NCBI RefSeq assembly: GCF_000023025.1 | Contig: NC_012997.1 | Coordinates: 2,353,125-2,417,124, forward strand | From: Teredinibacter turnerae T7901 | GTDB lineage: Bacteria > Pseudomonadota > Gammaproteobacteria > Pseudomonadales > Cellvibrionaceae | Length of the DNA stretch: 64,000 bases | Direction: 5' to 3' | In this document: piece after piece, positions 1-64,000 of the stretch | Layout: every line of letters begins with the position of its first letter | Numbering within the stretch: the first letter of the stretch is position 1 | Notes under the pieces: generated by a model | The model's input: only the letters and a program-made list of their open reading frames with translations | Told to the model about the DNA's origin: nothing | The model's database searches: none | Translations under genes and position numbers: made by a program

Positions 1-2
1 TG

Positions 3-851
3 GGATTAAGTGAGCGAAGGCTGTCTACCGTTTATCCGCTGGTTCGAGCCGGGCTAAATCACCAGGACAGTGATTTAGGATTCCATTTCAACGCCAATAA
101 CGCAAAACAAGAGACGCGATTCGCGACGAGTTTTTACGAAAATATCGGTCATAGTCTGGCCGCGGATGAAACAAGAAACTTAAAGCCGGTGCCTGACATT
201 GCTGTTGACGAACCAACCAGTAAAAAGGTGTACCACCAGGTAAGGAACCACGTTTTTGGTCATTTAAAAAATCTTCGAACGCTGCTCTTTCGCGCCGGTG
301 CAAATTTGGCAAGCTACCGTATCAAAGTATCTGATCAGCGCACAGCAACCCGGTTATACATCAACTTGGGGAGAAATTCGCGAGAAAACTGGCTCTACTT
401 GCTCTCGACCAAATCAGAGCACGATGCCGCCATTACTGCCAATGGTTTGTGTCAATTTATCCAAACGCTGAACAGCGATATGGAAGGCTTTCATCTAATA
501 GAGCACCAGCTCCTGCTGCCTGTTTCTAAACACTGGCAACCCGCAGTCGATAAAGTAGCGTCGCTTAATCCTTTTGCGAATACGCAAAGTCTGGTTGTGT
601 CTGGCTGGTCCGCACGCTTCGTAGACGGGGAATTTCGCCGCTATGTCGAGGACCTGGTGCTACAGGAGTCTCCTGCGCATATGTATACCCAGGTATTCTG
701 GCTTGATTTTTCGACGATGGAGCGGTTTGAGGTTTTATTTAAAAATTGGTGCGATGTGCGTATGCGGAGGGACGAGCACCGCAAATTTAATTTTCTCTCC
801 GCAAAGCTCCTTCGGATGCTAATGAAGCTCGCAGAAGGAGGATTGCGGTGA
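3..851 (+). CDS. eCIS baseplate-like protein, C-terminal part (5' truncated)
   Basis: The frame is open from the first bases of the window, so this is the C-terminal ~282 residues of a longer protein. The internal GTG at 189 is not a convincing start. The tail carries features I associate with large baseplate-type proteins of extracellular contractile injection systems (Afp12-like): an 'IEHQLLLP' segment, then 'LVVSGWSARFVDGEFRRY', 'ESPAHMYTQVFWLD' and a closing FE..FKNW motif. The family call is from memory of these motifs, and the missing N-terminus could hold other domains. The stop overlaps the GTG start of the tape measure gene (GTGA), so the two are translationally coupled. It would act as a structural part of the injection particle. 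Confidence 0.6.
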   Translation, partial: GLSERRLSTVYPLVRAGLNHQDSDLGFHFNANNAKQETRFATSFYENIGHSLAADETRNLKPVPDIAVDEPTSKKVYHQVRNHVFGHLKNLRTLLFRAGANLASYRIKVSDQRTATRLYINLGRNSRENWLYLLSTKSEHDAAITANGLCQFIQTLNSDMEGFHLIEHQLLLPVSKHWQPAVDKVASLNPFANTQSLVVSGWSARFVDGEFRRYVEDLVLQESPAHMYTQVFWLDFSTMERFEVLFKNWCDVRMRRDEHRKFNFLSAKLLRMLMKLAEGGLR

Positions 852-3800
852 ATAGTATTCAGCGTGTGGATTTCACAATATGTGATCGGCTGATGGAAGA
901 TGTAACTGATGATCGGGTTGAATTGCTTGCCCGTGAAAAGCTGCTGAAGCATACGGACAAGATTCTGGCTGATGCGGAAATCTGGTTGGAGCGGTTGGAA
1001 GCTAATAGCCCGAAGGGTGGGTTAGATAGAGGCCCTTCACAAACAAAGCGTTTCGAGAATGTGCCCATTGATACCTTTCATATCAAAGAAATCACTCTTT
1101 CAATAGAAGCTTCCAGTTGGGAAGAATTCGAAGCCGCGTTTATAGACAAGTTCCGATCTGAAATAAAAGATGCTATCGGGTATATCGTTGCGCTCAAGCA
1201 AGGCCGATTCGATGAGGCCGCTTCTAGAGGCTCGCCTTGGGCGAACGGGGCGAACGGGGCGAACGGGGGGCACGCTGTATCGGTAGAGCGGCTTCTAAAG
1301 AATATCTTTAACACCTCTTCGCGCTCCGCTTGGGACGGAAAATTATTTCAGGAACTTGTCGCGCTGGATAACAGCTCGACTGTTTTCTCAGCTTTTAATT
1401 TCATCGATGTTTTAAAGCGGGTGTTACGAAAGCCGGAATCACGTCGACAAGTAGCGGAACTATTTTCTAAGAACCAGCAGGAATGGATTATTAAAAAACT
1501 TGAGCCTGTTCATGCGGACTACGTACTCACTTTTGTCCGCACAGCAGATCAGATGGCTAGTGTCGCCAATAGGCATGAAACGCTAATTCAGGAGGAAACC
1601 ATTTCTCAGCTGGTTCAAGAGACGGAAAAATATGATCGAGATAATTTATCTGGCACTAAACTGACCAGAAATATTGTTGTCGAGTTTACGCTGATTTATC
1701 TGGTATGTGAGCGTGGGAGCCAGTTTAATCGAAAAATGTATATGCGCTCTGTGGTGCGACAACTTGCGCAGAGGAACAATTTAGGCACTGAAAAACTCAG
1801 TCGCTGGTTGTATTCCCTGGTGTCGCAAAGTGAAGCGGATAACACCATTAAATCCGACCTGCTTGAGATTCTTCGTGTTTCCTCGGGTCTAACCGAAAAT
1901 CCTGACACAGGCTTGTACGGCACGGACACGTCGAAACAGCAGCATACGGGTTCAGCGCAGGCTTCTTTAACTACCTCTAAAGCTGATCCAGCAGTGTCTC
2001 GCCTTGATGTGCAGCGAGCACTCAAAAATTTACGGGCGTGGTTTGTTGGTTTGAGTGATGTACATCCCGATCTAAACCTGGCGCAAAGTGATGCTCTCAT
2101 TACCCAATTCGGCTATTTGCTGGCGCAGGCGCCTGACAAGCTAGTGGCAATGATTCGTCAAGTAGTAGACGCACAAGGCAGGGAACGTTTGAAGGCGGTT
2201 TTTACGATATTGCCGCAATCAGTGTTAAGTGAACTCTGCGGCAACCTGAGCCGATCGGTTGCTGGCGAGATACGATATCTGTTACCCGCTATGGTAAAAC
2301 TGCATGATCATTTGTTACCGGGAAAATCCTTTCGTTTCAATGAATTTTTCGTAGAGTGGTTTTTCTGTGATACTAAACTCGGGCGTCAAGATTCTGCATC
2401 TGCGCGCTCCCGGCTGGGAAAACTCTACTTCGATCATTTGACAAACACCCGCTCATTCGGTGGGTCCGAAAAATTCAATAGTCTTTCTGATGTATTAGTG
2501 AAGTTCGCGGAAGACGCCCGCCACAACCAGCCTGCATATTGGGATCTGGCGAGCTTGCTTAACCGCCACCTTACGGATCTAGTGTATTCTGGCACGCAGG
2601 GTGCCACGAGTGAAAATCAGGATTATCCATTGTCCGATACGGATAAACAGCTGTTTAGTCTGTTTGTTGATTCGATACAGCAGGGCGTGTGGCAATTAAC
2701 CGACGACGACTGGGCGCGGTTAAAAGCAGAGCATACTCGGTATTTGTATTCGATGACTCGGGTTCTACTACAAAGTATGACCTATCGTAAGCAGTTTGTT
2801 CATCGTATCCCCGTAGTCGTACAGTTGAATCTGTTGTCGGTGTTAGAACCAGAGAACGATGAGTTTTTGCAGAAAATATGGTCATCTTCGGGTCAGGTAT
2901 CCCAATTAACGCTTTTAGCAGGCTCGAAAAATCCTGGTCCGCTGCCAAAAAAACTTACGTCCTCAGTCTCCGGTCAGAGTGAAAAGGTCTTTTCACTGGT
3001 TAGAGAACTGACAATTAATTTTATTGTGGACCAGCGCGGCAGTGTTTTTAATCGTCGCAGCTTTGCAAGATATTTTTTGCGTTCTTTGTGCCATCATTTT
3101 AATTTGAACTATGTGGACGTGTTGCATTGCATAAGGCTCTTATGTGAGCAGGCCAATTTGCCGCAAGCCCTGGCCGATGAGTGGCGACTCATTGCAGGCG
3201 ATGGTTTAGGGTTAGGGGATCAAAATCACTCGATCGAAACCACCAGCAGATCGGGTCTGCCGCCTATAGCAGAGCAGAAAATGTCAGGGCAGCATTTGCG
3301 CGAGCAATATTCAGCGGAAAATAAATCACCTGTGGGTGAAGAGGAGTATGGCCATCTCGCCGCTAAGGCTGTTGAAACACTGCAACAAATAACCGGTTCG
3401 GGAGCCCTGCCAACGGTAGCTGATTTACACAAAGCGCTGCGTTTTATTGCCGCAGGGCACTATATCTACTTTAAACGGTTTAGCGATTATTGTCGGGCTC
3501 ATCTGCATATGTTGAGTATGATCTGCGATCGTATTGATGGCGACAGTTTAGTGCTATTGGCTCGCTGTTTTATCGGTGCTGGTGGGCTTGAAAGTGCGCG
3601 TACCGGTATGCTTATGGCTGCTTTACAAAGCTATGCGCAGCGCTGTCGTAGCCAACAGATTTTTTATGCGGTGCTGATCGAAGATATATTAGCGCAGGTA
3701 AATCTCAATCTCGAAAGTACCTTGCAAAGGGCTCAAGCTAAAGCTGCCAGTAGCCGATCAAGGATGGATTCGCGTGTTTTACCTGGGCCAAGAACGAAGG

Positions 3801-5002
3801 ATTCGGAGGCGAAGGCCGCTAAACTGACTGCAGCCACCTTGCACAGTTTTAACAGTGGTGACGCCAATCTCAGTGACGGCGAAAAATCTGAAAACGCGTG
3901 GGAGATGGAACATACCCTTTGTGAGGAAAAAATTAAGTCTCTCGCCACGTCACTGTCCGAGGCAGGAAAGCTGGTTTGGGCGGGCGAAGCGGCGCTGCTC
4001 AATTGGGCTTACAGTTACTCGCTCGATAAAATGCGTGTTTTATATCCTGTGCTCCAGTTATTGCATTTGCTAATTAAAGGCTGTGAGAATGCTCCGAAGA
4101 ACAACATTGGTTCGTTAAAATGCAACCAGCTGGTAAGCGAATCCCGCTGGCGCTGTATTGCCTATCATTACTTGGCCCGGCAACTCCTTCATCCAGGCAG
4201 CGTGAGTGTCGATTTGTTCATTCAGCAGGTGCTTTTCCAGGTATTTCGGATTTGGCAACCGAACCCGCGTCAGTTCGAACTAGAACGGTTCGGACAGTAT
4301 TGTAGCCGTCTTATCCATAATCCGGGTTTTCGCATTAGCTCTGTGATACTTCGTGAGACGCAGCAGGTGATCAGCTCTCTAAGCGCGAGTGATCTAGGCT
4401 TGCCCAAGCTAAATGTGGAGGTAGAAGAGCGTGCGAAGGCGGAGGCTGACGTTAAGTCGGGGGCTAATGCACATACGCCATCTATTGTCTCGTACTGTGG
4501 GCTAGTATTACTCGCGCCATATATTCCCGTTTTGCTCAACCGTTTGGGCTACACAAAAGATGATTCAATCATTCAAACACACCAATCTAAGGCCTGTCAG
4601 GTGCTCTTTTATCTGGCGACGGGAGAGCAGGTACTATCTATACCGGGCAGCGAAGAATTGTCTTCGGTGCATACGGGTTTAATCTCCGCCTTATTGGGCA
4701 TACCCCTGCAGGTAAAAGTGTCCTTCGCGCCATTGGCGAGTTCTGAAATTGCCATGTGCGATGAACTGCTGGGTGCGGTTATTCAACATTGGAGTGCAAT
4801 TGGCTCTACCAGTATCGCTGGGCTGAGAGAGACATTTCTTGTACGCGATGGTGCCTTGTTGTGGCGCGAGGAAAAAGGATGGTTGCTGGAGGTTGAAGAG
4901 CGTGGCGTTGATGTATTGATTGACCGGTTGCCGTGGAATTTCAATATTATTAAATTCCCCTTTATGGCGGATGCGATTCACGTGCACTGGCGCAATGATT
5001 GA
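848..5002 (+). CDS. eCIS tape measure protein (CIS_TMP family)
   Basis: Encodes 1384 residues. The GTG start at 848 is set by a strong AAGGAGG at 835-841 with 6-nt spacing. The N-terminal block (about 75-120, 'IDTFHIKEITLSIEASSWEE') and the C-terminal block (about 1215-1380, 'YCGLVLLAPYIPVLLNRLGY', then LFYLATGEQ, LLGAVIQHWSAIGSTS, GLRETFL and LPWNFNIIKFPF) match the conserved ends of contractile injection system tape measure proteins (Afp14-like). The middle is long, variable and mostly helical, as expected for a length ruler. In related systems this protein sets tail tube length. A 9-bp unit repeated three times at about 1240-1266 encodes ANG-ANG-ANG. It lies between the baseplate-like gene and the AAA+ ATPase, the usual eCIS order. 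Confidence 0.82.
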   Translation: MNSIQRVDFTICDRLMEDVTDDRVELLAREKLLKHTDKILADAEIWLERLEANSPKGGLDRGPSQTKRFENVPIDTFHIKEITLSIEASSWEEFEAAFIDKFRSEIKDAIGYIVALKQGRFDEAASRGSPWANGANGANGGHAVSVERLLKNIFNTSSRSAWDGKLFQELVALDNSSTVFSAFNFIDVLKRVLRKPESRRQVAELFSKNQQEWIIKKLEPVHADYVLTFVRTADQMASVANRHETLIQEETISQLVQETEKYDRDNLSGTKLTRNIVVEFTLIYLVCERGSQFNRKMYMRSVVRQLAQRNNLGTEKLSRWLYSLVSQSEADNTIKSDLLEILRVSSGLTENPDTGLYGTDTSKQQHTGSAQASLTTSKADPAVSRLDVQRALKNLRAWFVGLSDVHPDLNLAQSDALITQFGYLLAQAPDKLVAMIRQVVDAQGRERLKAVFTILPQSVLSELCGNLSRSVAGEIRYLLPAMVKLHDHLLPGKSFRFNEFFVEWFFCDTKLGRQDSASARSRLGKLYFDHLTNTRSFGGSEKFNSLSDVLVKFAEDARHNQPAYWDLASLLNRHLTDLVYSGTQGATSENQDYPLSDTDKQLFSLFVDSIQQGVWQLTDDDWARLKAEHTRYLYSMTRVLLQSMTYRKQFVHRIPVVVQLNLLSVLEPENDEFLQKIWSSSGQVSQLTLLAGSKNPGPLPKKLTSSVSGQSEKVFSLVRELTINFIVDQRGSVFNRRSFARYFLRSLCHHFNLNYVDVLHCIRLLCEQANLPQALADEWRLIAGDGLGLGDQNHSIETTSRSGLPPIAEQKMSGQHLREQYSAENKSPVGEEEYGHLAAKAVETLQQITGSGALPTVADLHKALRFIAAGHYIYFKRFSDYCRAHLHMLSMICDRIDGDSLVLLARCFIGAGGLESARTGMLMAALQSYAQRCRSQQIFYAVLIEDILAQVNLNLESTLQRAQAKAASSRSRMDSRVLPGPRTKDSEAKAAKLTAATLHSFNSGDANLSDGEKSENAWEMEHTLCEEKIKSLATSLSEAGKLVWAGEAALLNWAYSYSLDKMRVLYPVLQLLHLLIKGCENAPKNNIGSLKCNQLVSESRWRCIAYHYLARQLLHPGSVSVDLFIQQVLFQVFRIWQPNPRQFELERFGQYCSRLIHNPGFRISSVILRETQQVISSLSASDLGLPKLNVEVEERAKAEADVKSGANAHTPSIVSYCGLVLLAPYIPVLLNRLGYTKDDSIIQTHQSKACQVLFYLATGEQVLSIPGSEELSSVHTGLISALLGIPLQVKVSFAPLASSEIAMCDELLGAVIQHWSAIGSTSIAGLRETFLVRDGALLWREEKGWLLEVEERGVDVLIDRLPWNFNIIKFPFMADAIHVHWRND

Positions 5003-5073
5003 TTGCTTTGTGGTATCCCTGCTGACAAAGCCAACTCGCTTGGATCAAAGCTTTGTACTCAACGGAAAAAACT

Positions 5074-6501
5074 ATGTTTGCAGACAAAGATGGCTACATT
5101 CGCTTGAATAGCGTTGCTTATGCGGAGCAGCCTCTTGCTGATATCGCAATACGCACTCAGGCCGAGCGCAATGCATTGGTGTTGGAACGCGAGCTAGCCT
5201 GGTTTTCCCGTGTGTTGGAAACACGGTTAGCGCTGTATTTTTGCAATGAATGTGAATATACCTCCATTGCCGAAATCGAACCGCCGGATATTACCTACTG
5301 TAGCTCTAGCTACGGCGACGTTGTTCGTGAATTTGGTATGGGCAGTCGCGAGCGACTCCTGTTTATGCTGGCGCTGGCACCTCATTTACGGCCACAGGCG
5401 CTAAATTTATTGCTTATTCGTGATCCCCAGATAGATCGCCCGTACAGTGAATTTGGTGGATGGCGAGGCAAAGTGCACGGCGGATTCCTGCCAACAGGTG
5501 AAACAGCAGCATTCCTTATTGCAGGGGATAAACTCGGTGAGCGCCTGGATGTTATCGCGATGCTGGAAAAGGACCACTATTTTACTCGATGCGGATTATT
5601 GCGCGTGCATTCGGCCGAATTTGACGAAGCATATTTGTCAGCTGCGATTAGTGTTTCCAATGAATATTTTCACAAGGTAACCACGGGCGTTTGTGAAAAG
5701 CCGGACTTCAGCATCCATTTCCCGGCCACACATTTAACAACCAATCTTAGCTGGGACGACCTGGTACTTGCAGAACGAACGCTCGACGATATAGAACACA
5801 TGCGCACCTGGCTGCTTCACCAGAAGCACATCATGCAAAACCTGGGTTTGGAGAAATCGATAAAGCCCGGTTACCGTGCGCTGTTCTACGGGCCGCCTGG
5901 TACGGGAAAAACGCTGACCGCGTGTCTGTTGGGAAAGGCTATGACGGCAGATGTTTATCGTGTGGACTTGGCTGCGGTGGTTTCTAAGTACATCGGTGAA
6001 ACCGAAAAAAACCTGGAAGCCATTTTTACCCAGGCAGAAAACCGCAACTGGATACTATTTTTCGACGAAGCGGACGCGCTGTTCGGTAAGCGTACGGAAA
6101 CGAGTAATTCTAACGATCGGCATTCTAATCAAGAGGTGGCCTACCTGTTGCAACGAATAGAATGCTTTCCTGGGGTTGTCGTGCTGGCTACAAATTTACG
6201 TGGCAATATTGATGATGCGTTTTTTCGCCGGTTTCAGTCGGCCATCTATTTTCCTATGCCCGATTTTAATCAGCGACTGGCGTTATGGGAAAATGCTTTT
6301 ATTAATGCGGATTGCCTGGATGCGTCGGTGGATCTCAAACTGTTGGCAAAAGAGTACGAAATCGCGGGCGGTTCGATTGTCAATGTGGTGCGCTATGCGG
6401 CCATTCGCATGGTTAAACGGGGTAATGGGAGGTTAACAACCGAAGACTTGGAGGAGGGCGTTGCGAAGGAGATTAAAAAACAGGGGAGGGTGTTGGCTTG
6501 A
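5074..6501 (+). CDS. eCIS AAA+ ATPase (Afp15-like)
   Basis: Encodes 475 residues from the ATG at 5074. A TTG at 5053 in frame is possible, but GGAAAA just before 5074 favours the ATG. An N-terminal domain of ~230 residues of unknown fold precedes one AAA+ module. The module shows Walker A GPPGTGKT (about 273-280), Walker B ILFFDEADALFG (about 324-335), sensor 1 VVLATNLRGNID and a double-arginine finger region FFRRF. In Afp/PVC-type particles this ATPase is conserved beside the tape measure gene and is thought to assist assembly or disassembly of the sheath. Its stop overlaps the TTG start of the next gene (TTGA). Confidence 0.85.
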   Translation: MFADKDGYIRLNSVAYAEQPLADIAIRTQAERNALVLERELAWFSRVLETRLALYFCNECEYTSIAEIEPPDITYCSSSYGDVVREFGMGSRERLLFMLALAPHLRPQALNLLLIRDPQIDRPYSEFGGWRGKVHGGFLPTGETAAFLIAGDKLGERLDVIAMLEKDHYFTRCGLLRVHSAEFDEAYLSAAISVSNEYFHKVTTGVCEKPDFSIHFPATHLTTNLSWDDLVLAERTLDDIEHMRTWLLHQKHIMQNLGLEKSIKPGYRALFYGPPGTGKTLTACLLGKAMTADVYRVDLAAVVSKYIGETEKNLEAIFTQAENRNWILFFDEADALFGKRTETSNSNDRHSNQEVAYLLQRIECFPGVVVLATNLRGNIDDAFFRRFQSAIYFPMPDFNQRLALWENAFINADCLDASVDLKLLAKEYEIAGGSIVNVVRYAAIRMVKRGNGRLTTEDLEEGVAKEIKKQGRVLA

Positions 6502-9119
6502 CCCGCTCACTACTTAATACGCGTCGTTTCGGATTGCTGTCGTTTGTTTTTCTTGGCTTGAGCACAGTATATTTTACAGCAAACGTGTCAGCAGCGGTGC
6601 CTGTTTCTGCTGTGAGCCTTAATGCTGGCACATCAGCTGGAAGTTCTGTTGCTACACCTGCGGAGCAAGGTACGCAGAAAGCTATGCAGAAAGAAATCAG
6701 CCCCATACAGCCAATAATGCTGTTGCCTCGTGATGTTACAATGTTAAAGCTTAATAAAGCGGTTCGCGAAATAGCCGTAAGCACCGCACAAAATCCGAGT
6801 GTCAATCAGTTTGTTACCCTTGATAGTGCACTGGCGTATTTGTCTGCCGAACTTGAAAAAATTGATGGTTTCAGCCCGGAGATACTCGACAGCGTTACGC
6901 TAAAAATACGAAGTTTTATCACGCAACAGCATTATCTCGCCGTATCGCCACAAACGATTTCTGAACTCGGCCAACAGAATCTGTCGCTCGCAGCGCAGGC
7001 GTTGCTGCCAGCTGTCGGGCAGCCAGTGCCGGCGCAGTATTTTTCACAACAATTGCGGCGGAATCTGGAGCAAGCCTCTGTCCAAAAAGAAGATACTGAT
7101 CGTGCCCTTTCTATAGCTGTTCGAACACCTCAGGAATCGCTCCGGTACGCGGTAGTCAATGATGCTGCCGCATTTGATGCGGTGTTCCCGTCGGTAGACG
7201 CATCCGTGAGTGATTGCCTGAGTAACTTGGCGAGTACCGCGTATCCGTCGGTAAATGGTTTGCGCTTGGCGGTGGCGAACCTCTTGTACCAGATGCGTGA
7301 GGTTGGCTTAGCGGCGGTACAAAACAACAACACGGCCGCGAATGACGGCACCGATACGCCTGGTATTGAGATTGAATGCCCATTGTCGGACGACATAGTT
7401 AAACCTTTTCAAGAGGGCGATCTCGCGGTAGATAACTCGGATTCAGGCAGCGAGGACGGATCGGGTAATTATGCTTGCACGGTGCTTACTGAATCAGAAA
7501 TTGGTCCGGATCTGCTGCTCGCAAACTCGCCGGAATCCTGCGCTATCTGTCGTACCAAAACCTGTCACAGTGGTACTGACTATGTGAGCCAGGTACAAAA
7601 CGCCGTGTTGTCTATGGCGGTCAAGCCGTTCTTGCGCAGCGAATTGAGCAAAATTGAATTATCGACCTTGCCGGGATGTAGTGAATGCGCCTTACCACTT
7701 AAAGGTACAACTATCGGGTTTTATCCGTACTGGCTGGCGTCGGAAGCCTACCAACAAATAGGCTTCCCCTTGATTAATCCCGGCTACATAAATTTTGGAG
7801 TGTTCAGCCGGGTAGCCTATTTCGCATTACCATTGGGGGCAGACAACCGCGTCAGCGACCAACTCCATTGGGCCAGCTCACGATTATTTGTGAACTACCT
7901 GCGGGAGTTACAACGTTTTAATGTGCAGCGCGATATTGTTTTGGTGGCGCAAAACTGGAAATCCTGGCGAGGTACCGATGATATTCGGTCCTATGCGGAG
8001 AGCCATTACAAAACGTTGCAGGTTATACAGGAGCAAGCTGCTCACTGGGGCGGAATTAATGGTGTTATTGTCTATTTTAATGACTACGGTCGCGGTGACG
8101 ACGCGAACGCAATACTCACTTATATGTCGCGGCTCTATGACGTAATACAGCAAGACGATTCACTTGTGAAGCTGGAGCTCAGGTTGCTGCTTGATATTCA
8201 GGGCTTGGAGAATCAGAAAACCCATGTTGGCGCCAGCGTTGAATTGTCACAGAGCTACTTTGCCAAATTGTCCGAATTGTTTATGGTGGCTTCGCGCGAC
8301 GAGCTACTCAAGTCCACGGCGTCCGAGCTTGAGAAGGGACATGAACCTATTGCGAAAGACCTGATTGATCAGACGGTAGCCGGCTCGCAAACACCCAAAG
8401 TGAAAAATATACTGGTGTTTCTCAACGAACCGTCCAGTGAGCAAAAAAAACGCCTGCGGATGCAATTGGAAAATGAATTTAAAGGCGAGGCCAGGGTAGA
8501 AGCACAACAAAAAATTATTCCGGTGCTGGGGCGGCTAACCCTTGGTGAAGAAAGTGCAGAGCCGCATCGGCAATTTGTTGATGATCTGGCGTATTTAAAA
8601 TATAACTTTGGCGGTATCGGTTTATGGAACCTGCCACTCACCCCGCAAACAGATAAAGGCAAGGCTGACATTGAAAACCCAGTGATGAGCATTTTCGATT
8701 TTACCCTAAAGCTAGGGTATGGAAATACTGAAGTGGGGTATGTTGATACGGAAAACATGGGCTGGTTGGCGGCCGCTATGCATTATCCTGCTGCAGCGGA
8801 TGTATTCTCTATTTGCGCTTACGCCTGCCCAAATCGAATTACTGTGTTGTGGATGTTAGTTGTGTTGTTTGTTTCTAATTTGATTTTTTACGCGCTGTAC
8901 AACACACACTGCCCAACACGAAAGATTATGAAAGCCCACCCCGTAACCTTTTTACTCTTGCGTTGGAGTCCGGTGTTATTGGCTCTACTGGTATTGGGTT
9001 GTAACCCGCTGTTTTACCCCTATGCTACCCCCTTGCTGGCCGTTGGTGCTCTATCCATGCTGGCGTTTTCCGGCTACCGCAGCTACCTGAAAATGGCGGA
9101 CAAGCTGGAACGTGCTTAA
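6498..9119 (+). CDS. exported GH18-fold-like protein with C-terminal membrane helices
   Basis: Encodes 873 residues. It starts at a TTG overlapping the previous stop. An N-terminal signal sequence (RRFGLLSFVFLGLSTVYF, about 9-26) is followed by a low-complexity Ala/Ser/Gln region. At about 400 a domain begins with TIGFYPYWLA and continues with INFGVFSRVAYF, 'INGVIVYFND' and ends near FGGIGLWNLP (about 710), the strand pattern of a GH18 (chitinase-like) barrel. The usual DxxDxDxE catalytic signature is not evident, so it may bind rather than cut glycans. A small Cys cluster (CAICRTKTC, CSECA) precedes the barrel. Three hydrophobic helices end the protein (about 775-865). Its place in the eCIS operon suggests envelope anchoring or peptidoglycan handling for the particle. 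Family assignment is tentative. Confidence 0.6.
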   Translation: MTRSLLNTRRFGLLSFVFLGLSTVYFTANVSAAVPVSAVSLNAGTSAGSSVATPAEQGTQKAMQKEISPIQPIMLLPRDVTMLKLNKAVREIAVSTAQNPSVNQFVTLDSALAYLSAELEKIDGFSPEILDSVTLKIRSFITQQHYLAVSPQTISELGQQNLSLAAQALLPAVGQPVPAQYFSQQLRRNLEQASVQKEDTDRALSIAVRTPQESLRYAVVNDAAAFDAVFPSVDASVSDCLSNLASTAYPSVNGLRLAVANLLYQMREVGLAAVQNNNTAANDGTDTPGIEIECPLSDDIVKPFQEGDLAVDNSDSGSEDGSGNYACTVLTESEIGPDLLLANSPESCAICRTKTCHSGTDYVSQVQNAVLSMAVKPFLRSELSKIELSTLPGCSECALPLKGTTIGFYPYWLASEAYQQIGFPLINPGYINFGVFSRVAYFALPLGADNRVSDQLHWASSRLFVNYLRELQRFNVQRDIVLVAQNWKSWRGTDDIRSYAESHYKTLQVIQEQAAHWGGINGVIVYFNDYGRGDDANAILTYMSRLYDVIQQDDSLVKLELRLLLDIQGLENQKTHVGASVELSQSYFAKLSELFMVASRDELLKSTASELEKGHEPIAKDLIDQTVAGSQTPKVKNILVFLNEPSSEQKKRLRMQLENEFKGEARVEAQQKIIPVLGRLTLGEESAEPHRQFVDDLAYLKYNFGGIGLWNLPLTPQTDKGKADIENPVMSIFDFTLKLGYGNTEVGYVDTENMGWLAAAMHYPAAADVFSICAYACPNRITVLWMLVVLFVSNLIFYALYNTHCPTRKIMKAHPVTFLLLRWSPVLLALLVLGCNPLFYPYATPLLAVGALSMLAFSGYRSYLKMADKLERA

Positions 9120-9138
9120 CCTAAAAAGGCGCAATTTT

Positions 9139-9672
9139 ATGACTAAACAATATGTGAATAATCCAACTGAACACGCCGATCTATCCGGGCGCGCTGGTAC
9201 GGCGCAATTTCGCGATAACCGCGCGCTACAAAAAGCTTCACCCGATGAAGAGGAGTTAACACAAGGTAAATTTATTAACGCGCCGATGCAGCGCGACGCG
9301 CTTGAGGAAGAGGAGTTAACTCAGGGTAAATTCCATACTGCGCTGCAAAGAAAGGAAAATAAAACAGGGCTGCCAGACAATCTTAAGACGGGGGTCGAAA
9401 CCTTATCTGGCTTGAGTATGGATGGGGTACGAGTGCACCAAAATTCCAGCAAGCCAGCACAAGTTGGCGCCCACGCGTTTGCGCAAGGCACGGATATTCA
9501 TGTCGCTCCCGGCCAGATGAAGCATTTGCCACACGAAGCCTGGCATGTAGTGCAGCAGGCCCAAGGTCGTGTGCCGGTTACAACCACAGTTGATGGCATG
9601 CCCGTGAACGATAATCCGTCACTGGAAAAAGAAGCCGATGTCATGGGAGAAAAGGCGAAGAATCAAGGTTAA
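9139..9672 (+). CDS. DUF4157 HExxH protein (eCIS-associated)
   Basis: Encodes 177 residues. The ATG at 9139 is chosen because AAAAAGG lies 8 nt upstream; a TTG-type start at 9112 would overlap the previous gene. Residues about 85-150 form a DUF4157 domain: LSGLSMDGVRVH, then GAHAFAQGTDIHVAPG and LPHEAWHVVQQ, with the HEAWH zinc-metalloprotease-like motif at 132-136. The N-terminal half contains two copies of EEELTQGKF (37-45 and 57-65), encoded by a near-identical DNA repeat. DUF4157 domains are frequent at the N-terminus of eCIS cargo and in eCIS loci. Here the domain is nearly alone, which suggests a processing protease or a loading/leader module rather than a complete toxin. Confidence 0.8.
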   Translation: MTKQYVNNPTEHADLSGRAGTAQFRDNRALQKASPDEEELTQGKFINAPMQRDALEEEELTQGKFHTALQRKENKTGLPDNLKTGVETLSGLSMDGVRVHQNSSKPAQVGAHAFAQGTDIHVAPGQMKHLPHEAWHVVQQAQGRVPVTTTVDGMPVNDNPSLEKEADVMGEKAKNQG

Positions 9673-9702
9673 CCGCTTAGTGAGCCAAAAAAGGAGAGAC
9701 CG

Positions 9703-10095
9703 ATGTTTTCCAAAAGTGATAAAGAACCCGCAATCCACCACCGGCAATCGTACAACGCGGTGTCCAAAAAAACTGTAGCGCGTGATACAACACCGTTAAA
9801 GCAGTTTAAAGATGAGCGCGCACCGTCAGCCATGCAAGGTGTTCTGCAGGAAAAGGGCAGCCACAACAAAAAACAAATGATTAAAATAAAAAGCTACACA
9901 TTACGGGACAACACAACTAACGTGCAAACGACCACCACAGAGAATGAAGATTTTGATTTGGGGTTTATTCGTGGCCATCCTTCAGGTTTTACCGATTGGG
10001 ACGACTATGCGCGATCCAAAGTGACGCAAACGTATGGGCCATTCCCCAATGCCACGCTGGTTGCTGTGGACTACAGAACCTTTTCCAAGAAGTAA
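9703..10095 (+). CDS. small hypothetical protein, last gene of eCIS operon
   Basis: Encodes 130 residues, hydrophilic, with no signal peptide or membrane segment. AAAAAGGAGAG lies 7-10 nt before the ATG, a strong ribosome site. I recognise no family. The N-terminal third is basic and probably disordered (KSDKEPAIHHRQS, KQFKDER). The C-terminal part (GFIRGHPSGFTDWDDY, then VTQTYGPFPNATLVAVDY) looks like a small beta-rich fold. Its position right behind the DUF4157 gene and before a hairpin terminator makes an injected cargo or its partner a reasonable guess, but nothing in the sequence proves it. Confidence 0.55.
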   Translation: MFSKSDKEPAIHHRQSYNAVSKKTVARDTTPLKQFKDERAPSAMQGVLQEKGSHNKKQMIKIKSYTLRDNTTNVQTTTTENEDFDLGFIRGHPSGFTDWDDYARSKVTQTYGPFPNATLVAVDYRTFSKK

Positions 10096-10120
10096 CAATA
10101 CCTTAATGTGCGTACCCAGC

Positions 10121-10165
10121 ACGCAGGACACAAATATATAGCCAAACCGCACTGGTGTCCTGCGT
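10121..10165 (+). terminator. hairpin at end of eCIS operon
   Basis: A perfect 11-bp inverted repeat, ACGCAGGACAC (10121-10131) and GTGTCCTGCGT (10155-10165), with a 23-nt loop, starts 26 nt after the last eCIS gene. Only three T follow on the plus strand, so termination strength is uncertain. Confidence 0.55.
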
Positions 10166-10267
10166 TTCGCATAACGTCAACCTCTATTGCGTATAACAGC
10201 TTTCGTCACGTGTGCCGGCTGTCTCGTTCTGGTCATAACATCTGCATAATAAATAGCCAAAAATTCC

Positions 10268-10322
10268 TTGCTAATCCTTCGGACCGCAACCATAATAACT
10301 AACTGACCAGTCAGTAAGTTAT
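10268..10322 (+). promoter_or_regulatory. promoter and TetR operator palindrome
   Basis: A sigma-70-like promoter, TTGCTA (10268-10273), 17-nt spacer, CATAAT (10291-10296), is overlapped by a 28-bp palindrome at 10295-10322. Its core is ACTGAC-CA-GTCAGT, its outer arms are ATAACT and AGTTAT, and there is one mismatch pair. It sits 6 nt before the ATG of the TetR gene, as expected for autorepression of the whole exporter operon. There is no clear Shine-Dalgarno between operator and ATG. Confidence 0.7.
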
Positions 10323-10328
10323 TATTCT

Positions 10329-10955
10329 ATGAAACGAGCTATCTCAGATGATGCGAAAGACCGTCGGCGCGAGGCCATTCTCGCTGCAGCCTTGGACGAG
10401 TTCTATCGCAACGGGCTAAAGGCCACCAACATGGAAAGCATTGCCCGGCATGCGGGTATATCCAAGGGGGCGGTCTACCTGTATTTCCCGTCGAAAGACG
10501 CCATCTTCGCTGCATTGGTGGCATCCATTGCGCGCCCAAACGTGGATATTGTCGAACAGGCGCTAAGGGCGACTCCCACAGTGCGCGCGGGGCTTACGCA
10601 GTTGCTGACCTTTGCGCCAAGGCTGATCAGTCACAGTCCGCTGCCGAAACTTCTCAAAGTGCTGCTCAGTGAAGCGTTTAGCTTTCCTGAAATTGTCCAG
10701 CACTACCGCGAGGAGATTATCTTGCGAGCACTTAATGCGCTGACAGAATTACTGGAACGCGGGAAGGCCAGTGGCGAAATCAACATTGGCGACCCGGCAC
10801 TGACCGCCCGCCTGGTGGTTTCACCGTTCGTGAAATCGCTGATGTGGACCATATTTTTTGAATCCGATGATAGCGATTCCCGCTTGGATCTGGATGCATT
10901 TATGGCTGAGCATCGCCGTCTGTTGTTTCGGGCTATTGGCCTGCAAGAGGAGTAA
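10329..10955 (+). CDS. TetR/AcrR family transcriptional regulator
   Basis: Encodes 208 residues. The N-terminal helix-turn-helix is canonical for TetR: REAILAAALDEFYRNGLKAT, then MESIARHAGISKGAVYLYFPSK (about 14-56). The C-terminal ~140 residues form the helical ligand-binding and dimerisation domain. It is the first gene of an operon with a HlyD-type adaptor, an ABC ATPase and an ABC-2 permease, the same order as E. coli cecR-ybhGFSR, and has a palindrome covering its own promoter. It most likely represses the exporter until a toxic compound binds. The ligand is unknown. Confidence 0.85.
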   Translation: MKRAISDDAKDRRREAILAAALDEFYRNGLKATNMESIARHAGISKGAVYLYFPSKDAIFAALVASIARPNVDIVEQALRATPTVRAGLTQLLTFAPRLISHSPLPKLLKVLLSEAFSFPEIVQHYREEIILRALNALTELLERGKASGEINIGDPALTARLVVSPFVKSLMWTIFFESDDSDSRLDLDAFMAEHRRLLFRAIGLQEE

Positions 10956-10960
10956 TCCGC

Positions 10961-11905
10961 ATGAATTTTATTGTTCGCACCCTGTCTCTGTGCGTGTTTT
11001 TTTGGCTAACTTCCTGCAGCGAGGAGCCCGCCAACCGGCACGCAAACGGCTATGTTGAGGCTGTGCAGTTTTACATTTCTGCTCCGCAGGCTGGCTGGAT
11101 AAATCAACTGAACGTTACTGAAGGGCAGCCAATTTCGGAAGGGGATATTGTTGTAACCTTGGATGACGAATCGCAGCGCTTAGCGGTGTCGCAGGCGCAG
11201 GCCCAGGTTGCGGTGGCGCAGCAGCAGGCGTTGGATCTGGGGCAGGGCGCACGTTCGGAAGAAATTGCATCCACCGAATATCTGCTGAAATCGCAGCAAG
11301 CGACCCTGGAGGAATCGCGCCTCGCACTTGAGCGGCAAAAAGAATTGCTGGCAAAAAATCTTACCGCTAAGAGTGATTTTGACGAGGCAGACGCGCGTTA
11401 CAGCGTGGCAAAGGCGCAGGTTGAGCAAACCCGCCAACAACTGAAATTGCTCAAATTACCCGCGCGGGAACATCAGCTTGAGGCCGCGCGCAATACAGAA
11501 AAATCAGCCGAACAGGCCCTGGCGCAGCAGCAGTGGCAGTTGCAGCAACGCACGATTATCTCGCGCAACAGTGGCATTGTTGACACACTTTTTTATCGAC
11601 AGGGCGAATACGTTAGCCCGGGTACCCCGATTCTATCGGTCATTCGACCGGAGAGTACCAAAGTGCGATTTTATGTTTCGCAGGCCCTTCTCTCTGAAAT
11701 ATCCCCAGGCCAGGCGGTAAAAATAATTAACGACAACAACGATCAACGGCAAGCTGCGATCACCTATATTGGCCGGCAGCCGGAGTTTGCTCCCCCGGTG
11801 TTATACAGCAATCAGAGTCGCGCGGAACTTGTTTATTTGGTAGAGGCGACACTAACACCGGCCAGCGGTTTGCGCCCAGGCCAACCTGTGGATGTCTATT
11901 TGTGA
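10961..11905 (+). CDS. HlyD-family membrane fusion lipoprotein (YbhG-like)
   Basis: Encodes 314 residues. AGAGGAG precedes the ATG at 10961 by 8 nt. The N-terminus ends in a lipobox-like LTSC (about 17-20), so it is probably a lipoprotein. Then come a first half lipoyl domain (VEAVQFYISAPQAGWI), a long Ala/Gln-rich alpha-helical hairpin (about 75-190) and the second lipoyl half (QRTIISRNSGIVDTLFY), ending in a beta-barrel domain. This is the periplasmic adaptor layout of YbhG/HlyD proteins, linking an inner-membrane ABC pump to an outer-membrane channel. The stop overlaps the start of the ATPase gene. Confidence 0.85.
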   Translation: MNFIVRTLSLCVFFWLTSCSEEPANRHANGYVEAVQFYISAPQAGWINQLNVTEGQPISEGDIVVTLDDESQRLAVSQAQAQVAVAQQQALDLGQGARSEEIASTEYLLKSQQATLEESRLALERQKELLAKNLTAKSDFDEADARYSVAKAQVEQTRQQLKLLKLPAREHQLEAARNTEKSAEQALAQQQWQLQQRTIISRNSGIVDTLFYRQGEYVSPGTPILSVIRPESTKVRFYVSQALLSEISPGQAVKIINDNNDQRQAAITYIGRQPEFAPPVLYSNQSRAELVYLVEATLTPASGLRPGQPVDVYL

Positions 11906-12840
11906 GCATATGTATGGGCGACATGGCAATTCAGGTTCGCGGGCTCGTGAAGGCCTTTGGTGGCAAAACCGTAGTTAATGGTGTTGATCTCGATGTGCCG
12001 CAAGGGCAGGTTTGGGGGTTTCTCGGGCCAAACGGGTCGGGCAAAACGACTACCATTCGGATGATGTGCGGCCTGTTAAAGCCCACCGGAGGGTCTGGCA
12101 AGTGCCTCGGTTACGATATCCTAAAATCGGCTGCAGAAATTAAGCGGCGTACCGGGTATATGACCCAGAAATTTTCCTTTTGGGAAGATTTAAGTATTCG
12201 CGAAAACCTGATGTTTGTTGCCCGAATGTACGACTTGCCGCGAAAAAATGCAGTGGTAGACGAGACGCTCACAAAACTCGGTTTAACCCAGCGGCAGCAC
12301 CAATTGGCCGGCGCCTTATCCGGTGGTTGGAAACAACGCCTGGCACTGGCTGCGGTTACCATGCACGCGCCCAAATTGCTGTTATTGGATGAGCCTACGG
12401 CGGGTGTTGACCCGCAGGCGCGGCGTGAATTCTGGGATGAAATTCATGAACTCGCCAGCAGTGGGATGACCGTTCTCGTGTCCACTCACTATATGGATGA
12501 AGCGGAGCGTTGCGACAAAATTGCCTACCTCGCACATGGGAATTTAATTACTCAAGGGCGGGTGCAGGACGTTATTGATGAATCGCGTTTAGTTACTTTT
12601 GCTGCAAGCGGTGCGGATGTTCGCAAGCATGTGCAGGCCCTTACCGACATAGCAGGGGTCGACAATGCCTCCTACTTCGGGTCGGCATTGCATGTAAGCG
12701 GTACGCACAGAGACTTGCTCGAAAAAGCAGTGAATCAGCCCGAGTTCGCTGATTTGAACTGGCAGGAAATTAAGCCGGACTTGGAAGACGTGTTTATCGC
12801 GTTAATGCGACAAGCCGGTGTGGACGCACGCAAACATTAG
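11902..12840 (+). CDS. ABC transporter ATP-binding protein (YbhF/CcmA-like)
   Basis: Encodes 312 residues from the GTG at 11902, which overlaps the previous stop; an ATG at 11914 is an alternative. One ABC domain is complete: Walker A GPNGSGKTT (about 45), Q-loop, a signature variant LSGGWKQR, Walker B LLLLDEPTAGVD and the switch histidine in VSTHYMDEAE. A ~75-residue C-terminal extension follows, as in ABC-2 type drug and natural-product exporters. E. coli YbhF carries two such domains, so this is a half-size version that would work as a homodimer with the single permease downstream. Confidence 0.9.
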   Translation: MSICMGDMAIQVRGLVKAFGGKTVVNGVDLDVPQGQVWGFLGPNGSGKTTTIRMMCGLLKPTGGSGKCLGYDILKSAAEIKRRTGYMTQKFSFWEDLSIRENLMFVARMYDLPRKNAVVDETLTKLGLTQRQHQLAGALSGGWKQRLALAAVTMHAPKLLLLDEPTAGVDPQARREFWDEIHELASSGMTVLVSTHYMDEAERCDKIAYLAHGNLITQGRVQDVIDESRLVTFAASGADVRKHVQALTDIAGVDNASYFGSALHVSGTHRDLLEKAVNQPEFADLNWQEIKPDLEDVFIALMRQAGVDARKH

Positions 12841-12855
12841 TTGAGGTTGAGCACT

Positions 12856-13983
12856 GTGAGTAGTTTGTCGCGTATCTGGGCTATCATGGCCAAAGAGCTG
12901 ATCCAAATGCGGCGTGACCGCATGACATTTGCGATGATGATCGGTTTTCCTATCATTCAGCTGGTATTGTTTGGGTTTGCCATTAACACCGATCCAAAGT
13001 ATTTGCCTGCCGCAATCTATGCCGAAGAAAACACGCCGATTGTGCGCACGTTGCTCGCGGGGTTTGAGCAGTCCCATTACTATAATTTTGCAACGCAAAT
13101 CACGAATCAGGAAGACGCTGAAAAACTGCTTGCACAAGGCAAGGTCGCGTTTGTAATTCATATCCCCATTGGTTTTACCCGCAAGTTGATACGCAACGAA
13201 CGACCACAGTTATTGATCGAAGCCGATGCGTCAGACCCGGCCGCCGCTTCCAACGCCATCGGCCGTGCGAACGAGATTGTTAGTCGGGCTTTAGCCAAAG
13301 AACTCACCGGGAGTCTCGCTTATTTAAAATCGCAAGAGGCTCCGGTGGACGTCGTGGTTCACCGGAAATATAACCCGGAAGGAATTACCCAATACAATAT
13401 TGTTCCAGGTCTTTTGGGCGTAATTTTGACGATGACTTCGGTTATGATCACCTCAATGGCGATGACCCGGGAGAGCGAAAAAGGCAATCTCGAAAATATA
13501 CTGGCTATGCCGTCCCGCGCGCACGAAGTCATGCTTGGTAAAATATCCCCTTATGTGCTGGTCGGGATTGGACAAACGGCGATTATTTTACTCGCTGCAA
13601 AATACCTTTTTGGTGTGCCGTTTGTTGGGAGCTTGACCTTACTGTTGTTCGGCGTGTTGGTGTTTATTCTGGCGAATTTATGTTTGGGTTTTACCTTCTC
13701 TACGGTGGCGAAAACCCAAATGCAGGCCATGCAACTTACCTTTTTCTTTTTTCTACCGTCTATTTTGCTCTCTGGTTTTATGTTTCCATTTCGCGGGATG
13801 CCGGTTTGGGCCCAAGTAATTGGCGAAGGTCTTCCGCTAACGCATTTTTTGCGGATAGTTCGCGGCGTCATGTTAAAAGGCAGCGCGATGACGGATGTAG
13901 CGAACGAATTTGTCGCGGTGGGCGTGTTTATTGTCATAGTCGGATGCATGGCAGTGCTACGCTACCGGCGTACGCTGGACTAA
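12856..13983 (+). CDS. ABC-2 type permease (YbhS/YbhR-like)
   Basis: Encodes 375 residues from the GTG at 12856, which has GAGG 9 nt upstream; a TTG at 12841 has none. An N-terminal membrane helix (about 22-44) is followed by a periplasmic domain (about 45-170) and five or six hydrophobic segments (about 180-375), the ABC2_membrane_3 layout. MTRESEKGNLENILAMP and GQTAIILLAAKYLFGVPF are typical conserved segments. It forms the membrane path of the TetR-controlled exporter. Only one permease gene is present where E. coli has two (ybhS and ybhR). Confidence 0.88.
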   Translation: MSSLSRIWAIMAKELIQMRRDRMTFAMMIGFPIIQLVLFGFAINTDPKYLPAAIYAEENTPIVRTLLAGFEQSHYYNFATQITNQEDAEKLLAQGKVAFVIHIPIGFTRKLIRNERPQLLIEADASDPAAASNAIGRANEIVSRALAKELTGSLAYLKSQEAPVDVVVHRKYNPEGITQYNIVPGLLGVILTMTSVMITSMAMTRESEKGNLENILAMPSRAHEVMLGKISPYVLVGIGQTAIILLAAKYLFGVPFVGSLTLLLFGVLVFILANLCLGFTFSTVAKTQMQAMQLTFFFFLPSILLSGFMFPFRGMPVWAQVIGEGLPLTHFLRIVRGVMLKGSAMTDVANEFVAVGVFIVIVGCMAVLRYRRTLD

Positions 13984-14142
13984 AATGGAGCGAATTTCCT
14001 GGCACACAAAGCAGGTCGAATAGCGTATAGCTTATGGCGTTAAAGCAAGTGTAATAAGCAGGTTCATCGACCTGATATCACCTTTATTTGAGTAAGCGCG
14101 TTATCTGCAATTGTGCAGAGCTGTCAATATTCAGGGACGAAA

Positions 14143-14172
14143 AGGTGCAACCGCTAACAATCTGTTGCACCT
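14143..14172 (-). terminator. Rho-independent terminator of the giant surface protein gene
   Basis: A perfect 9-bp stem, AGGTGCAAC/GTTGCACCT, with a 12-nt loop lies 104 nt beyond the stop of the minus-strand gene. Read on the minus strand it is followed by TTTTCG, so it fits termination in that direction. Confidence 0.5.
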
Positions 14173-14275
14173 CTGGTAATCACTTGAAGCCTGTTTTCAC
14201 TGAACTTAGCCGTGTTACTGGCAGTTCACTCGTGCGCGCAGTCATGCCCGAGTAATTCGCTACTCGAAGAAATAG

Positions 14276-17200
14276 TCACGGGCAAATTTCGTTTGTGTCT
14301 TCTGCGAGTTTTAATTCCACGCGTCGGTTTTGCGCGCGGCCCGCTGCGGTGGAATTGTCTGCTACAGGTTCGGCTTCGCCGTATCCCCGGGCGCTCAACC
14401 GTTCGTTATCAACCCCCGCTGCAACAAAAAACTGTTGAACCGCCAGCGCGCGTGCTTCGGACAGCGCCAGGTTATCCTCGGCTTTGCCGACTGCATCTGT
14501 GTGGGCGCGAATGCTGATGGCCAGGCGGGGATAGCGCTGTAATGCATCCACGGCATTTTGCAGCGTATGTTGTGCGGCTTCGGTGAGCTGAGCGGAGGCC
14601 GTTGCGAAGGTAACGCCTTCCAAGGTGCCGCTAAACAGCGCGCAATCGTCTTTGGAAATGACCACGTACTCCTTTGCAGGCTCCGCTGGGATTGCAGGTT
14701 TCGCCTCGGGTATTTCGGCAACCACTTTTAACGGCGCTGTGGTTTCATTGCGTCGCACAGCTTTACCAAACCGGTAGCTTAACCCTGCGTTAATAAAATC
14801 CACATTGTGGTTATCGAAGCCGAAACGTTCCCAACCCAATGCTGCCGCCCAACGCGGTGTCACATCCATATTGAGCACGAGTCCAACAAAGCCGTCGGTG
14901 CCTTTTTGATAATTGGTGCCGACTACGGTGTTGTTGTTCGCTGGTTGCTGGGTCGTGTAATCCCCGTGCCAGCGGAATATGCCGGCTCGAGCGCCGAGCT
15001 GAACTTTCTCGCTGAGCGGCAGCAGGTACATCCCCGCCAAAAAGGCTCCTTCGCCCGATTCCGGATGGAGTTTTTCGATGGTGTTATAAAACTCGCTAGG
15101 ATTTTGATAGCTGCCCTGTATGTCGATTTTAAATTCGCCCAAATCCAGATAGCCGAGTTCCGCCGACCAGCGAGGTGTAAACCGATAACCCAACGCCATG
15201 CTATACCCGGTATCGGAATCATCGAAATCGGTGACTTGCGCGTTCAGTCCAGCTTTTGCGAATCGCTTATTCAGGCTGCCATCGTTTGTGTCGCTGCGGC
15301 TATTGCCAATACGGCCCTGCAGGTACCAGCGATAAAACGCGTCGTTTGCCTTTTCTGCACGTGCGGGCGGGGTAAAGGTAAAACCTGTAACAACAACACA
15401 GAGGGCTAGTAGCAGCATCGGAGCGTGTTGTCGTGTCTGAGCTCGCGGACTCAATGGTTGTCGCAGCAGCAGTTGTCGCCATAGCAACAGCAACGCGAGC
15501 AGGCTCAGCAGCGCAGCAGAGTAGCTACCGCCGCCACCCTCGGTGCGCAAGTTAGTATCGATGGTTTGCACTGGCGGTTCTCCCGAATTGGAAAGTGCGG
15601 TAACCCTAACGGTAATAACACCAACGGCGGTGCCGCCATTGCCGTCGCTTACCGAATAAGTGATTACTGCATCGCCGACATAGCCCTCTGGCGGTTGATA
15701 ACGCAAGCTGCCATCCGGGTTAATCGTGACGTCACCAATATTGACGCTGGCTGCGATGGTGGTGAGCGGGTCGCCGTCATCATCGTGAATCAGTGCGTCC
15801 AAAGGCAGATTAATGACGCTGTCTTGCGGCATTTCTGTATTGGAGTTTTCCGCCAAAGGCGCACTGTTGGCGGCACTAAGAATGGCTACGCCACCCGGGT
15901 CGAACACCCGGCCATTTGCCAAGCCGTCATCGTCATTCGGGCCGCCGTCGCGAATTGTCAGCTGCACGCACCAGTGCCCGGGCGTGAGCCCCGGCTGCCA
16001 TCCGGCACCACCTGGTGGTGGGCAGAAGCCTTGTTCGCCTTCGGTGCTGGAGACCAGGTCCTCGTCAGTTTCCACAAAAAATCCCCAGCGGTTGTTGCTG
16101 AATTTGCGGAATACCGCGTTTTCAGGAATTGGCAGCCGTTGCGGAATCACGATTTGATACAGCAAGCCGGGTTGCGGCAGTCCGTAGGCGATATAGTCGA
16201 AAATGCCGCTTGGATATTGTGCTTCCGTGTCGACAGGCAGGTCGTTTAATTCAAATTGATAGTCGGCATCGTGTAGCTGAGCGCCCCCGGTTTGTCCGGC
16301 GACGGTGAATACCCCTTTGCGCAGGCACACGCCTGGGTCGCCCTCAATCTGATAGGCATCCTGCTCCGTCACCTGTTCGAGCAGCACATTGCACTCGGGT
16401 CGGGAATCCAAATAATCCGGTACGCCGTCGTTGTCGCTGTCGGCCAAACCTTCAATACTATCGGGAATCAAATCGCCATCGCTGTCCTGGTCGGCAGGCA
16501 ATTGCGGCAGGTCTTCGACAATATCCAGGTAAGCCCGCGCGGTGTCACTCATGGGCGGGCTGCCGTTGTCCGTCACTTCCACCTCAATAATCACCAGCCC
16601 GGTCGCCAGGCTTGCTGGCTCTAGCGTAAACGTCGTTTCCTCGGAATCCTGGTCGGTTGCTTCGCCGCGAACTACGCGCCAGGTAAAACTGTGACTGTCG
16701 CCGCTGTTAGCATCGCTGTAATTGGCAGTGAGTACTGCGCTGCCGTCAGTGCGGCTGATGAGCAAGCGCTTGTCGCCATTCTGTTGCGCCGCAATTTCCA
16801 CTACCGGGGCAATATTGCCTTCGCTGATGGTCAGTGTGTGGCTGAATTTGTTGCCTCGGTTAAGTGTTGGTGCCAGTGAAATTATCAGCGTTTCGCCGGA
16901 GTCCTCTATCGCGTCTGCAATGGTATTCAACATTATCGAAGCTTCCGTGCCGGATGTAATAACCAGGCTACCGCTTTGCAGATCGTGATCGGCATTACTC
17001 GCGGTGCCAGCAAGCGTGAAGGGAATTTCGAGCGGGTAATCTGGTGCCAGCCCGTTGAGGTAAACCCCAACACGCGCACTTTGGCCTTCCAGCACTATCT
17101 GGTCCTTGCGGATGGAGATTAGCGGGTTAACCCGCACCAGTTGCATTTCCACACGGCGATTTCCGTTCGCGTCCACGGTTTCCCAGAACGCGCGATTGAC

Positions 17201-20200
17201 CCCCGGCTCGAAGAACGGTTGGCCGTCAACGAGCGACACAGGAAGTGGGTTGCCAAAGCGGTCTTCCGCACTGGCAACACCCAGATTAACTTTGGTGTAA
17301 AGCGCGTTGGCATCCACTGCGAGATCGTCAGGTACCGTCAGGCTCGGCGATTCCGCCGTACCGGGGACGGTGACAATAATAGAGGCTTCTGCAAAACCGC
17401 CTTTGCCATCGCTGACTTTATAGCGAATTTCTGCAGTGCCGCTAAACAGCGCATCTGGCGTAAACACCAGTCGGTTGTCGACAATTTCGACCAGGCCGTA
17501 GTCGCTCACGGCGGACAAAATTACTAGCGGGTCGCCGTCGGGATCAGCAGAGGCTGCGATCACATCGATTACCTGTGGCTCGTCATCCTGTACGGTGATA
17601 TCCATATCCTGTGCAACCGGTGGTTTGTTGGGGCTGACCGGGGTTGGTGACGGTGAAGGTGTTGCTGAAGGAACTGGCGTCACAGTTGGCGTAGCGGACG
17701 GCACCGGCGTAGCTGTTGGTGACGGTGTTGTGGTAGGCGTAGGTGTCGCAGATGGCACGACTGACGGCACAGGTGTAACTGTTGGCGTCGGCGTGGCCGA
17801 GGGCACCGGAGTCGCGGTTGGGGACGGTGTTACTGTTGGTGCAGGCGTCACTGTTGGTACCGGCGTGGCAGTCGGCGCTGGCGTAGCGGTTGGTATTGGC
17901 GTTGTGGTCGGCGTTGCCGAAGGAGAGGGCGAAGGTACGGGAGTCGGTGTCGGTGTAGCTGCGGGTGCGATAGCGATATTCACAGCCGCATTTGTTGCCG
18001 CGTACGCAAGGCCGTCGGTTCCGTTCCATTGAAAGGTATCCATGCCACTGACGCCACTGCCAGGTGTATAAACCAGGTTCGCAATGTCGCTGCGCTCGAT
18101 TTCGTCATTCACGTTAACCGGGCTGCTGCTCAGGGTAAGCGTGCCCTGGCCAGGCAAGCTTTCCACGCGGATTTTTTGTAGCAAATTACTGCTGTTAAGC
18201 GGTGTAAATGCGTTGTCGAAGTCGCCGACGTTAAAGCTTAGCGGTGTGTCCTGGTCTGTATTGAGATCAATGGCGGAGACTTGTGAGTTTCCGCTGAGCA
18301 CACCGTAACCGTTGTGGTCCGTGTACTGTTCACCCGCAAGTAAAGTGACCGCGTTGTTGTTGTCGCCCACGAGCTGCACCCACGAAGGGTTTAGATCGCC
18401 AGTGTTTGCAACTACCTGAATTAACCAGTCACCAGCGGGAACGATAGTGCTGAATACACCATCGGCATTGGTAAATACGCGGTAGCAAAGGCTGTCGTAA
18501 GCGTTATTGCAATCGCCACCGGTTTGGTAAATATGTACTGTAACGGCGGCTTGCGGGGCATCTTCGCCTGCGACAAAACTTTCGCCAGTGGCTGTGGTGC
18601 GGTGGAACACGGTGCCGCTAATACGGGCTTCGTTGTCGGCCAATACAGTGACATCGTCACTGGTTGTCGACAGCGGGTCGAAGGCTTGTAGTCCTATTCC
18701 GACCGGCGCATTTATTTGCAGGTTATTTTGGTAAACGCCCGCACCGGTGCTCGGGGCGATATCGGCATCGAAGTCAATCTGCAGGCTACCATTGGCTGGC
18801 ACGGTAAGGTTGTTCCAGACAGGTTCGATAGCGTCGCTGTCACCCACATCAAAGTCGGGTTCAATGGCAATTCCGCCCACCAGTGCACTGCCTGTTCTAT
18901 AGCTGAAACCCCCAGGCAATTGATCGCGCAGACTGATGCCGGTGACTGGGCTGCTGAGGCTGTTGTGCAGTGTAATGGTGTAACTGGCAATTTCACCTGC
19001 CGATTTCAGCGGCGTGCTGGTAGCTTTGGCGGCAGATAAGCCACCAATCGAGATCATAGCATCGGCACTGGCGTTATTCGCATTGGCGGCGCTAATGACA
19101 GCTGTCGCTGTGAGTGCGCCGGTCGTACCATCTGGCATGGCGAGAACCTGCAAACTGCCGGTGTCACCCGGTTGAAGAGTGCCGAGATCCCAGCTGATAC
19201 TGCCGTTTGCGCCTGTGCTTGGGGCACTGCTCGCGCCGGGGCTCGCTGCGTAATATAAAAGACCGGCGGGCAGTTGGTGTTGAAGCGTGGTACCAATGGA
19301 TTCAGCGGTGCCTGTGTGTTGGTAGCCAATAGTAAACACAATGCCGCCGATGACCGAGTCGCCGTCACTCGCGCTAACCGGCTGGTTTAACAACAGCGTT
19401 TGGCTGGAAACTGCGAGAACACGGTAAATATTGCCGCCAATCAATACCGACTGCCCCAAACTGAAGTGTTGAGGATTATCGACCTCGATCTGCGTGCTGC
19501 TGGCATCAGCCGTCAACGTCGCAGTGGGGTAGGCGCTGGAACCAGCAACCCGGTGACTCAGCTGCAACTGCGGCGTTGCGGTGACGGTGCTGGTTACGCT
19601 GTCTGCTGTAGCTAGTGCATTGCTGGCGGTTACCGAGGCAGTATTGGTAATGTGTGTATCACCACTGGCGAGTTCCTGGTTGATGCGCGCATCAAAGGTA
19701 AACACCGCCGAGGCGCCTGCAGAGAGTGTACTCAGCGAGTAGATCACCTGATTGTTCACCGCATCGAAACTCACGGTGCCACTGGCTGCGCTGGTATTAC
19801 CCGCAAATTGGGTGTAATCGGCGATGGGGTCAATGATCACCAGCTCGGTCGCAGCGACAGAACCCGAATTGGTTACGGTAAGTGTGTAGGTCAGCGTCTC
19901 GCCGGGCGCAAGGCCACTGGTGGCGCTCGCGACCTTGCTTAAGCTGAGCTGAGGGTTGCCGCTTAAATTTACCGATACGCTATTGCTGGTGATTGCAGCA
20001 ACGCTGGTTGCGCTGGCTTCCAGGTCGTCATCAATTGTGGTCACACCCGCACTGAGGCCGTTGGTACCGGCGAGCAATGAGTAGCTATAGGTTTGAGAGG
20101 CACCTGCAGAAAGCGAGGGAATAGTCCAACTCAGGGTACCGCTGGTATTGATACAACCGCCGGTACAGTTTTGATAGGTAAAGTAGCTGGCAAGCGGAAG

Positions 20201-23200
20201 CACATTGCTGACGGTTACGTTATTTGCGGAGGCGGTGCCAATGTTGACGACGGTGAATGTGTAAGTAACTGTGTCACCCGGAACGACGCGTGTGGTGTCT
20301 GCGACCAGGTTAACCGCCAGTTTCGGCGCGCTCACCGTGCCTGCACCCACAACAGCAATATCGGCAGTGGCCGTTTGCTCTGTGGTTTGGTCGCTGGAAA
20401 TTGCAGCGCTATTGCTCAGTGTCTCGCCATCGCTGGAACCTGCTGGCGCGGCGCCACGCACATGCACGGTGCCGCTCTGAGTCGCGCCAATATTGCCCAG
20501 GTTAAAGTTGTGGCTGTCGCCGTTGTTACAGCTGCTCCAATTTAGGTTGTCGGTCGAGAACTCACAGTTAGTGAAGCCCGAGGGCAGGGTATTGACCAGT
20601 TGTGTGTTAGTGGCATCAACCGACCCGGTGTTGGCGTAGTCGAGCGTGTAGGTGACGGTTTCGGTGCTGGTTTCTGCGACCTGACCGACGCTCGGCACAA
20701 TGCTTAAAATCAGGTTAGCCGGTGGTGTAACACAAAAGCTGGCACCGGAAATGGCGGGCGTGGTGCCACTTGAAATACCGTTAGTGACGGTGCCGCCATA
20801 CTGGAATTCCACATCCAGAGTTTGCGAATTGTGATTCGATTGCGCCTCGAATACCCACAATAAGCGGTGATCTTTGTTTAAGGTGCCGCTGGTGGGCACG
20901 CTCACCTCAAGCAACCCTTTGGTGCTGCCATTAAATGAATCCAGTTGCTGCCCGAGCTGGGTGAGCGCACCGCTGGTGGAGTCGTAGTCGTACACCGTTG
21001 AACGCAAATTCATTGCCGGGCCATTGGCGCGATCAATGTAAATTCGCGTTTCGATATTGCCACTAAACGGCACGTCGCTTTGCGTTGCCGGGTCCTGATA
21101 AAAGCGCACGGCTTCCACATAGCCGCCGGAATTATTGGGGGCGGTAATTAACACAGTGCTGCCGGTATCGGCTACCGTGGGTACGGGGCTTAACACGGAT
21201 AGTTTTTCTGCGCCGTCGAAGCCTACGTCGCCGCTGGTATCGCTAAAGTAATAGTCATTACAGGCACTGCCAGATACGCCCAGGCTGGTGCTGGTTGTTA
21301 CAGTGGTTCCACCGGTCCAGTCCAGCGCTGCGCTGTTAATTGCCGGGTTGGGTGCGGTAAATGGTGACGCGACCTCTGCGATAACGGTGACGCTGTTGCT
21401 CGTACCCGCAGTAACGGTGCCCAGGCTCCAGGTCACATTGCCAGCGCTTTCACTGCAACCATCGCTACAGCTTAAAAAACTGAGCCCGCTGGGCAGGGTG
21501 TCGGTAATCACCACATCCTCAGCGCTTTGCCCGCCGTAGTTGTTGTAGGCAATGGTGAATGTCACCGGGTCGCCCGGTACCGCTTGAATGACGGATGCGG
21601 TTTTTAGCAGGCTAAAGTCTGCGGGGCTGAGCGGCAGGGTGCCACCGGTGACAGAAATTGTGATTGCCGCTGATGATTGCACGGCGTTATTGGCGGAATC
21701 CGCAGCGTTAAGTTCGCCCTGTTGGGTGAGAAAAGCGCTCGGCCAGCTGCTATCCACCACCACTGAGAAGCTCACCGACCCAGTGCCACCGGCGGCGATA
21801 TCGCCAAGCTGCCAGGTCACAACGCCAGCACTTTCGGCGCAGCTTAGGCCACCACTACAGCTTGTATAAGTGCTGTTGGTTTGGATTTGGGTAGTAACAC
21901 TTGCATCGACCAGGCCCAGGTTCGAGTCGTTGCTGTAGATGAAAGTAAATGTCACCAAATCACTACTGTTCGCTGCAATAGTCCACACATCTGCCGTCGC
22001 TGACAGGCTCGCATGGGCGGCATCCACGGCGATACTTACCGGGCTGGCCTCTAACACGCCAAAGCTGGTGACTGCACTGGCCGAGTCGTTGTAATTGCCC
22101 ACCGTTGCGCTGGCCTGTGCGTGGAAGCTAATGCTGGCGCTATCGCCCGGGGTAAGCTCGATGGGGCTAGAAAGATTCCATGTAAGCAGCTGGCCCGCGA
22201 CAATTGGCTCACTGGTCGTGCTCCCGCTGGTGGACGCCGCCTGGTAACTGAAGCCTGCGGGCAGTCGATTGCTGAAGCTGGCGAGGGAGATCCCGGTAGC
22301 GTTAGCGGCGGGGTTGCTCACAGTAACGCTAAATTCTACGTCGTCACCGGCGCCAACTTCGTGGGTGTTGACACTTAACTGTATTGTTGGCGCAATACCG
22401 CAGGCATTAATTGCGGTGCCGACCAGGGCGAGTTGGTTGCCCGTTACGCTAGGGTTGCCGTACCAGTTTTCCACTGCGCTTGGAGACTGTGCTGGCGTGT
22501 GTATCGGGAACAGTGCCTGTTGTCCGCTGATCCAGTTGCCGTCGATGTAAATACGGTTATCACTGTCACCGGAGAGATAGGAGAAGGTACGGTTGTCCAT
22601 GCCGGACGGCGTCATGTCGTCGTCTACCAGGCTGTTATCATCCACCGCCTGCGCCGCGACAAGGTACTGGCCCTTGGCCAGGCTGGTGGCATCCCAGCTG
22701 GCTTGCCAGGTATTAATGCTGCCACTCGCGAGGGTTGCAGTCGTACCGGTGTGGACCCAGGTGCTGCCGGAGTCCGCCGCTGTGGCTTCGCCATCGCCGT
22801 TGGCGTCGTACCAGTAGTAAAAATCCACGGCTTTTACCGACGGGGTAACCACACCATTCTGCAGCGCCAGCGTGTCTTTTACCTGCGCGCTAAGGTTGTA
22901 TGAGCCAGGACAACTGGCCGGAGGTGTTACTTTAATTTCTGCAATAATCGGCTGTTCGTAGGCAGACGTTTTATTAAATGAAATATAGTCGCCAAACGGC
23001 GCGCGCACGCCTGAGTCTGCCAGCCATTCTTTGCCCACGGCGCAGTCTTTTTGCAGCGGATTGTTCAAGCTGTTTGCGGTACAAAACAACATGGCGATGG
23101 GGGTAGTGCGGCTCAGGCTTGGGCCCCCTTGTCCACTCGCATCCAGCATCGCGATAGGGATTTGGTAATCAACAAAATACTCGGTACACGAATTTTTGCT

Positions 23201-23965
23201 GACCAGCGTTGCGCGCGTTGTGCCGTAGTCCCATTCCGTTTCGCTACTGCCGTTCGGCCAGCTTTCAGTCGGAGTGAGGCTGCCCTGAAAATTCAACAGC
23301 TTGTTAGTCGCGCCGACGAATCCAGTGGGGTTGTGGGCGATTAGGTGGACATTGGGGTCGTTGAGATAGTCCAGCGATTGACTCGCGCTTTCGCCCCAAA
23401 TGCCGGCCAATCTGTCTACCGACTCCGATGGGCTTCCGGAGGAGCCGTCCAGGTGTGCGGCCAGCATGCGGTAGCCGCTGCCTGCCACGTCAAAAAACAC
23501 AGTCCACAGTGCGGAAGACCATGGGTTGCTGCTGGAAAAGTTGCCTGCGTTAGGCCCTGTGGCATACGTGTGTGCGCTGCTTTCCACGCGCCAGCGAAAC
23601 ATCAGCACATCGTCTGTTTCGGTAGCGCCTTGATGCAGGTAGTAATACACACTTGGCAGCGATTTATCCACGCAGGAGGAGGCTACGTTCACATAGCTTT
23701 GCGGTGAGGTACCACCGTTTGAAGGGTCCTGGTTGCGTGCATCCGCGATCTCGTTTTGAAATCGCGTATAGGGTTGCCACTGGCCGCAATTCTCGCCGCA
23801 ATCCTGTGGGTTGGCGGGTTCTGTTGGCCAGTTCACCGGGGGGAAATGAATCGCACCGCCCGCACCATTTTCCCAGGTGGGTGGGTAGGTATCTGCATTG
23901 ACTGTGGAAAAGGACGAAATAACAAGAAAGCTCGCAACACACGCACGAAACAAGCGGCCCATCAA
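14276..23965 (-). CDS. giant DUF11-repeat surface protein fused to OmpA-like outer membrane protein
   Basis: Encodes 3229 residues. The TTG at 23965 and ATG at 23962 are adjacent starts behind GGAG. Order: signal peptide (1-24); an unassigned N-terminal domain (to ~480); about eight DUF11-type repeats (~520-1760, for example PGDTVTYTFTVVNIGTASA and PGETLTYTLTVTNSGSVAA); an SdrD-B-like domain (~1790-1890); a cadherin-like domain; a Pro/Thr linker (~1999-2111); more cadherin-like domains; a calcium-type DxDxD stretch (DQDSDGDLIPD, DSDNDGVPDY, ~2488-2523); a GGGGS plus hydrophobic helix plus Arg segment at 2810-2835 that looks like GlyGly-CTERM; a second hydrophobic segment starting at Met 2850 and ending in ARA (2870), like a signal peptide; an OmpA/OprF-type barrel (~2871-3080); and an OmpA C-terminal peptidoglycan-binding domain (~3109-3229, with ISIRAHTDAVG and AQNRRVEL). 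It probably acts as an adhesin or cell surface scaffold. The internal sorting and signal segments suggest two ancestral genes. Confidence 0.82.
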   Translation of the reverse strand: MMGRLFRACVASFLVISSFSTVNADTYPPTWENGAGGAIHFPPVNWPTEPANPQDCGENCGQWQPYTRFQNEIADARNQDPSNGGTSPQSYVNVASSCVDKSLPSVYYYLHQGATETDDVLMFRWRVESSAHTYATGPNAGNFSSSNPWSSALWTVFFDVAGSGYRMLAAHLDGSSGSPSESVDRLAGIWGESASQSLDYLNDPNVHLIAHNPTGFVGATNKLLNFQGSLTPTESWPNGSSETEWDYGTTRATLVSKNSCTEYFVDYQIPIAMLDASGQGGPSLSRTTPIAMLFCTANSLNNPLQKDCAVGKEWLADSGVRAPFGDYISFNKTSAYEQPIIAEIKVTPPASCPGSYNLSAQVKDTLALQNGVVTPSVKAVDFYYWYDANGDGEATAADSGSTWVHTGTTATLASGSINTWQASWDATSLAKGQYLVAAQAVDDNSLVDDDMTPSGMDNRTFSYLSGDSDNRIYIDGNWISGQQALFPIHTPAQSPSAVENWYGNPSVTGNQLALVGTAINACGIAPTIQLSVNTHEVGAGDDVEFSVTVSNPAANATGISLASFSNRLPAGFSYQAASTSGSTTSEPIVAGQLLTWNLSSPIELTPGDSASISFHAQASATVGNYNDSASAVTSFGVLEASPVSIAVDAAHASLSATADVWTIAANSSDLVTFTFIYSNDSNLGLVDASVTTQIQTNSTYTSCSGGLSCAESAGVVTWQLGDIAAGGTGSVSFSVVVDSSWPSAFLTQQGELNAADSANNAVQSSAAITISVTGGTLPLSPADFSLLKTASVIQAVPGDPVTFTIAYNNYGGQSAEDVVITDTLPSGLSFLSCSDGCSESAGNVTWSLGTVTAGTSNSVTVIAEVASPFTAPNPAINSAALDWTGGTTVTTSTSLGVSGSACNDYYFSDTSGDVGFDGAEKLSVLSPVPTVADTGSTVLITAPNNSGGYVEAVRFYQDPATQSDVPFSGNIETRIYIDRANGPAMNLRSTVYDYDSTSGALTQLGQQLDSFNGSTKGLLEVSVPTSGTLNKDHRLLWVFEAQSNHNSQTLDVEFQYGGTVTNGISSGTTPAISGASFCVTPPANLILSIVPSVGQVAETSTETVTYTLDYANTGSVDATNTQLVNTLPSGFTNCEFSTDNLNWSSCNNGDSHNFNLGNIGATQSGTVHVRGAAPAGSSDGETLSNSAAISSDQTTEQTATADIAVVGAGTVSAPKLAVNLVADTTRVVPGDTVTYTFTVVNIGTASANNVTVSNVLPLASYFTYQNCTGGCINTSGTLSWTIPSLSAGASQTYSYSLLAGTNGLSAGVTTIDDDLEASATSVAAITSNSVSVNLSGNPQLSLSKVASATSGLAPGETLTYTLTVTNSGSVAATELVIIDPIADYTQFAGNTSAASGTVSFDAVNNQVIYSLSTLSAGASAVFTFDARINQELASGDTHITNTASVTASNALATADSVTSTVTATPQLQLSHRVAGSSAYPTATLTADASSTQIEVDNPQHFSLGQSVLIGGNIYRVLAVSSQTLLLNQPVSASDGDSVIGGIVFTIGYQHTGTAESIGTTLQHQLPAGLLYYAASPGASSAPSTGANGSISWDLGTLQPGDTGSLQVLAMPDGTTGALTATAVISAANANNASADAMISIGGLSAAKATSTPLKSAGEIASYTITLHNSLSSPVTGISLRDQLPGGFSYRTGSALVGGIAIEPDFDVGDSDAIEPVWNNLTVPANGSLQIDFDADIAPSTGAGVYQNNLQINAPVGIGLQAFDPLSTTSDDVTVLADNEARISGTVFHRTTATGESFVAGEDAPQAAVTVHIYQTGGDCNNAYDSLCYRVFTNADGVFSTIVPAGDWLIQVVANTGDLNPSWVQLVGDNNNAVTLLAGEQYTDHNGYGVLSGNSQVSAIDLNTDQDTPLSFNVGDFDNAFTPLNSSNLLQKIRVESLPGQGTLTLSSSPVNVNDEIERSDIANLVYTPGSGVSGMDTFQWNGTDGLAYAATNAAVNIAIAPAATPTPTPVPSPSPSATPTTTPIPTATPAPTATPVPTVTPAPTVTPSPTATPVPSATPTPTVTPVPSVVPSATPTPTTTPSPTATPVPSATPTVTPVPSATPSPSPTPVSPNKPPVAQDMDITVQDDEPQVIDVIAASADPDGDPLVILSAVSDYGLVEIVDNRLVFTPDALFSGTAEIRYKVSDGKGGFAEASIIVTVPGTAESPSLTVPDDLAVDANALYTKVNLGVASAEDRFGNPLPVSLVDGQPFFEPGVNRAFWETVDANGNRRVEMQLVRVNPLISIRKDQIVLEGQSARVGVYLNGLAPDYPLEIPFTLAGTASNADHDLQSGSLVITSGTEASIMLNTIADAIEDSGETLIISLAPTLNRGNKFSHTLTISEGNIAPVVEIAAQQNGDKRLLISRTDGSAVLTANYSDANSGDSHSFTWRVVRGEATDQDSEETTFTLEPASLATGLVIIEVEVTDNGSPPMSDTARAYLDIVEDLPQLPADQDSDGDLIPDSIEGLADSDNDGVPDYLDSRPECNVLLEQVTEQDAYQIEGDPGVCLRKGVFTVAGQTGGAQLHDADYQFELNDLPVDTEAQYPSGIFDYIAYGLPQPGLLYQIVIPQRLPIPENAVFRKFSNNRWGFFVETDEDLVSSTEGEQGFCPPPGGAGWQPGLTPGHWCVQLTIRDGGPNDDDGLANGRVFDPGGVAILSAANSAPLAENSNTEMPQDSVINLPLDALIHDDDGDPLTTIAASVNIGDVTINPDGSLRYQPPEGYVGDAVITYSVSDGNGGTAVGVITVRVTALSNSGEPPVQTIDTNLRTEGGGGSYSAALLSLLALLLLWRQLLLRQPLSPRAQTRQHAPMLLLALCVVVTGFTFTPPARAEKANDAFYRWYLQGRIGNSRSDTNDGSLNKRFAKAGLNAQVTDFDDSDTGYSMALGYRFTPRWSAELGYLDLGEFKIDIQGSYQNPSEFYNTIEKLHPESGEGAFLAGMYLLPLSEKVQLGARAGIFRWHGDYTTQQPANNNTVVGTNYQKGTDGFVGLVLNMDVTPRWAAALGWERFGFDNHNVDFINAGLSYRFGKAVRRNETTAPLKVVAEIPEAKPAIPAEPAKEYVVISKDDCALFSGTLEGVTFATASAQLTEAAQHTLQNAVDALQRYPRLAISIRAHTDAVGKAEDNLALSEARALAVQQFFVAAGVDNERLSARGYGEAEPVADNSTAAGRAQNRRVELKLAEDTNEICP
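17632..17972 (-). repeat. low-complexity Pro/Thr linker repeat inside the giant gene
   Basis: About 340 bp of imperfect short repeats encode ~113 residues built almost only from Pro, Thr, Ala, Ser and Val in a TPxP/ATP rhythm (residues ~1999-2111). It joins the DUF11/SdrD half to the cadherin-like half and would be an extended, protease-resistant spacer. Its repeat nature makes length variation between strains likely. Confidence 0.85.
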
Positions 23966-24262
23966 GCAAAAACTCCAAATGAGTAGATTTATTCCGTGAG
24001 GATAGTCGAGCGTGAGAAACGCTATTGGGCTGCGTGTTAGATTATTTTTTCATGGCAACGACGGTTTACAGCTTTGATTCAAGCGCTTTTCGCGCCAACT
24101 GATAATAGATGTTGATGTGGTGTTTTATTATCGACGTTGTCTGGCGTGAATGGGGCCTGTTCGTAAAACGGTTTCGCCAGCCAACTACGGATAGGAAAGC
24201 AAAATTATTTGCCGATAACTTCCTGAAGATTGCTTCTGCTTTTTTAACTTCGCGCGGTACCG

Positions 24263-25165
24263 CTAAGCGTCCAGCGTCGGGACGTATTTCAACCGGTCGA
24301 TCACCAGGCGGAAAGCGGAACTGAGATTGCGGCGGCCTGAGTAGCAAAGTACATAGCCGTCAAACGGTGGGCACCAGTCGGCTAACACTCGCCGCAGTGA
24401 TCCATTTTCAATACCGTCGATAACTTCTGGTTCAGTAACAAACGCGATACCGTGGCCTGCTTTGGCAGCTTCTATGGCGATACCACTTTCGCTAAAAATA
24501 AAAGGGCCAGTGATTTTTTTAACCAGTACCTGCCCGGCCTTTTCAAACTCCCAATCGTACACTGGTGCCTGCGCATGAAATCTCAGCGCCAGGCAGTCGT
24601 GTTGTTCTAAATCGTCCGGGTGCTCGGGGGTACCATGCTGCTGGAAATAATGCGGTGCTGCCACCGCCGCCAACCGAATGGGAGGACCGATAGGGACTGC
24701 AATCATATCTGGGCTGACAAACTCTTTCAGCCGTACACCTGCATCGAAGCGGTTTTCCGCAAGGTCGGTCAAGCGGCTCTCTAAATTCAACTCAATTTGG
24801 ATTTCAGGATAGTCGCGCACAACGGCGGAGAGCTTTGGCCAGAGTAGGGTGCGTAGCGCGGGTTTGCTGGTGGATATGCGCACCAGTCCGCGCGGCGCAT
24901 CGCCGAGGAGCCGTAACTCTTCGATACGCGCATTGATCATACCCAGTCCGGGGCGCAGTGCAGCCAGGAGTTTTTCTCCTGCATCTGTCGTAGAAACACG
25001 GCGGGATGTTCGGTTCAACAGTTTTATACCGACACTGGCCTCCAGCCGGCGCACCCCATGGCTTACCGCCGATTGCGAGAGCTCCAGTTGGGTCGCTGCC
25101 CGAGTAAAACTTTGCAGCTCGGCAACCACCATAAATAGTGCCAGATCACTTAAATCTTCGCGCAT
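24263..25165 (-). CDS. LysR family transcriptional regulator
   Basis: Encodes 300 residues from MREDLSD; an ATG-equivalent 21 nt upstream is also in frame. The N-terminal winged helix-turn-helix is canonical (FMVVAELQSFTRAATQLELS, QSAVSHGVRRLEASVG, LLNRTSRRVSTTDAG). A substrate-binding LysR domain follows, and the family length is normal. It reads away from the hydrolase gene at 25443 across a 278-bp intergenic region, the classic arrangement for LysR control of a divergent target. The effector is unknown. Confidence 0.9.
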   Translation of the reverse strand: MREDLSDLALFMVVAELQSFTRAATQLELSQSAVSHGVRRLEASVGIKLLNRTSRRVSTTDAGEKLLAALRPGLGMINARIEELRLLGDAPRGLVRISTSKPALRTLLWPKLSAVVRDYPEIQIELNLESRLTDLAENRFDAGVRLKEFVSPDMIAVPIGPPIRLAAVAAPHYFQQHGTPEHPDDLEQHDCLALRFHAQAPVYDWEFEKAGQVLVKKITGPFIFSESGIAIEAAKAGHGIAFVTEPEVIDGIENGSLRRVLADWCPPFDGYVLCYSGRRNLSSAFRLVIDRLKYVPTLDA

Positions 25166-25442
25166 GTTTTGTCTCTCTACCTGCATGTTTTATTTCTTTA
25201 GGAGTTAGCCCGGCGAACAGCAGGTTGATTGTACGCCTGATGCATCTAAAACCATGAATAAATCGAGGCGTTAAGTGCTGATTATGCAGTGTAGTGCACT
25301 TAGGGGCACTCTATCCATGCGTTACATTCATAGATGCAATGAGCGTTAGCCGGTTGTTCGCAATGCGTCAGGCGCATACTGTAAAGCCATAGCGGCGAAC
25401 CTGCCGAACGCAAAGGGGTAGACCCCAACGGAGGATTGCTCA
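25166..25442. promoter_or_regulatory. divergent LysR/hydrolase control region
   Basis: This non-coding region separates the LysR gene from the divergent hydrolase. It contains an inverted pair TGCATCTA (25241-25248) and TAGATGCA (25331-25338), each with an ATGAAT/ATTCAT arm nearby, spaced about 82 bp. They could be the two regulator contact regions. No exact T-N11-A site was singled out. Confidence 0.35.
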
Positions 25443-26528
25443 GTGAAGCAACACAGAAAAATACGTGGGCTAGGAAAATATGCATTCAGTCGCCGCCAAT
25501 TTTTATGGTTAACAGGAGGATTTTTAGCAATGAACAACTTACCGGCCGGTGCCAAAACTCAAAATTTTGCGGGCCTGACAAATGCGTGGGATAAAACGTT
25601 TGCAAAGAGCGATAAAGTTGAACATCAAAAGGTGACCTTTACAAACCGATACGGCATTACCTTGGTGGGTGATCTGTACCTGCCCAAAACCGTTGAGAAA
25701 AAGATGGCGGCTATCGTTGTTAGTGGGCCTTTTGGGGCGGTGAAAGAGCAAGCCTCGGGGTTATATGCGCAAACGCTTGCCGAGCAGGGCTTTATAACAC
25801 TGGCGTTTGATCCTTCCTACACCGGAGAAAGCGGTGGTGAGCCGCGACACGTGGCTTCTCCTGATATCAATACCGAGGACTTTAGTGCGGCGGTTGACTA
25901 TCTTGGTCTGTTGGAAAACGCAGACCGCAAGCGTATCGGCATTCTGGGAATTTGTGGCTGGGGAGGGATGGCATTAAGTGCGGCAGCGGCGGACAAGCGT
26001 ATAAAAGCGGTAGCGACGTCCACTATGTACGACATGACTCGTGTAATGGCAAAAGGCTACAACGACAGTATGACCCTCGATGATCGCACCAAAACTCTGG
26101 AGCAATTAAGTCTGCAACGATGGACTGACGCGGAGCGCGGGCAACCGGAGTTAGGTCCTGTTTCTCTCGAGCTAAAAGGTGGTGAGCCGCAATTTGTCGT
26201 GGAATATGCTGGCTACTATAAATCCAGGGAGCGTGGTTTCCATTCGAGATCAATTAACTCCAACGGCGCCTGGACGATCACAAACTCGTTATCGTTTATG
26301 AACATGCCTTTACTCACCTATATTGCTGAAATTTCACCGCGCCCGGTGTTATTCATTCATGGTGAACAAGCCCACTCCCGCTACTTTAGCGAAACAGCGT
26401 ATCAACAAGCGGCCCAGCCGAAAGAGCTGCTTATTGTGGAGGGCGCAAATCACGTTGATCTCTACGACCAAGTGGAGAAAATTCCCTTTGCCAAGCTAAG
26501 TGAGTTTTTCCGGGCAAACCTTGCGTAA
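25443..26528 (+). CDS. Tat-exported alpha/beta hydrolase (dienelactone hydrolase-like)
   Basis: Encodes 361 residues; GGAGG lies 9 nt before the start (GTG codon at 25443). The N-terminus has a twin-arginine motif SRRQFLWLTGG (16-26) and a possible cleavage site after AGA (~37), so export by Tat is likely. The alpha/beta hydrolase core has its nucleophile elbow at GILGICGWGG with Cys171 in place of Ser, as in dienelactone hydrolases, and a catalytic His in GANHVDLYD near the C-terminus. VTSTMYDM-type sequence after the elbow (here ATSTMYDMTR) fits a widespread uncharacterised hydrolase family. It is divergent from a LysR gene that probably controls it. The substrate is unknown. Confidence 0.75.
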   Translation: MKQHRKIRGLGKYAFSRRQFLWLTGGFLAMNNLPAGAKTQNFAGLTNAWDKTFAKSDKVEHQKVTFTNRYGITLVGDLYLPKTVEKKMAAIVVSGPFGAVKEQASGLYAQTLAEQGFITLAFDPSYTGESGGEPRHVASPDINTEDFSAAVDYLGLLENADRKRIGILGICGWGGMALSAAAADKRIKAVATSTMYDMTRVMAKGYNDSMTLDDRTKTLEQLSLQRWTDAERGQPELGPVSLELKGGEPQFVVEYAGYYKSRERGFHSRSINSNGAWTITNSLSFMNMPLLTYIAEISPRPVLFIHGEQAHSRYFSETAYQQAAQPKELLIVEGANHVDLYDQVEKIPFAKLSEFFRANLA

Positions 26529-26572
26529 TAGTATTGCGCGTCTGCCCAGTTTCCCTAAACGGCTGTAAAGCT

Positions 26573-26736
26573 TATTAACTTGGCAATGAATATTGCGAAG
26601 TTAATAGGCGCTGCATGGATGCACCGCCATTGCCCGAAGGCCAATGTAAGTCCTTGAAGTATTAGAAATATTCACCCATTTATGGCAGTACTTCAAGGGC
26701 GCGCGATTAAGTAGGTAGGACCATCTATTTAATCGC
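26573..26736 (+). repeat. three successive hairpin-forming inverted repeats
   Basis: Between hydrolase and cupin genes lie TATTAACTT/AAGTTAATA (26573-26606, with an inner GCAAT/ATTGC), CCTTGAAGTA/TACTTCAAGG (26652-26698) and GCGATTAA/TTAATCGC (26703-26736). All arms are perfect. The last ends 25 nt before the cupin start. They could terminate the hydrolase transcript, stabilise it or form a cis-acting leader for the cupin gene. Confidence 0.6.
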
Positions 26737-26760
26737 CGGGCTAATACTAAGGAGCATCAT

Positions 26761-27159
26761 TTGATTATTTGTAAAAACGGTTCGCTGGCCTCGATTGTCG
26801 GTCCGTCCGAGACATTTACTGGTGCGGTTCGCATCGACCCAATCCAGCTGGAGCCACAGCATCCTTCGCGGGTAACTGCAGCCTTAGTCACATTTGAGCC
26901 AGGAGCAAGAACGCACTGGCATACCCACCCATTGGGACAGTTGCTTATCGTCACTGCTGGAAGAGGCTGGACGCAGTGCGAGAATAGTGAGCGTAAAGAA
27001 ATTAACGCGGGCGATACTATTTGGTGCCCGCCTGGCCATAAACACTGGCATGGCGCAACTGGAGAAAGTGCATTAAGCCACATCGCTGTTACCGAAATGT
27101 TGGACGGGGTAAATGTGACTTGGATGGAGGCCGTGACGGATAGTGAGTACTTTGGTTGA
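26761..27159 (+). CDS. cupin-domain protein
   Basis: Encodes 132 residues from a TTG at 26761 preceded by AAGGAG (26751-26756). It is a single small cupin barrel: motif 1 appears as THWHTHPLGQLLIVTAGRG and motif 2 as PPGHKHWHGA, giving the His ligands for a metal. Proteins of this size and spacing are often annotated as carboxymuconolactone decarboxylase-associated cupins. It follows the Tat hydrolase on the same strand and may act in the same small-molecule pathway, but hairpins in the 232-bp gap argue for separate expression. Confidence 0.8.
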   Translation: MIICKNGSLASIVGPSETFTGAVRIDPIQLEPQHPSRVTAALVTFEPGARTHWHTHPLGQLLIVTAGRGWTQCENSERKEINAGDTIWCPPGHKHWHGATGESALSHIAVTEMLDGVNVTWMEAVTDSEYFG

Positions 27160-27660
27160 AGCGAAATAACAGCAAAAGGCAATTACTAAAAGGTTGTGAT
27201 AGTTGGTCGGATATTTGCTGTATTCGAGTTTGGTAGGTGTATGGGGAGGCGGCTATCGTGTGGTTCCGACCTTCTTTGGTGTTTGCTAAAGGTGAAACAG
27301 CCTCAAAGTCTTCATTGCTTTGCGCGTTTGTCGAATTGGAGGTTTTCCTTTTGTTCTCCTGTGAACGCTATAACGGCGTTTTTACACTGGATATTGTGAA
27401 TATTACATGGCAAACGCCCAGATGTTGCGGTAATTTCAATTTTTCGGTAGCGGCTATAGCGATAGAGGTGATCAGAAAATAGGTTTAGTCGCAACCAAAA
27501 CGTCTCGTTTGGGCACCCATATGCCGTTGCGGGCGACTAAATATTATGCACCCACCACGGAATGGTGCAGTAGCCTTCGAAGCGTGCGCTTGCGCTTACA
27601 ATCAATGCGGAGCTTTGTTAGGCGGACCAACACGGTATTTCAAAAGTTAACATTAAAATT
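27160..27660. other. intergenic region, no supported gene
   Basis: About 500 bp without a convincing coding frame. It contains a 9-bp inverted pair TTTAGTCGC (27484-27492) and GCGACTAAA (27533-27541) with a 40-nt interval, which may form a large hairpin, and a GTTAGGC heptamer near 27618 discussed under rejected items. Confidence 0.5.
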
Positions 27661-28686
27661 ATGGAGAAGATTGTGCGCGACAATAGTATTGACATAATGC
27701 GATTTATTGGCCTGGCAGCCATTATATTAGCGCATGTGGGCCCGCCCGAATTACTGTACCAGTTGCGAAATTTTGATGTGCCGTTAATGGTTTTGGTCTC
27801 GGGTATGGCGTTCGGGTTAAGTTACAAACCTGGTACCCGCTATTCTCACTATCTTTGGAAAAGACTGTTTAGACTCGTCGTGCCGGTTTGGGTTTTTTTA
27901 ACGGGTTATTTTTTTGCGCTGTTGATATTTAACCCGTCACATCCAGACCTGGATGTGAATACTACCGTTAACTCCTACCTTTTAAACGGCGGCATTGGCT
28001 ACGTATGGATTATACGGGTATTTTTACTTGTTGCCTTGGTCTCACCGTTTATTTACATATGGCACAAGGCCCAGCCTTCCAACTTCGTGTATTTTATTAC
28101 TCTTGCGTTCGTATTCATGATTTATGAAGTTGTTCGCTATTTTACGTTGCCCTACATTCAGCATGACGTGGGAAACAAAATTTCACTCGTAACTCACTTT
28201 ATCGTTCCTTATGGAGTTATCTTTGCCATAGGCTTGAGAATGCCCCAGCTTAACGAAAAGCAAATTACTCATTTTGTGGTCTTATCCTTGGCTACATTTG
28301 TTTCTCTCGCGCTTGGGCTTTATGTGATGGAAGGGGTATTTGTGCCAACCCAGGAGATGAAGTACCCCCCGGCGTTGTACTATGTCTCATATGCCTTGTT
28401 TGTCTCTTGCCTGTTATGGATGCTTAGAGAGCAAATCGAGCTATTGATTGACAAGCTTAAATTGAAAACGTTTGTGCTGTTCTGTGCGCAAAACTCTATT
28501 TGGATATACCTTTGGCATATTCCACTTGTAAAGAATCTTCATGGCAATTTCGCAGTAAAATATTTAATTGCCTTTTCTGTTGCAACTATGGCGGCCTTTA
28601 TCCAAATCTGGTTGTTAAACAAGTTGCTCGAAAAAATTCAGAGTGCGGCATTAAGGAAAAACTTTAGAGCAGTTTTTAGTGGATAA
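27661..28686 (+). CDS. acyltransferase family 3 membrane protein
   Basis: Encodes 341 residues with about ten hydrophobic segments over the whole length. It opens with the family hallmark RDNSIDIMRFIGLAAIILAH, where the His lies in helix 1, followed by PLMVLVSGMAFGLSY and an Arg-rich loop (YLWKRLFRLVVPVW). A second conserved region reads NSIWIYLWHIPLV. This is the Acyl_transf_3 (OafA/NodX-like) fold, used to O-acylate glycans, lipids or secondary metabolites at the inner membrane. It has no obvious operon partner and the acceptor cannot be told from the sequence. Confidence 0.85.
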   Translation: MEKIVRDNSIDIMRFIGLAAIILAHVGPPELLYQLRNFDVPLMVLVSGMAFGLSYKPGTRYSHYLWKRLFRLVVPVWVFLTGYFFALLIFNPSHPDLDVNTTVNSYLLNGGIGYVWIIRVFLLVALVSPFIYIWHKAQPSNFVYFITLAFVFMIYEVVRYFTLPYIQHDVGNKISLVTHFIVPYGVIFAIGLRMPQLNEKQITHFVVLSLATFVSLALGLYVMEGVFVPTQEMKYPPALYYVSYALFVSCLLWMLREQIELLIDKLKLKTFVLFCAQNSIWIYLWHIPLVKNLHGNFAVKYLIAFSVATMAAFIQIWLLNKLLEKIQSAALRKNFRAVFSG

Positions 28687-28800
28687 GCCAATATTGTATT
28701 CACATTACCATCGCGGAGTTGGGCATTGTTCGCTGCAGATACCACTTAGACCACTACAACTTGGATGCGATTACGACTGGTTTAAGAAATTCTTGTATCA

Positions 28801-29074
28801 GGGCCTGTTAACACTAATTCAATTGGCTCTGCTGGAGCCTGTATTTTCAGGATGAAAGGCATTTTTGGCGTTGTTTAGCGGGCTAAACGAGCGAAAAATA
28901 ACGCATCAGCCTGGAAATACAGGCCCAGCCCTGCGGGTTGCGGCTAAAATTCCGCTCTCAGCGTTGTTTATCGCTCATTTGGAACAACCTGCACTCCAAA
29001 CGTCGGGGTGCCGCATCACTCGATAGCGAAATTTTAGCCGCAACAGAATGAATCGAATTAGTGTTAACAGGCCC
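28801..29074 (+). repeat. dispersed MITE-like element, copy A
   Basis: 274 bp bounded by perfect 20-bp terminal inverted repeats (GGGCCTGTTAACACTAATTC and its complement). Inside are two hairpin arms: one with ends GCCTGTATTTTCAGG and CCTGGAAATACAGGC, one with GCGGCTAAAATT and AATTTTAGCCGC arms. The whole can fold as a three-way, clover-leaf structure. It contains no open frame. Copies B and C lie at 45005 and 58676. The flanks are TATCA on the left and TAGCA on the right, with no clear target duplication. The remaining bases of this 677-bp intergenic stretch show nothing I can assign. Confidence 0.85.
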
Positions 29075-29363
29075 TAGCATTATATGGAAAAATCTGCATC
29101 GGCGAAGTCTGAGTTGTCATGGATTTGCTCCGGTATCCGGCTGTTCTATGTATGGCCGCCTATAGCGCTTAGTGGGGTGTCCTTTGTTCGTTCGATTGGC
29201 TGTTGTGGTGCAGTGGGCGGCCCATAGTTCGCCTAATAAAAGCTTGTTATCTCCTTATAAACATATTTCATTTCGCAGTTCACAGATAAAACTTCAAGAT
29301 GTAGGCTCAAAATCAAGGCGTTGATGCGGCTTTAGTCAATCGCGCTAACCAAGGGTCGACACG

Positions 29364-30488
29364 ATGAAGCTCTGGGCTACCTCCATTGGCGTTACTTGCC
29401 TTCTCGTTGTTACTTTAGTGCTGCAATGGCACGAAATGGATAAGTACGACATAAATAAAGCGCAACAGCTGACGAATATGACGGAGGTCACTCGCTATCT
29501 TGAGGATAATCACAGCGATTTGATGGCTGACCCGGCGGGGGAGAGAATAATTACGGGCTTGTTTATTCAGTCTCTCAAGTTCTTCGATTCCAGTGAGGTT
29601 AATATCACCGGTTATATCTGGCAACACTTTCCGCTGGCACGATATGCGGGAATACCCGACTCGGAGATAAGCGCAGATTTCATCCTGCCGGAGCAGGTGA
29701 ACTCTGGCAGTGATATAAGCCCGACATTAACTTATAGAGAAAAGTCAAATTACGGCGAAGTATTGGGTTGGTACTTCGAGGCGACCTTAAAGCAGGGATT
29801 CGATTACTCTCACTACCCGTTCGATCATAAAACAGTCTGGATGCGACTTTGGCCTAAAGCCTTTTCCAAAAACGTTGTTCTGGTACCCGATTTTTCAGCG
29901 TATAAATCTACCTCCATGGATGCCATTTTCGGCATTGAGCAAGGTATTGTTCTAGGTGCCTGGACGCGCGCCAATACCTATTTTAATTACCAGACGAGCA
30001 GCTACGATACTAATTTCGGAATCCCCAACTATGTCGGTCAAACGGATTTCCCGGAATTGTATTACAACTTCGTGATCAAGAGGCGTTTCGACAACGCATT
30101 TACCGTACACTTGCTCCCCTTGTTTCTTGTTGCCGTGTTGCTTTTCGCAGCATTGTTAACGACTAGCGAAGAGCATGAAAAAAGTGGGCTTTTGGGATTT
30201 AATATTTCGGGATTTCTTGGCATGTGTTCGGCGTTGTTCTTTGTGGTGCTTATCGCACATATTCAATTACGTGAACAGTTCGCTGGCGCAGGGGTAGTCT
30301 ATCTTGAATATTATTACATTGTTATGTACGTGGTTCTCGTTGCCAGTACGGTAAATACCTATTTGTTTGCCATCCGCCCTAGAGCAATAGAGAAATGGAT
30401 AACATATAAAGATAATATTATTCCTAAAGTGTGTTACTGGCCTTCCATTATGATCGCGTTGAACCTCATAACGCTCTTCTTTTTGTAG
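29364..30488 (+). CDS. pentameric ligand-gated ion channel homologue (GLIC-like)
   Basis: Encodes 374 residues. An N-terminal hydrophobic segment (about 4-22) targets it to the membrane. The ectodomain contains VNITGYIWQHFP and the pro-loop signature FDYSHYPFDHKTVWM with Tyr-Pro-Phe-Asp at 151-154, the motif also found in GLIC. The pre-M1 stretch ELYYNFVIKRRF leads into M1 (about 246-268, with LLP), then M2 (about 278-300, ending VVLIAHIQ), M3 (about 314-336) and M4 (about 355-374). Spacing and motifs match prokaryotic pentameric ligand-gated channels along the whole length. The first ~50 residues after the signal anchor are extra. It heads a same-strand series of sensor and transport proteins. 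Ligand and ion selectivity are unknown. Confidence 0.8.
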   Translation: MKLWATSIGVTCLLVVTLVLQWHEMDKYDINKAQQLTNMTEVTRYLEDNHSDLMADPAGERIITGLFIQSLKFFDSSEVNITGYIWQHFPLARYAGIPDSEISADFILPEQVNSGSDISPTLTYREKSNYGEVLGWYFEATLKQGFDYSHYPFDHKTVWMRLWPKAFSKNVVLVPDFSAYKSTSMDAIFGIEQGIVLGAWTRANTYFNYQTSSYDTNFGIPNYVGQTDFPELYYNFVIKRRFDNAFTVHLLPLFLVAVLLFAALLTTSEEHEKSGLLGFNISGFLGMCSALFFVVLIAHIQLREQFAGAGVVYLEYYYIVMYVVLVASTVNTYLFAIRPRAIEKWITYKDNIIPKVCYWPSIMIALNLITLFFL

Positions 30489-30567
30489 TTCCGTACATTG
30501 GCAATTCTGGATAAAACAAGGCAAACAGCCTTTCAAAATCGTGTAACTCGAGCTGTTGGAGGCCGTT

Positions 30568-32478
30568 TTGGGTAGTGATGTGCGCGTCGCTGGTGACGAG
30601 ACTGTTTATGGTTTTTCTGCGAGTCAAGATGGGTCGAGCAGGGTGTGTCAATTTTTATTGGATTGCCCGCTGTTTGCTGCAAGTACCCTTGAGGACAAAG
30701 CGCGCAGCGTTGGACTGGCGTACATCAAAGAGCTTAAATCGGGCGAAGTCCTGTTTCACAAAGGAGACCGTGCGAAAACCCTGTTTTATTTATTGGATGG
30801 TCGTCTGGCGTTAGAAGGCGAGCCGGATAAAGACACCTTGGGTGCGGGTTTTTACGGTGAAGAGTCGGTGATGGGTATGCCGACCTATATAGCAGGACTA
30901 GTGGCAAGTAGGGCTTGCACAGTACTCGTTATGCCACGCGCGTTTATTGCACTTCACAGTCGATATGCCCAGTTCTACCAAGGAATTGTAGACCATTTTC
31001 ATCGCCAGCTATCTGGAGAGCTCGTCATAAGCGAACCTTCCGGCTCACTTGCCTTGGCCCGTGTTGATAACGGCATGCTAGTGGGTTGGGCGCTGTCGCT
31101 TTGTATTCCGTTGGCCGTCTTTCTGGGGTTGCACTCACTAAAATCAGAGGGGCTGCTGGATCTTTCCGACAATGGTATCACTTATAGCGCCATCTTAGGC
31201 ACCTGCGCGGTTATGTGGATGTTTCGGCTATTGCCGGATTATATAACCGGTTTGTTTTCCATTCTCAGCGCTGTATTGATGGGCATTGCTGCGCCTGAAA
31301 CCGCCTTTAGCGGTTTTTCGAGCGACAGTTTTTTTTTAGCGATGGGCATCCTGGGGCTGAGTGTGGTTATTAAAAGTTCCGGCCTGAGCTACAGGCTGTT
31401 CATCGCACTCCTGCGTATTGGGCCTGCGCGCAAGTTCTGGTACAACTTAAGCTTTTTCACCGTAGGCGGGTTGCTAACGCCATTTATTCCAACCACTAAC
31501 GGTCGCGTAACACTAGTCGCGAATCTTCTGCCTGAAATACTCACGGGCGTGCCAGAGAAAATTCGCCGTGCTGAAGGGCCTAGACTAAAAATGAATTTAC
31601 TACATGGAGCCTCGTTGCTCTCTCCATTTTTTGTTAGTAGTAAATCGGTCAACTTTATTGTTCTAGGTATGCTGCCACTGCAGGTTCAAGAGTCTTTTCA
31701 GTGGGTGAGTTGGTTTATTGCCGGGAGTGCGGTGTGTGGGGTTATGCTTGCACTGTATCTACTGCTTAATCTCGTGATGTTTCGCAATCGCGTGAGTTTT
31801 GTGGTACCTAAATCTATCGTTCGCTCGCAACAGCAGCTACTTGGGCGACTGACCGGGCAGGAGTGGTCGGGTCTGCTTGGCTTGGCAGTATTGTTGTTTG
31901 GCTTGATGTTTTCTTCTTTGCACAAGTTGGATATTGCTTGGGTTGCCATGGCTATATTGTTTTATCTGATGATGTTTGGCTTCCTGGGACAAAAGCAGTT
32001 TAGGGCGTCTATCGATTGGAGCTTTCTTGTTTTTCTCGGTTCTTTGATCGGTATGGTCAATGTAATCCGTGAGACAGGCATTCATCTTTGGTTAAGTGAT
32101 CAGCTTAATTTTCTAGTTGTGCTTATGGATAGCTCACCAGGAATTTTTGTGGTGGTTTTGGCAATAAGTATTGCCCTAGTGCGAATAGTGCTGCCTATTA
32201 ATGCAACTGTGATCGTTTTTGCGACACTGTTGATTCCCTTGGCGTCAAATGTAAGTTTGAACCCGTGGATAATCGGCTTTCTGATTTTACTTTTTTCAGA
32301 AAGCTTTATTTTACCTTATCAAGCGTCTTACTACTCCTTGTTCTTGGAGTTGACTTCTTCTGTCGAAGTCGGATCGCAGAAAAAAATATTCGTGTTCCAC
32401 TGTGCAATTTGGCTAATTAAACTAAGCGCTGTTTATGCGAGTATTCCTTTTTGGGTTCACCTAGGGTTGCTGGCGTGA
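30568..32478 (+). CDS. cyclic-nucleotide-binding domain fused to SLC13/DASS-type permease
   Basis: Encodes 636 residues. The TTG at 30568 is chosen because GGAGG (30558-30562) sits 5 nt upstream; another TTG at 30556 overlaps that site. Residues ~25-150 form a CRP-like jelly roll (LKSGEVLFHKGDRAKTLFYL, then GFYGEESVMG and SRACTVLVM), with the GE...SRA elements of a phosphate-binding cassette. The rest has about 12 membrane segments with two re-entrant-like motifs, FIPTTNGRVTL and LPINATVIV, in the positions where DASS carriers have SNT motifs. A cyclic nucleotide, or a related ligand, may gate uptake of an organic anion. The next gene overlaps its stop (GTGA). Confidence 0.75.
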   Translation: MGSDVRVAGDETVYGFSASQDGSSRVCQFLLDCPLFAASTLEDKARSVGLAYIKELKSGEVLFHKGDRAKTLFYLLDGRLALEGEPDKDTLGAGFYGEESVMGMPTYIAGLVASRACTVLVMPRAFIALHSRYAQFYQGIVDHFHRQLSGELVISEPSGSLALARVDNGMLVGWALSLCIPLAVFLGLHSLKSEGLLDLSDNGITYSAILGTCAVMWMFRLLPDYITGLFSILSAVLMGIAAPETAFSGFSSDSFFLAMGILGLSVVIKSSGLSYRLFIALLRIGPARKFWYNLSFFTVGGLLTPFIPTTNGRVTLVANLLPEILTGVPEKIRRAEGPRLKMNLLHGASLLSPFFVSSKSVNFIVLGMLPLQVQESFQWVSWFIAGSAVCGVMLALYLLLNLVMFRNRVSFVVPKSIVRSQQQLLGRLTGQEWSGLLGLAVLLFGLMFSSLHKLDIAWVAMAILFYLMMFGFLGQKQFRASIDWSFLVFLGSLIGMVNVIRETGIHLWLSDQLNFLVVLMDSSPGIFVVVLAISIALVRIVLPINATVIVFATLLIPLASNVSLNPWIIGFLILLFSESFILPYQASYYSLFLELTSSVEVGSQKKIFVFHCAIWLIKLSAVYASIPFWVHLGLLA

Positions 32479-33596
32479 AAGTGTTTTTGCATAGGGGGTC
32501 CATGTTGGTTTTTTTACTGGTGACTGTATCACTAGTGCTTTTGAACAGCGCGAAACAAAAGCGAATTTTCATTCTACACAGCTACAATACAGATTATGCT
32601 TGGACACGCGGGTTGAATTTTGGTCTCGAGAAGGGGATGCGCGAGCTTTCACACGGTCGTGTTAATTACGATGTTCGATATTATTATATGAATGCGAAGA
32701 ATATTCCATTTGAAACGGACGCGGACGTGCGGGGGCCGGTGAAGCAAGCGGTTCAGGCAATAGAAATGTATCAACCTGATGTGATTATCGCTTTTGATGA
32801 TATTGCCCAAAAATTTGTTGTGGCGCCCAACTATATAAATCGACCAGGTGTCGATGTCGTGTTTTCAGGTGTAAACGGCGATGAGACTCGCTACTGTAGC
32901 TCAACTCGGGGTGATGAAAAAGTCTGTTATAACACGGCAGTAAATGTGGTGGGTACACTTGAGCGCATACCTGTTGCGAGCGTAGTTGATATTATTCATT
33001 TCTTGCGGTTAGAGAACCCGCAGACATTGGCGTCCGCTAAGCATGTCCACTTTCTGCTCGATGAATCGATTACAGCCACTCAGGATGCGCTCTATTTGGA
33101 GAACCAGGATTGGCAGGATATGGCATTTAGCGTCTCCCCCCCCATTGATACCTACGAAGACTGGCAAAACTACATTCTAGGAATCAACCAGGAAAATGTC
33201 GACTTCCTGCTGGTTGATGGGTATCGCAAGTTGCGTGTTGACGAGAGCGTCACAACGCATAATACCGCCGAGCAACGTATATACGCCGATCCGCTTAAGG
33301 TTGCCCGATGGACCGAAGCAAATTCCAATATCCCTATTATTGGCCTGAACGCATTTTCTAGCGAAGACGGGTTTATGCTTTCGGTTGGGGTTTCCGCATC
33401 TGCACTTGGTTACAAGGCTTTTGTCAAAGCGTCCAATTTGATTATGGATGATCATCCGATTAACTCGCTAGAACGTGTCGATATTTCTGATCAGTATGTG
33501 GTAGCCATAAATCAGACGGCGATGGAACAACGAGGTTTAAAAATTCCCAATATGTTGCAGGTGTTTGCTCGTGCCACTGAACATTTTTACGAGTAA
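32475..33596 (+). CDS. periplasmic binding-protein-like protein, ABC substrate-binding fold
   Basis: Encodes about 373 residues from the GTG at 32475 overlapping the previous stop; the ATG at 32502 behind GGGGG is an alternative. A hydrophobic N-terminus (MLVFLLVTVSLVLL) serves as signal or anchor. The domain starts with KRIFILHSYNTDYAWTRGLN and continues with VDVVFSGVNGDE and NSNIPIIGLNAFSSEDGFML. This pattern fits ABC-type uncharacterised periplasmic components (PF04392-like), also used as sensor domains of histidine kinases. There is no ABC ATPase or permease beside it, so it is more likely a ligand-sensing partner of the neighbouring channels than part of an importer. Confidence 0.65.
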   Translation: MKVFLHRGSMLVFLLVTVSLVLLNSAKQKRIFILHSYNTDYAWTRGLNFGLEKGMRELSHGRVNYDVRYYYMNAKNIPFETDADVRGPVKQAVQAIEMYQPDVIIAFDDIAQKFVVAPNYINRPGVDVVFSGVNGDETRYCSSTRGDEKVCYNTAVNVVGTLERIPVASVVDIIHFLRLENPQTLASAKHVHFLLDESITATQDALYLENQDWQDMAFSVSPPIDTYEDWQNYILGINQENVDFLLVDGYRKLRVDESVTTHNTAEQRIYADPLKVARWTEANSNIPIIGLNAFSSEDGFMLSVGVSASALGYKAFVKASNLIMDDHPINSLERVDISDQYVVAINQTAMEQRGLKIPNMLQVFARATEHFYE

Positions 33597-36204
33597 ATGG
33601 CTATGGCCATTGACCCTACGCCAGCTCTTTTGGTTTTCAGTATTGCTGATTGCTGTTGGTGAATCGCTTTTTTCGTCTTACTCTCCAGAAGTTTCTAACA
33701 GTTCTCTTTTACCGTTGAAGATTGCCCTGGTTGGCCCGATGCGGCTGGACCGAATGTCACTCTCTCAGCCAGATACCGTTGATAAGGGCAGGGTAATGCG
33801 TGAGAGTGTACTCCTATATGAGCAGCAGTTTAACGCGCAGGTTAAACCTAACGAGCGGCCGCTACAAATAACGGTTTACAACGACCGTGATAGCGATGAT
33901 CCGGAAGTTTTAGCCAGACTGGCTGAAAAGATAAAAAAAGACGGCAATATTGCCGTTATTGGTCACCGCTCCTCCCGTGTTAGTAAGCCCGCTGCGCGCG
34001 AATACGCGAAACTTGGCATACCAATGGTGGGAGGCTCGGCTACGGCGTCCGGCATCACTGAAAACAATCCCTGGGCATTTCGCGTAGTGCCGGACAATCG
34101 CTTACAAGCTCATATGGCATTGCGTTATTTTCGGAGTTCAGGGTTGTTTGATACGGCCTTAAACGTGGCCGTACTGTTTAGTAACGACGAGTATGGCGTG
34201 TCCATGAATCAGGCATTTGTGGAGAGGGCTGGGCAACTGTCTCGAGAATTGAATATGACGCTAAGCAGCTACGCTGTCGAGCTGCCAGAAGATGGTGAAT
34301 ACTCAGTAAAACAAGCGCGAAAGATGGTCGACCGACTTCCGGCACATAGTGGAATTAACGCAATATTTCTAGCGGTACATGATGTTGAGGGCCGCTATCT
34401 GATAAAAGCGCTGCGCGATAATCCAAACACTGCGGGGCTGCCGGTTGTTGCCAGCGCGTCTATTGGCAAGCAAGGGTTTGCAAAGTATTTTAGTGAGATT
34501 TTGGGGGTCAATTCGCTTCCCGTTGATCATTATCTCGACGGAGTGTTTGCCCTTAGCCCAATGATATACGACATCGCCGGCCAAAGCGCACAAAATTTCT
34601 CTCTAGCGTATTACGCTGCTTACGGCCGCCGACCAGACTCGTCGGCTGCCAGTTACTTCGACGCTATTCACGCTGTGGTGAGCGCGGCTGCCGGTGTTCA
34701 GGATAACCTTCCTATCGCGCAGCAGCGAATAACTTTGCGCGATAGTTTGGCGGAGCTGGACGACCCCCAGCGGCCCATCCAAGGACTCTCTAGCGATTTT
34801 TTCTTTGATGAATTGGGCAATGTCGTGCGCCCTCTTATGGTGGGACAGTTCAGTGGTGAGCGGTTTATCTCAGCGCCGATACAATTGGGCTATGATCGTG
34901 GAGTGCTATATAAAACCCACGTAGTCTATACCGCAATTAAAGTAAAAGAGATAACAGATGTTTCGTTAGAAAAAAATACCTTTAGGGCGGTATTCGAAGT
35001 GTGGTTTAGGGGAGTAGGCGGCATTGATATTGATTCGGTTAGTTTTGTTAATAGTGTTGACGCTGAGGGGCTTGATGAGCGTGAACGTGTGTCTGAAAAA
35101 TTTATGCAAGCTCCTCTGGGATATACGCTGAACAAGGCGCAAGTACCGATTACTTACAAGCGCTATACGGCCGAGCGCACCTTCCTCTTAACGGAGCAGC
35201 GCGGGCGTGGTGCCTTTGGTGAGTATATAGCGGCAATTGAGTTTCGACATAATAATCTGCCCCGTAAAAATATTATTTATGCTACTGACTTTCGCGGTGT
35301 CGATACCAATTGGGGCGAGGGGCTTGAAATGGACGGCTGGCAATTGGTGCAGGAATCAGCGTTTCAGTCGAGTTTTGTACGTGAAACTTTGGGTGATCCT
35401 GAGCTACTGAGCGCGTCGACTAAGTCGCGTACGTCCTCACTGTATAGCACCGTATATCTACTTAAATCCCGCTCGTTTTCATTGCGTGGCGTTATACCGC
35501 CCAGTTTGGAAAAAATGATATTTCAAGTCAGCTTACTTGGCTGGCTGCTTGTCGCGTTCGTCTTGAGTTGGCTCCCGCTAAAGCGGCTCCTTTGGTTGCG
35601 CAGTATTGTTTACGCATTCATTTTACTTACTCTGGAGCCTTTGATATTGGCTAAATCCGTCGAAATGTTGCCGATGTTTCATACCTCTGTGATCTCTCGA
35701 TCTTTCGATATTGCCTGGTGGGTACTACTTGCGTATACCTTGGCTCAGGGAATCAACAACTATATTTGGGATATGCTCGATAGAAAGGCTCGTGTATTGA
35801 AATCCGAATCAGCTCTGGCGGCGACCGGGATTCCTACAATTTTACGTACGCTCACCAGTTGGTTTTGTTTTACACTTTGTGGCTTTGGTGTTATACGTTT
35901 TGTATTTGACATGGAAATTACACATTTGTTGGCGACGTCTGGCTTACTGACATTTATTGCTGGACTAGCATTGCAGGAAAATTTAACGGATTTGTTTTCT
36001 GGCTTAATTCTAAATATCGATAAACCTTTTTCAATCGGCGATAAAATAACTGTCAACTCCGAAATTTGCGGCACGGTAGTCAATATGAGTTGGAGGTTCA
36101 CCTCACTGGTAACCGACGATAATGAAATGATCGCGCTACCCAACAGTATGCTGACCAGCGGCACAGTCGGCCGACCGCTGGAAGCGAGCCTGCCGAGTCT
36201 TTGA
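33565..36204 (+). CDS. LIVBP-type binding domain + pLGIC-like ectodomain + MscS channel fusion
   Basis: Encodes up to 879 residues. No ATG is in frame near the 5' end; TTG 33565, GTG 33571 and TTG 33610 are possible, and the first two overlap the previous gene. After an N-terminal helix, residues ~50-420 form a Leu/Ile/Val-binding-protein fold (KIALVGPMRL, IAVIGHRSS, GIPMVGGSATASGI, VAVLFSNDEYG). Residues ~450-640 resemble a ligand-gated channel ectodomain: VVYTAIKVKEITDVS, then FRAVFEVWFRG, a beta-rich block, and SLYSTVYLLKSRSF entering a helix with VIPP. Membrane helices follow, and an MscS pore/beta module ends the protein (LLTFIAGLALQENLTD, DKPFSIGDKITV, IALPNS). The usual MscS C-terminal cage domain is missing. 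It probably couples amino-acid-like ligand sensing to ion or solute efflux. Confidence 0.75.
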   Translation: MLVPLNIFTSKWLWPLTLRQLFWFSVLLIAVGESLFSSYSPEVSNSSLLPLKIALVGPMRLDRMSLSQPDTVDKGRVMRESVLLYEQQFNAQVKPNERPLQITVYNDRDSDDPEVLARLAEKIKKDGNIAVIGHRSSRVSKPAAREYAKLGIPMVGGSATASGITENNPWAFRVVPDNRLQAHMALRYFRSSGLFDTALNVAVLFSNDEYGVSMNQAFVERAGQLSRELNMTLSSYAVELPEDGEYSVKQARKMVDRLPAHSGINAIFLAVHDVEGRYLIKALRDNPNTAGLPVVASASIGKQGFAKYFSEILGVNSLPVDHYLDGVFALSPMIYDIAGQSAQNFSLAYYAAYGRRPDSSAASYFDAIHAVVSAAAGVQDNLPIAQQRITLRDSLAELDDPQRPIQGLSSDFFFDELGNVVRPLMVGQFSGERFISAPIQLGYDRGVLYKTHVVYTAIKVKEITDVSLEKNTFRAVFEVWFRGVGGIDIDSVSFVNSVDAEGLDERERVSEKFMQAPLGYTLNKAQVPITYKRYTAERTFLLTEQRGRGAFGEYIAAIEFRHNNLPRKNIIYATDFRGVDTNWGEGLEMDGWQLVQESAFQSSFVRETLGDPELLSASTKSRTSSLYSTVYLLKSRSFSLRGVIPPSLEKMIFQVSLLGWLLVAFVLSWLPLKRLLWLRSIVYAFILLTLEPLILAKSVEMLPMFHTSVISRSFDIAWWVLLAYTLAQGINNYIWDMLDRKARVLKSESALAATGIPTILRTLTSWFCFTLCGFGVIRFVFDMEITHLLATSGLLTFIAGLALQENLTDLFSGLILNIDKPFSIGDKITVNSEICGTVVNMSWRFTSLVTDDNEMIALPNSMLTSGTVGRPLEASLPSL

Positions 36205-36325
36205 AATCGCTACGAAATGTGTACATCTCACGCGAGAGCGTTGCTTAAATTTGGGTTAGCAGCAGGGCTACGAGTATCCTGCTATGTTTGCTGAGAGATA
36301 TTTTTCATACAATTAGTATGTTAAT

Positions 36326-37222
36326 TCACGCAACATTTTCCGAAAGTAAGTCGCTACCGCTGTTAAATGAGAGCGCCAAATCCTGGTACCGTCTATCGTA
36401 TTTCGTTTGTACGCCGTGGTGCAATTCAAAGTAAACGCTCAGTTGCATCGGAAAATCACAGATTGTTAGGTAGGGTAATCCATGGTTGATCGCGCTCGAT
36501 TTGGGTATTAGGGCGATGCCCTGTTCTGATTTCACATAGTTTGGAATCCAATCGTCACAACAACTACTGCATGTGGCTTTAATAGTGAGACCTTCCGCTT
36601 GTATGCGTTCGCAAAGTAACAGCGACGAGTCGCAGTGATCTCTAAACAGAATTCGCTGATGTTCCAGGTCGTTCAAAAAAAGGTTTTCGCGATTTAAGTA
36701 CTCATGTGCGAAGTCAAAAACGATCACAAACGGTTCTTGATGGATGGTGTCGATGAGATTGGAATTGCCTGAGTGAATTCGGCTAGCGAATATAAGATCC
36801 AGTTCGTGGTGGCGCATTTTCTCTTCCAGTTCGGGGGCGCTGCACTCTAAAAACGTAAAGTCGAGGTCACTGTTGAGGTGCCTATAGTTGTCCAATAAGC
36901 GACATATTAGGCTGAACGATAGATTGTGTTGGAATCCAATGCGTAGAAATTCCGCTTGTTGTTCCAGTATACGGCTAGCTTCTTCTTTGGTGCGGCGTGC
37001 ATTAGTATATATATCGACAAAGTTCGGTAATAGCAGGCGTCCCAGATGAGAGAGTTCGACTGAGTTCTTGGTTCGGCATAGAAGCTCACCACCGATGATC
37101 GACTCCAATTTCTTAATCCCTTTAGTCAGCGCTGGTTGAGATACACAGCATTGTTCGGCTGCTCTCGTGAAATTCAGGGTTTCGCTAACAGCGATAAAAT
37201 ATTTAATTTGCGACATTTCCAT
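36326..37222 (-). CDS. LysR family transcriptional regulator
   Basis: Encodes 298 residues. It starts with MEMSQIKYFIAVSETLNFTR and a standard LysR helix-turn-helix (AAEQCCVSQPALTKGIKKLE), followed by an effector-binding domain of normal size. Three clustered cysteines (TCSSCCDDW, ~215-222) in the effector domain are unusual and could sense redox or metal. It is convergent with the channel operon, separated by 121 bp, and lies just downstream of a small minus-strand frame. The target cannot be told from the sequence. Confidence 0.88.
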   Translation of the reverse strand: MEMSQIKYFIAVSETLNFTRAAEQCCVSQPALTKGIKKLESIIGGELLCRTKNSVELSHLGRLLLPNFVDIYTNARRTKEEASRILEQQAEFLRIGFQHNLSFSLICRLLDNYRHLNSDLDFTFLECSAPELEEKMRHHELDLIFASRIHSGNSNLIDTIHQEPFVIVFDFAHEYLNRENLFLNDLEHQRILFRDHCDSSLLLCERIQAEGLTIKATCSSCCDDWIPNYVKSEQGIALIPKSSAINHGLPYLTICDFPMQLSVYFELHHGVQTKYDRRYQDLALSFNSGSDLLSENVA

Positions 37223-37294
37223 CGAGTTGTCCTCGGCTAGATAAGGCTAAAACGGCGTTGATTTCTTCGATTCTGTTTTGCTAAGAATGATTTG

Positions 37295-37600
37295 CTATCT
37301 AGCGATATTTTTAGTGTTATTTTTGAAATGTGGGCACGCTGGTGTCAGCCCGTAGTCTTCTGTTGCTGGCTTGGGCCTTTGCGTTTTATCTATGGAATAA
37401 CCCATGAGCCCTCGATGCATATCTTGGTGATAGTACAACCAATCGTCATATATACGCTCATCTAAAGTGCTAGTGAGTATCGCTGGATTTGTGTGCGTGT
37501 ACTCGTTTGATTTTGCGTAGATTACAGGGGTACCTAGAAGCTTAGACGCACGTATGAGGGGCATCCACGAGAATTTATTCAAATAGTTCTTAACTCTCAT
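37295..37600 (-). CDS. small hypothetical protein
   Basis: Encodes 101 residues with GGGAG about 10 nt upstream of the ATG. No family is recognised. The composition is protein-like: a basic N-terminus, then LIRASKLLGTPVIYAKSNEY and ERIYDDWLYYHQDMHRGLMG, with no signal peptide or membrane helix. It lies 72 bp upstream of the LysR gene on the same strand and may be cotranscribed. It could also be a chance frame in an AT-rich region. Confidence 0.4.
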   Translation of the reverse strand: MRVKNYLNKFSWMPLIRASKLLGTPVIYAKSNEYTHTNPAILTSTLDERIYDDWLYYHQDMHRGLMGYSIDKTQRPKPATEDYGLTPACPHFKNNTKNIAR

Positions 37601-38587
37601 CCATAAACGACTCCCACCTGATATTTATTTGCTCAATCGTATATGTGCGAGCAGATTCTCGAATGTCTCACTTGGTTATAAATATTTTTAGTCAATATTA
37701 AAACGGCTGTTTAATATCGATTAGAAGTAACCGTCCTTGTCGGGATAATGGATGCCATCATGCTTTGCAAGACGACCAAGGTGGTTTCGTGGATTTGAGC
37801 GTGCGGCACTGTATAAGTAGGCCTTGCGCGGTTCGTGTGGTGAGGTTTTAACAACCTTAGGCTTGTTGTTGCTTTGCTGTGGGGTTTAATGGACGATATT
37901 TACGCCAGACGAAGTTGAGTGTTTCGAACGTTTGTTCTCCGGATTTTTTATTCCAAGGGATTCTTTGTTAATGGACTGTTTTAGCGTGGGCACATTCTTT
38001 CGGCGAGTTTTTTGGTACATGATTGCGCTAGGCATTAACACGCTCGATTCATATGAATCTAGGTTTCTGGTCATGGCAAAATTAAGCTTACGTTAATTTA
38101 GATATTTATTATGTATGTGACTCTCAAGGCGTGTGTCGACAGATGCATGTTCTTCTGGTTATTAATAAGCGATATAAAGTTGAGTGGTTGCAGTGTCAGG
38201 CAATGTGATCGAATGAGTTTTGTTAGCCCTTTCTGATTCGGCCGTTTCTTGAGGCTATTGCGCAAGTAGGGTAGCTTCGTAAGGAGGGGGGTTACGCAAG
38301 GTGGGAAAATGTTAATTTAAATTGTCAAGTCGCTAGGCGTATGTTTGGTCGTTTTTGTTACTTCGTTGTGAATTATTCATTATTAATTTGTTTATTATAT
38401 TTCCATGATAGGCAATAGCGCTGTTTAATTCTGCGTCTAGCGAAACGCCAATATGTGCGCTGGTCATGACAATTTAATTTGATGGACGCCAAAAACAACG
38501 AAGTTATTTAAAAACCTATGCATCTCATATAATTAGTGTTTATGATAATTCGCAATTGATTTCAGCTAATTATAAGTATTCGCGAAT
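37601..38587. other. AT-rich intergenic region before the lipid operon
   Basis: Nearly 1 kb without a supported gene. Short frames on both strands lack ribosome sites and coding character. The 3' part (38320-38587) is markedly AT-rich and probably holds the promoter of the downstream operon. I could not fix a -35/-10 pair with confidence. Confidence 0.5.
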
Positions 38588-40516
38588 ATGAATTCTGTAA
38601 TTGTCGAAGATGATCCAACACTAATTCACCGGTTTTTATTCCACGCAGAAAATAAACCAGACGCGCTCGCCTACTGCTTTCTGGAGGATGGTGAGATAGA
38701 TCGGCAACGTGTGTCATTCAGAGATTTACGCGAAATGTCGACGGTGGTGGCGCGAATATTTTCATCTGTTTGCCAGACACAGGAGCCGGTGCTTCTTGCA
38801 CTGCCAAACGACTGCCGATTCATTGTGGGTTTTCTTGCGACGCAGCTGGAGTCGTTAATCGCTATACCTGTCTATCCCCCGGAAGGGAAACACAAGCGTG
38901 CTCGATTTACTTCGATTGTTCATAGTTCCGGCGCTCGTGTTCTACTTACATCATCTGAATATATTAAACGCTGCTCGAACTATTTTTCGACCTTGGCAGA
39001 TGATGGCGTTACGGTTATCGATATCGACTCATTGCTAAACGGCTTGTTGTTGCCATTGCCGCAAGGTGTTTCTGATGTCAACGGCACCCTTGTTCCAGGC
39101 GAAGTTAGCACAAAAGCAACTGGTTTACAGGGGGCTGAAAGTAGCGTTGAAAGTTACAACGTTGAAAGTTACATTGAGCCGAGCGCCAAACCCGACGATA
39201 TTTCATTTGTTCAGTACACATCGGGTTCTACCGGTGAACCGAAAGGCGTTGTGATTACTCATGCTAATCTCATCGAAAACCAGCGAATGATTCAGCGTAG
39301 TTTTTGTCATGACGAGAGCACTGTATTTGGCAGTTGGCTGCCGTTTTATCATGACATGGGCTTGGTCGGCAATATTTTGCAGCCATTGTACTTGGGCATT
39401 CCTTGTTATTTTATGGCCCCGATTGCCTTTATTCAAAAGCCATTTCGTTGGCTGGCCTTAATCTCAAAATATCGTGTTACCACATCTGGTGGGCCCGACT
39501 TTGGGTATGCGCTGTGCGCCAAGCGTGTAAAAGATGCGCAAATAGCATCTTTGGATTTAACCAGTTGGGAAGTGGCTTTCAATGGTTCTGAGCCAGTCAA
39601 ACTCGCGACGATAACACGGTTTCACGCAAAATTTTCAAGCTGCGGATTTTCGGCCAAGAGTATGTACCCTGTATATGGTATGGCCGAAGCGACGTTATTT
39701 ATTAGCGGCGGTTCACGACATAACGAACCGCAGGCACTGCAAATCGATTCGGCAGAACTACAGCGGGGGCGAATTATAGGCGCTGCTGAGAATGAAAACA
39801 GCAAGTCTTTGGTGTGTTGTGGCGACGATATTGACAGGCAGCAAGTGTGTATTGTGGACCCTGCGAGTAGGTTGCCCGTGGCCGACGGTAGTGTTGGTGA
39901 AATCTGGGTGACCGGTGCGCATGTAGCAAAGTCGTACTTCCGAAATCCTGAGCTGAGTCGCTCAACGTTAGCAGCCACCTTCGATTCGGCATCTGATAGC
40001 AATGCTGATCAGAGCCAGTGCAAGTACCTCCGCACCGGCGATTTAGGCGCTGTTGTTAGTGGCGATTTGTATATTACAGGAAGGTTAAAAGATCTAATCG
40101 TGATGCGCGGGCTCAACCATCATCCGCATGATATAGAAGCAACTTTACAGCAGCTCGACGCTAGTCTCGGCGAATACGCCTGTGCATGTTTCACCGACAA
40201 TATTGGGGATGTGGATTTTCTGACTGTCGTGCAAGAGATTGCGCCAACGTACGCAAAATCAGGTTCTCTGGAAGATTTAGCGGATAAAATGTGTGAAGAA
40301 TTAAATCAGGAACACGGGCTGACCTTAGATAGCATCTATTTTGTTCGACCATTTACTATCCCAAAAACCACTAGCGGAAAGTTACAACGCTCCGCTATGC
40401 GTAGCCGCCTTGCGGAAAATGCTGTCACGCCCATATGGCGGTATCTATCGCCAAGAATTGCCCCCTTAGTTACACAAAATGGCACATTAGAGGAGCGGGT
40501 AAGTTATGTCCGCTGA
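38588..40516 (+). CDS. fatty acyl-AMP ligase (FAAL)
   Basis: Encodes 642 residues of the acyl-adenylate-forming superfamily. The P-loop motif is VQYTSGSTGEPKGVVITH (~206-223). FAAL-type hallmarks follow: SWLPFYHDMGLVGNI, TSGGPDFGYALC, YPVYGMAEATLF, and the hinge/core motif YLRTGDLG with ITGRLKDLIVMRG. The C-terminal lysine region reads PKTTSGKLQRSAMR. FAALs activate a free fatty acid as acyl-AMP and load it onto an acyl carrier protein; here that is the ACP two genes on. Its 3' end overlaps the first desaturase start by 11 bp. It is the entry enzyme of this operon. Confidence 0.9.
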   Translation: MNSVIVEDDPTLIHRFLFHAENKPDALAYCFLEDGEIDRQRVSFRDLREMSTVVARIFSSVCQTQEPVLLALPNDCRFIVGFLATQLESLIAIPVYPPEGKHKRARFTSIVHSSGARVLLTSSEYIKRCSNYFSTLADDGVTVIDIDSLLNGLLLPLPQGVSDVNGTLVPGEVSTKATGLQGAESSVESYNVESYIEPSAKPDDISFVQYTSGSTGEPKGVVITHANLIENQRMIQRSFCHDESTVFGSWLPFYHDMGLVGNILQPLYLGIPCYFMAPIAFIQKPFRWLALISKYRVTTSGGPDFGYALCAKRVKDAQIASLDLTSWEVAFNGSEPVKLATITRFHAKFSSCGFSAKSMYPVYGMAEATLFISGGSRHNEPQALQIDSAELQRGRIIGAAENENSKSLVCCGDDIDRQQVCIVDPASRLPVADGSVGEIWVTGAHVAKSYFRNPELSRSTLAATFDSASDSNADQSQCKYLRTGDLGAVVSGDLYITGRLKDLIVMRGLNHHPHDIEATLQQLDASLGEYACACFTDNIGDVDFLTVVQEIAPTYAKSGSLEDLADKMCEELNQEHGLTLDSIYFVRPFTIPKTTSGKLQRSAMRSRLAENAVTPIWRYLSPRIAPLVTQNGTLEERVSYVR

Positions 40517-41414
40517 TACGTCATCGCCAGCCAAACAAGAATTTTCCAGTTTCGCAAAAGAATTGCAATGGTCGCAAAAGCTTCATGCCGGCGCAATTTT
40601 GCTTGTGCCATTCGCTGGTGTTTGTGCGCTCATTGCGTGCGCTGTTGTTGTTCCTGTTGCCTTGGTGAATTGGGTCGTTTTTATTGTGATGTATTTTCTC
40701 ACAATGGTCGTGGGCATCACTGTCGGGTATCACCGAATGCTCGCTCACCGCTCTTTCAAAGCGCCCCCGGCTATTCGATGTTTTATTGCGATTTGTGGCT
40801 GTATGGCCGCGCAAGGCACGCCCTCCTACTGGGTCAGCAACCATCGCCGCCATCATCAGTACAGCGATAAGGCCGGTGACCCGCATTCACCCGTTTGTGA
40901 CAGTGATGTCAGTCTCGGGCGGTGGAAAGGATTTACTCACAGTCATTTTGGCTGGATGTTTACGCACGAGTTAACCCCTACAACCCGGTATGCGAAGGAT
41001 CTTTTACAGGACCGCCTGCTAGGGAGAATATCCAGTCTGTATTGGTGGTGGGTTTATCTGGGAATTCTCGCTCCAGGTGTTTTTGTGTACCTGTGGACGG
41101 CAAGTCCTGTACAGGCGGCCATTGCGATTTTATTAGCGGGGTTAACACGATTGTGTGTTGCGCTGCATGTGACTAGCGCGATTAATTCATTGTGCCATAT
41201 GTTCGGCGGTCGTCCTCATCTAACGCGTGATAGCAGCGGTAATCTTGCGTGGCTTGCGGTGCTGTCTGGCGGTGAGTCATGGCATAACAACCACCATGCA
41301 TTTCCGCATTCCGCGAAATTTGGGCATAAATGGTGGCAGCTAGATCCGGGTTTTATTTTTATTTATCTACTCGAAAAAGCGGGGCTGGCGTGGGATGTAA
41401 AGCGCCCAGCCTGA
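40506..41414 (+). CDS. membrane fatty acyl desaturase 1
   Basis: Encodes 302 residues. The three histidine boxes of membrane acyl desaturases are present: HRMLAHRSF, HRRHHQYS and HNNHHAF, separated by paired membrane helices. The DPHSP and WHNNHHAFPHSAKFGHKWWQ segments are typical of delta-9 (stearoyl-CoA-like) enzymes. Between FAAL and ACP genes the likely substrate is an ACP-bound chain, and the product a double or triple bond, as with JamB. The exact position of dehydrogenation cannot be read from the sequence. Confidence 0.88.
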   Translation: MSADTSSPAKQEFSSFAKELQWSQKLHAGAILLVPFAGVCALIACAVVVPVALVNWVVFIVMYFLTMVVGITVGYHRMLAHRSFKAPPAIRCFIAICGCMAAQGTPSYWVSNHRRHHQYSDKAGDPHSPVCDSDVSLGRWKGFTHSHFGWMFTHELTPTTRYAKDLLQDRLLGRISSLYWWWVYLGILAPGVFVYLWTASPVQAAIAILLAGLTRLCVALHVTSAINSLCHMFGGRPHLTRDSSGNLAWLAVLSGGESWHNNHHAFPHSAKFGHKWWQLDPGFIFIYLLEKAGLAWDVKRPA

Positions 41415-41461
41415 AAAATTTGAAATACGGACTTTGATAACTCGTTAGAGTGGGGCACCCA

Positions 41462-41725
41462 ATGACAACTGTAGAAACACTAGAACCAACAATCACTGCT
41501 GAGGATGTTCAGCAATGGCTCGCTGAATACATTGCAGACGTATTGGAAATTAGCGAAAGTGCGATTGATTTTGATACGCCGTTCCACCAGTTCGGGCTGG
41601 ATTCGTCTGCTGTTGTGGGTTTAGTGGCAGATCTTAGTGAGTGGAGTGGAGTGGCGATAGGTATTAAATCCATCCGCAAAAATAATTCTATCCATGCGCT
41701 ATCGCAATTTATTGCCGCGAAATAG
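41462..41725 (+). CDS. acyl carrier protein
   Basis: Encodes 87 residues from the ATG at 41462, with GGGG just upstream; a GTG at 41450 is less likely. It is a four-helix carrier with the phosphopantetheine site [11 protein letters not shown], Ser48 being the probable attachment residue in place within Asp-Ser. The length is right for a stand-alone ACP. It is flanked on both sides by desaturase genes and preceded by the FAAL, so it is a dedicated carrier for the modified fatty acid (JamC- or FeeL-like role) rather than the housekeeping AcpP. Confidence 0.9.
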
Positions 41726-41736
41726 GGGGGCATCTG

Positions 41737-42756
41737 ATGAGTAATACATTTGACAACGCCCTCGCGCAGCCGCAAACCGGGATGGATCTCGAAGGAGTAA
41801 GCACAGTGGCACCGCGTAAAAAATCGCGGAAAAATGCGCGAGTTACGCTTAACGACCCTGGCGTGCAGGCGACGCAAAAAGTTATCGCCTACTTAACTAT
41901 TATCGTTCCCTTGTTGGGTCTGGTTGCTGCACTCTATCTGGCATATCAAAACGGCATTTCTCAATTGGATATCGCCTTGCTTGTCGGCATGTATTTGCTG
42001 ACAAATCTTGGTATTGAGATGGGCTACCACCGTTTGTTTGCGCATCGTACATTTAAAACATTTGGCTTTGTTCATTATTTGCTGATGGTATTCGGCCAAA
42101 TGGCGGGTGAAGGGGGAGTAATATATTGGGTGGCCACTCACCGTCGTCATCACATCCATAGTGACACAGCGCTTGATCCGCATTCGCCGCATACTTGCCA
42201 CACCGGGGCTGAGCCAGAAGAGCTAAATTTGCGCCGCGGCCTCTTGCATGCGCATCTCGGCTGGATGGTAAACGACAAGGTAACTAACAGTGCACTGTTC
42301 ACCGAAGATCTCACCCGCGACCCGCTGACAAAAGCCATTAACGATCTCTACTTTCCCATTTTAATTCTCGGCCTGATCATACCGGCAGCTATCGGCGGAA
42401 TCGTCACCAACAGCTGGTACGGCGCGCTTACCGGATTTTTGTGGGGTGGTTTGGTACGCATGTTTTTTGTTACGCATTCTACCTGGCTAAATGGCTCCTT
42501 TGCACATCGATATGGTTCAAAACCGTTTGAAACGGGCGATCATAGTGCAAATAATTTTTGGTGCGCGATCCCGACGTTTGGTGCTTCCTGGCAAAATAAT
42601 CACCATGCATTTCCGCTTTCTGCGATGTTAGGTTTGAAGTGGTGGCAAATCGATATCGCCTGGTATTTTATTTGGGTATTTGAAAAACTTGGGCTTGCGT
42701 GGTCGGTGCGACGTCTAACGCCCGAGCATATTGAACGAAAGCGCAAAGTGGCGTAG
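41737..42756 (+). CDS. membrane fatty acyl desaturase 2
   Basis: Encodes 339 residues, with GGGGGG 6-7 nt before the ATG. The histidine boxes are [17 protein letters not shown] and [14 protein letters not shown]. An extra N-terminal basic segment of ~50 residues ([10 protein letters not shown]) distinguishes it from the first desaturase; the paralogues are otherwise collinear. Two different desaturases on one ACP suggest stepwise modification of one chain, either two double bonds or an alkene turned into an alkyne. The next gene starts 5 nt after its stop. Confidence 0.88.
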
Positions 42757-42760
42757 CCGT

Positions 42761-43393
42761 ATGTTGCAGGAACTCCATACTTTAACTAAGGGCCCGCTTG
42801 AACTAGATATTGATGGCGAGACATTTATTTTAAAAACCTATTTGTGTGAGATACCCGAAGGTTTGTTCGAACTGCGTAAAATGGTCTACGGAGAAGAGCA
42901 GGCATTTCTGAAGGAAGACCAGCTATTGCTGCCGGAAGATTATACCTGCCACCATGTATGTGTTTACCATTCTGGTATTTTGGTAGCTGCCATGGTTGGT
43001 ATGCCTGTCGATCAATCTCCTTACCCGGAAATGACTGGCGCCACAGGGGAGGAGCTACAAAGTTGCTATTTTTCGTCAAAAGGCATTGTGCATCCGGAAT
43101 ATCGCAGTCGATTCAGATTGTGGCCGTTATTAACCTATCTCACGTTTTTGCATGGCACTAAATCAGGTTATAACGATAATCTGAGCTTGTTCGAAAACAA
43201 AAGTTTTGTTGAGCTGCTTATGGACGTCGAGTGGCTGTCGCACCTGCCGGATGTGTTTTATGAAGGTGATAATCACCGCTATCAACTCTTTCCTGCTCGG
43301 GTAAATCTTAAATACGGTGCCGAAGAGGCTTGGGAAGTACTCGATCCCAGCGTTCAGAACGCAATGCAAGAAAACAGGCTGACTTTAGCTTAA
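42761..43393 (+). CDS. GNAT-fold N-acyltransferase (N-acyl amino acid synthase-like)
   Basis: Encodes 210 residues from the ATG at 42761; an upstream TTG would overlap the desaturase. The first strand-helix region (EGLFELRKMVYGEEQAFLKE) resembles the 'LRxxVYxEE' segment of LuxI/FeeM-like acyl transferases, and KGIVHPEYRSRFRLWPLLT matches GNAT motif A with a poorly kept P-loop. Such enzymes take an acyl chain from ACP and place it on an amine. With the upstream ACP this gives a plausible release step as an N-acyl amine or amino acid. The acceptor is unknown. Its stop overlaps the next ATG (TAATG). Confidence 0.65.
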   Translation: MLQELHTLTKGPLELDIDGETFILKTYLCEIPEGLFELRKMVYGEEQAFLKEDQLLLPEDYTCHHVCVYHSGILVAAMVGMPVDQSPYPEMTGATGEELQSCYFSSKGIVHPEYRSRFRLWPLLTYLTFLHGTKSGYNDNLSLFENKSFVELLMDVEWLSHLPDVFYEGDNHRYQLFPARVNLKYGAEEAWEVLDPSVQNAMQENRLTLA

Positions 43394-45015
43394 TGGAAGT
43401 CGCCGACACTCGAGTGGCCGATTTTATTACCGAAGCGCGCAATGCGCTCGGGGCGGAATTCGTACTGGAAAAGGCGTTGGCTCAGGCCTTCGAGCAGTGT
43501 GTTAGTGGCCATTCGCGCAGAATTGCTGCCGTTGTACAAGCTCGTGATATACCGCAGATTCGCATAGTATTGCAGTTATGTAAAAAGTTTGAACTTGGCC
43601 TCTACCCCGTAAGCCAGGGAAAAAACTGGGGAATGGGCTCGCGATTGCCGGTGCAAAACGGGTGTGTTGTACTGGATCTTTCTGGTATGAGCAAGATTGC
43701 GCATATCGACCCCGTTTTCGGTACGATAACTTTAGAGCCTGGCGTAACCCAACAACAAGTATATGAGCACCTTCTGCAGGAGAACCTACCGTTTTACATG
43801 GATGTAACTGGCTCCAGCAGGGAGAGCAGCGTTATTGGGAATCTTCTCGAGCGTGGCGTTGCATACAATACACTTCGCGTCGACCAGTTGGTGCAGCTCG
43901 AAGTTATGCTGGCCGATGGCTCAATTGTTAAAACAGGTTTTGGCGAGGCACCCAACTCCTTGGTTTCTCACCTGTATCCCCATGGGCTAGGCCCTAACCT
44001 CACCGGGATTTTTTTGCAGTCCAATTTTGGCATTGTCATATCCGCCACACTCACGCTCCTGCCAAAGCAGGAATCGCACTTCGTCTTCATCGCGAATATC
44101 CGTGAGACTCGGATGGTGGCAAACGTGATAGACGATCTGCGTTTGCTGCTCCAGCAAAAAATTCTCGACTGCGTTGTGCATGTTGGTAACCATAAACGCC
44201 GGGAAATCACCCTTGCGCCCTTGGTATTCGAAGCCGCAAAGAAATACGGTGTGACCCTAACTCGGGGGGAGTGCGAGGGTTTGGTTAATCGCACATCACG
44301 CGGTGACTGGTCTGCGGTTGGTGTTATCGCCGGCAATCGGCACTGTGTAAAAGCACATAAAAAGATAGTGCAAAAGACGTTAGGGGCTTACGGAAAAGTC
44401 GGGTGGCTGACCGCTGAAAAATTACGAATAGCAAAAAATGCGATGCGTCTTATTGGTTTGAAGCGCCAGCTAATATTTTTGGAGGCGGTTACGCCGCTTT
44501 TGGGTTATGCATTGGGAAAACCCAGTAGTGAGGCGCTGCGAAGTGCGTACTGGCCATTTTGCAATGAGCAGGCTAACTGGCAAAATCCGGACTTTCCGAG
44601 TGATGGAGGTTTGATATTTTGTACCCCACTGCTGCCAATGTGCAGCAGCGCGATTGAAAAATTTCACCAGATTACGCAGGAGTTTGAGCGCACGTATCTG
44701 GTGAAGTTTGCGATTACGTTGAATACAATGAACAGGAGTTGTATCGAGGCGGTCATCAGCCTTGAATTCGATCGCCAGAATGCAGATACCGTACAGCGAA
44801 CAAAAACTATCATGACCAACTTGTTGGAGCAGTGCGCTGCCGAGGGGTTTTTACCCTATCGGTTGGATATTGATAGTTACCGAAAATTTTGTAATAACCA
44901 CACAGAGCTGTCGCGCACCAGCCAGAGAATTAAACAATTACTGGACCCTGACGGAATTATTGCTCCAGGCCGCTATGGCTTGAGTGCTGGACCTAGAGAT
45001 GCTAGGGCCTGTTAA
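43393..45015 (+). CDS. VAO-family FAD-linked oxidase/dehydrogenase
   Basis: Encodes 540 residues. The ATG at 43393 overlaps the previous stop (TAATG), which decides the start over upstream in-frame codons. The PP-loop FAD-binding domain shows YPVSQGKNWGMGSRLP and VLDLSGMSKI, then GVTQQQVYEHL. The FAD-linked oxidase C-terminal domain ends with GIIAPGRYG. This is the layout of vanillyl-alcohol oxidase and 4-cresol dehydrogenase flavoproteins, which often oxidise para-substituted phenols. In this operon it could dehydrogenate an N-acyl aromatic amino acid. The last codons (ARAC and stop) lie inside repeat copy B, so the original C-terminus may have been changed by the insertion. Confidence 0.8.
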   Translation: MEVADTRVADFITEARNALGAEFVLEKALAQAFEQCVSGHSRRIAAVVQARDIPQIRIVLQLCKKFELGLYPVSQGKNWGMGSRLPVQNGCVVLDLSGMSKIAHIDPVFGTITLEPGVTQQQVYEHLLQENLPFYMDVTGSSRESSVIGNLLERGVAYNTLRVDQLVQLEVMLADGSIVKTGFGEAPNSLVSHLYPHGLGPNLTGIFLQSNFGIVISATLTLLPKQESHFVFIANIRETRMVANVIDDLRLLLQQKILDCVVHVGNHKRREITLAPLVFEAAKKYGVTLTRGECEGLVNRTSRGDWSAVGVIAGNRHCVKAHKKIVQKTLGAYGKVGWLTAEKLRIAKNAMRLIGLKRQLIFLEAVTPLLGYALGKPSSEALRSAYWPFCNEQANWQNPDFPSDGGLIFCTPLLPMCSSAIEKFHQITQEFERTYLVKFAITLNTMNRSCIEAVISLEFDRQNADTVQRTKTIMTNLLEQCAAEGFLPYRLDIDSYRKFCNNHTELSRTSQRIKQLLDPDGIIAPGRYGLSAGPRDARAC

Positions 45016-45267
45016 CACTAATTCAATTCGCTCTGCTGGAGCCTGTATTTTCAGGATGAAAGGCATTTTTGGCGTTGTTTAGCGGGCTAAACGAGCGAAA
45101 AATAACGCATCAGCCTGGAAATACAGGCCCAGCCCTGCGGGTTGCGGCTAAAATCCCGCTCTCAGCGTTGTTTATCGCTCATTTGGAACAACCAAACTAC
45201 GCTCCAAACGCCTTGACAGCGAAATTTTAGCCGCAACAGAATGAATCGAATTAGTGTTAACAGGCCC
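45005..45267 (+). repeat. dispersed MITE-like element, copy B
   Basis: 263 bp, the same orientation as copy A and more than 90% alike by eye, with the same 20-bp terminal inverted repeats extended here by CTA/TAG on both ends. It fills the gap between two convergent genes. The TAA stop of the flavoprotein gene lies within its left end, and the TAG stop of the antiporter gene begins at its last base. The internal hairpin arms match those of copy A. Confidence 0.85.
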
Positions 45268-46994
45268 TAGCTAGGCAGTTTCAAACCTACTGCGCTGATG
45301 CGATTGTCTACCACTTCCCGCACCACCAGCTCCACTGACCCAATCTGAGTTTTATCGCCAACAACCGGTTTTTTACCGCACTTGCTAAGTATGTACGCCT
45401 CCAGGGATTTTGTTTTATCCTCTTCTTTCGCTGAGAATCCATATATTGCTCCAACCTCTGCCAAAGGAGCGGTGGGACTGAGAGTGAATTCGCCTAGGAA
45501 GTGACTGGACGAAAGCGAAAAATTATTGCCAGCGGGAGCAAAAACGCGATTCAATTTTGTCCTAGAACCCTGGCCGACTAAAAACACGACGCGGTCATCA
45601 GCTTGTAGCGTATGTTTACCAGAATTGTTGAGTAATTTCCCTTCTCTAATAACCCCCATTAACTGCGCGTACTCGGGAATAGGGAGTTGCGGTGTACTCA
45701 AGCCTGCCGCATTACTTTCACCGGTTACTGGATAAACGGTAACCGTACTACTGTGCGCATTTTGGATGGCGACTTGCACATACTCGGGTTCTCTATCTGC
45801 GGGTGGAACTTCGAGCTTTAACCAGCGCGCGACGGGAGCAATGGTCCAACCCTGAATGATAAGTGACACAAGCACAACGAAGAACACGAGTTCGAAGTAG
45901 GTCTGGGTATTCTCCAAGCCGGCGAGGGAGGGAAAAAGAGCGAGGATAATTGGTACTGCCCCACGCAGACCACACCAGCTTATAAAGACCTGTTCCCGCC
46001 AGGGGAATCTGAATGGCAGCAACGCAAAAGCGACAGCGATTGGCCGGGCGATAAAAATGAGTACAAACGCTATTGCCAATGCTGGCAGCACGAGTGGCAA
46101 GATATGGGATGGCGTTATGAGTAGCCCAAGCATGAGGAACATGCCGATTTGGCTTAGCCAGGCCAAGCCATTGTGAAATTTTTGGATGCCGCTACCCGAT
46201 GTGAGTGGCGCATTTCCAATAAGCGCGCCTGCGATAAAAATGGCCAAAAAACCGCTGCCATCAAGCAGCGTAGTAAAGCCAAACAGGCAAACGGCTCCAG
46301 CCAAAGCTAACAATGGGTAGAGCGACGCGGGTAGTGGAAGACGCTTGAGCAGTTGTGCCAAAAGTGCACCACCAGCAAAACCCATTATTAATCCAAGGCC
46401 CATTTGGCGGAGCAGGGCAAGTAAAAACATCCCCGCGTGGCTCCCATCGCTCTCGATTTGCATGATTTGCACGAGAGTCATGGTAAGAAAGATTGCCATT
46501 GGATCATTTGACCCGGACTCAATTTCGAGCGTCGCCCCGGTTCGCTTTTTTATTTCAAGGCCTGCACCGCGTAGTAGGCCGAATACTGCGGCGGCGTCTG
46601 TTGATGCGACTATAGCGCCAATAAGTAGGCTTTCTTTCCAAGGTAGTTCAAGAATAAGCTGCACGGCGTAGCCGGTTATGCCTGCGGTGGCGACAACGCC
46701 AAGTGTAGCCAAAGATAATGCAGGTTTGAGGCTCACCCGGAAGGTTGACGTTTTCGTGCCTAAACCACCGTCGAAAATAATAATGGCCAGTGCGATATTG
46801 CCAAATAAAAATGCGAGGCCAAAATCGTTAAAATTGATTTTGCCAGGACCATCTTCCCCGGCGAGCATTCCCAGTATCAAGAAAACCAGCAATATAGGTG
46901 CGCCAATGCGCTGCGTAAAAACGCTAACGACAATACATAGCAAAGCGAGCAGCGACGCGCCGAAAATATGCTGATAGATAAGCTCGATGATCAT
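45267..46994 (-). CDS. nhaP2: K+/H+ antiporter, CPA1 family (NhaP2/CvrA-like)
   Basis: Encodes 575 residues, nearly the length of E. coli CvrA. Twelve or so membrane helices (~1-390) include the cation-exchange signature IIIFDGGLGT and ASTDAAAVFGLLRG, followed by ESGSNDPMAIF. The cytoplasmic end has a TrkA-C domain (PIPEYAQLMGVIREGKLL, DDRVVFLVG) and a CorC/HlyC-type domain (~490-575). It exchanges K+ for H+ at the inner membrane and helps cell volume and pH control. It is not functionally linked to its neighbours. Its stop codon coincides with the end of repeat copy B. Confidence 0.88.
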   Translation of the reverse strand: MIIELIYQHIFGASLLALLCIVVSVFTQRIGAPILLVFLILGMLAGEDGPGKINFNDFGLAFLFGNIALAIIIFDGGLGTKTSTFRVSLKPALSLATLGVVATAGITGYAVQLILELPWKESLLIGAIVASTDAAAVFGLLRGAGLEIKKRTGATLEIESGSNDPMAIFLTMTLVQIMQIESDGSHAGMFLLALLRQMGLGLIMGFAGGALLAQLLKRLPLPASLYPLLALAGAVCLFGFTTLLDGSGFLAIFIAGALIGNAPLTSGSGIQKFHNGLAWLSQIGMFLMLGLLITPSHILPLVLPALAIAFVLIFIARPIAVAFALLPFRFPWREQVFISWCGLRGAVPIILALFPSLAGLENTQTYFELVFFVVLVSLIIQGWTIAPVARWLKLEVPPADREPEYVQVAIQNAHSSTVTVYPVTGESNAAGLSTPQLPIPEYAQLMGVIREGKLLNNSGKHTLQADDRVVFLVGQGSRTKLNRVFAPAGNNFSLSSSHFLGEFTLSPTAPLAEVGAIYGFSAKEEDKTKSLEAYILSKCGKKPVVGDKTQIGSVELVVREVVDNRISAVGLKLPS

Positions 46995-47199
46995 AGAGTG
47001 CGGGAGGGCCTTGTAGTCAACTCAAATTATTCAACGCAGCGATTTGAACTCTTGCCGCGTATTGGGTTAGTACTGTCTTTGCTGAATGTGTCTGTTAAAC
47101 GGGCTTGTGGATTACCTCCGCGCGGGGTGTATCTGAGGATCGGTAGCGCGGCTGCCGAAGTTAAATTTGCGCACAATTACTGGGAGTTGGTTCGCAGCG

Positions 47200-48252
47200 T
47201 TAGTTCTCGACCGAGACGAGCCTGGCCATTTTTTCCAAAAGTATATTTGCTGCGTTTTCATCGAACTGTTGGCCTTCTTCGATATATTCCCACACAGTGC
47301 TGTCGCTGCGCCAGCCACCTTGTTTTTTTATAAGTGCAAAATCTACCCGTTCCCTCGCGGCACTGGTGGAGAGGCCGCGGCGTAAGCTGTGGCTACTCAT
47401 ATCTGGTACAAAATCGAAGCCGCAGGCTTCACCTATGGCTTTAAGTCGTTCGTTGACTGTTCCTGCAGCTAAAGGTCTATCGCCCACGGCTCCCCATCGG
47501 TTAACACGCCTGAAAAGGTGGCCATCTGTCAGGTTTGCGATCTTAATCCATCCCTTTAATGCAACAACTGGGCAGCAGCTTGAGTTCTTGCTGGCAGGTA
47601 GCGCACGCATTAAACCACTACCTGATTGATCCGTTTTTGATCGCGGCAACCGTACCAACACGCCTTCCGGCTCCCACACCAAGTGTTCCAGCTGAATGGC
47701 TACCAGCTCGCTTCTTCTGAATGCGCCGAAAAAGCCGACAAGTAGCAGAGCCAAATCACGAGAGGTCTGTTTGCTTTTTGGTAAGGCGCGCAAATAGGTT
47801 GTCATATGGGCGATATGCTCCAGCCGGAGCGCTTTAGCCTTTTGTTTTGGCCTAGCGTGCGTCCTTGTGATGCCTTCCAGCGTTTTACGAACCACTGGGT
47901 CACGTACCGGGTCTGCGAAGCCTTGATAGTAGTGCCATTGGCTGATTGCGGTTAAGTGCAAGCTGAGTGTTCGCGGGTTTAATGCACTGGCTTTGTCTAA
48001 CAGGTAGCGAACTACCGTCTCTCGCTCAGTTGGTAGGCGGCCACCCCACTTTTCAAATTGCCGAATGGCCGATTGATAGGTTTTTCGTGTGTTGTCTGCA
48101 GTAGCCGCACGAAGGTACTTTTGAAGCTCTTCGTGGTTTGTTTGCTGCGTGCTTGGTGCTTGTTCGTTACGTAATGTAAGACCCGCGTTGTTCTTGTCCA
48201 CCCTTGGGTAAGCCTCAATGTTAAGTGGGGATGTACCAGTATAACGGCACAA
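47200..48252 (-). CDS. tyrosine recombinase (TnpS-like)
   Basis: Encodes up to 350 residues from a TTG at 48252; a GTG at 48201 is a possible alternative. The SAM-like core-binding domain (~40-130, NTRKTYQSAIRQFEKWGG) and catalytic domain (~145-340) are both present. Catalytic residues visible are Arg in GAFRRSELVAIQ, Lys in RSKTDQSG, His-x-x-Arg in HSLRRG, Trp in KQGGW and Tyr in VWEYIEEG. It faces away from a KfrA-like gene across 138 bp full of palindromes. This pairing is what I know from TnpS/TnpT of Tn4651-type transposons, where they resolve cointegrates. No transposase gene is nearby. Confidence 0.85.
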   Translation of the reverse strand: MCRYTGTSPLNIEAYPRVDKNNAGLTLRNEQAPSTQQTNHEELQKYLRAATADNTRKTYQSAIRQFEKWGGRLPTERETVVRYLLDKASALNPRTLSLHLTAISQWHYYQGFADPVRDPVVRKTLEGITRTHARPKQKAKALRLEHIAHMTTYLRALPKSKQTSRDLALLLVGFFGAFRRSELVAIQLEHLVWEPEGVLVRLPRSKTDQSGSGLMRALPASKNSSCCPVVALKGWIKIANLTDGHLFRRVNRWGAVGDRPLAAGTVNERLKAIGEACGFDFVPDMSSHSLRRGLSTSAARERVDFALIKKQGGWRSDSTVWEYIEEGQQFDENAANILLEKMARLVSVEN

Positions 48253-48390
48253 ATATCTTCATAAAGAAAGCATAACTCACGATAATATACATTATCGAAG
48301 GTTAGGTATAGCTCTTTTGGAGTGGCTATTTTTAGCGCTAATAATGTAATATTACATGTTACGTAATCTAGATAAGCTTTGGAGCTATTG
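48253..48390. other. palindrome-rich region between recombinase and KfrA-like genes (possible rst site)
   Basis: Contains CGATAAT-ATAC-ATTATCG (48280-48297) and the perfect palindrome ATGTAATATTACAT (48344-48357), followed at once by GTTACGTAAT, a partial repeat of the same arm. This arrangement fits a recombination core site and/or binding sites for the two flanking proteins, plus their divergent promoters. Confidence 0.55.
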
Positions 48391-49446
48391 ATGGCACGCC
48401 TGGGCGTTACGTTCGAAGACATAAGCAACGCTGCTACCGCTGTTGTGGAAGCGGGGGAGGAGCCAACCGTTGATCGCGTTAGGGAACGTTTAGGGACCGG
48501 CAGTAAAAGCACCATTGCACCGCTACTTAAGCGCTGGCGGTCTGAAAGAGTGAAAGAGGTGAATACAGATGGCTTGCCGGAAGAATTATTGACCGCACTA
48601 AAAACATTGTATGGTCAGGTAAACACTGCAGCGGATAAGCGCATTGCAACTGCTCACGACCTTCAGCAAGCGGAATTAAATGCGTTGAGTGAGCGGTTTA
48701 ACGCGTCGCAAGCCGAGGCAAGCACCCTGGCCAAACAGGTGGAACAGCTAGCGCAGACGTTGGCGGCCACGGAGCTGGCTCTCGAGAAGCGAACCGCTGA
48801 TTTGACTGATACTAAGGGCTTGCTGGAACGCGAAAGCCTGAAGTTGCAGCAGGCAGACGCTTTATTGATGGAAGCGCGTGACGCCGTGAGCGAGCTCAAG
48901 CAGGAAAATCGTGACGCGCGCGCGCAGTTCGCCCACTATCAGGAACGCAGTGCGGAGGATCGCCAGAGCGAGCGTGAGCAGTTTCGCACCGCAAACCAGC
49001 AGCTCATGATACAGATTGACACGCTGAGAGCGCAGGTGGCCTCCCTTGAAGAGCGGGGGGTACAGGCGGCGGCAGAAAATCAAGCCTTGCGTAAACACAA
49101 TCTCGCGCTTGAACAGGACCAGATACGCACTACCCATCAATGTGACACCTTGGCCGCCCAGGTTCGTCAGCTAACAGAAAACCTTGAGGTTGAGCACGCG
49201 CAGAGCAGCCAGTTAAAAGCGGACAATACCGCTGTAATCGAAAAGCTTGCCCTGGCGGCAAACGCCAACAAAGCCAGCGAAAAAGAGTTGTTGTTGGTTA
49301 ATCAAAGCTTAGCGCGTACGGATAAAGAGTTGGAGCGTTGCCGACAGGCGCTGGCTGACCGGACGCTGGAGAGTCGTGAGCTGCTAAAGGAACTGGCAGT
49401 GTTACAGGGGCAACTTAAGCAAATTATTGGCGCGCGTGAATCGTAG
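48391..49446 (+). CDS. KfrA/TnpT-like DNA-binding coiled-coil protein
   Basis: Encodes 351 residues from the ATG at 48391; a TTG 12 nt upstream is weaker. The N-terminal ~60 residues are a KfrA-type DNA-binding domain (ISNAATAVVEAGEEPTVDRV, then GTGSKSTIAPLLKRW). The remaining ~280 residues are a continuous Glu/Ala/Gln/Leu heptad-rich coiled coil. In plasmids KfrA is a regulator and partition-like protein; in Tn4651-type elements TnpT has this architecture and helps TnpS recombine at rst. Its divergent position beside a tyrosine recombinase favours the TnpT role. Confidence 0.8.
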   Translation: MARLGVTFEDISNAATAVVEAGEEPTVDRVRERLGTGSKSTIAPLLKRWRSERVKEVNTDGLPEELLTALKTLYGQVNTAADKRIATAHDLQQAELNALSERFNASQAEASTLAKQVEQLAQTLAATELALEKRTADLTDTKGLLERESLKLQQADALLMEARDAVSELKQENRDARAQFAHYQERSAEDRQSEREQFRTANQQLMIQIDTLRAQVASLEERGVQAAAENQALRKHNLALEQDQIRTTHQCDTLAAQVRQLTENLEVEHAQSSQLKADNTAVIEKLALAANANKASEKELLLVNQSLARTDKELERCRQALADRTLESRELLKELAVLQGQLKQIIGARES

Positions 49447-49581
49447 GCGCGACTAATCAAACTTGTTTAAAAGTTAGCAAACGGATCTTTCCTGCATTGC
49501 ACTTCCTTACTGCTGTCGTATGGCTAACACAAGCAGCACGACTTTAACGTCCTGTCACCCGCACCCTCGTGCGCCTAATGC

Positions 49582-49626
49582 TTGACACCGAGGGATTTTC
49601 GCAAACATAATGATATGGTATATCAT
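49582..49626 (+). promoter_or_regulatory. sigma-70 promoter with Zur-box-like operator
   Basis: TTGACA (49582-49587), an 18-nt spacer and CATAAT (49606-49611) form a strong promoter. ATGATAT-GGT-ATATCAT (49610-49626), a perfect 7-bp inverted repeat, overlaps the -10 end. A 16-bp match with two differences lies at 56134-56149 before other zinc genes. Position and target genes fit repression by Zur under zinc sufficiency. Confidence 0.7.
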
Positions 49627-49725
49627 AACGTTACCGGTTGTTGGGGTGCGGTATCGGTTCAGGTGCTGCCATTCCGCCTTTTACGCGAACGACAACCGGG
49701 TAAGCAACACTTAGCAGGATCTTAA

Positions 49726-50949
49726 ATGAATCAAAAATTACCTGTCACCGTACTCTCAGGGTTCCTCGGCGCTGGCAAGACGACAGTGCTAAACCACATT
49801 CTTAATAATCGCGAGCAGCGTCGTGTAGCGGTTATTGTCAATGATATGAGCGAAGTGAATATAGATGCGACTACCGTGCAAAAGGAGGTCGCTCTTAATA
49901 GAAGCGAGGAAAAACTCGTAGAGATGAGTAACGGGTGTATTTGCTGCACCTTGCGCGAGGACTTGTTGATCGAGGTAAACAAGCTTGCAAAGGAGGGCCG
50001 GTTTGATTATCTCGTAATTGAATCCACGGGCATCTCAGAACCATTGCCCGTGGCGGAAACCTTTACCTTCGCAGACGAAACTGGGGTGAGCCTTTCCGAT
50101 GTCGCCGAACTGGACACGATGGTAACAGTGGTAGACGCCGCAAACTTTCTGCGCGACTTCGATGAAGCCAAATACCTGCAGGAAACCGGTGAGAGCCTTG
50201 GCGAAGAGGATGAACGTACTGTTGCAGATTTACTGGTAGATCAAATCGAATTTGCAGATGTAATACTTATTAGTAAAGCGGACCTGGTAAGCGGTGCACA
50301 CTTGGAGCGCACGCGCGCGGTACTTAAAACCCTGAACCCGGGTGCTTCCATTCAAACAATCATTAACGGGCAAGTTCCGTTAGGCGATGTGTTAGGTACG
50401 GGAAAATTTAGCTTCGAGCAGGCGCAGCAGGCGCCTGGTTGGCTGCAGGAAATGCGTGGGGAGCATGTACCCGAAACGGAAGAATACGGCATTTCGAGCT
50501 TTGTATATAAGGCGCGCAAGCCGTTCCATCCACAAAAATTTCACGACTTTTTGCACGCTAAGGACCGCGCAGGCAAGTTAATTCGCTCCAAGGGCTACTT
50601 TTGGCTGGCGACGCGGCCAGAATACGCAGGGCAGTGGAATCAGGCTGGTGGGATTGCACGCTATGGGTTTGCTGGCTTGTTTTGGAAGGCCGTCCCCAAA
50701 GAGCAATGGCCACAAGACGAAGACTATCTCGCGTCCATTCGACAAAATTGGATCGAACCCTTTGGGGATATGCGGCAAGAATTGGTGTTTATCGGTCAGG
50801 GGCTGGATCAGACAAATCTTACTGCCTCGCTTGATGACTGCTTGCTGACGGATGATGAGCTATTGGCGGGCAAAGAATATTGGCAGACGCTGTCTGATCC
50901 TTTCCCAGCCTGGGCGGAGCAACTAAGCGAGGAGCAGAGCATTGAGTAG
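49726..50949 (+). CDS. COG0523 GTPase, zinc metallochaperone (ZigA/ZagA-like)
   Basis: Encodes 407 residues of the CobW/COG0523 G3E GTPase family. Walker A is GFLGAGKTT (~12-20). The metal-binding CxCC motif appears as [11 protein letters not shown] (~70). Walker B/ESTG is [10 protein letters not shown], and the guanine-specificity element is ISKADL. The C-terminal CobW_C domain (~260-390) follows. Such proteins hand zinc to client enzymes under starvation. The Zur-like box on its promoter and the following DUF1826, ZrgA and zinc-ABC genes support a zinc role over cobalamin or nitrile hydratase branches. Confidence 0.88.
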
Positions 50950-51589
50950 TGCGTTGAGTATGAGTAGTGCATTGACTATGAGTAGTGCCGCAGAGCGGCT
51001 GTTTAAGGCCGATGACGACCCCAGTGCACTGACCGATATCTACCGTTCGGACTGTAATCTTGCCGTATGGCATCGTTCACTCACTGAGGATGTTGCTTCC
51101 TATGGACAGAACCTCAGCGCAGCATTTACCCATTACTCGACACGCTTTGTCGGAAATCTCGCCGCGGTGGAAAAACATCTCATTAAAGATTTGCCACCCG
51201 CACCCGGCAAGTCTCAGTTTATCCAGGATATTGTTCTGCTGTCGGACATGTTTTCGGAATTGCTCGCGCTGCGGGAAGTGGGGTTACGGCTGGCTGTTTT
51301 AACCCGGGCCATGTGTCCGCGCTTTCATGTGGATCGAGTTCCTGCGCGCTTGATTACAACCTATAACGGCGACGGGACTGAGTGGGTTGAGAACGCATTC
51401 GCTAGCAGAGACTGCAGTGGCTTTGTCGTGGTTCCAGATTCGGCGCCGATAAACCAATTAGGTAGCGGACAGGTGGCACTTATGAAGGGTGAAATCTGGG
51501 AGGGTAACGAAGGCAAAGGCCTGATACACCGTTCCGCCAATGCTAATGTTCATTCGCCGCGCTGTGTGCTCACGCTGGATTGCGTGTAG
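50942..51589 (+). CDS. DUF1826 protein of the zinc regulon
   Basis: Encodes 215 residues. The TTG at 50942 has GGAG 7 nt upstream and overlaps the previous gene by 8 bp. Two in-frame ATGs (50960 and 50978) follow because the first 18-bp unit, encoding MSSAL-like residues, is repeated almost three times. The diagnostic DUF1826 block is [20 protein letters not shown], then DGTEWVEN and [11 protein letters not shown], with His and Cys residues that could bind metal. DUF1826 genes commonly accompany COG0523 GTPases in Zur-controlled loci. The biochemical role is not established. Confidence 0.78.
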
Positions 51590-51655
51590 TCATTCCTTGC
51601 GTGTCTGAAATAAATTACTGGGTGCTGACCCTTACTGCCGTTGTGGAAAATAACG

Positions 51656-52246
51656 ATGAGATTTTGTCAATTTATAGTAATTATGTGTGTTTCTTTTTGT
51701 GTCAATGTGTTCGCGGAACCGCTAAAGGCACATACGCACGGAGAAGGTAAATTAACGGTGGTATTCGAGCGCGGGCATTTGCTCGTGGCTCTGGAAACCC
51801 CAGCTGCGAATGTGATGGGGTTTGAGCATGCACCTCAAGATGAGTCTGAGCGGGAAATTTATGCCAACGCTTTAGCCACGTTAAAAGCGCCAGAAAAACT
51901 CTTCGAGCTTACGCGTTCATGCAGGCTGAGCCGCACGGATGTAAAAATACCTGAAGTTGGGCATGAGCATAGTGATGATGAAGGCGTTCATGAAGACGGA
52001 GAGGATCACGAGGGTCACGAGGGTCACGAGGGTCACGAGGGTCACGAGGGTCACGAGGGTCAGCATATGGATTTCGATGCGACTTACGACTGGCAATGTG
52101 CCGACCAACGTCAAATAAAAATGGCTGTGAAATTATTTGACGTATTCCCCGGATTCAAGAAAATCACTGCAGAATGGATCGCATTTAATCGTCAAAGCTC
52201 AGCCACTCTCGACGCATCGCATTCGACACTATTGCTCGCACCCTGA
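51656..52246 (+). CDS. zrgA: ZrgA-like periplasmic zinc-binding protein (DUF2796)
   Basis: Encodes 196 residues. The ATG at 51656 gives a clean signal peptide (FCQFIVIMCVSFCVNVFAEP); a TTG at 51641 is also in frame. After cleavage the DUF2796 start HTHGEGKLTVVFERGHLL is followed by ETPAANVMGFEHAP, both hallmarks of the family. A central loop has HEHSDDEGVHEDGEDHEG and six HEG tripeptides in tandem, an obvious metal-binding segment. The C-terminal part (FDVFPGFKKITAEWI) is conserved in ZrgA proteins, which help zinc uptake in Vibrio. It sits between the GTPase/DUF1826 pair and a zinc-type ABC transporter. Confidence 0.82.
   Translation: MRFCQFIVIMCVSFCVNVFAEPLKAHTHGEGKLTVVFERGHLLVALETPAANVMGFEHAPQDESEREIYANALATLKAPEKLFELTRSCRLSRTDVKIPEVGHEHSDDEGVHEDGEDHEGHEGHEGHEGHEGHEGQHMDFDATYDWQCADQRQIKMAVKLFDVFPGFKKITAEWIAFNRQSSATLDASHSTLLLAP
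52007..52060 (+). repeat. 9-bp tandem repeat coding for (His-Glu-Gly)6
   Basis: Six perfect copies of CACGAGGGT in phase with the ZrgA-like gene. Perfect identity at the third codon positions points to recent slippage, so copy number may vary between strains and change metal-binding capacity. Confidence 0.9.
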
Positions 52247-52247
52247 G

Positions 52248-52442
52248 GTGTGGTTGCCCCAGTTCCTGGGGCAATATAAACAGGTGCGCAGCGATCTAGA
52301 GATGTTAAACGCCGTGGTTACAAAAATTAAACTGAGAATACCCGACATCAGACCGTTGTTGTTTTGGAGCGTTTATTCCCGACTGACATTTGCGGCATGC
52401 ATCGCACTCGTCGTTTGGTTTTGGATATTAAGGTTGATTTGA
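52248..52442 (+). CDS. possible small single-span membrane protein
   Basis: Encodes 64 residues from a GTG at 52248, just after the zrgA-like stop; start choice is weak because no clear ribosome site precedes it. The N-terminal half is amphipathic (FLGQYKQVRSDLEMLNAVV, KLRIPDIRPLL) and the C-terminal 20 residues form one hydrophobic helix (FAACIALVVWFWIL). It fills the whole gap between zrgA-like and ABC ATPase genes and ends 2 nt before the next ATG, spacing typical of operon genes. No family is recognised. Confidence 0.4.
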   Translation: MWLPQFLGQYKQVRSDLEMLNAVVTKIKLRIPDIRPLLFWSVYSRLTFAACIALVVWFWILRLI

Positions 52443-52444
52443 CT

Positions 52445-53179
52445 ATGCCGATTTTTCTTGAAAATGTCACGGTTACCTACGATCGCCACCCTGCGGTGCA
52501 TCATTTGTCAGCCGTGATTGCGGAGGGTTCGCTGGTAGCGCTCGTGGGCCCAAATGGCGCAGGAAAATCGACATTACTTAACGCATTAATGGGGTTGGAA
52601 AAGGTTTCTGAAGGTAAAATACTGGGCATAGAACGTGAGGGTGTGGCCTATTTACCCCAACAGGCGCTGATCAACAAGGAGATACCAATTTCAGTTCAGG
52701 AGCTGGTTTTTTCTGGCCTGTGGAAAGCCGTTGGTATAAGTCGATCCATGACACCCGAACATAAGGAATATTGTGCCCAGGCGATCGACTCTGTCGGGTT
52801 ATCGGGGTTTGAAAAACGTCAGATCAGCACGCTTTCGGGCGGTCAGCTGCAGCGCGCGCTATTTGCACGTGTTCTGGTTCAGGATTGTTCAACCATCTTG
52901 TTGGATGAACCCTTCAATGCTGTGGATACAGAGACTACCCGCGATCTTACCGAAGTCATTCTGACGTGGCACGCACAGAAAAGAACCGTTGTTATTGTTT
53001 CTCACGACCTGCCATACGTACGCGAGATATGCCCGACATCACTATTGCTCGCGCGCGAATGCATTGCTTATGGTGCAACCCATTGGGTACTTTCAAACGA
53101 GAATCTAAAAAAGGCCAGGCGCATGGTTGAAGCTGTTGATCAGCAAGCCCCGATTTGCAAACGTGTTAAAGCGGCATGA
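52445..53179 (+). CDS. zinc/manganese-type ABC transporter ATPase (ZnuC/AztA-like)
   Basis: Encodes 244 residues from the ATG at 52445. It is a complete ABC domain: Walker A GPNGAGKST, Q-loop in VAYLPQQ, signature LSGGQLQRALFAR, Walker B STILLDEPFNAVD and switch His in VSHDLPYV. The short C-terminal tail reads QAPICKRVKAA. Downstream permease and binding-protein genes are of the metal ABC (cluster 9) type, so this is the energy-coupling subunit of a Zn2+ or Mn2+ importer. The regulon context favours zinc. The stop overlaps the next ATG (ATGA). Confidence 0.85.
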   Translation: MPIFLENVTVTYDRHPAVHHLSAVIAEGSLVALVGPNGAGKSTLLNALMGLEKVSEGKILGIEREGVAYLPQQALINKEIPISVQELVFSGLWKAVGISRSMTPEHKEYCAQAIDSVGLSGFEKRQISTLSGGQLQRALFARVLVQDCSTILLDEPFNAVDTETTRDLTEVILTWHAQKRTVVIVSHDLPYVREICPTSLLLARECIAYGATHWVLSNENLKKARRMVEAVDQQAPICKRVKAA

Positions 53180-54042
53180 CACTGGAATTCGTTGCGCCGT
53201 TTTCTGAATATAGGTTTATGTCACGCGCCCTGGTCGGCTGCTTAGCCATGTGCGTGGGTGCAATTCCCGTTGGTGTCTTCATGACGTTGCGGCGCATGAG
53301 TTTAACGGGTGATGCAATGGCGCACGCAATTCTGCCCGGCGTGGCGATCGCTTACCTGTTTTCCGGCTTATCGCTTTTTGGGTTAACGCTCGGGGGAATG
53401 TGCGCAGGCCTGCTAGTCGCGCTTGCCGCAGGCTGGGTTACCCGGAATACGCATATTAAAGAAGATACCAGCTTGGGTGCCTTTTATTTGATTTCTCTCG
53501 CCTTGGGTGTGTTAATCATTTCCGTTAAGAAGAGCAATGTGGATTTATTCCATGTGCTATTCGGTAATGTTCTCGCATTGGATCGAGATATGCTGCTACT
53601 TCTCGGAACCATTTGCTCCACGAGCTTGCTCTTGCTTGCGTTATTGTACCGCCCGTTAGTTATTGAGTGTGTAGACCCCCAGTTTTTAAAGATGCGCAGT
53701 GTGTTCGGGGCTTTTTCACATTTCGGATTTTTGTTTTTAATGGTGATTAACCTTGTCGCTGGATTTCACGCGCTTGGGACTCTCATGGCTGTTGGGTTAA
53801 TGATTTTGCCATCGGCCGTTTCACGACTCTGGGTGGAAACGCTTGAAGCGCATCTCCTGTTATCGCTTCTCCTAGGGTTTATCGGCTGCTATTGCGGTCT
53901 TCTTTTTTCATTTTATTGGGATTTTCCAAGCGGCCCGTCAATAGTGCTCTGCCTTGGCGTCTTCTATGTAATTTCGTTGCTGGTCGGAAAAAAAGGCGGG
54001 TATATATCAAAAATAACTCAGAACAAACATTACACCGGGTAG
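53176..54042 (+). CDS. metal ABC transporter permease (ZnuB/AztB-like)
   Basis: Encodes 288 residues with about eight membrane helices. The ABC-3 family hallmark RRMSLTGDAMAHAILPGVAI lies in the first cytoplasmic loop region, and GFHALGTLMAVGLMILPSAV near residue 195-215 is the second conserved segment. It forms the inner-membrane channel of the importer encoded with the ATPase before it (4-bp overlap) and the binding protein after it (4-nt gap). Confidence 0.88.
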   Translation: MTLEFVAPFSEYRFMSRALVGCLAMCVGAIPVGVFMTLRRMSLTGDAMAHAILPGVAIAYLFSGLSLFGLTLGGMCAGLLVALAAGWVTRNTHIKEDTSLGAFYLISLALGVLIISVKKSNVDLFHVLFGNVLALDRDMLLLLGTICSTSLLLLALLYRPLVIECVDPQFLKMRSVFGAFSHFGFLFLMVINLVAGFHALGTLMAVGLMILPSAVSRLWVETLEAHLLLSLLLGFIGCYCGLLFSFYWDFPSGPSIVLCLGVFYVISLLVGKKGGYISKITQNKHYTG

Positions 54043-54046
54043 TGCT

Positions 54047-54934
54047 ATGACATATTTCGCCAAATTTGCCTGTTCGTTGATCCTCATTTTGTGCAGTCTG
54101 GCTCGCGCGAATGCGGATAATTACCAGCCATCACCTTTAAATGTCGTAACCAGCTTTTCGATCCTGGCTGATCTGGCGAAAGAACTCGGTGGCGATAATG
54201 TGAAAATTACCAATCTGGTTGGTGCTAATAGCGATGGCCACCTGTATCAACCCAGACCATCTGATGTGGTTGCGGTATCGGCCGCGGATTTACTCATTTT
54301 TAATGGGTTGAACTTCGAAGGTTGGATGTCGCGACTTATACAAAGTTCGGGGTTTGATGGAGCGGCGATCGAAGCTAGCGCAGGGGTACGTAAAATGTAC
54401 CACGGCGATGAGGTGGATCCGCATGCGTGGCAAAGCCTGCAGAACATCAAGATTTATGCAAAAAATATCAACAAGGCTTTGATCGAGGCGTTGCCCAATA
54501 GAAAGGCCGATCTAGATAATCGATATCAGGCATTTATTGAACAGGTGGATGCGCTAATTGCACGCAGTCAGCGTTCATTTGCAGATATCCCCATTCAAAA
54601 TCGCATAGTCATTACTAATCATGATGCTTTTGGCTACTTGGGCCGCGATTTAAAGGTGGCCTTTATTGCGCCGGTAGGAATAAGTACCGACGAAGAACCA
54701 AGTGCAGCCGATCTCGCGGCGCTCATTCAGCAGATCAAGACGAAAAACGTCAAAGCGTTATTCCTGGAAAACATCAGCAATAAACGGCTTCTCCAGCAGA
54801 TTTCAGCGGAGGCGGGCGTTTCGGTTGGTGGAACCCTGTACTCCGATGCATTGAGTGAACGAGAAGGGCCCGCTTCGACGTATTTAAAGATGATGAACTA
54901 CAACTTGAGAACCTTAAGCGGCGCACTTAAATAG
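54047..54934 (+). CDS. metal-binding periplasmic protein of ABC importer (ZnuA/AztC-like)
   Basis: Encodes 295 residues with a signal peptide (FACSLILILCSLARANA, cleavage ~24). It is a cluster A-I (TroA-type) fold with the expected ligands: His in NSDGHLYQPRPSD, His in EVDPHAW, His in ITNHDAFGYLGR and Asp in TLYSDALS. It lacks the long His-rich loop of ZnuA, so AztC- or MntC-like relatives are closer; the zinc assignment rests on its operon. The metal-collecting His-rich role may be filled by the ZrgA-like protein upstream. Confidence 0.82.
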   Translation: MTYFAKFACSLILILCSLARANADNYQPSPLNVVTSFSILADLAKELGGDNVKITNLVGANSDGHLYQPRPSDVVAVSAADLLIFNGLNFEGWMSRLIQSSGFDGAAIEASAGVRKMYHGDEVDPHAWQSLQNIKIYAKNINKALIEALPNRKADLDNRYQAFIEQVDALIARSQRSFADIPIQNRIVITNHDAFGYLGRDLKVAFIAPVGISTDEEPSAADLAALIQQIKTKNVKALFLENISNKRLLQQISAEAGVSVGGTLYSDALSEREGPASTYLKMMNYNLRTLSGALK

Positions 54935-54958
54935 GCAGTCAGCATTGCCCTGCCTTTT
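54933..54958. terminator. bidirectional terminator between convergent zinc operons
   Basis: AGGCAG (54933-54938) and CTGCCT (54950-54955) form a stem overlapping the last stop codon, followed by TTT on the plus strand; the minus strand reads CTGCCT then ATTT. It lies between converging genes. Confidence 0.5.
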
Positions 54959-55006
54959 AAACACACATCTATTTCAGAGCGCTTCAGGTTCTGAGCACTT
55001 CAGCCG

Positions 55007-55498
55007 CTAAGCTTCAAGGGCATTTAAATAGAGGTACTTTTGCAGTGTTTTATCACCGTTAGTAGTACGTGCTTTTGCCACAACTGAAAGCTTGTGTATG
55101 CCGTCTTTAACAGGAACGACAGTGAAAATATAGAATCCGGCTGTTGAATCACTTTGTATGTGCTCAACGTTGACAATTGAAATCTCTGGAATATCTTCCA
55201 GCTGTACTTCCAGGTCGTTGACATCGTTAGCGTTGGTATAGGCTACTTTAATCTCAGATTTTTCGTTTCGATTTGCGGCAACCAGCGGGGGAAGTGTAAG
55301 TTCAACCCATTGAGTTCCCGCAGCAGTGGTAGCCGCACGTAGGCTGGTATTGGCCGCCGATCGCCACTTTTCAATACCACCGTAAGGATGGCTGCTATAG
55401 CCGTATTGCTGGTGGAACGGGCAAGCGAGAGCATAGGGGAATGCCGTGGTTGAACCTATTGCGATCGCTGCAGCCACTATTTTCAATGATGTTTTCAT
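55007..55498 (-). CDS. exported hypothetical protein of the zinc locus
   Basis: Encodes 163 residues with a signal peptide (SLKIVAAAIAIGSTTAFPYALA). The mature part starts with CPFHQQYGYSSHPYGG, which has a Cys and two His that could bind metal. The rest is beta-rich (WVELTLPPLVAANRNEKSEI, then SVVAKARTTNGDK), similar in feel to small immunoglobulin-like periplasmic domains. No family is recognised. It follows the DUF3299 gene by 3 nt and is surely cotranscribed with it. A role in periplasmic metal handling is an inference from context. Confidence 0.6.
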   Translation of the reverse strand: MKTSLKIVAAAIAIGSTTAFPYALACPFHQQYGYSSHPYGGIEKWRSAANTSLRAATTAAGTQWVELTLPPLVAANRNEKSEIKVAYTNANDVNDLEVQLEDIPEISIVNVEHIQSDSTAGFYIFTVVPVKDGIHKLSVVAKARTTNGDKTLQKYLYLNALEA

Positions 55499-55501
55499 TG
55501 A

Positions 55502-56110
55502 TTAACTCTCCGTATAGGGTGACAGGTTGTCCACGTTCATACTGTAAGACGCAGCTCCCATTCCGTCCGATTTGTGGCCCTCGATAATTAAAGAGCCTTC
55601 TGCGACATAGGGATCGTATAGGTTTTCCAGCTTCAAGCCTTTAGGGTAACGGATATAAATCATTTGGTTTGGCGGCGGCGGTGGGGCATGAATACAAGCG
55701 CCGAAAAATGGAACCAAAAAGAATTCAGTGATAACCATATTCTCATCAAAAGCCAGGGGCACAATAAACCCCGGTATGCTGATTTTGCGCTGGTTAAATT
55801 CGGGGCGAACTTTGGTTGACGTTAAAGCTTGCTGGTAGCGGTCATTGCTTTGCTTGGCAGCGGCTTCTGCTGCTTGGCTCCCAATCTGATCGGCTTCTGA
55901 TCCATCAGCGATGTTATCCAAATACGCCGGAGGATTCAGCAAGGCCTCCAGGTCGTCGTCGGGCATCAGTTCGACCCACTCTATGAGCTGATACCCGTTC
56001 CTTTGTTTAGAGCCCGCATCCTCAGTGGTGGTAGCAGACAGAGGCTGGACGCAAAGCGCTAGTAGCAGCATAACAACGTAGTGCCAAGCGATAAATTTTG
56101 TGCGCGCCAT
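55502..56110 (-). CDS. DUF3299 periplasmic protein of the zinc regulon
   Basis: Encodes 202 residues from MARTKF (56110); an ATG 39 nt upstream would lie inside the operator and is unlikely. A signal sequence (AWHYVVMLLLALCVQPLSA) is followed by a ~75-residue acidic helical part (WVELMPDDDLEALL), then the DUF3299 core: ISIPGFIVPLAFDENM, FFLVPFFGACIHAPPPPPNQ and GSLIIEGHKSDGMGAASYSM. The Cys-Ile-His cluster suggests metal binding. DUF3299 genes are frequent beside LolD/FtsX-like ABC pairs and ZrgA in Zur-regulated loci, as here. Confidence 0.82.
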   Translation of the reverse strand: MARTKFIAWHYVVMLLLALCVQPLSATTTEDAGSKQRNGYQLIEWVELMPDDDLEALLNPPAYLDNIADGSEADQIGSQAAEAAAKQSNDRYQQALTSTKVRPEFNQRKISIPGFIVPLAFDENMVITEFFLVPFFGACIHAPPPPPNQMIYIRYPKGLKLENLYDPYVAEGSLIIEGHKSDGMGAASYSMNVDNLSPYTES

Positions 56111-56133
56111 AGGGTGTGTCTCAAACAAGAAGG

Positions 56134-56149
56134 TGATAGGATATATCAT
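56134..56149. promoter_or_regulatory. second Zur-box-like operator
   Basis: TGATAGGATATATCAT matches the operator at 49611-49626 at 14 of 16 positions. It lies between the divergent DUF3299 and ABC ATPase genes, 24 bp upstream of the former ATG and 50 bp upstream of the latter, so one site could control both directions. Confidence 0.6.
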
Positions 56150-56198
56150 TATATTTGTATATTGTCTTACGATAAACCCTATTTTTATTATTGTTGTT

Positions 56199-56951
56199 AT
56201 GTCAAAACCGGCTTCACCTTTCCATAAAATTGACGGTAAATGTGCCGTCGAGCTGCATGACTTGCAGTTTAGCTATGGCCAAGGTCGTCAAAGCGTATTA
56301 AATATCGATAAATGGCAACTGCCTCAGGGTGAAAGTGCGTTCATTTACGGCCCTTCCGGGTCTGGAAAATCAACATTACTCAACCTGCTCGGCGGGCTAC
56401 TCATACCGACCAGCGGTGCGGTCAACGTTCTGGGAACCGAGATTAGCAAGCTCAGCGGGCCGCAGCGTGATAAATTCAGAGCCAGGCACATCGGCATAAT
56501 ATTTCAGCAATTCAATCTGATTCCCTGGCTTACAGTGGCGGACAATATCGCCGTTGCCCAGCATTTTTCGGGACGAAAAGCCGCGCCTAAAGGACAAATG
56601 GTTAGTCGAGCGGCGGAGCTGCTGGAAAAGCTGGGTTTGGCAAAAGACGTTATGCAACACAAGACTCGCGCCTTAAGTATCGGGCAGCAACAGCGCGTTG
56701 CAATAGCGCGGGCACTTATTAATGCCCCGGAATTAATTATCGCGGATGAGCCCACTTCGGCTCTCGACACTGAATCTCGCGACGATTTTATGGCACTGTT
56801 GATGGCGTGTGTTAAGGAGTCCTGCGCCTCAATTGTATTTGTCAGCCACGATAGATCGCTTGCGAGGTATTTTAATACAGAGTTAAATTTAACAAGCTTG
56901 AATGCTGTGCCTGATATCGCCCAAAGCGAGGGAGCCAGTCATGATAGCTAG
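56199..56951 (+). CDS. ABC ATPase, LolD/MacB type, zinc regulon
   Basis: Encodes 250 residues from the ATG at 56199; there is no strong ribosome site and earlier in-frame codons would run through the operator. The ABC domain is of the lipoprotein/MacB class: GPSGSGKSTLLNLLGG, FQQFNLIPWLTVADN, a variant signature LSIGQQQRVAIARAL (Ser-Ile-Gly in place of Ser-Gly-Gly) and IIADEPTSALD. It is paired by an 11-bp overlap with an FtsX-type permease. These two plus DUF3299 and ZrgA make up a zinc-linked set like Vibrio zrgABCDE. Its cargo is unknown. Confidence 0.85.
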   Translation: MSKPASPFHKIDGKCAVELHDLQFSYGQGRQSVLNIDKWQLPQGESAFIYGPSGSGKSTLLNLLGGLLIPTSGAVNVLGTEISKLSGPQRDKFRARHIGIIFQQFNLIPWLTVADNIAVAQHFSGRKAAPKGQMVSRAAELLEKLGLAKDVMQHKTRALSIGQQQRVAIARALINAPELIIADEPTSALDTESRDDFMALLMACVKESCASIVFVSHDRSLARYFNTELNLTSLNAVPDIAQSEGASHDS

Positions 56952-58167
56952 TCTCGCAGCAAAAAGCCTTTGGGCCAGAAAAGTTACCGTTGGCCTTACT
57001 ATCGCGTCTATCACCATTAGCATTTTTGTATTGTTGGCCATCCAACACATTAGAGTTGAAGCGAAAACCAATTTCACCAATACGGTTTCAGGCGTCGATC
57101 TGATTGTTGGCGCCCGCACGGGGCAAATCAACCTTTTACTTTATTCGGTTTTCAGAATAGGCAATGCCACCAACAATATCCGCTGGGACAGCTATCAAGC
57201 ACTGGCTTCGTCAAAGGCTGTTGCCTGGACAATTCCTATTTCGCTGGGTGATTCTCACAGAGGCTTTCGGGTTCTGGGGACAACGGGTTCGTACTTCGAA
57301 CATTTTCAGTATGCAAACAAACGCAGCCTTACCTTCGCACAAGGAAGACCTTTTACCGGTACCTTTGAAGCTGTTCTTGGGCACGAGGTAGCCGCACGCC
57401 TGGGTTATAAAATTGGCGATAAGATAACGCTCACACACGGTATTAGCGCCAACAGCTTCAGCGAACACAAGCATAATCCATTTACTATCGTTGGCATATT
57501 AGACGCAACAGGTACGCCAGTTGATCAGACTGTCCATGTCAGGCTCGATGGTATAGACGCGACCCATAAAGGGTGGCAGTCCGGTGTGGATTTATCGAAA
57601 TATACGCACGTATCAAAAGATCAGAACCTAACGCCCAGCAGCATTACGGCGTTTATGGTTGGGCTGAACTCCAAACTGTCTACTTTCACCTATCAGCGCA
57701 AGGTAAACGAATTCAAAAAAGAAGCCTTGCTGGCGATTTTGCCAGGTATTGCATTGTCGGATTTGTGGCGGATGATGGGAACGGTAGAAAATATTCTTAC
57801 GTTTATATCGTGGCTGGTGCTGGGGGCAGCGCTCATAGGCCTTACCACCATGATGCTAGCTGCAATGCGCGAGAGACGTCATGAGTTTATGGTGCTTAGA
57901 GCCGTAGGTTCCAGTCCGTTATTTATCTTTACTCTAATACAAATTGAATCCTTAATTGTTGTAAGTATGAGCATTTGTTTGGCGGCCCTGTTATTAAGTT
58001 CGGGGCTGTGGTTGGCACAAAGCTCTATGGTCAGTCAATTCGGTCTGACAATCAGCCCCGCGGTGCTCACTGGAGACGCCTTAGTCCCGATATTATTAAT
58101 ATTGGGCGTTACTGTAGTTGTGAGTTTTCTACCTGCGATCTCGGCCTACGGAGAAAGCCGGCGTTAG
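56941..58167 (+). CDS. FtsX/MacB-type ABC permease, zinc regulon
   Basis: Encodes 408 residues from the ATG at 56941, overlapping the ATPase stop. The layout is N-terminal helix (VGLTIASITISIFVLLAIQH), a large periplasmic MacB-PCD-like domain (~40-285, GVDLIVGARTGQINLLLYSV, GHEVAARLGYKIGDKITL) and three C-terminal helices (FtsX domain, LVLGAALIGLTTMMLAAMRE, RRHEFMVLRAVGSS). It would act with the LolD-like ATPase as a mechanotransmission machine on a periplasmic or outer-membrane partner, perhaps the DUF3299 or ZrgA-like protein. Confidence 0.85.
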   Translation: MIASLAAKSLWARKVTVGLTIASITISIFVLLAIQHIRVEAKTNFTNTVSGVDLIVGARTGQINLLLYSVFRIGNATNNIRWDSYQALASSKAVAWTIPISLGDSHRGFRVLGTTGSYFEHFQYANKRSLTFAQGRPFTGTFEAVLGHEVAARLGYKIGDKITLTHGISANSFSEHKHNPFTIVGILDATGTPVDQTVHVRLDGIDATHKGWQSGVDLSKYTHVSKDQNLTPSSITAFMVGLNSKLSTFTYQRKVNEFKKEALLAILPGIALSDLWRMMGTVENILTFISWLVLGAALIGLTTMMLAAMRERRHEFMVLRAVGSSPLFIFTLIQIESLIVVSMSICLAALLLSSGLWLAQSSMVSQFGLTISPAVLTGDALVPILLILGVTVVVSFLPAISAYGESRR

Positions 58168-58675
58168 CGTTTTCAGCAATTGGTTTCCTTCATCAATACA
58201 CTGTATAACTGCCAAACTTTATTAACCTGATGATTTCGCTTCTACTTGGGGTTAGTCGTACCACAGCAACGACACTCGATATCCACAGTACTCGTGTGGA
58301 TTAGCCATGTCTAACGCTACCTTCAGTTAGTGTGCCCGGATGAATTGTGTAGATCGAACCAGAGTCAACTGGCGGTACCTCAGCAGGTGAATCTTTGCTT
58401 GACCGTGTGAGATATTAAACCTTTATCCTTATATTGTTATTCATCAAGGAAGAAGGGAGTCCACTGGTTTTTTTTATTCACGACTCCTTGAAAATATTGA
58501 CCAACAATAATATTTACCCGCTTGTTTCTTATGTCCAGAGTGTGAAAACCATCCAGACCATCACTGGCATCGTACGACGGTATGGTGGTGGCTATTTTGC
58601 CACTCATTTCGCCGTAATACTTATAGATCCGTGAGTCGCTGCCAGGGATTTGCGGCTTGATGGTGTTCCCTCAAA
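58168..58675. other. intergenic region, no supported gene
   Basis: About 500 bp downstream of the zinc operon. A 66-codon frame at 58434-58634 has no ribosome site and no recognisable product. I see no promoter or terminator I would defend. Confidence 0.4.
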
Positions 58676-59018
58676 GGGCCTGTTAACACTAATTCGATTC
58701 ATTCTGTTGCGGCTAAAATTTCGCTATCGAGTGATGCGGCACCCCGACGTTTGGAGCGCAGGTTGTTCGGCATATCCCTATGCCTCACCCCTACGGGGTT
58801 ACACGCTAAAACGCTCCCGGCGTTTTAGTGGTTGTTCCAAATGAGCGATAAACAACGCTGAGAGCGGGATTTTAGCCGCAACCCGCAGGTCTGGGCCTGT
58901 ATTTCCAGGCTGATGCGTTATTTTTCGCTCGTTTAGCCCGCTAAACAACGCCAAAAATGCCTTTCATCCTGAAAATACAGGCTCCAGCAGAGCGAATTGA
59001 ATTAGTGTTAACAGGCCC
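58676..59018 (-). repeat. dispersed MITE-like element, copy C, with internal insertion
   Basis: 343 bp, in inverse orientation to copies A and B, with the same 20-bp terminal inverted repeats. Relative to the others it carries an extra 69 bp at 58769-58837, ending in a second copy of GTTGTTC (first copy 58762-58768). The insert itself contains hairpins ACCCC-TAC-GGGGT and CTAAAACG/CGTTTTAG. The left flank is TCAAA and the right flank TAGTG. Confidence 0.85.
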
Positions 59019-60067
59019 TAGTGTAACGCTTCGGTATAGAGCCAGATTATTGTTTCGTATACAGAGAGTGGTAGCTATTTAACTGGGCGCTGTTGAGTGA
59101 GGTCGCCGGCCTACATTTGGGCCAATCCAGGCTCTGTAAAATTTTAATTCAATCAGTTATCGGCCGCTGCATCTCTGGCATTTTGCTTAGTAGTCGCGTG
59201 CTACGCGAGACGTTGTGTTTCATACAATCCATGTGTCTTTATCACGTACCATACTCAATAGCGATCAAAAGAAAAGCCCTCTTCGAGGACCTCTTTCAGC
59301 ATCTGGCGACTACAGAGACTGCTTGGACTTTGGTCAAACAGACCCTTCTTGCTGCAATGCAGGCGAACTGTATCCTCTACTATTAGTTTAGCCAGTCGCA
59401 TTCGCTAATCAACAAACGCGTTAGTACCATCGCCTATTACTTGGAATGACTTTATCGCCACAAAGCATGAGATTTATTGCTTCATAAGCTCGTACATTAA
59501 TTAAGTTTTTTCGTGAAGAAGAATCCTGCTTTTCGTAGATCGCTTTCTGCATGCGCAGAAGCTTTACTCTTTTCGCAAACGCATTGGCTAAACATGCTCA
59601 TCCTAGACCATGGTTTTACCCTTTTACTTATTCTTAGTTTTTTTCCTTGAATTTTTGGAGGATATTGTTCGCTAGACCAAAGAATACGCCACTTCTGGCA
59701 TTACATAGCCTTGCGTTCGGACTATCGCGAAGGCGTTTTTATAAAATTCACTGGGGCAATCTTTGTAGCAGTGTTTATGGCCTAATAAGGATTTTTTAAC
59801 TCTGATTTGTATTGTCTCTCATCAAAGTGAGCGTCGCTATTATTCCTTTAGAAATGTAGGGTTTTAGGGTGTGCGGGATATTAAATAGAATGAAGAATAA
59901 TGTATATATTAACTAATTTTTAATTGGGACCTAGCGTAATCAATATCAGTTGAAGAGTTTAGTTGTACATAGTGTAGGGGTTGTGTTTTACTATTTGGGT
60001 TGTAATTCAACTCGTTGAATAAAAATTTTAGATGTCACTAGTGTGTTTCAAGGAAAAAAGGAAGTGT
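59019..60067. other. gene-poor AT-rich region before the radical SAM cluster
   Basis: About 1 kb. A 97-codon frame at 59093-59386 has a Cys-rich odd composition and no ribosome site. Base composition drops to AT-rich from about 59800, and the genes downstream share this bias, unlike the zinc operon. No small precursor-peptide gene with a ribosome site was found here. Confidence 0.45.
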
Positions 60068-61471
60068 ATGAGCACTACGCTTATTGAAACAAAGGAGCTG
60101 CTTGATGAAGTTAGCCCTACAATGTGTGTAGCAAAATGGAAGCAAGTCACCTTACATTTACACAATGGACATACTCATAGTTGCCACCATCCCCAGGTTC
60201 ACCCTATCCCACTCGAGTCTTTGTCAGATCGACATGACGCACTTCACAACACACCCCAAAAAATAAACGCCAGGTTGCAAATGCTTAACGGTGAGCGGCC
60301 ATCTGAGTGCCAATATTGTTGGAATGTGGAGGATTTAAAGGGTTTTTCGGAAGGCAATCTTTTTTCAGATCGTGTAATAAAATCCTCAGATAGCTGGGCA
60401 AATCAATATATTCACAGTTTCTCTAAAGATAAGATTGTGGACAAAGTGGATCCAAGTTATGTGGAGGTGAGTTTTTCTAACCATTGCAATATGAAGTGTT
60501 CATATTGTTCTCCGGTATATTCTAGTCGCTGGGTTGAAGAAATAAAAACCCACGGCCCTTATCCAACGAGTGCAAACTTTGGGGATTTACAGTACTTTGA
60601 GGAAAGTGGTGAACTCCCTATTCACCATAGTAAATATAATCCATTTGTTGAGGCTTTCTGGCGTTGGTGGCCCACATTAATAGATGGCTTGAAAGTTTTA
60701 AGAGTCACGGGAGGAGAGCCTTTATTAAGTAAGGACTCTTTTGAAATTCTGAATCAACTCAAGGTAAATCCGCAACCTTTTCTTGAGTTGGGTATAAATA
60801 CAAATGGTAGCATTCCATTTGAACTATTTGATAAGTTTGTGCAGAACGCAAAAAGCTTGCTGGAAGACAAAAAAATTAAGAGTTTGACTATTTACACAAG
60901 TGTTGATGGGTGGGAAGAAACCGCTGAATATAGTCGCTTTGGATTGGATTTCTCTCTCTGGCAAAAAAACATAGAGCATATTTTGCGGGAAATTCCATCA
61001 GCCACAGTGGTGGTTATGAGTACTACAAATGTATTTTCTGTTACTCGTTACAAACGCCTTTTGGAGTATATTTATACGCTTAAGAGTAGATATTTGAATG
61101 AAAATCGATGGATTCCCATCGCAATAGATATTGCTATTCTACGACACCCTCATCATTTGAATCTTTCCGTTCTTTCCCCTGAATACCACGACGCTTTTGA
61201 TGCAAGTTTGGATTACATGCAGCAAAATTCAGTTGAGATGGGGTCGCAGGCAGGTTTTTACGATTTTGAAATAAACAAACTAAAGAGATTGATAGAGTTT
61301 ATCAAGAGTTCGCCTCAAGGGAATGAAAATATTGATCTTGCCGATTCCCGTAAGGACTTTATCCGCTTTGTAGATGAGCATGATCGACGGCGCGGGACAT
61401 CCTTTAGAAGGACTTTTCCAGAGCTAAATAGTTTTTATGATTTATGTTCTGAGATGATTGCAGGCGAATAG
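60068..61471 (+). CDS. twitch-domain radical SAM protein
   Basis: Encodes 467 residues. The ATG at 60068 follows AAAAAAGGAAG; an ATG at 60032 is less likely. The radical SAM cluster motif is SNHCNMKCSYCSP (Cys-x3-Cys-x2-Cys), with KVLRVTGGEPLLSKD as the GGE motif and NTNG after it. Before the core lies a twitch/SPASM-like auxiliary cluster region: MCVAKWKQVTLHL, HSCHHP and ECQYCW. The chemistry would be carbon-radical modification of a peptide, sugar or other metabolite. It heads a same-strand cluster with a GT25 enzyme, a conserved unknown protein and a HlyD adaptor. Codon use is AT-richer than the zinc genes, consistent with transfer. Confidence 0.82.
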   Translation: MSTTLIETKELLDEVSPTMCVAKWKQVTLHLHNGHTHSCHHPQVHPIPLESLSDRHDALHNTPQKINARLQMLNGERPSECQYCWNVEDLKGFSEGNLFSDRVIKSSDSWANQYIHSFSKDKIVDKVDPSYVEVSFSNHCNMKCSYCSPVYSSRWVEEIKTHGPYPTSANFGDLQYFEESGELPIHHSKYNPFVEAFWRWWPTLIDGLKVLRVTGGEPLLSKDSFEILNQLKVNPQPFLELGINTNGSIPFELFDKFVQNAKSLLEDKKIKSLTIYTSVDGWEETAEYSRFGLDFSLWQKNIEHILREIPSATVVVMSTTNVFSVTRYKRLLEYIYTLKSRYLNENRWIPIAIDIAILRHPHHLNLSVLSPEYHDAFDASLDYMQQNSVEMGSQAGFYDFEINKLKRLIEFIKSSPQGNENIDLADSRKDFIRFVDEHDRRRGTSFRRTFPELNSFYDLCSEMIAGE

Positions 61472-61553
61472 AGGTATTTTGTCGTCAGTAAGACGTATGT
61501 TGGACAGCTATAATAATAGTAATGAAAAATAATTTATTCACACAAAAAAATCC

Positions 61554-62288
61554 ATGAGCGCTGAAAACTATAGCACTATAGATGTTAAATCTATTCGGTA
61601 TATCAGCATGCCTAATAATATGGGCAGACGGGCATTGCTGAGATTATTGTTGATGCGGATACCGTTAAAACAAACTTGGATAAAGGGAGTTAGCTACCAA
61701 GCTAACTCTATCGAGCATCGGTGTACAACGGAAAGAGGTGTAAGGGAGTACGTTGAGGATTTAGGCGAAAGGGCAAGGGTGGGTATCGTTGGCTGTTGGA
61801 TTGCCCATAATAATGCATTGAAAAGCATTAAAGATAAATCAGGGTTCACCCTTGTAATAGAGGATGATCTTATTTTTAGAAAAGATTTTATTGCGGCCAT
61901 CCAAAATACTCTAAGAAATTATAGCGAGCACTTTGATATAGCGTTTGTTGATCCAAATGGTGATGGACCGCTTGCAAAAGATAAAATAAAAGAAGGTATT
62001 TACAACCCGAATTTTCAGTGTTACCCAGCTTACTGGGGTGCTCATTGTATGCTTGTCAGAAATAGCAGCGTAAATAATATTATTGAAATGATGAGCGATT
62101 GTAAGGTTGAGGATGTTGATGGGTTTTTTATATGTAATCCAAAAATTAAAACAATAGCCGTTTATACCCATAAGGCTCGAACGATATATTTTGGCTCAAA
62201 TGTTCGAGGTGCAAAAGGTTTTGACCGAATCAAGGGGTATTTAAATTGGCTAAGTTTTTGGTTGGGTTTGCAAAGGATGAGGAATTAG
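61554..62288 (+). CDS. glycosyltransferase family 25 protein
   Basis: Encodes 244 residues. It matches GT25 (LPS galactosyltransferase-like) proteins: an N-terminal strand IRYISMPNNMGRRALL, then GIVGCWIAHNNALKSI, the metal-binding acidic motif LVIEDDLIFRKDF, and PAYWGAHCMLVRN with DVDGFFICN near the end. GT25 enzymes transfer a sugar from a nucleotide donor to an acceptor such as LPS. Here the acceptor may be whatever the radical SAM enzyme modifies. The ribosome site is weak, and the gene begins 82 nt after the previous stop. Confidence 0.78.
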   Translation: MSAENYSTIDVKSIRYISMPNNMGRRALLRLLLMRIPLKQTWIKGVSYQANSIEHRCTTERGVREYVEDLGERARVGIVGCWIAHNNALKSIKDKSGFTLVIEDDLIFRKDFIAAIQNTLRNYSEHFDIAFVDPNGDGPLAKDKIKEGIYNPNFQCYPAYWGAHCMLVRNSSVNNIIEMMSDCKVEDVDGFFICNPKIKTIAVYTHKARTIYFGSNVRGAKGFDRIKGYLNWLSFWLGLQRMRN

Positions 62289-62289
62289 A

Positions 62290-63255
62290 ATGGCCGTCGT
62301 TGAAGTGGTGTTCACTAATGCACACAGTATTTCTGATCAAAACGGATTGGTAAACGATATCCCGCTATTTTTTAATATTTTTAACCTTTCTCCTGCTGAA
62401 AAGTGGTTGGATTTATTGAAAGAGACGTTGGATGCCAAGGTTGCGCTGGAAGAGCACCAGTTGAATAGTTCAAAAGTTTTGGGGCGATTTGTAGGTTTTC
62501 CTGGAGCTGAAAAATCAAAGAAGGAGCTGACAGATTTAATTAATAATTGTATTGACACTGTAAACACTTTTGCTAAGGATGCTATTCCAATAAACGCGAG
62601 CGAAAGTTGTACACAAGATGACCTAAATGAGCTTCATAAATATTTTGAACTTCACCGGGGGCCGAGATTAAACCCAGGCTGGATGTTTGTTAGTGGGCCC
62701 GAATCAGTGAAGAATGCGCTTGAGAATTTTAATCTGTACATTCACGAATATGAGGCGAGGCTGCGTTCCACTAGCGACGAAGGTGCTACGTCTTTCTCAA
62801 AACTCGATATTACATTTAAAGGACCGAAAAGGCGTTTACCGTTGCGCCCCGAAGACTTTAATTATTTTAGCCCCCATTCTGATTTTGGTGGTGTTTATTT
62901 GCATTATTGTGATGTTGGTAAGCAGGTGCTAGATGTATATTATGATCAAGATAGTGCTGTAGGTGTAGATAATATTCGGCCGTTGGAGTTCATTTCCGCC
63001 GATTTCGATATTTATTTTGGTATGTCGAATAAGCAGTGGTTTGGGATGGATTACAAAATTAAGCTGGAACATTGGTTAAAAGACCATGGTATGGATCCGC
63101 GCGATCCTAAATTAGGTATCGGATTTTTAAAAATTGGTCAAATGATTCCAGATGCAAGATTCAAACATCTAGATAGGTCTGAATTTTTGTCAATGTTTTC
63201 TGGTTATCTAAATGTCAAGTCGATACATGTTCACGGAACATTAGATTGGTATTGA
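62290..63255 (+). CDS. conserved hypothetical protein of the radical SAM cluster
   Basis: Encodes 321 residues, 1 nt after the GT25 stop, so cotranscribed. It is soluble, with no signal peptide. It starts IPLFFNIFNLSPAEKWLDLL, then VGFPGAEKSKKELTDLIN, and contains DDLNELHKYFELHRG followed by ALENFNLYIHEYEARL. I recall the 'LHxxFE..G' pattern from uncharacterised proteins in marine phage and bacteria that also carry twitch radical SAM genes, but I cannot verify it here. The C-terminal half (PEDFNYFSPHSDFGGVYLHY, IGFLKIGQMIPD) is regular and beta-rich. The function is unknown; it may be a partner or substrate-binding protein of the radical SAM enzyme. Confidence 0.6.
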   Translation: MAVVEVVFTNAHSISDQNGLVNDIPLFFNIFNLSPAEKWLDLLKETLDAKVALEEHQLNSSKVLGRFVGFPGAEKSKKELTDLINNCIDTVNTFAKDAIPINASESCTQDDLNELHKYFELHRGPRLNPGWMFVSGPESVKNALENFNLYIHEYEARLRSTSDEGATSFSKLDITFKGPKRRLPLRPEDFNYFSPHSDFGGVYLHYCDVGKQVLDVYYDQDSAVGVDNIRPLEFISADFDIYFGMSNKQWFGMDYKIKLEHWLKDHGMDPRDPKLGIGFLKIGQMIPDARFKHLDRSEFLSMFSGYLNVKSIHVHGTLDWY

Positions 63256-63317
63256 TTAAATTAGTAATGTTTAGGGTAGTATTTATCGATCTTTAATTTA
63301 GATTTTGGAAAGATGTT

Positions 63318-64000
63318 TTGGATAAACAGATAGAGCGAAAACAGAGTTGGGTTTTAAAATACAAGTGGGTAGTCCTAGGTGCTGTTCTTCTTATAGTGAT
63401 TTTGTTCGGATATAGTTTTAGTGATATTGGAAATTTGCGTGTTGCTTCCGAGGATATCAGAACGGGGGTTGTGAAAAAGGGGGCTTTTACTGTACAGGTA
63501 CTTGGTAACGGAACGGTCGTTCCGAACGATATAGATCTAGTAATACCGAGAACTGTGGGTGATGTGGTGGAGGTACATGTTAAATCAGGTGACTACGTTA
63601 CTCCGGGGCAACTTTTATTTACCCTGACAAATGAGGAATTGAAGGTTGAACTTTCGGCGCAGTCCTTGGAGCTCGCTGAGAGTAATGCGACTTTAGCATC
63701 GAGAAGCTTTGAATTAGATGAGCAGCTTACTAAATTAGAATTCGAAGAAGTAAGGTTGGAGTCTGAGTTCCGTATAGTCGATGAAAAATATCAAGCTTTG
63801 AGAAAACTTATGAATTTGGATGTTCCGCCAATTTCTGCGCTGGATTATTCTCAAGCAAAAATACGAGCTGAACAATTTAGGAAACAATGGAAACTTGCTG
63901 TCCAACAAGTGGAAAATTTTAAACAAAAACGTGATGCCCAACTAGAACAGTATAGGGTAAACGTTACGGTCGCAGAAAAGCGATTAGAAAACATCCGGCA
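63318..64000 (+). CDS. HlyD-family membrane fusion protein (3' truncated by window)
   Basis: The frame is open from the TTG at 63318 to the window end, 227 residues so far. The TTG follows GGAAAG (63307-63312); the nearby ATG at 63313 is in a frame that stops at once. One N-terminal membrane helix (WVVLGAVLLIVILFGYSF, ~18-35) is followed by a lipoyl half-domain (VQVLGNGTVVPNDIDLVIPR, VEVHVKSGDYVTPGQLLF) and the start of a long coiled-coil hairpin (~100 onward). This is a periplasmic adaptor of an export pump. It suggests the product of the radical SAM/GT25 cluster is exported, or that an ABC/MacB-type pump follows beyond the edge. Confidence 0.85.
   Translation, partial: MDKQIERKQSWVLKYKWVVLGAVLLIVILFGYSFSDIGNLRVASEDIRTGVVKKGAFTVQVLGNGTVVPNDIDLVIPRTVGDVVEVHVKSGDYVTPGQLLFTLTNEELKVELSAQSLELAESNATLASRSFELDEQLTKLEFEEVRLESEFRIVDEKYQALRKLMNLDVPPISALDYSQAKIRAEQFRKQWKLAVQQVENFKQKRDAQLEQYRVNVTVAEKRLENIR

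What the first reader, a model, noticed from the sequence alone, without database searches (positions are those of the whole stretch)
29364..36204. Operon of four membrane sensors/channels: a candidate undescribed chemosensory ion-flux system
Four same-strand genes, three of them overlapping, encode a GLIC-like channel, a cNMP-binding domain fused to a SLC13-type permease, a periplasmic binding protein without an ABC partner, and the binding-domain/ectodomain/MscS fusion. Each joins a ligand-sensing module to a membrane path or is a lone sensor. Together they look like one pathway that converts extracellular solutes and intracellular cyclic nucleotide into ion or anion flux. No kinase, response regulator or chemotaxis gene is present.
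Basis: partly seen in the sequence, partly recalled or inferred. Interest (0 to 1): 0.85.

Follow-up and report, generated by a model that had tools for sequence, protein, structure and literature searches.

The report
Receptor head on a different channel pore
This bacterial gene cluster encodes a relative of animal nerve receptors and, beside it, a channel protein in which that type of receptor head sits on an unrelated pore; such hybrids turn out to occur in several groups of bacteria and, in some, sit beside the same transporter and binding protein as here.

Summary
In detail: four same-strand genes at 29364-36204, with 2-3 and 3-4 overlapping. Gene 1 is a pentameric ligand-gated channel (pLGIC) homologue. 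All three parts occur in 80 of 88 retrieved ORFs, from several phyla. The chimeras form one side of a branch (100/99) beside binding-domain+pLGIC fusions, so the pore was probably swapped once. They have mostly lost the pLGIC head-pore contacts: Pro-loop Pro (17/17 pLGIC rows, 9/95 chimera rows), its Asp (16/17, 8/95), pre-M1 Arg (17/17, 0/95). Genes 2-3-4 occur in exactly the same 4 of 120 family genomes, and chimera-gene2-gene3 cassettes recur in Thermodesulfobacteriota, so the clustering looks functional. Proposed mechanism: a ligand-gated MscS-type pore working with an anion permease and a binding protein. No function was measured.

The parts
29364..30488 (+). Gene 1: stand-alone pLGIC-like channel, 374 aa, N-terminal helix + beta-sandwich + four TM helices; has YPFD (P152, D154), pre-M1 R240, M1 P252
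   Evidence: AlphaFold model pLDDT 72, pTM 0.64; Foldseek vs PDB glycine receptor 4.8e-12, sTeLIC 2.7e-11; conserved columns
30556..32478 (+). Gene 2: degenerate cNMP-binding domain (about 30727-30942) fused to a DASS/SLC13-type permease (about 31096-32328)
   Evidence: Pfam; NCBIfam dass subfamily 4.2e-28, below its cut-off; Tyr at the phosphate-binding Arg position in 9 of 9
32475..33596 (+). Gene 3: periplasmic substrate-binding protein of ABC_sub_bind type without an ABC partner; mechanical ORF starts at 32451, likely start GTG 32475
   Evidence: 0.0021, below cut-off; relative in L126 1.7e-9; sequence; orthologue start in L031
33565..36204 (+). Gene 4: chimeric channel, 879 aa: N-terminal helix, PBP-I domain, pLGIC-type ectodomain, MscS pore and beta-domain; no MscS C-terminal domain found
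33787..34851 (+). Gene 4 type I periplasmic binding domain (Peripla_BP_6)
34909..35508 (+). Gene 4 pLGIC-type ectodomain; Pro-loop Pro/Asp and pre-M1 Arg not present
   Evidence: hhalign to PBP-pLGIC ectodomains prob 99.95, E 1.4e-37; beta-rich in the model; columns
35674..36168 (+). Gene 4 MscS transmembrane/pore helices and beta-domain
   Evidence: PF00924 6.3e-15; alignment; model helices within 704-819
36326..37222 (-). LysR-type regulator convergent with the cluster; homologue in the fetched stretches of G023, G083 and G087
848..9672 (+). Context: eCIS genes (CIS_TMP, AAA ATPase, 873-aa protein without Pfam match, eCIS_core); in G083 homologues run on one strand with genes 1-4
   Evidence: Pfam; synteny; CIS_TMP scans

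Best explanation
Genes 2-3-4 are a co-inherited chemosensing/transport cassette whose core is a chimeric ligand-gated channel. In gene 4 a solute closes the type I periplasmic binding domain; the movement passes through a pLGIC-type beta-sandwich into the transmembrane helices of an MscS pore, which opens and lets ions or small osmolytes through. Gene 3 presents a ligand to, or senses a second ligand for, the membrane partners; gene 2 moves an organic or sulfur anion and carries a nucleotide-binding-like domain without the canonical phosphate contact. Gene 1 is a separate pLGIC that joined the cluster in this genus, probably from an eCIS-linked lineage. Shown here: gene order and co-conservation; homology of gene 4's ectodomain to pLGIC ectodomains; MscS pore region; absence of the pLGIC head-pore signature. 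Inferred: gating by ligand, direction of coupling, conducted ions, stoichiometry, transport substrate, physical contact among the proteins.
For: Ectodomain homology: MscS-fused ectodomains (14 rows) vs PBP-pLGIC ectodomains (3 rows) hhalign 99.95%, E 1.4e-37 over 187 of 197 columns; vs gene 1 ectodomains 86%, 5e-6; unrelated control 0.8%, 0.066. PBP-pLGIC ectodomains hit GLIC/ELIC in PDB sequences (best 5.8e-5) and their full profile hits GABA-A and glycine receptor chains (2.7e-15, 2e-13); Pfam Neur_chan_memb passes its cut-off in L164. Architecture of 88 ORFs from 74 loci: 46 PBP+ECD+MscS+cNMP and 32 PBP+ECD+MscS complete, 3 PBP+ECD+pLGIC pore, 7 partial or other. Chimeras one side of a branch, 100/99. 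Signature residues 17/17 vs 9/95, 16/17 vs 8/95, 17/17 vs 0/95. Co-conservation: same 4 of 120; cassettes in L126, L131, L134, L143, L173, L194.
Against: No electrophysiology or ligand is known. The ectodomain fold was not tested alone: the 50 rows of the whole-model structural search are all binding-protein-type matches to residues about 41-523, and A8 found nothing in PDB sequences. No MscS C-terminal domain was found in gene 4. Full-length chimera trees put the genus and the Thermodesulfobacteriota cassettes in two groups (AU p 0.0396 against one clade in a 23-row subset), though the ectodomain tree joins them weakly (82/75). Gene 3 close relatives also occur without the chimera: of six genomes below 1e-90, two have the full cassette, one gene2+gene3 at a contig end, one gene2 (no cNMP part) + gene3 without chimera, two gene 3 alone. 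In 69 of 74 chimera-family loci no gene 2/3 homologue was seen in the stretch held, some stretches being short.
Confidence: 0.6

Rival explanations
1. Gene 4 is a tension-gated osmotic release valve; the PBP and beta-sandwich only tune or anchor it, and no small ligand opens it.
For: MscS pore helices and beta-domain conserved; absence of the pLGIC head-pore signature shows the pLGIC coupling route is gone.
Confidence: 0.2
2. Gene 4 does not conduct; it is a sensor that regulates the gene 2 permease, with gene 3 feeding substrate: an uptake system with built-in sensing.
For: Gene 2 and gene 3 are the tightest pair, overlapping or abutting in most loci seen, and occur together without the chimera in L198; a 2-hydroxyacid dehydrogenase follows gene 3 in L126 (Pfam), and ORFs with similar N-termini in L131, L143, L173 and L194, which hints at a metabolised substrate.
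Against: In 69 of 74 chimera-family loci no gene 2/3 neighbour was seen; the pore helix region is conserved.
Confidence: 0.15
3. Gene 1, and possibly genes 2-4 with it, is the sensory front end of the neighbouring eCIS locus: external ligand changes membrane potential and thereby eCIS production or release.
For: Own genome excluded, 6 of 9 CIS_TMP genomes of the class sample carry a gene 1 relative against 4 of 359 others (p 5e-9); in the family sample 7 of 19 against 3 of 100 (p 8e-5); distance 4.8-9 kb in nine genomes. A distant gene 4 relative in G006 lies 8.9 kb from CIS_TMP. In G083 eCIS genes and genes 1-4 share one strand.
Against: In the window gene 1 is 24 kb from CIS_TMP, in G442 186 kb, in G032 2.3 Mb; L036, L037, L039, L040, L086, L088 and L090 show no eCIS homologue in the stretch held; genes 2-4 occur in G078 without a CIS_TMP match. 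The genomes are related, so the p values overstate independence. Linkage says nothing of mechanism.
Confidence: 0.2
4. The four genes are unrelated neighbours on one strand.
For: Gene 1's distribution differs from that of 2-4.
Against: Same 4 of 120 genomes and same order for 2-4, at 41-94% identity to the window proteins, and cassettes in another phylum.
Confidence: 0.04

Closest known systems
Prokaryotic pLGICs (ART-LGICs), with PBP-I and Cache/MCP-N fusions and PBP-II neighbours (Tasneem et al. 2004, PMC549065; passages seen)
   Same: Gene 1 core; Cache-type fusions of gene 1 relatives; PBP-I + ectodomain + pLGIC-type pore in L081, L083, L164, L169, L170 and, by alignment only, L084; the chemoreceptor idea
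   Different: That text has 0 occurrences of 'MscS' or 'mechanosensitive'. Gene 4 keeps the head and has another pore, without the Pro-loop signature.
MscS superfamily, including cyclic-nucleotide-domain members (bCNG; name recalled)
   Same: Pore helices and beta-domain; C-terminal cNMP domain in 48 of 88 ORFs, with the GE..R.A motif in 45 of 48
   Different: Large periplasmic PBP-I + pLGIC-type ectodomain; gene 4 and its genus orthologues end soon after the beta-domain.
DeCLIC, a pLGIC with an extra N-terminal domain (PMC9897478, PMC12664993; search listings only)
   Same: Accessory domain on a pLGIC
   Different: Described in the listings as a pLGIC; no MscS pore mentioned there.
DASS/SLC13 permeases
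   Same: Pfam match of gene 2
   Different: N-terminal cNMP-like domain; SNT-type substrate motifs (recalled) absent or at an unexpected place.
Extracellular contractile injection systems (eCIS)
   Same: CIS_TMP, AAA and eCIS_core genes upstream in the window; same loci in relatives
   Different: Two searches pairing eCIS with ligand-gated or ion channel gave 0 and 4 papers; the 4 were seen as listings only.

Membership tests
pLGIC / Pro-loop receptor (gene 1) | Extracellular beta-sandwich followed by four TM helices | tested here: met
   AlphaFold model and Foldseek, prob 1.00; the model is of middling quality (pLDDT 72) and rmsd to PDB chains is 6-15 A
pLGIC / Pro-loop receptor (gene 1) | [F/Y]PxD Pro-loop and pre-M1 Arg (PMC4795631, passages) | tested here: met
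   YPFD, R240; columns conserved
pLGIC / Pro-loop receptor (gene 1) | Pentamer that conducts ions on ligand binding | not testable with these tools
   needs structure and electrophysiology
pLGIC / Pro-loop receptor (gene 4) | Homologous ligand-binding beta-sandwich | tested here: met
   by sequence profile: hhalign E 1.4e-37 to ectodomains that hit GLIC/ELIC and whose kin hit pLGIC pores; fold of the part alone not searched
pLGIC / Pro-loop receptor (gene 4) | [F/Y]PxD Pro-loop proline and pre-M1 Arg | tested here: not met
   window has Ala at the Pro column; Pro in 9 of 95, Arg in 0 of 95 MscS rows
pLGIC / Pro-loop receptor (gene 4) | Four-helix pLGIC pore | tested here: not met
   MscS pore region instead
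MscS superfamily (gene 4) | Pore helix and beta-domain | tested here: met
   PF00924 6.3e-15; alignment
MscS superfamily (gene 4) | C-terminal alpha/beta domain (PF21082) | tested here: not met
   no hit in gene 4; it and its 3 genus orthologues end soon after the beta-domain; present in L073, L077, L152
MscS superfamily (gene 4) | Heptamer gated by tension | not testable with these tools
   needs structure and patch clamp
Cyclic-nucleotide-binding domain (gene 2) | Fold family | tested here: met
   PF00027 1.4e-9
Cyclic-nucleotide-binding domain (gene 2) | Phosphate-binding cassette Arg (motif recalled) | tested here: not met
   Tyr in 9 of 9
DASS/SLC13 permease (gene 2) | Transmembrane domain | tested here: met
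   PF00939 9.7e-22; NCBIfam dass matched below its cut-off
DASS/SLC13 permease (gene 2) | SNT-type substrate motifs in both repeats (recalled) | tested here: not met
   SNT/SNS/SND absent in 7 of 9; once, at offset 595, in 2 of 9
ABC_sub_bind binding protein (gene 3) | PF04392 above cut-off | tested here: inconclusive
   gene 3 17.8 vs 25.9 bits; relative in L126 37.8
eCIS locus component (gene 1) | Conserved linkage to eCIS genes | tested here: met
   linkage only, no function

The most novel reading that the evidence does not exclude
Bacteria made, probably once, a channel by taking the ligand-binding head of a Cys-loop-type receptor, already joined to a periplasmic binding protein, and putting it on an MscS pore. 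The result is a large family of ligand-gated, often also cyclic-nucleotide-gated, pores. Because pLGICs are pentamers and MscS a heptamer, either the head assembles seven-fold or the pore five-fold. In parallel, pLGICs are a recurrent sensory component of contractile injection (eCIS) loci.
Probability: 0.4. Interest if true: 0.92.

Novelty: new variant of a known kind. Interest (0 to 1): 0.82.

Why it matters
It is a natural experiment in channel modularity: a Cys-loop-type ligand head on a different pore, without the residues thought to couple head and pore in nerve receptors. It makes the question of how such heads transmit gating, and whether they can assemble outside five-fold symmetry, directly testable. 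It also gives a concrete ligand-gated candidate within the MscS superfamily, a conserved three-gene cassette to test, and a lead that injection systems have dedicated channel-type sensors.

Tried and rejected
Chance adjacency of genes 2-3-4: rejected on co-occurrence and cross-phylum cassettes. Frameshift truncation of gene 4: rejected, its three genus orthologues (G023, G083, G078) end at the same region. Gene 2 as canonical cyclic-nucleotide sensor: not supported. Gene 1 as fixed member of the cassette: not supported. One origin of all cassettes: unresolved. Sequence searches that found nothing: P0003 in genome contigs (9 pattern matches, none confirmed); P0001 vs PDB sequences; A8 vs PDB sequences. 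A2 vs PDB sequences gave only a GABA-A pi chain at 0.02 and a lectin at 0.48. The whole-model structural look at gene 4 showed only binding-protein-type chains (including kainate receptor chains aligned over their binding-protein-like part) in its 50 rows, so its ectodomain fold is untested by structure. Ten paper searches (open-licence library; seen as listings, with passages read in PMC549065 and PMC4795631 only) showed no record of the chimera or of pLGIC-eCIS linkage; one search listed 12 of 792 papers. Domain-architecture databases were not available.

Biases and duplicates: L100/L073, L111/L075, L116/L074 and L157/L076 are the same sequences fetched twice, so the 95 MscS rows hold four duplicates. 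One search kept 80 of 132 confirmed matches, with patterns drawn from four rows of one family-level group, so counts by architecture and taxon lean towards their kin. Not carried into the fusion study: the partial hit L055. Not carried into the gene 1 study beyond: L094, where my ORF list showed no gene 1 match, and L095, a weak match.
Full report
OBSERVATION. The window holds four + strand ORFs at the stated places. Pfam gives gene 2 as cNMP_binding + Na_sulph_symp, gene 3 as a sub-threshold ABC_sub_bind, gene 4 as Peripla_BP_6 + MS_channel_2nd, and nothing for gene 1. By sequence, gene 3 most likely starts at GTG 32475, overlapping gene 2's stop by four bases, as in the G083 orthologue, whose ORFs overlap by four. 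A LysR gene faces the cluster.

GENE 1. Eleven of 120 family genomes, own genome included, carry a match at 1e-5. The stand-alone form is seen in the genus; in L034, L035, L036, L037, L039 and L040 the matching part is the C-terminus of a longer protein. Pfam finds Cache-type domains above cut-off in L034, L036 and L039, below cut-off in L037, none in L040; L035 was not scanned for this protein. A binding-protein gene lies beside it in L034, L035, L036, L037 and L038. The AlphaFold model (11 rows, pLDDT 72, pTM 0.64) matches pLGICs in PDB with probability 1.00 (best 4.8e-12; sTeLIC 2.7e-11, rmsd 6.3; TM-scores 0.4-0.6). It carries the superfamily signature YPFD and a pre-M1 Arg. So gene 1 is a pLGIC homologue; whether it conducts is not known.

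HOW WIDESPREAD. A scan of genome contigs (one genome for each of 84,980 species) with two ectodomain patterns gave 182 stretches, 132 confirmed, 80 kept, 74 loci. By record titles they come from Thiotrichaceae, Desulfobacterales, Leptospirales, Anaerolineae, Calditrichota, SAR324, Gallionellaceae and others, many of them metagenome-assembled. My own domain profiles on the 88 ectodomain ORFs: 46 PBP+ECD+MscS+cNMP and 32 PBP+ECD+MscS complete, one more of each truncated, one ECD+MscS+cNMP, three PBP+ECD+pLGIC pore, two PBP+ECD, two ECD alone. In 11 loci a chimera without cNMP lies directly upstream of one with cNMP, as if two subunits. In the class of Desulfamplus, 18 of 140 genomes have the ectodomain at 1e-10; I did not sort these by pore.

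ONE PORE SWAP, AND WHAT IT COST. In an ectodomain tree of 48 rows the 36 MscS chimeras form one side of a branch (100/99); the six PBP-pLGIC rows lie between them and gene 1 relatives, the root being drawn at the midpoint. The simplest reading is PBP-pLGIC first, then one exchange of the pore. Jaiteh et al. (PMC4795631, passages) state that [F/Y]PxD is the superfamily signature, its Pro the only absolutely conserved residue, and its Asp salt-bridged to the pre-M1 Arg. In my alignment Pro is present in 17 of 17 pLGIC rows and 9 of 95 chimera rows, the Asp in 16 of 17 and 8 of 95, the Arg in 17 of 17 and 0 of 95 (four chimera rows are duplicates). The residues that tie head to pore in pLGICs thus seem to have been released once the pore changed.

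CO-CONSERVATION. At strong scores genes 2, 3 and 4 are found in the same 4 of 120 family genomes, all of one genus (of which 8 were sampled), contiguous and in the same order. Weaker matches exist elsewhere: gene 3 in 4 more genomes at 1e-5 and gene 4 in G006. Gene 1 is beside them in three of the four; in G083 a methyltransferase ORF intervenes; in G078 gene 1 has no match. Outside the genus, gene 2 and gene 3 homologues follow a chimera without a cNMP domain in L126, L131, L134, L143 and L173 (5 of 74 loci) and in L194, order chimera-2-3, with gene 2 and 3 ORFs overlapping in all of these but L173. Identity to the window proteins is 29-32%. A 2-hydroxyacid dehydrogenase follows in L126. In the Desulfamplus class, 15 of 140 genomes have gene 3 relatives at 1e-30; of six below 1e-90, two have the full cassette, one gene 2-3 at a contig end, one gene 2-3 without chimera, two gene 3 alone. 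Trees disagree on whether the genus and Thermodesulfobacteriota cassettes are one lineage (AU p 0.0396). Either one old unit or two assemblies would argue for joint function.

GENE 2. The phosphate-binding Arg expected in a working cyclic-nucleotide site (motif recalled) is Tyr in 9 of 9 gene 2 rows, whereas chimera cNMP domains have the GE..R.A motif in 45 of 48. Intracellular cyclic nucleotide is therefore a fair input for many chimeras, but not, on sequence, for gene 2. SNT-type motifs (recalled) are not where DASS carriers have them, so substrate and coupling are open.

eCIS LINK. CIS_TMP occurs in 20 of 120 family and 10 of 369 class genomes. Leaving out the own genome, gene 1 relatives are in 7 of 19 CIS_TMP genomes vs 3 of 100 others (family, p 8e-5) and 6 of 9 vs 4 of 359 (class, p 5e-9). 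They lie 4.8-9 kb from CIS_TMP in G083, G087, G096, G098, G320, G325, G190, G361 and G247, 24-25 kb in the own genome and G023, 186 kb in G442 (there beside an eCIS_core gene) and 2.3 Mb in G032; G021 has both, not on the same contig. In L034, L035, L085 and L091 the gene lies between eCIS genes; in L031, L033, L089, L092 and L093 beside them. Genomes are related, so the p values overstate independence.

MECHANISM AND STANDING. Best supported: gene 4 is a ligand-gated pore, PBP clamp to beta-sandwich to MscS helices, acting with a binding protein and an anion permease. Shown: parts, homology, co-inheritance. Inferred: gating, ions, substrates, contacts. Tasneem et al. 2004 (PMC549065, passages) had PBP-I and Cache fusions, PBP-II neighbours and a chemotaxis proposal for bacterial pLGICs; MscS is not mentioned there. 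Ten paper searches in an open-licence library (listings) showed no report of the chimera or of pLGICs in eCIS loci; subscription papers and databases were not searched.

Noticed in passing
window 848-9672: eCIS genes (CIS_TMP, AAA ATPase, 873-aa protein without Pfam match, eCIS_core protein) upstream of the cluster; relatives of the 873-aa protein recur in eCIS loci of relatives.
   Followed up: partly
window about 28799-29075: A stretch of roughly 270 bp between the acyltransferase and gene 1 looks bounded by inverted terminal repeats (seen by eye, no repeat search run); perhaps a miniature mobile element.
   Followed up: no
window 14276-23965 (-): A 3229-aa ORF with an apparent signal peptide between the eCIS genes and the cluster; not annotated here.
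   Followed up: no
L101, L103, L104, L105, L108, L109, L113, L115, L120, L121, L136: Tandem chimera pairs, the upstream without and the downstream with a cNMP domain, suggesting hetero-oligomers.
   Followed up: partly
L041 7490-10414 (G006): A distant chimera relative lies 8.9 kb from CIS_TMP, so chimeras too can sit in an eCIS locus.
   Followed up: partly
L130 546-1667 and 3871-7242: Candidatus Halobeggiatoa has a stand-alone gene 1 homologue (40%) one gene upstream of a chimera; that genome has five gene 1-profile matches.
   Followed up: partly
L200, L201, L204, L205, L206: Weaker gene 3 relatives are followed by large ORFs (623-912 aa) with hydrophobic N-termini, possibly membrane sensors; not annotated.
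   Followed up: no
L126 14732-15712: A 2-hydroxyacid dehydrogenase gene follows the cassette; ORFs with similar N-termini follow in L131, L143, L173 and L194, a possible hint to the transported substrate.
   Followed up: partly
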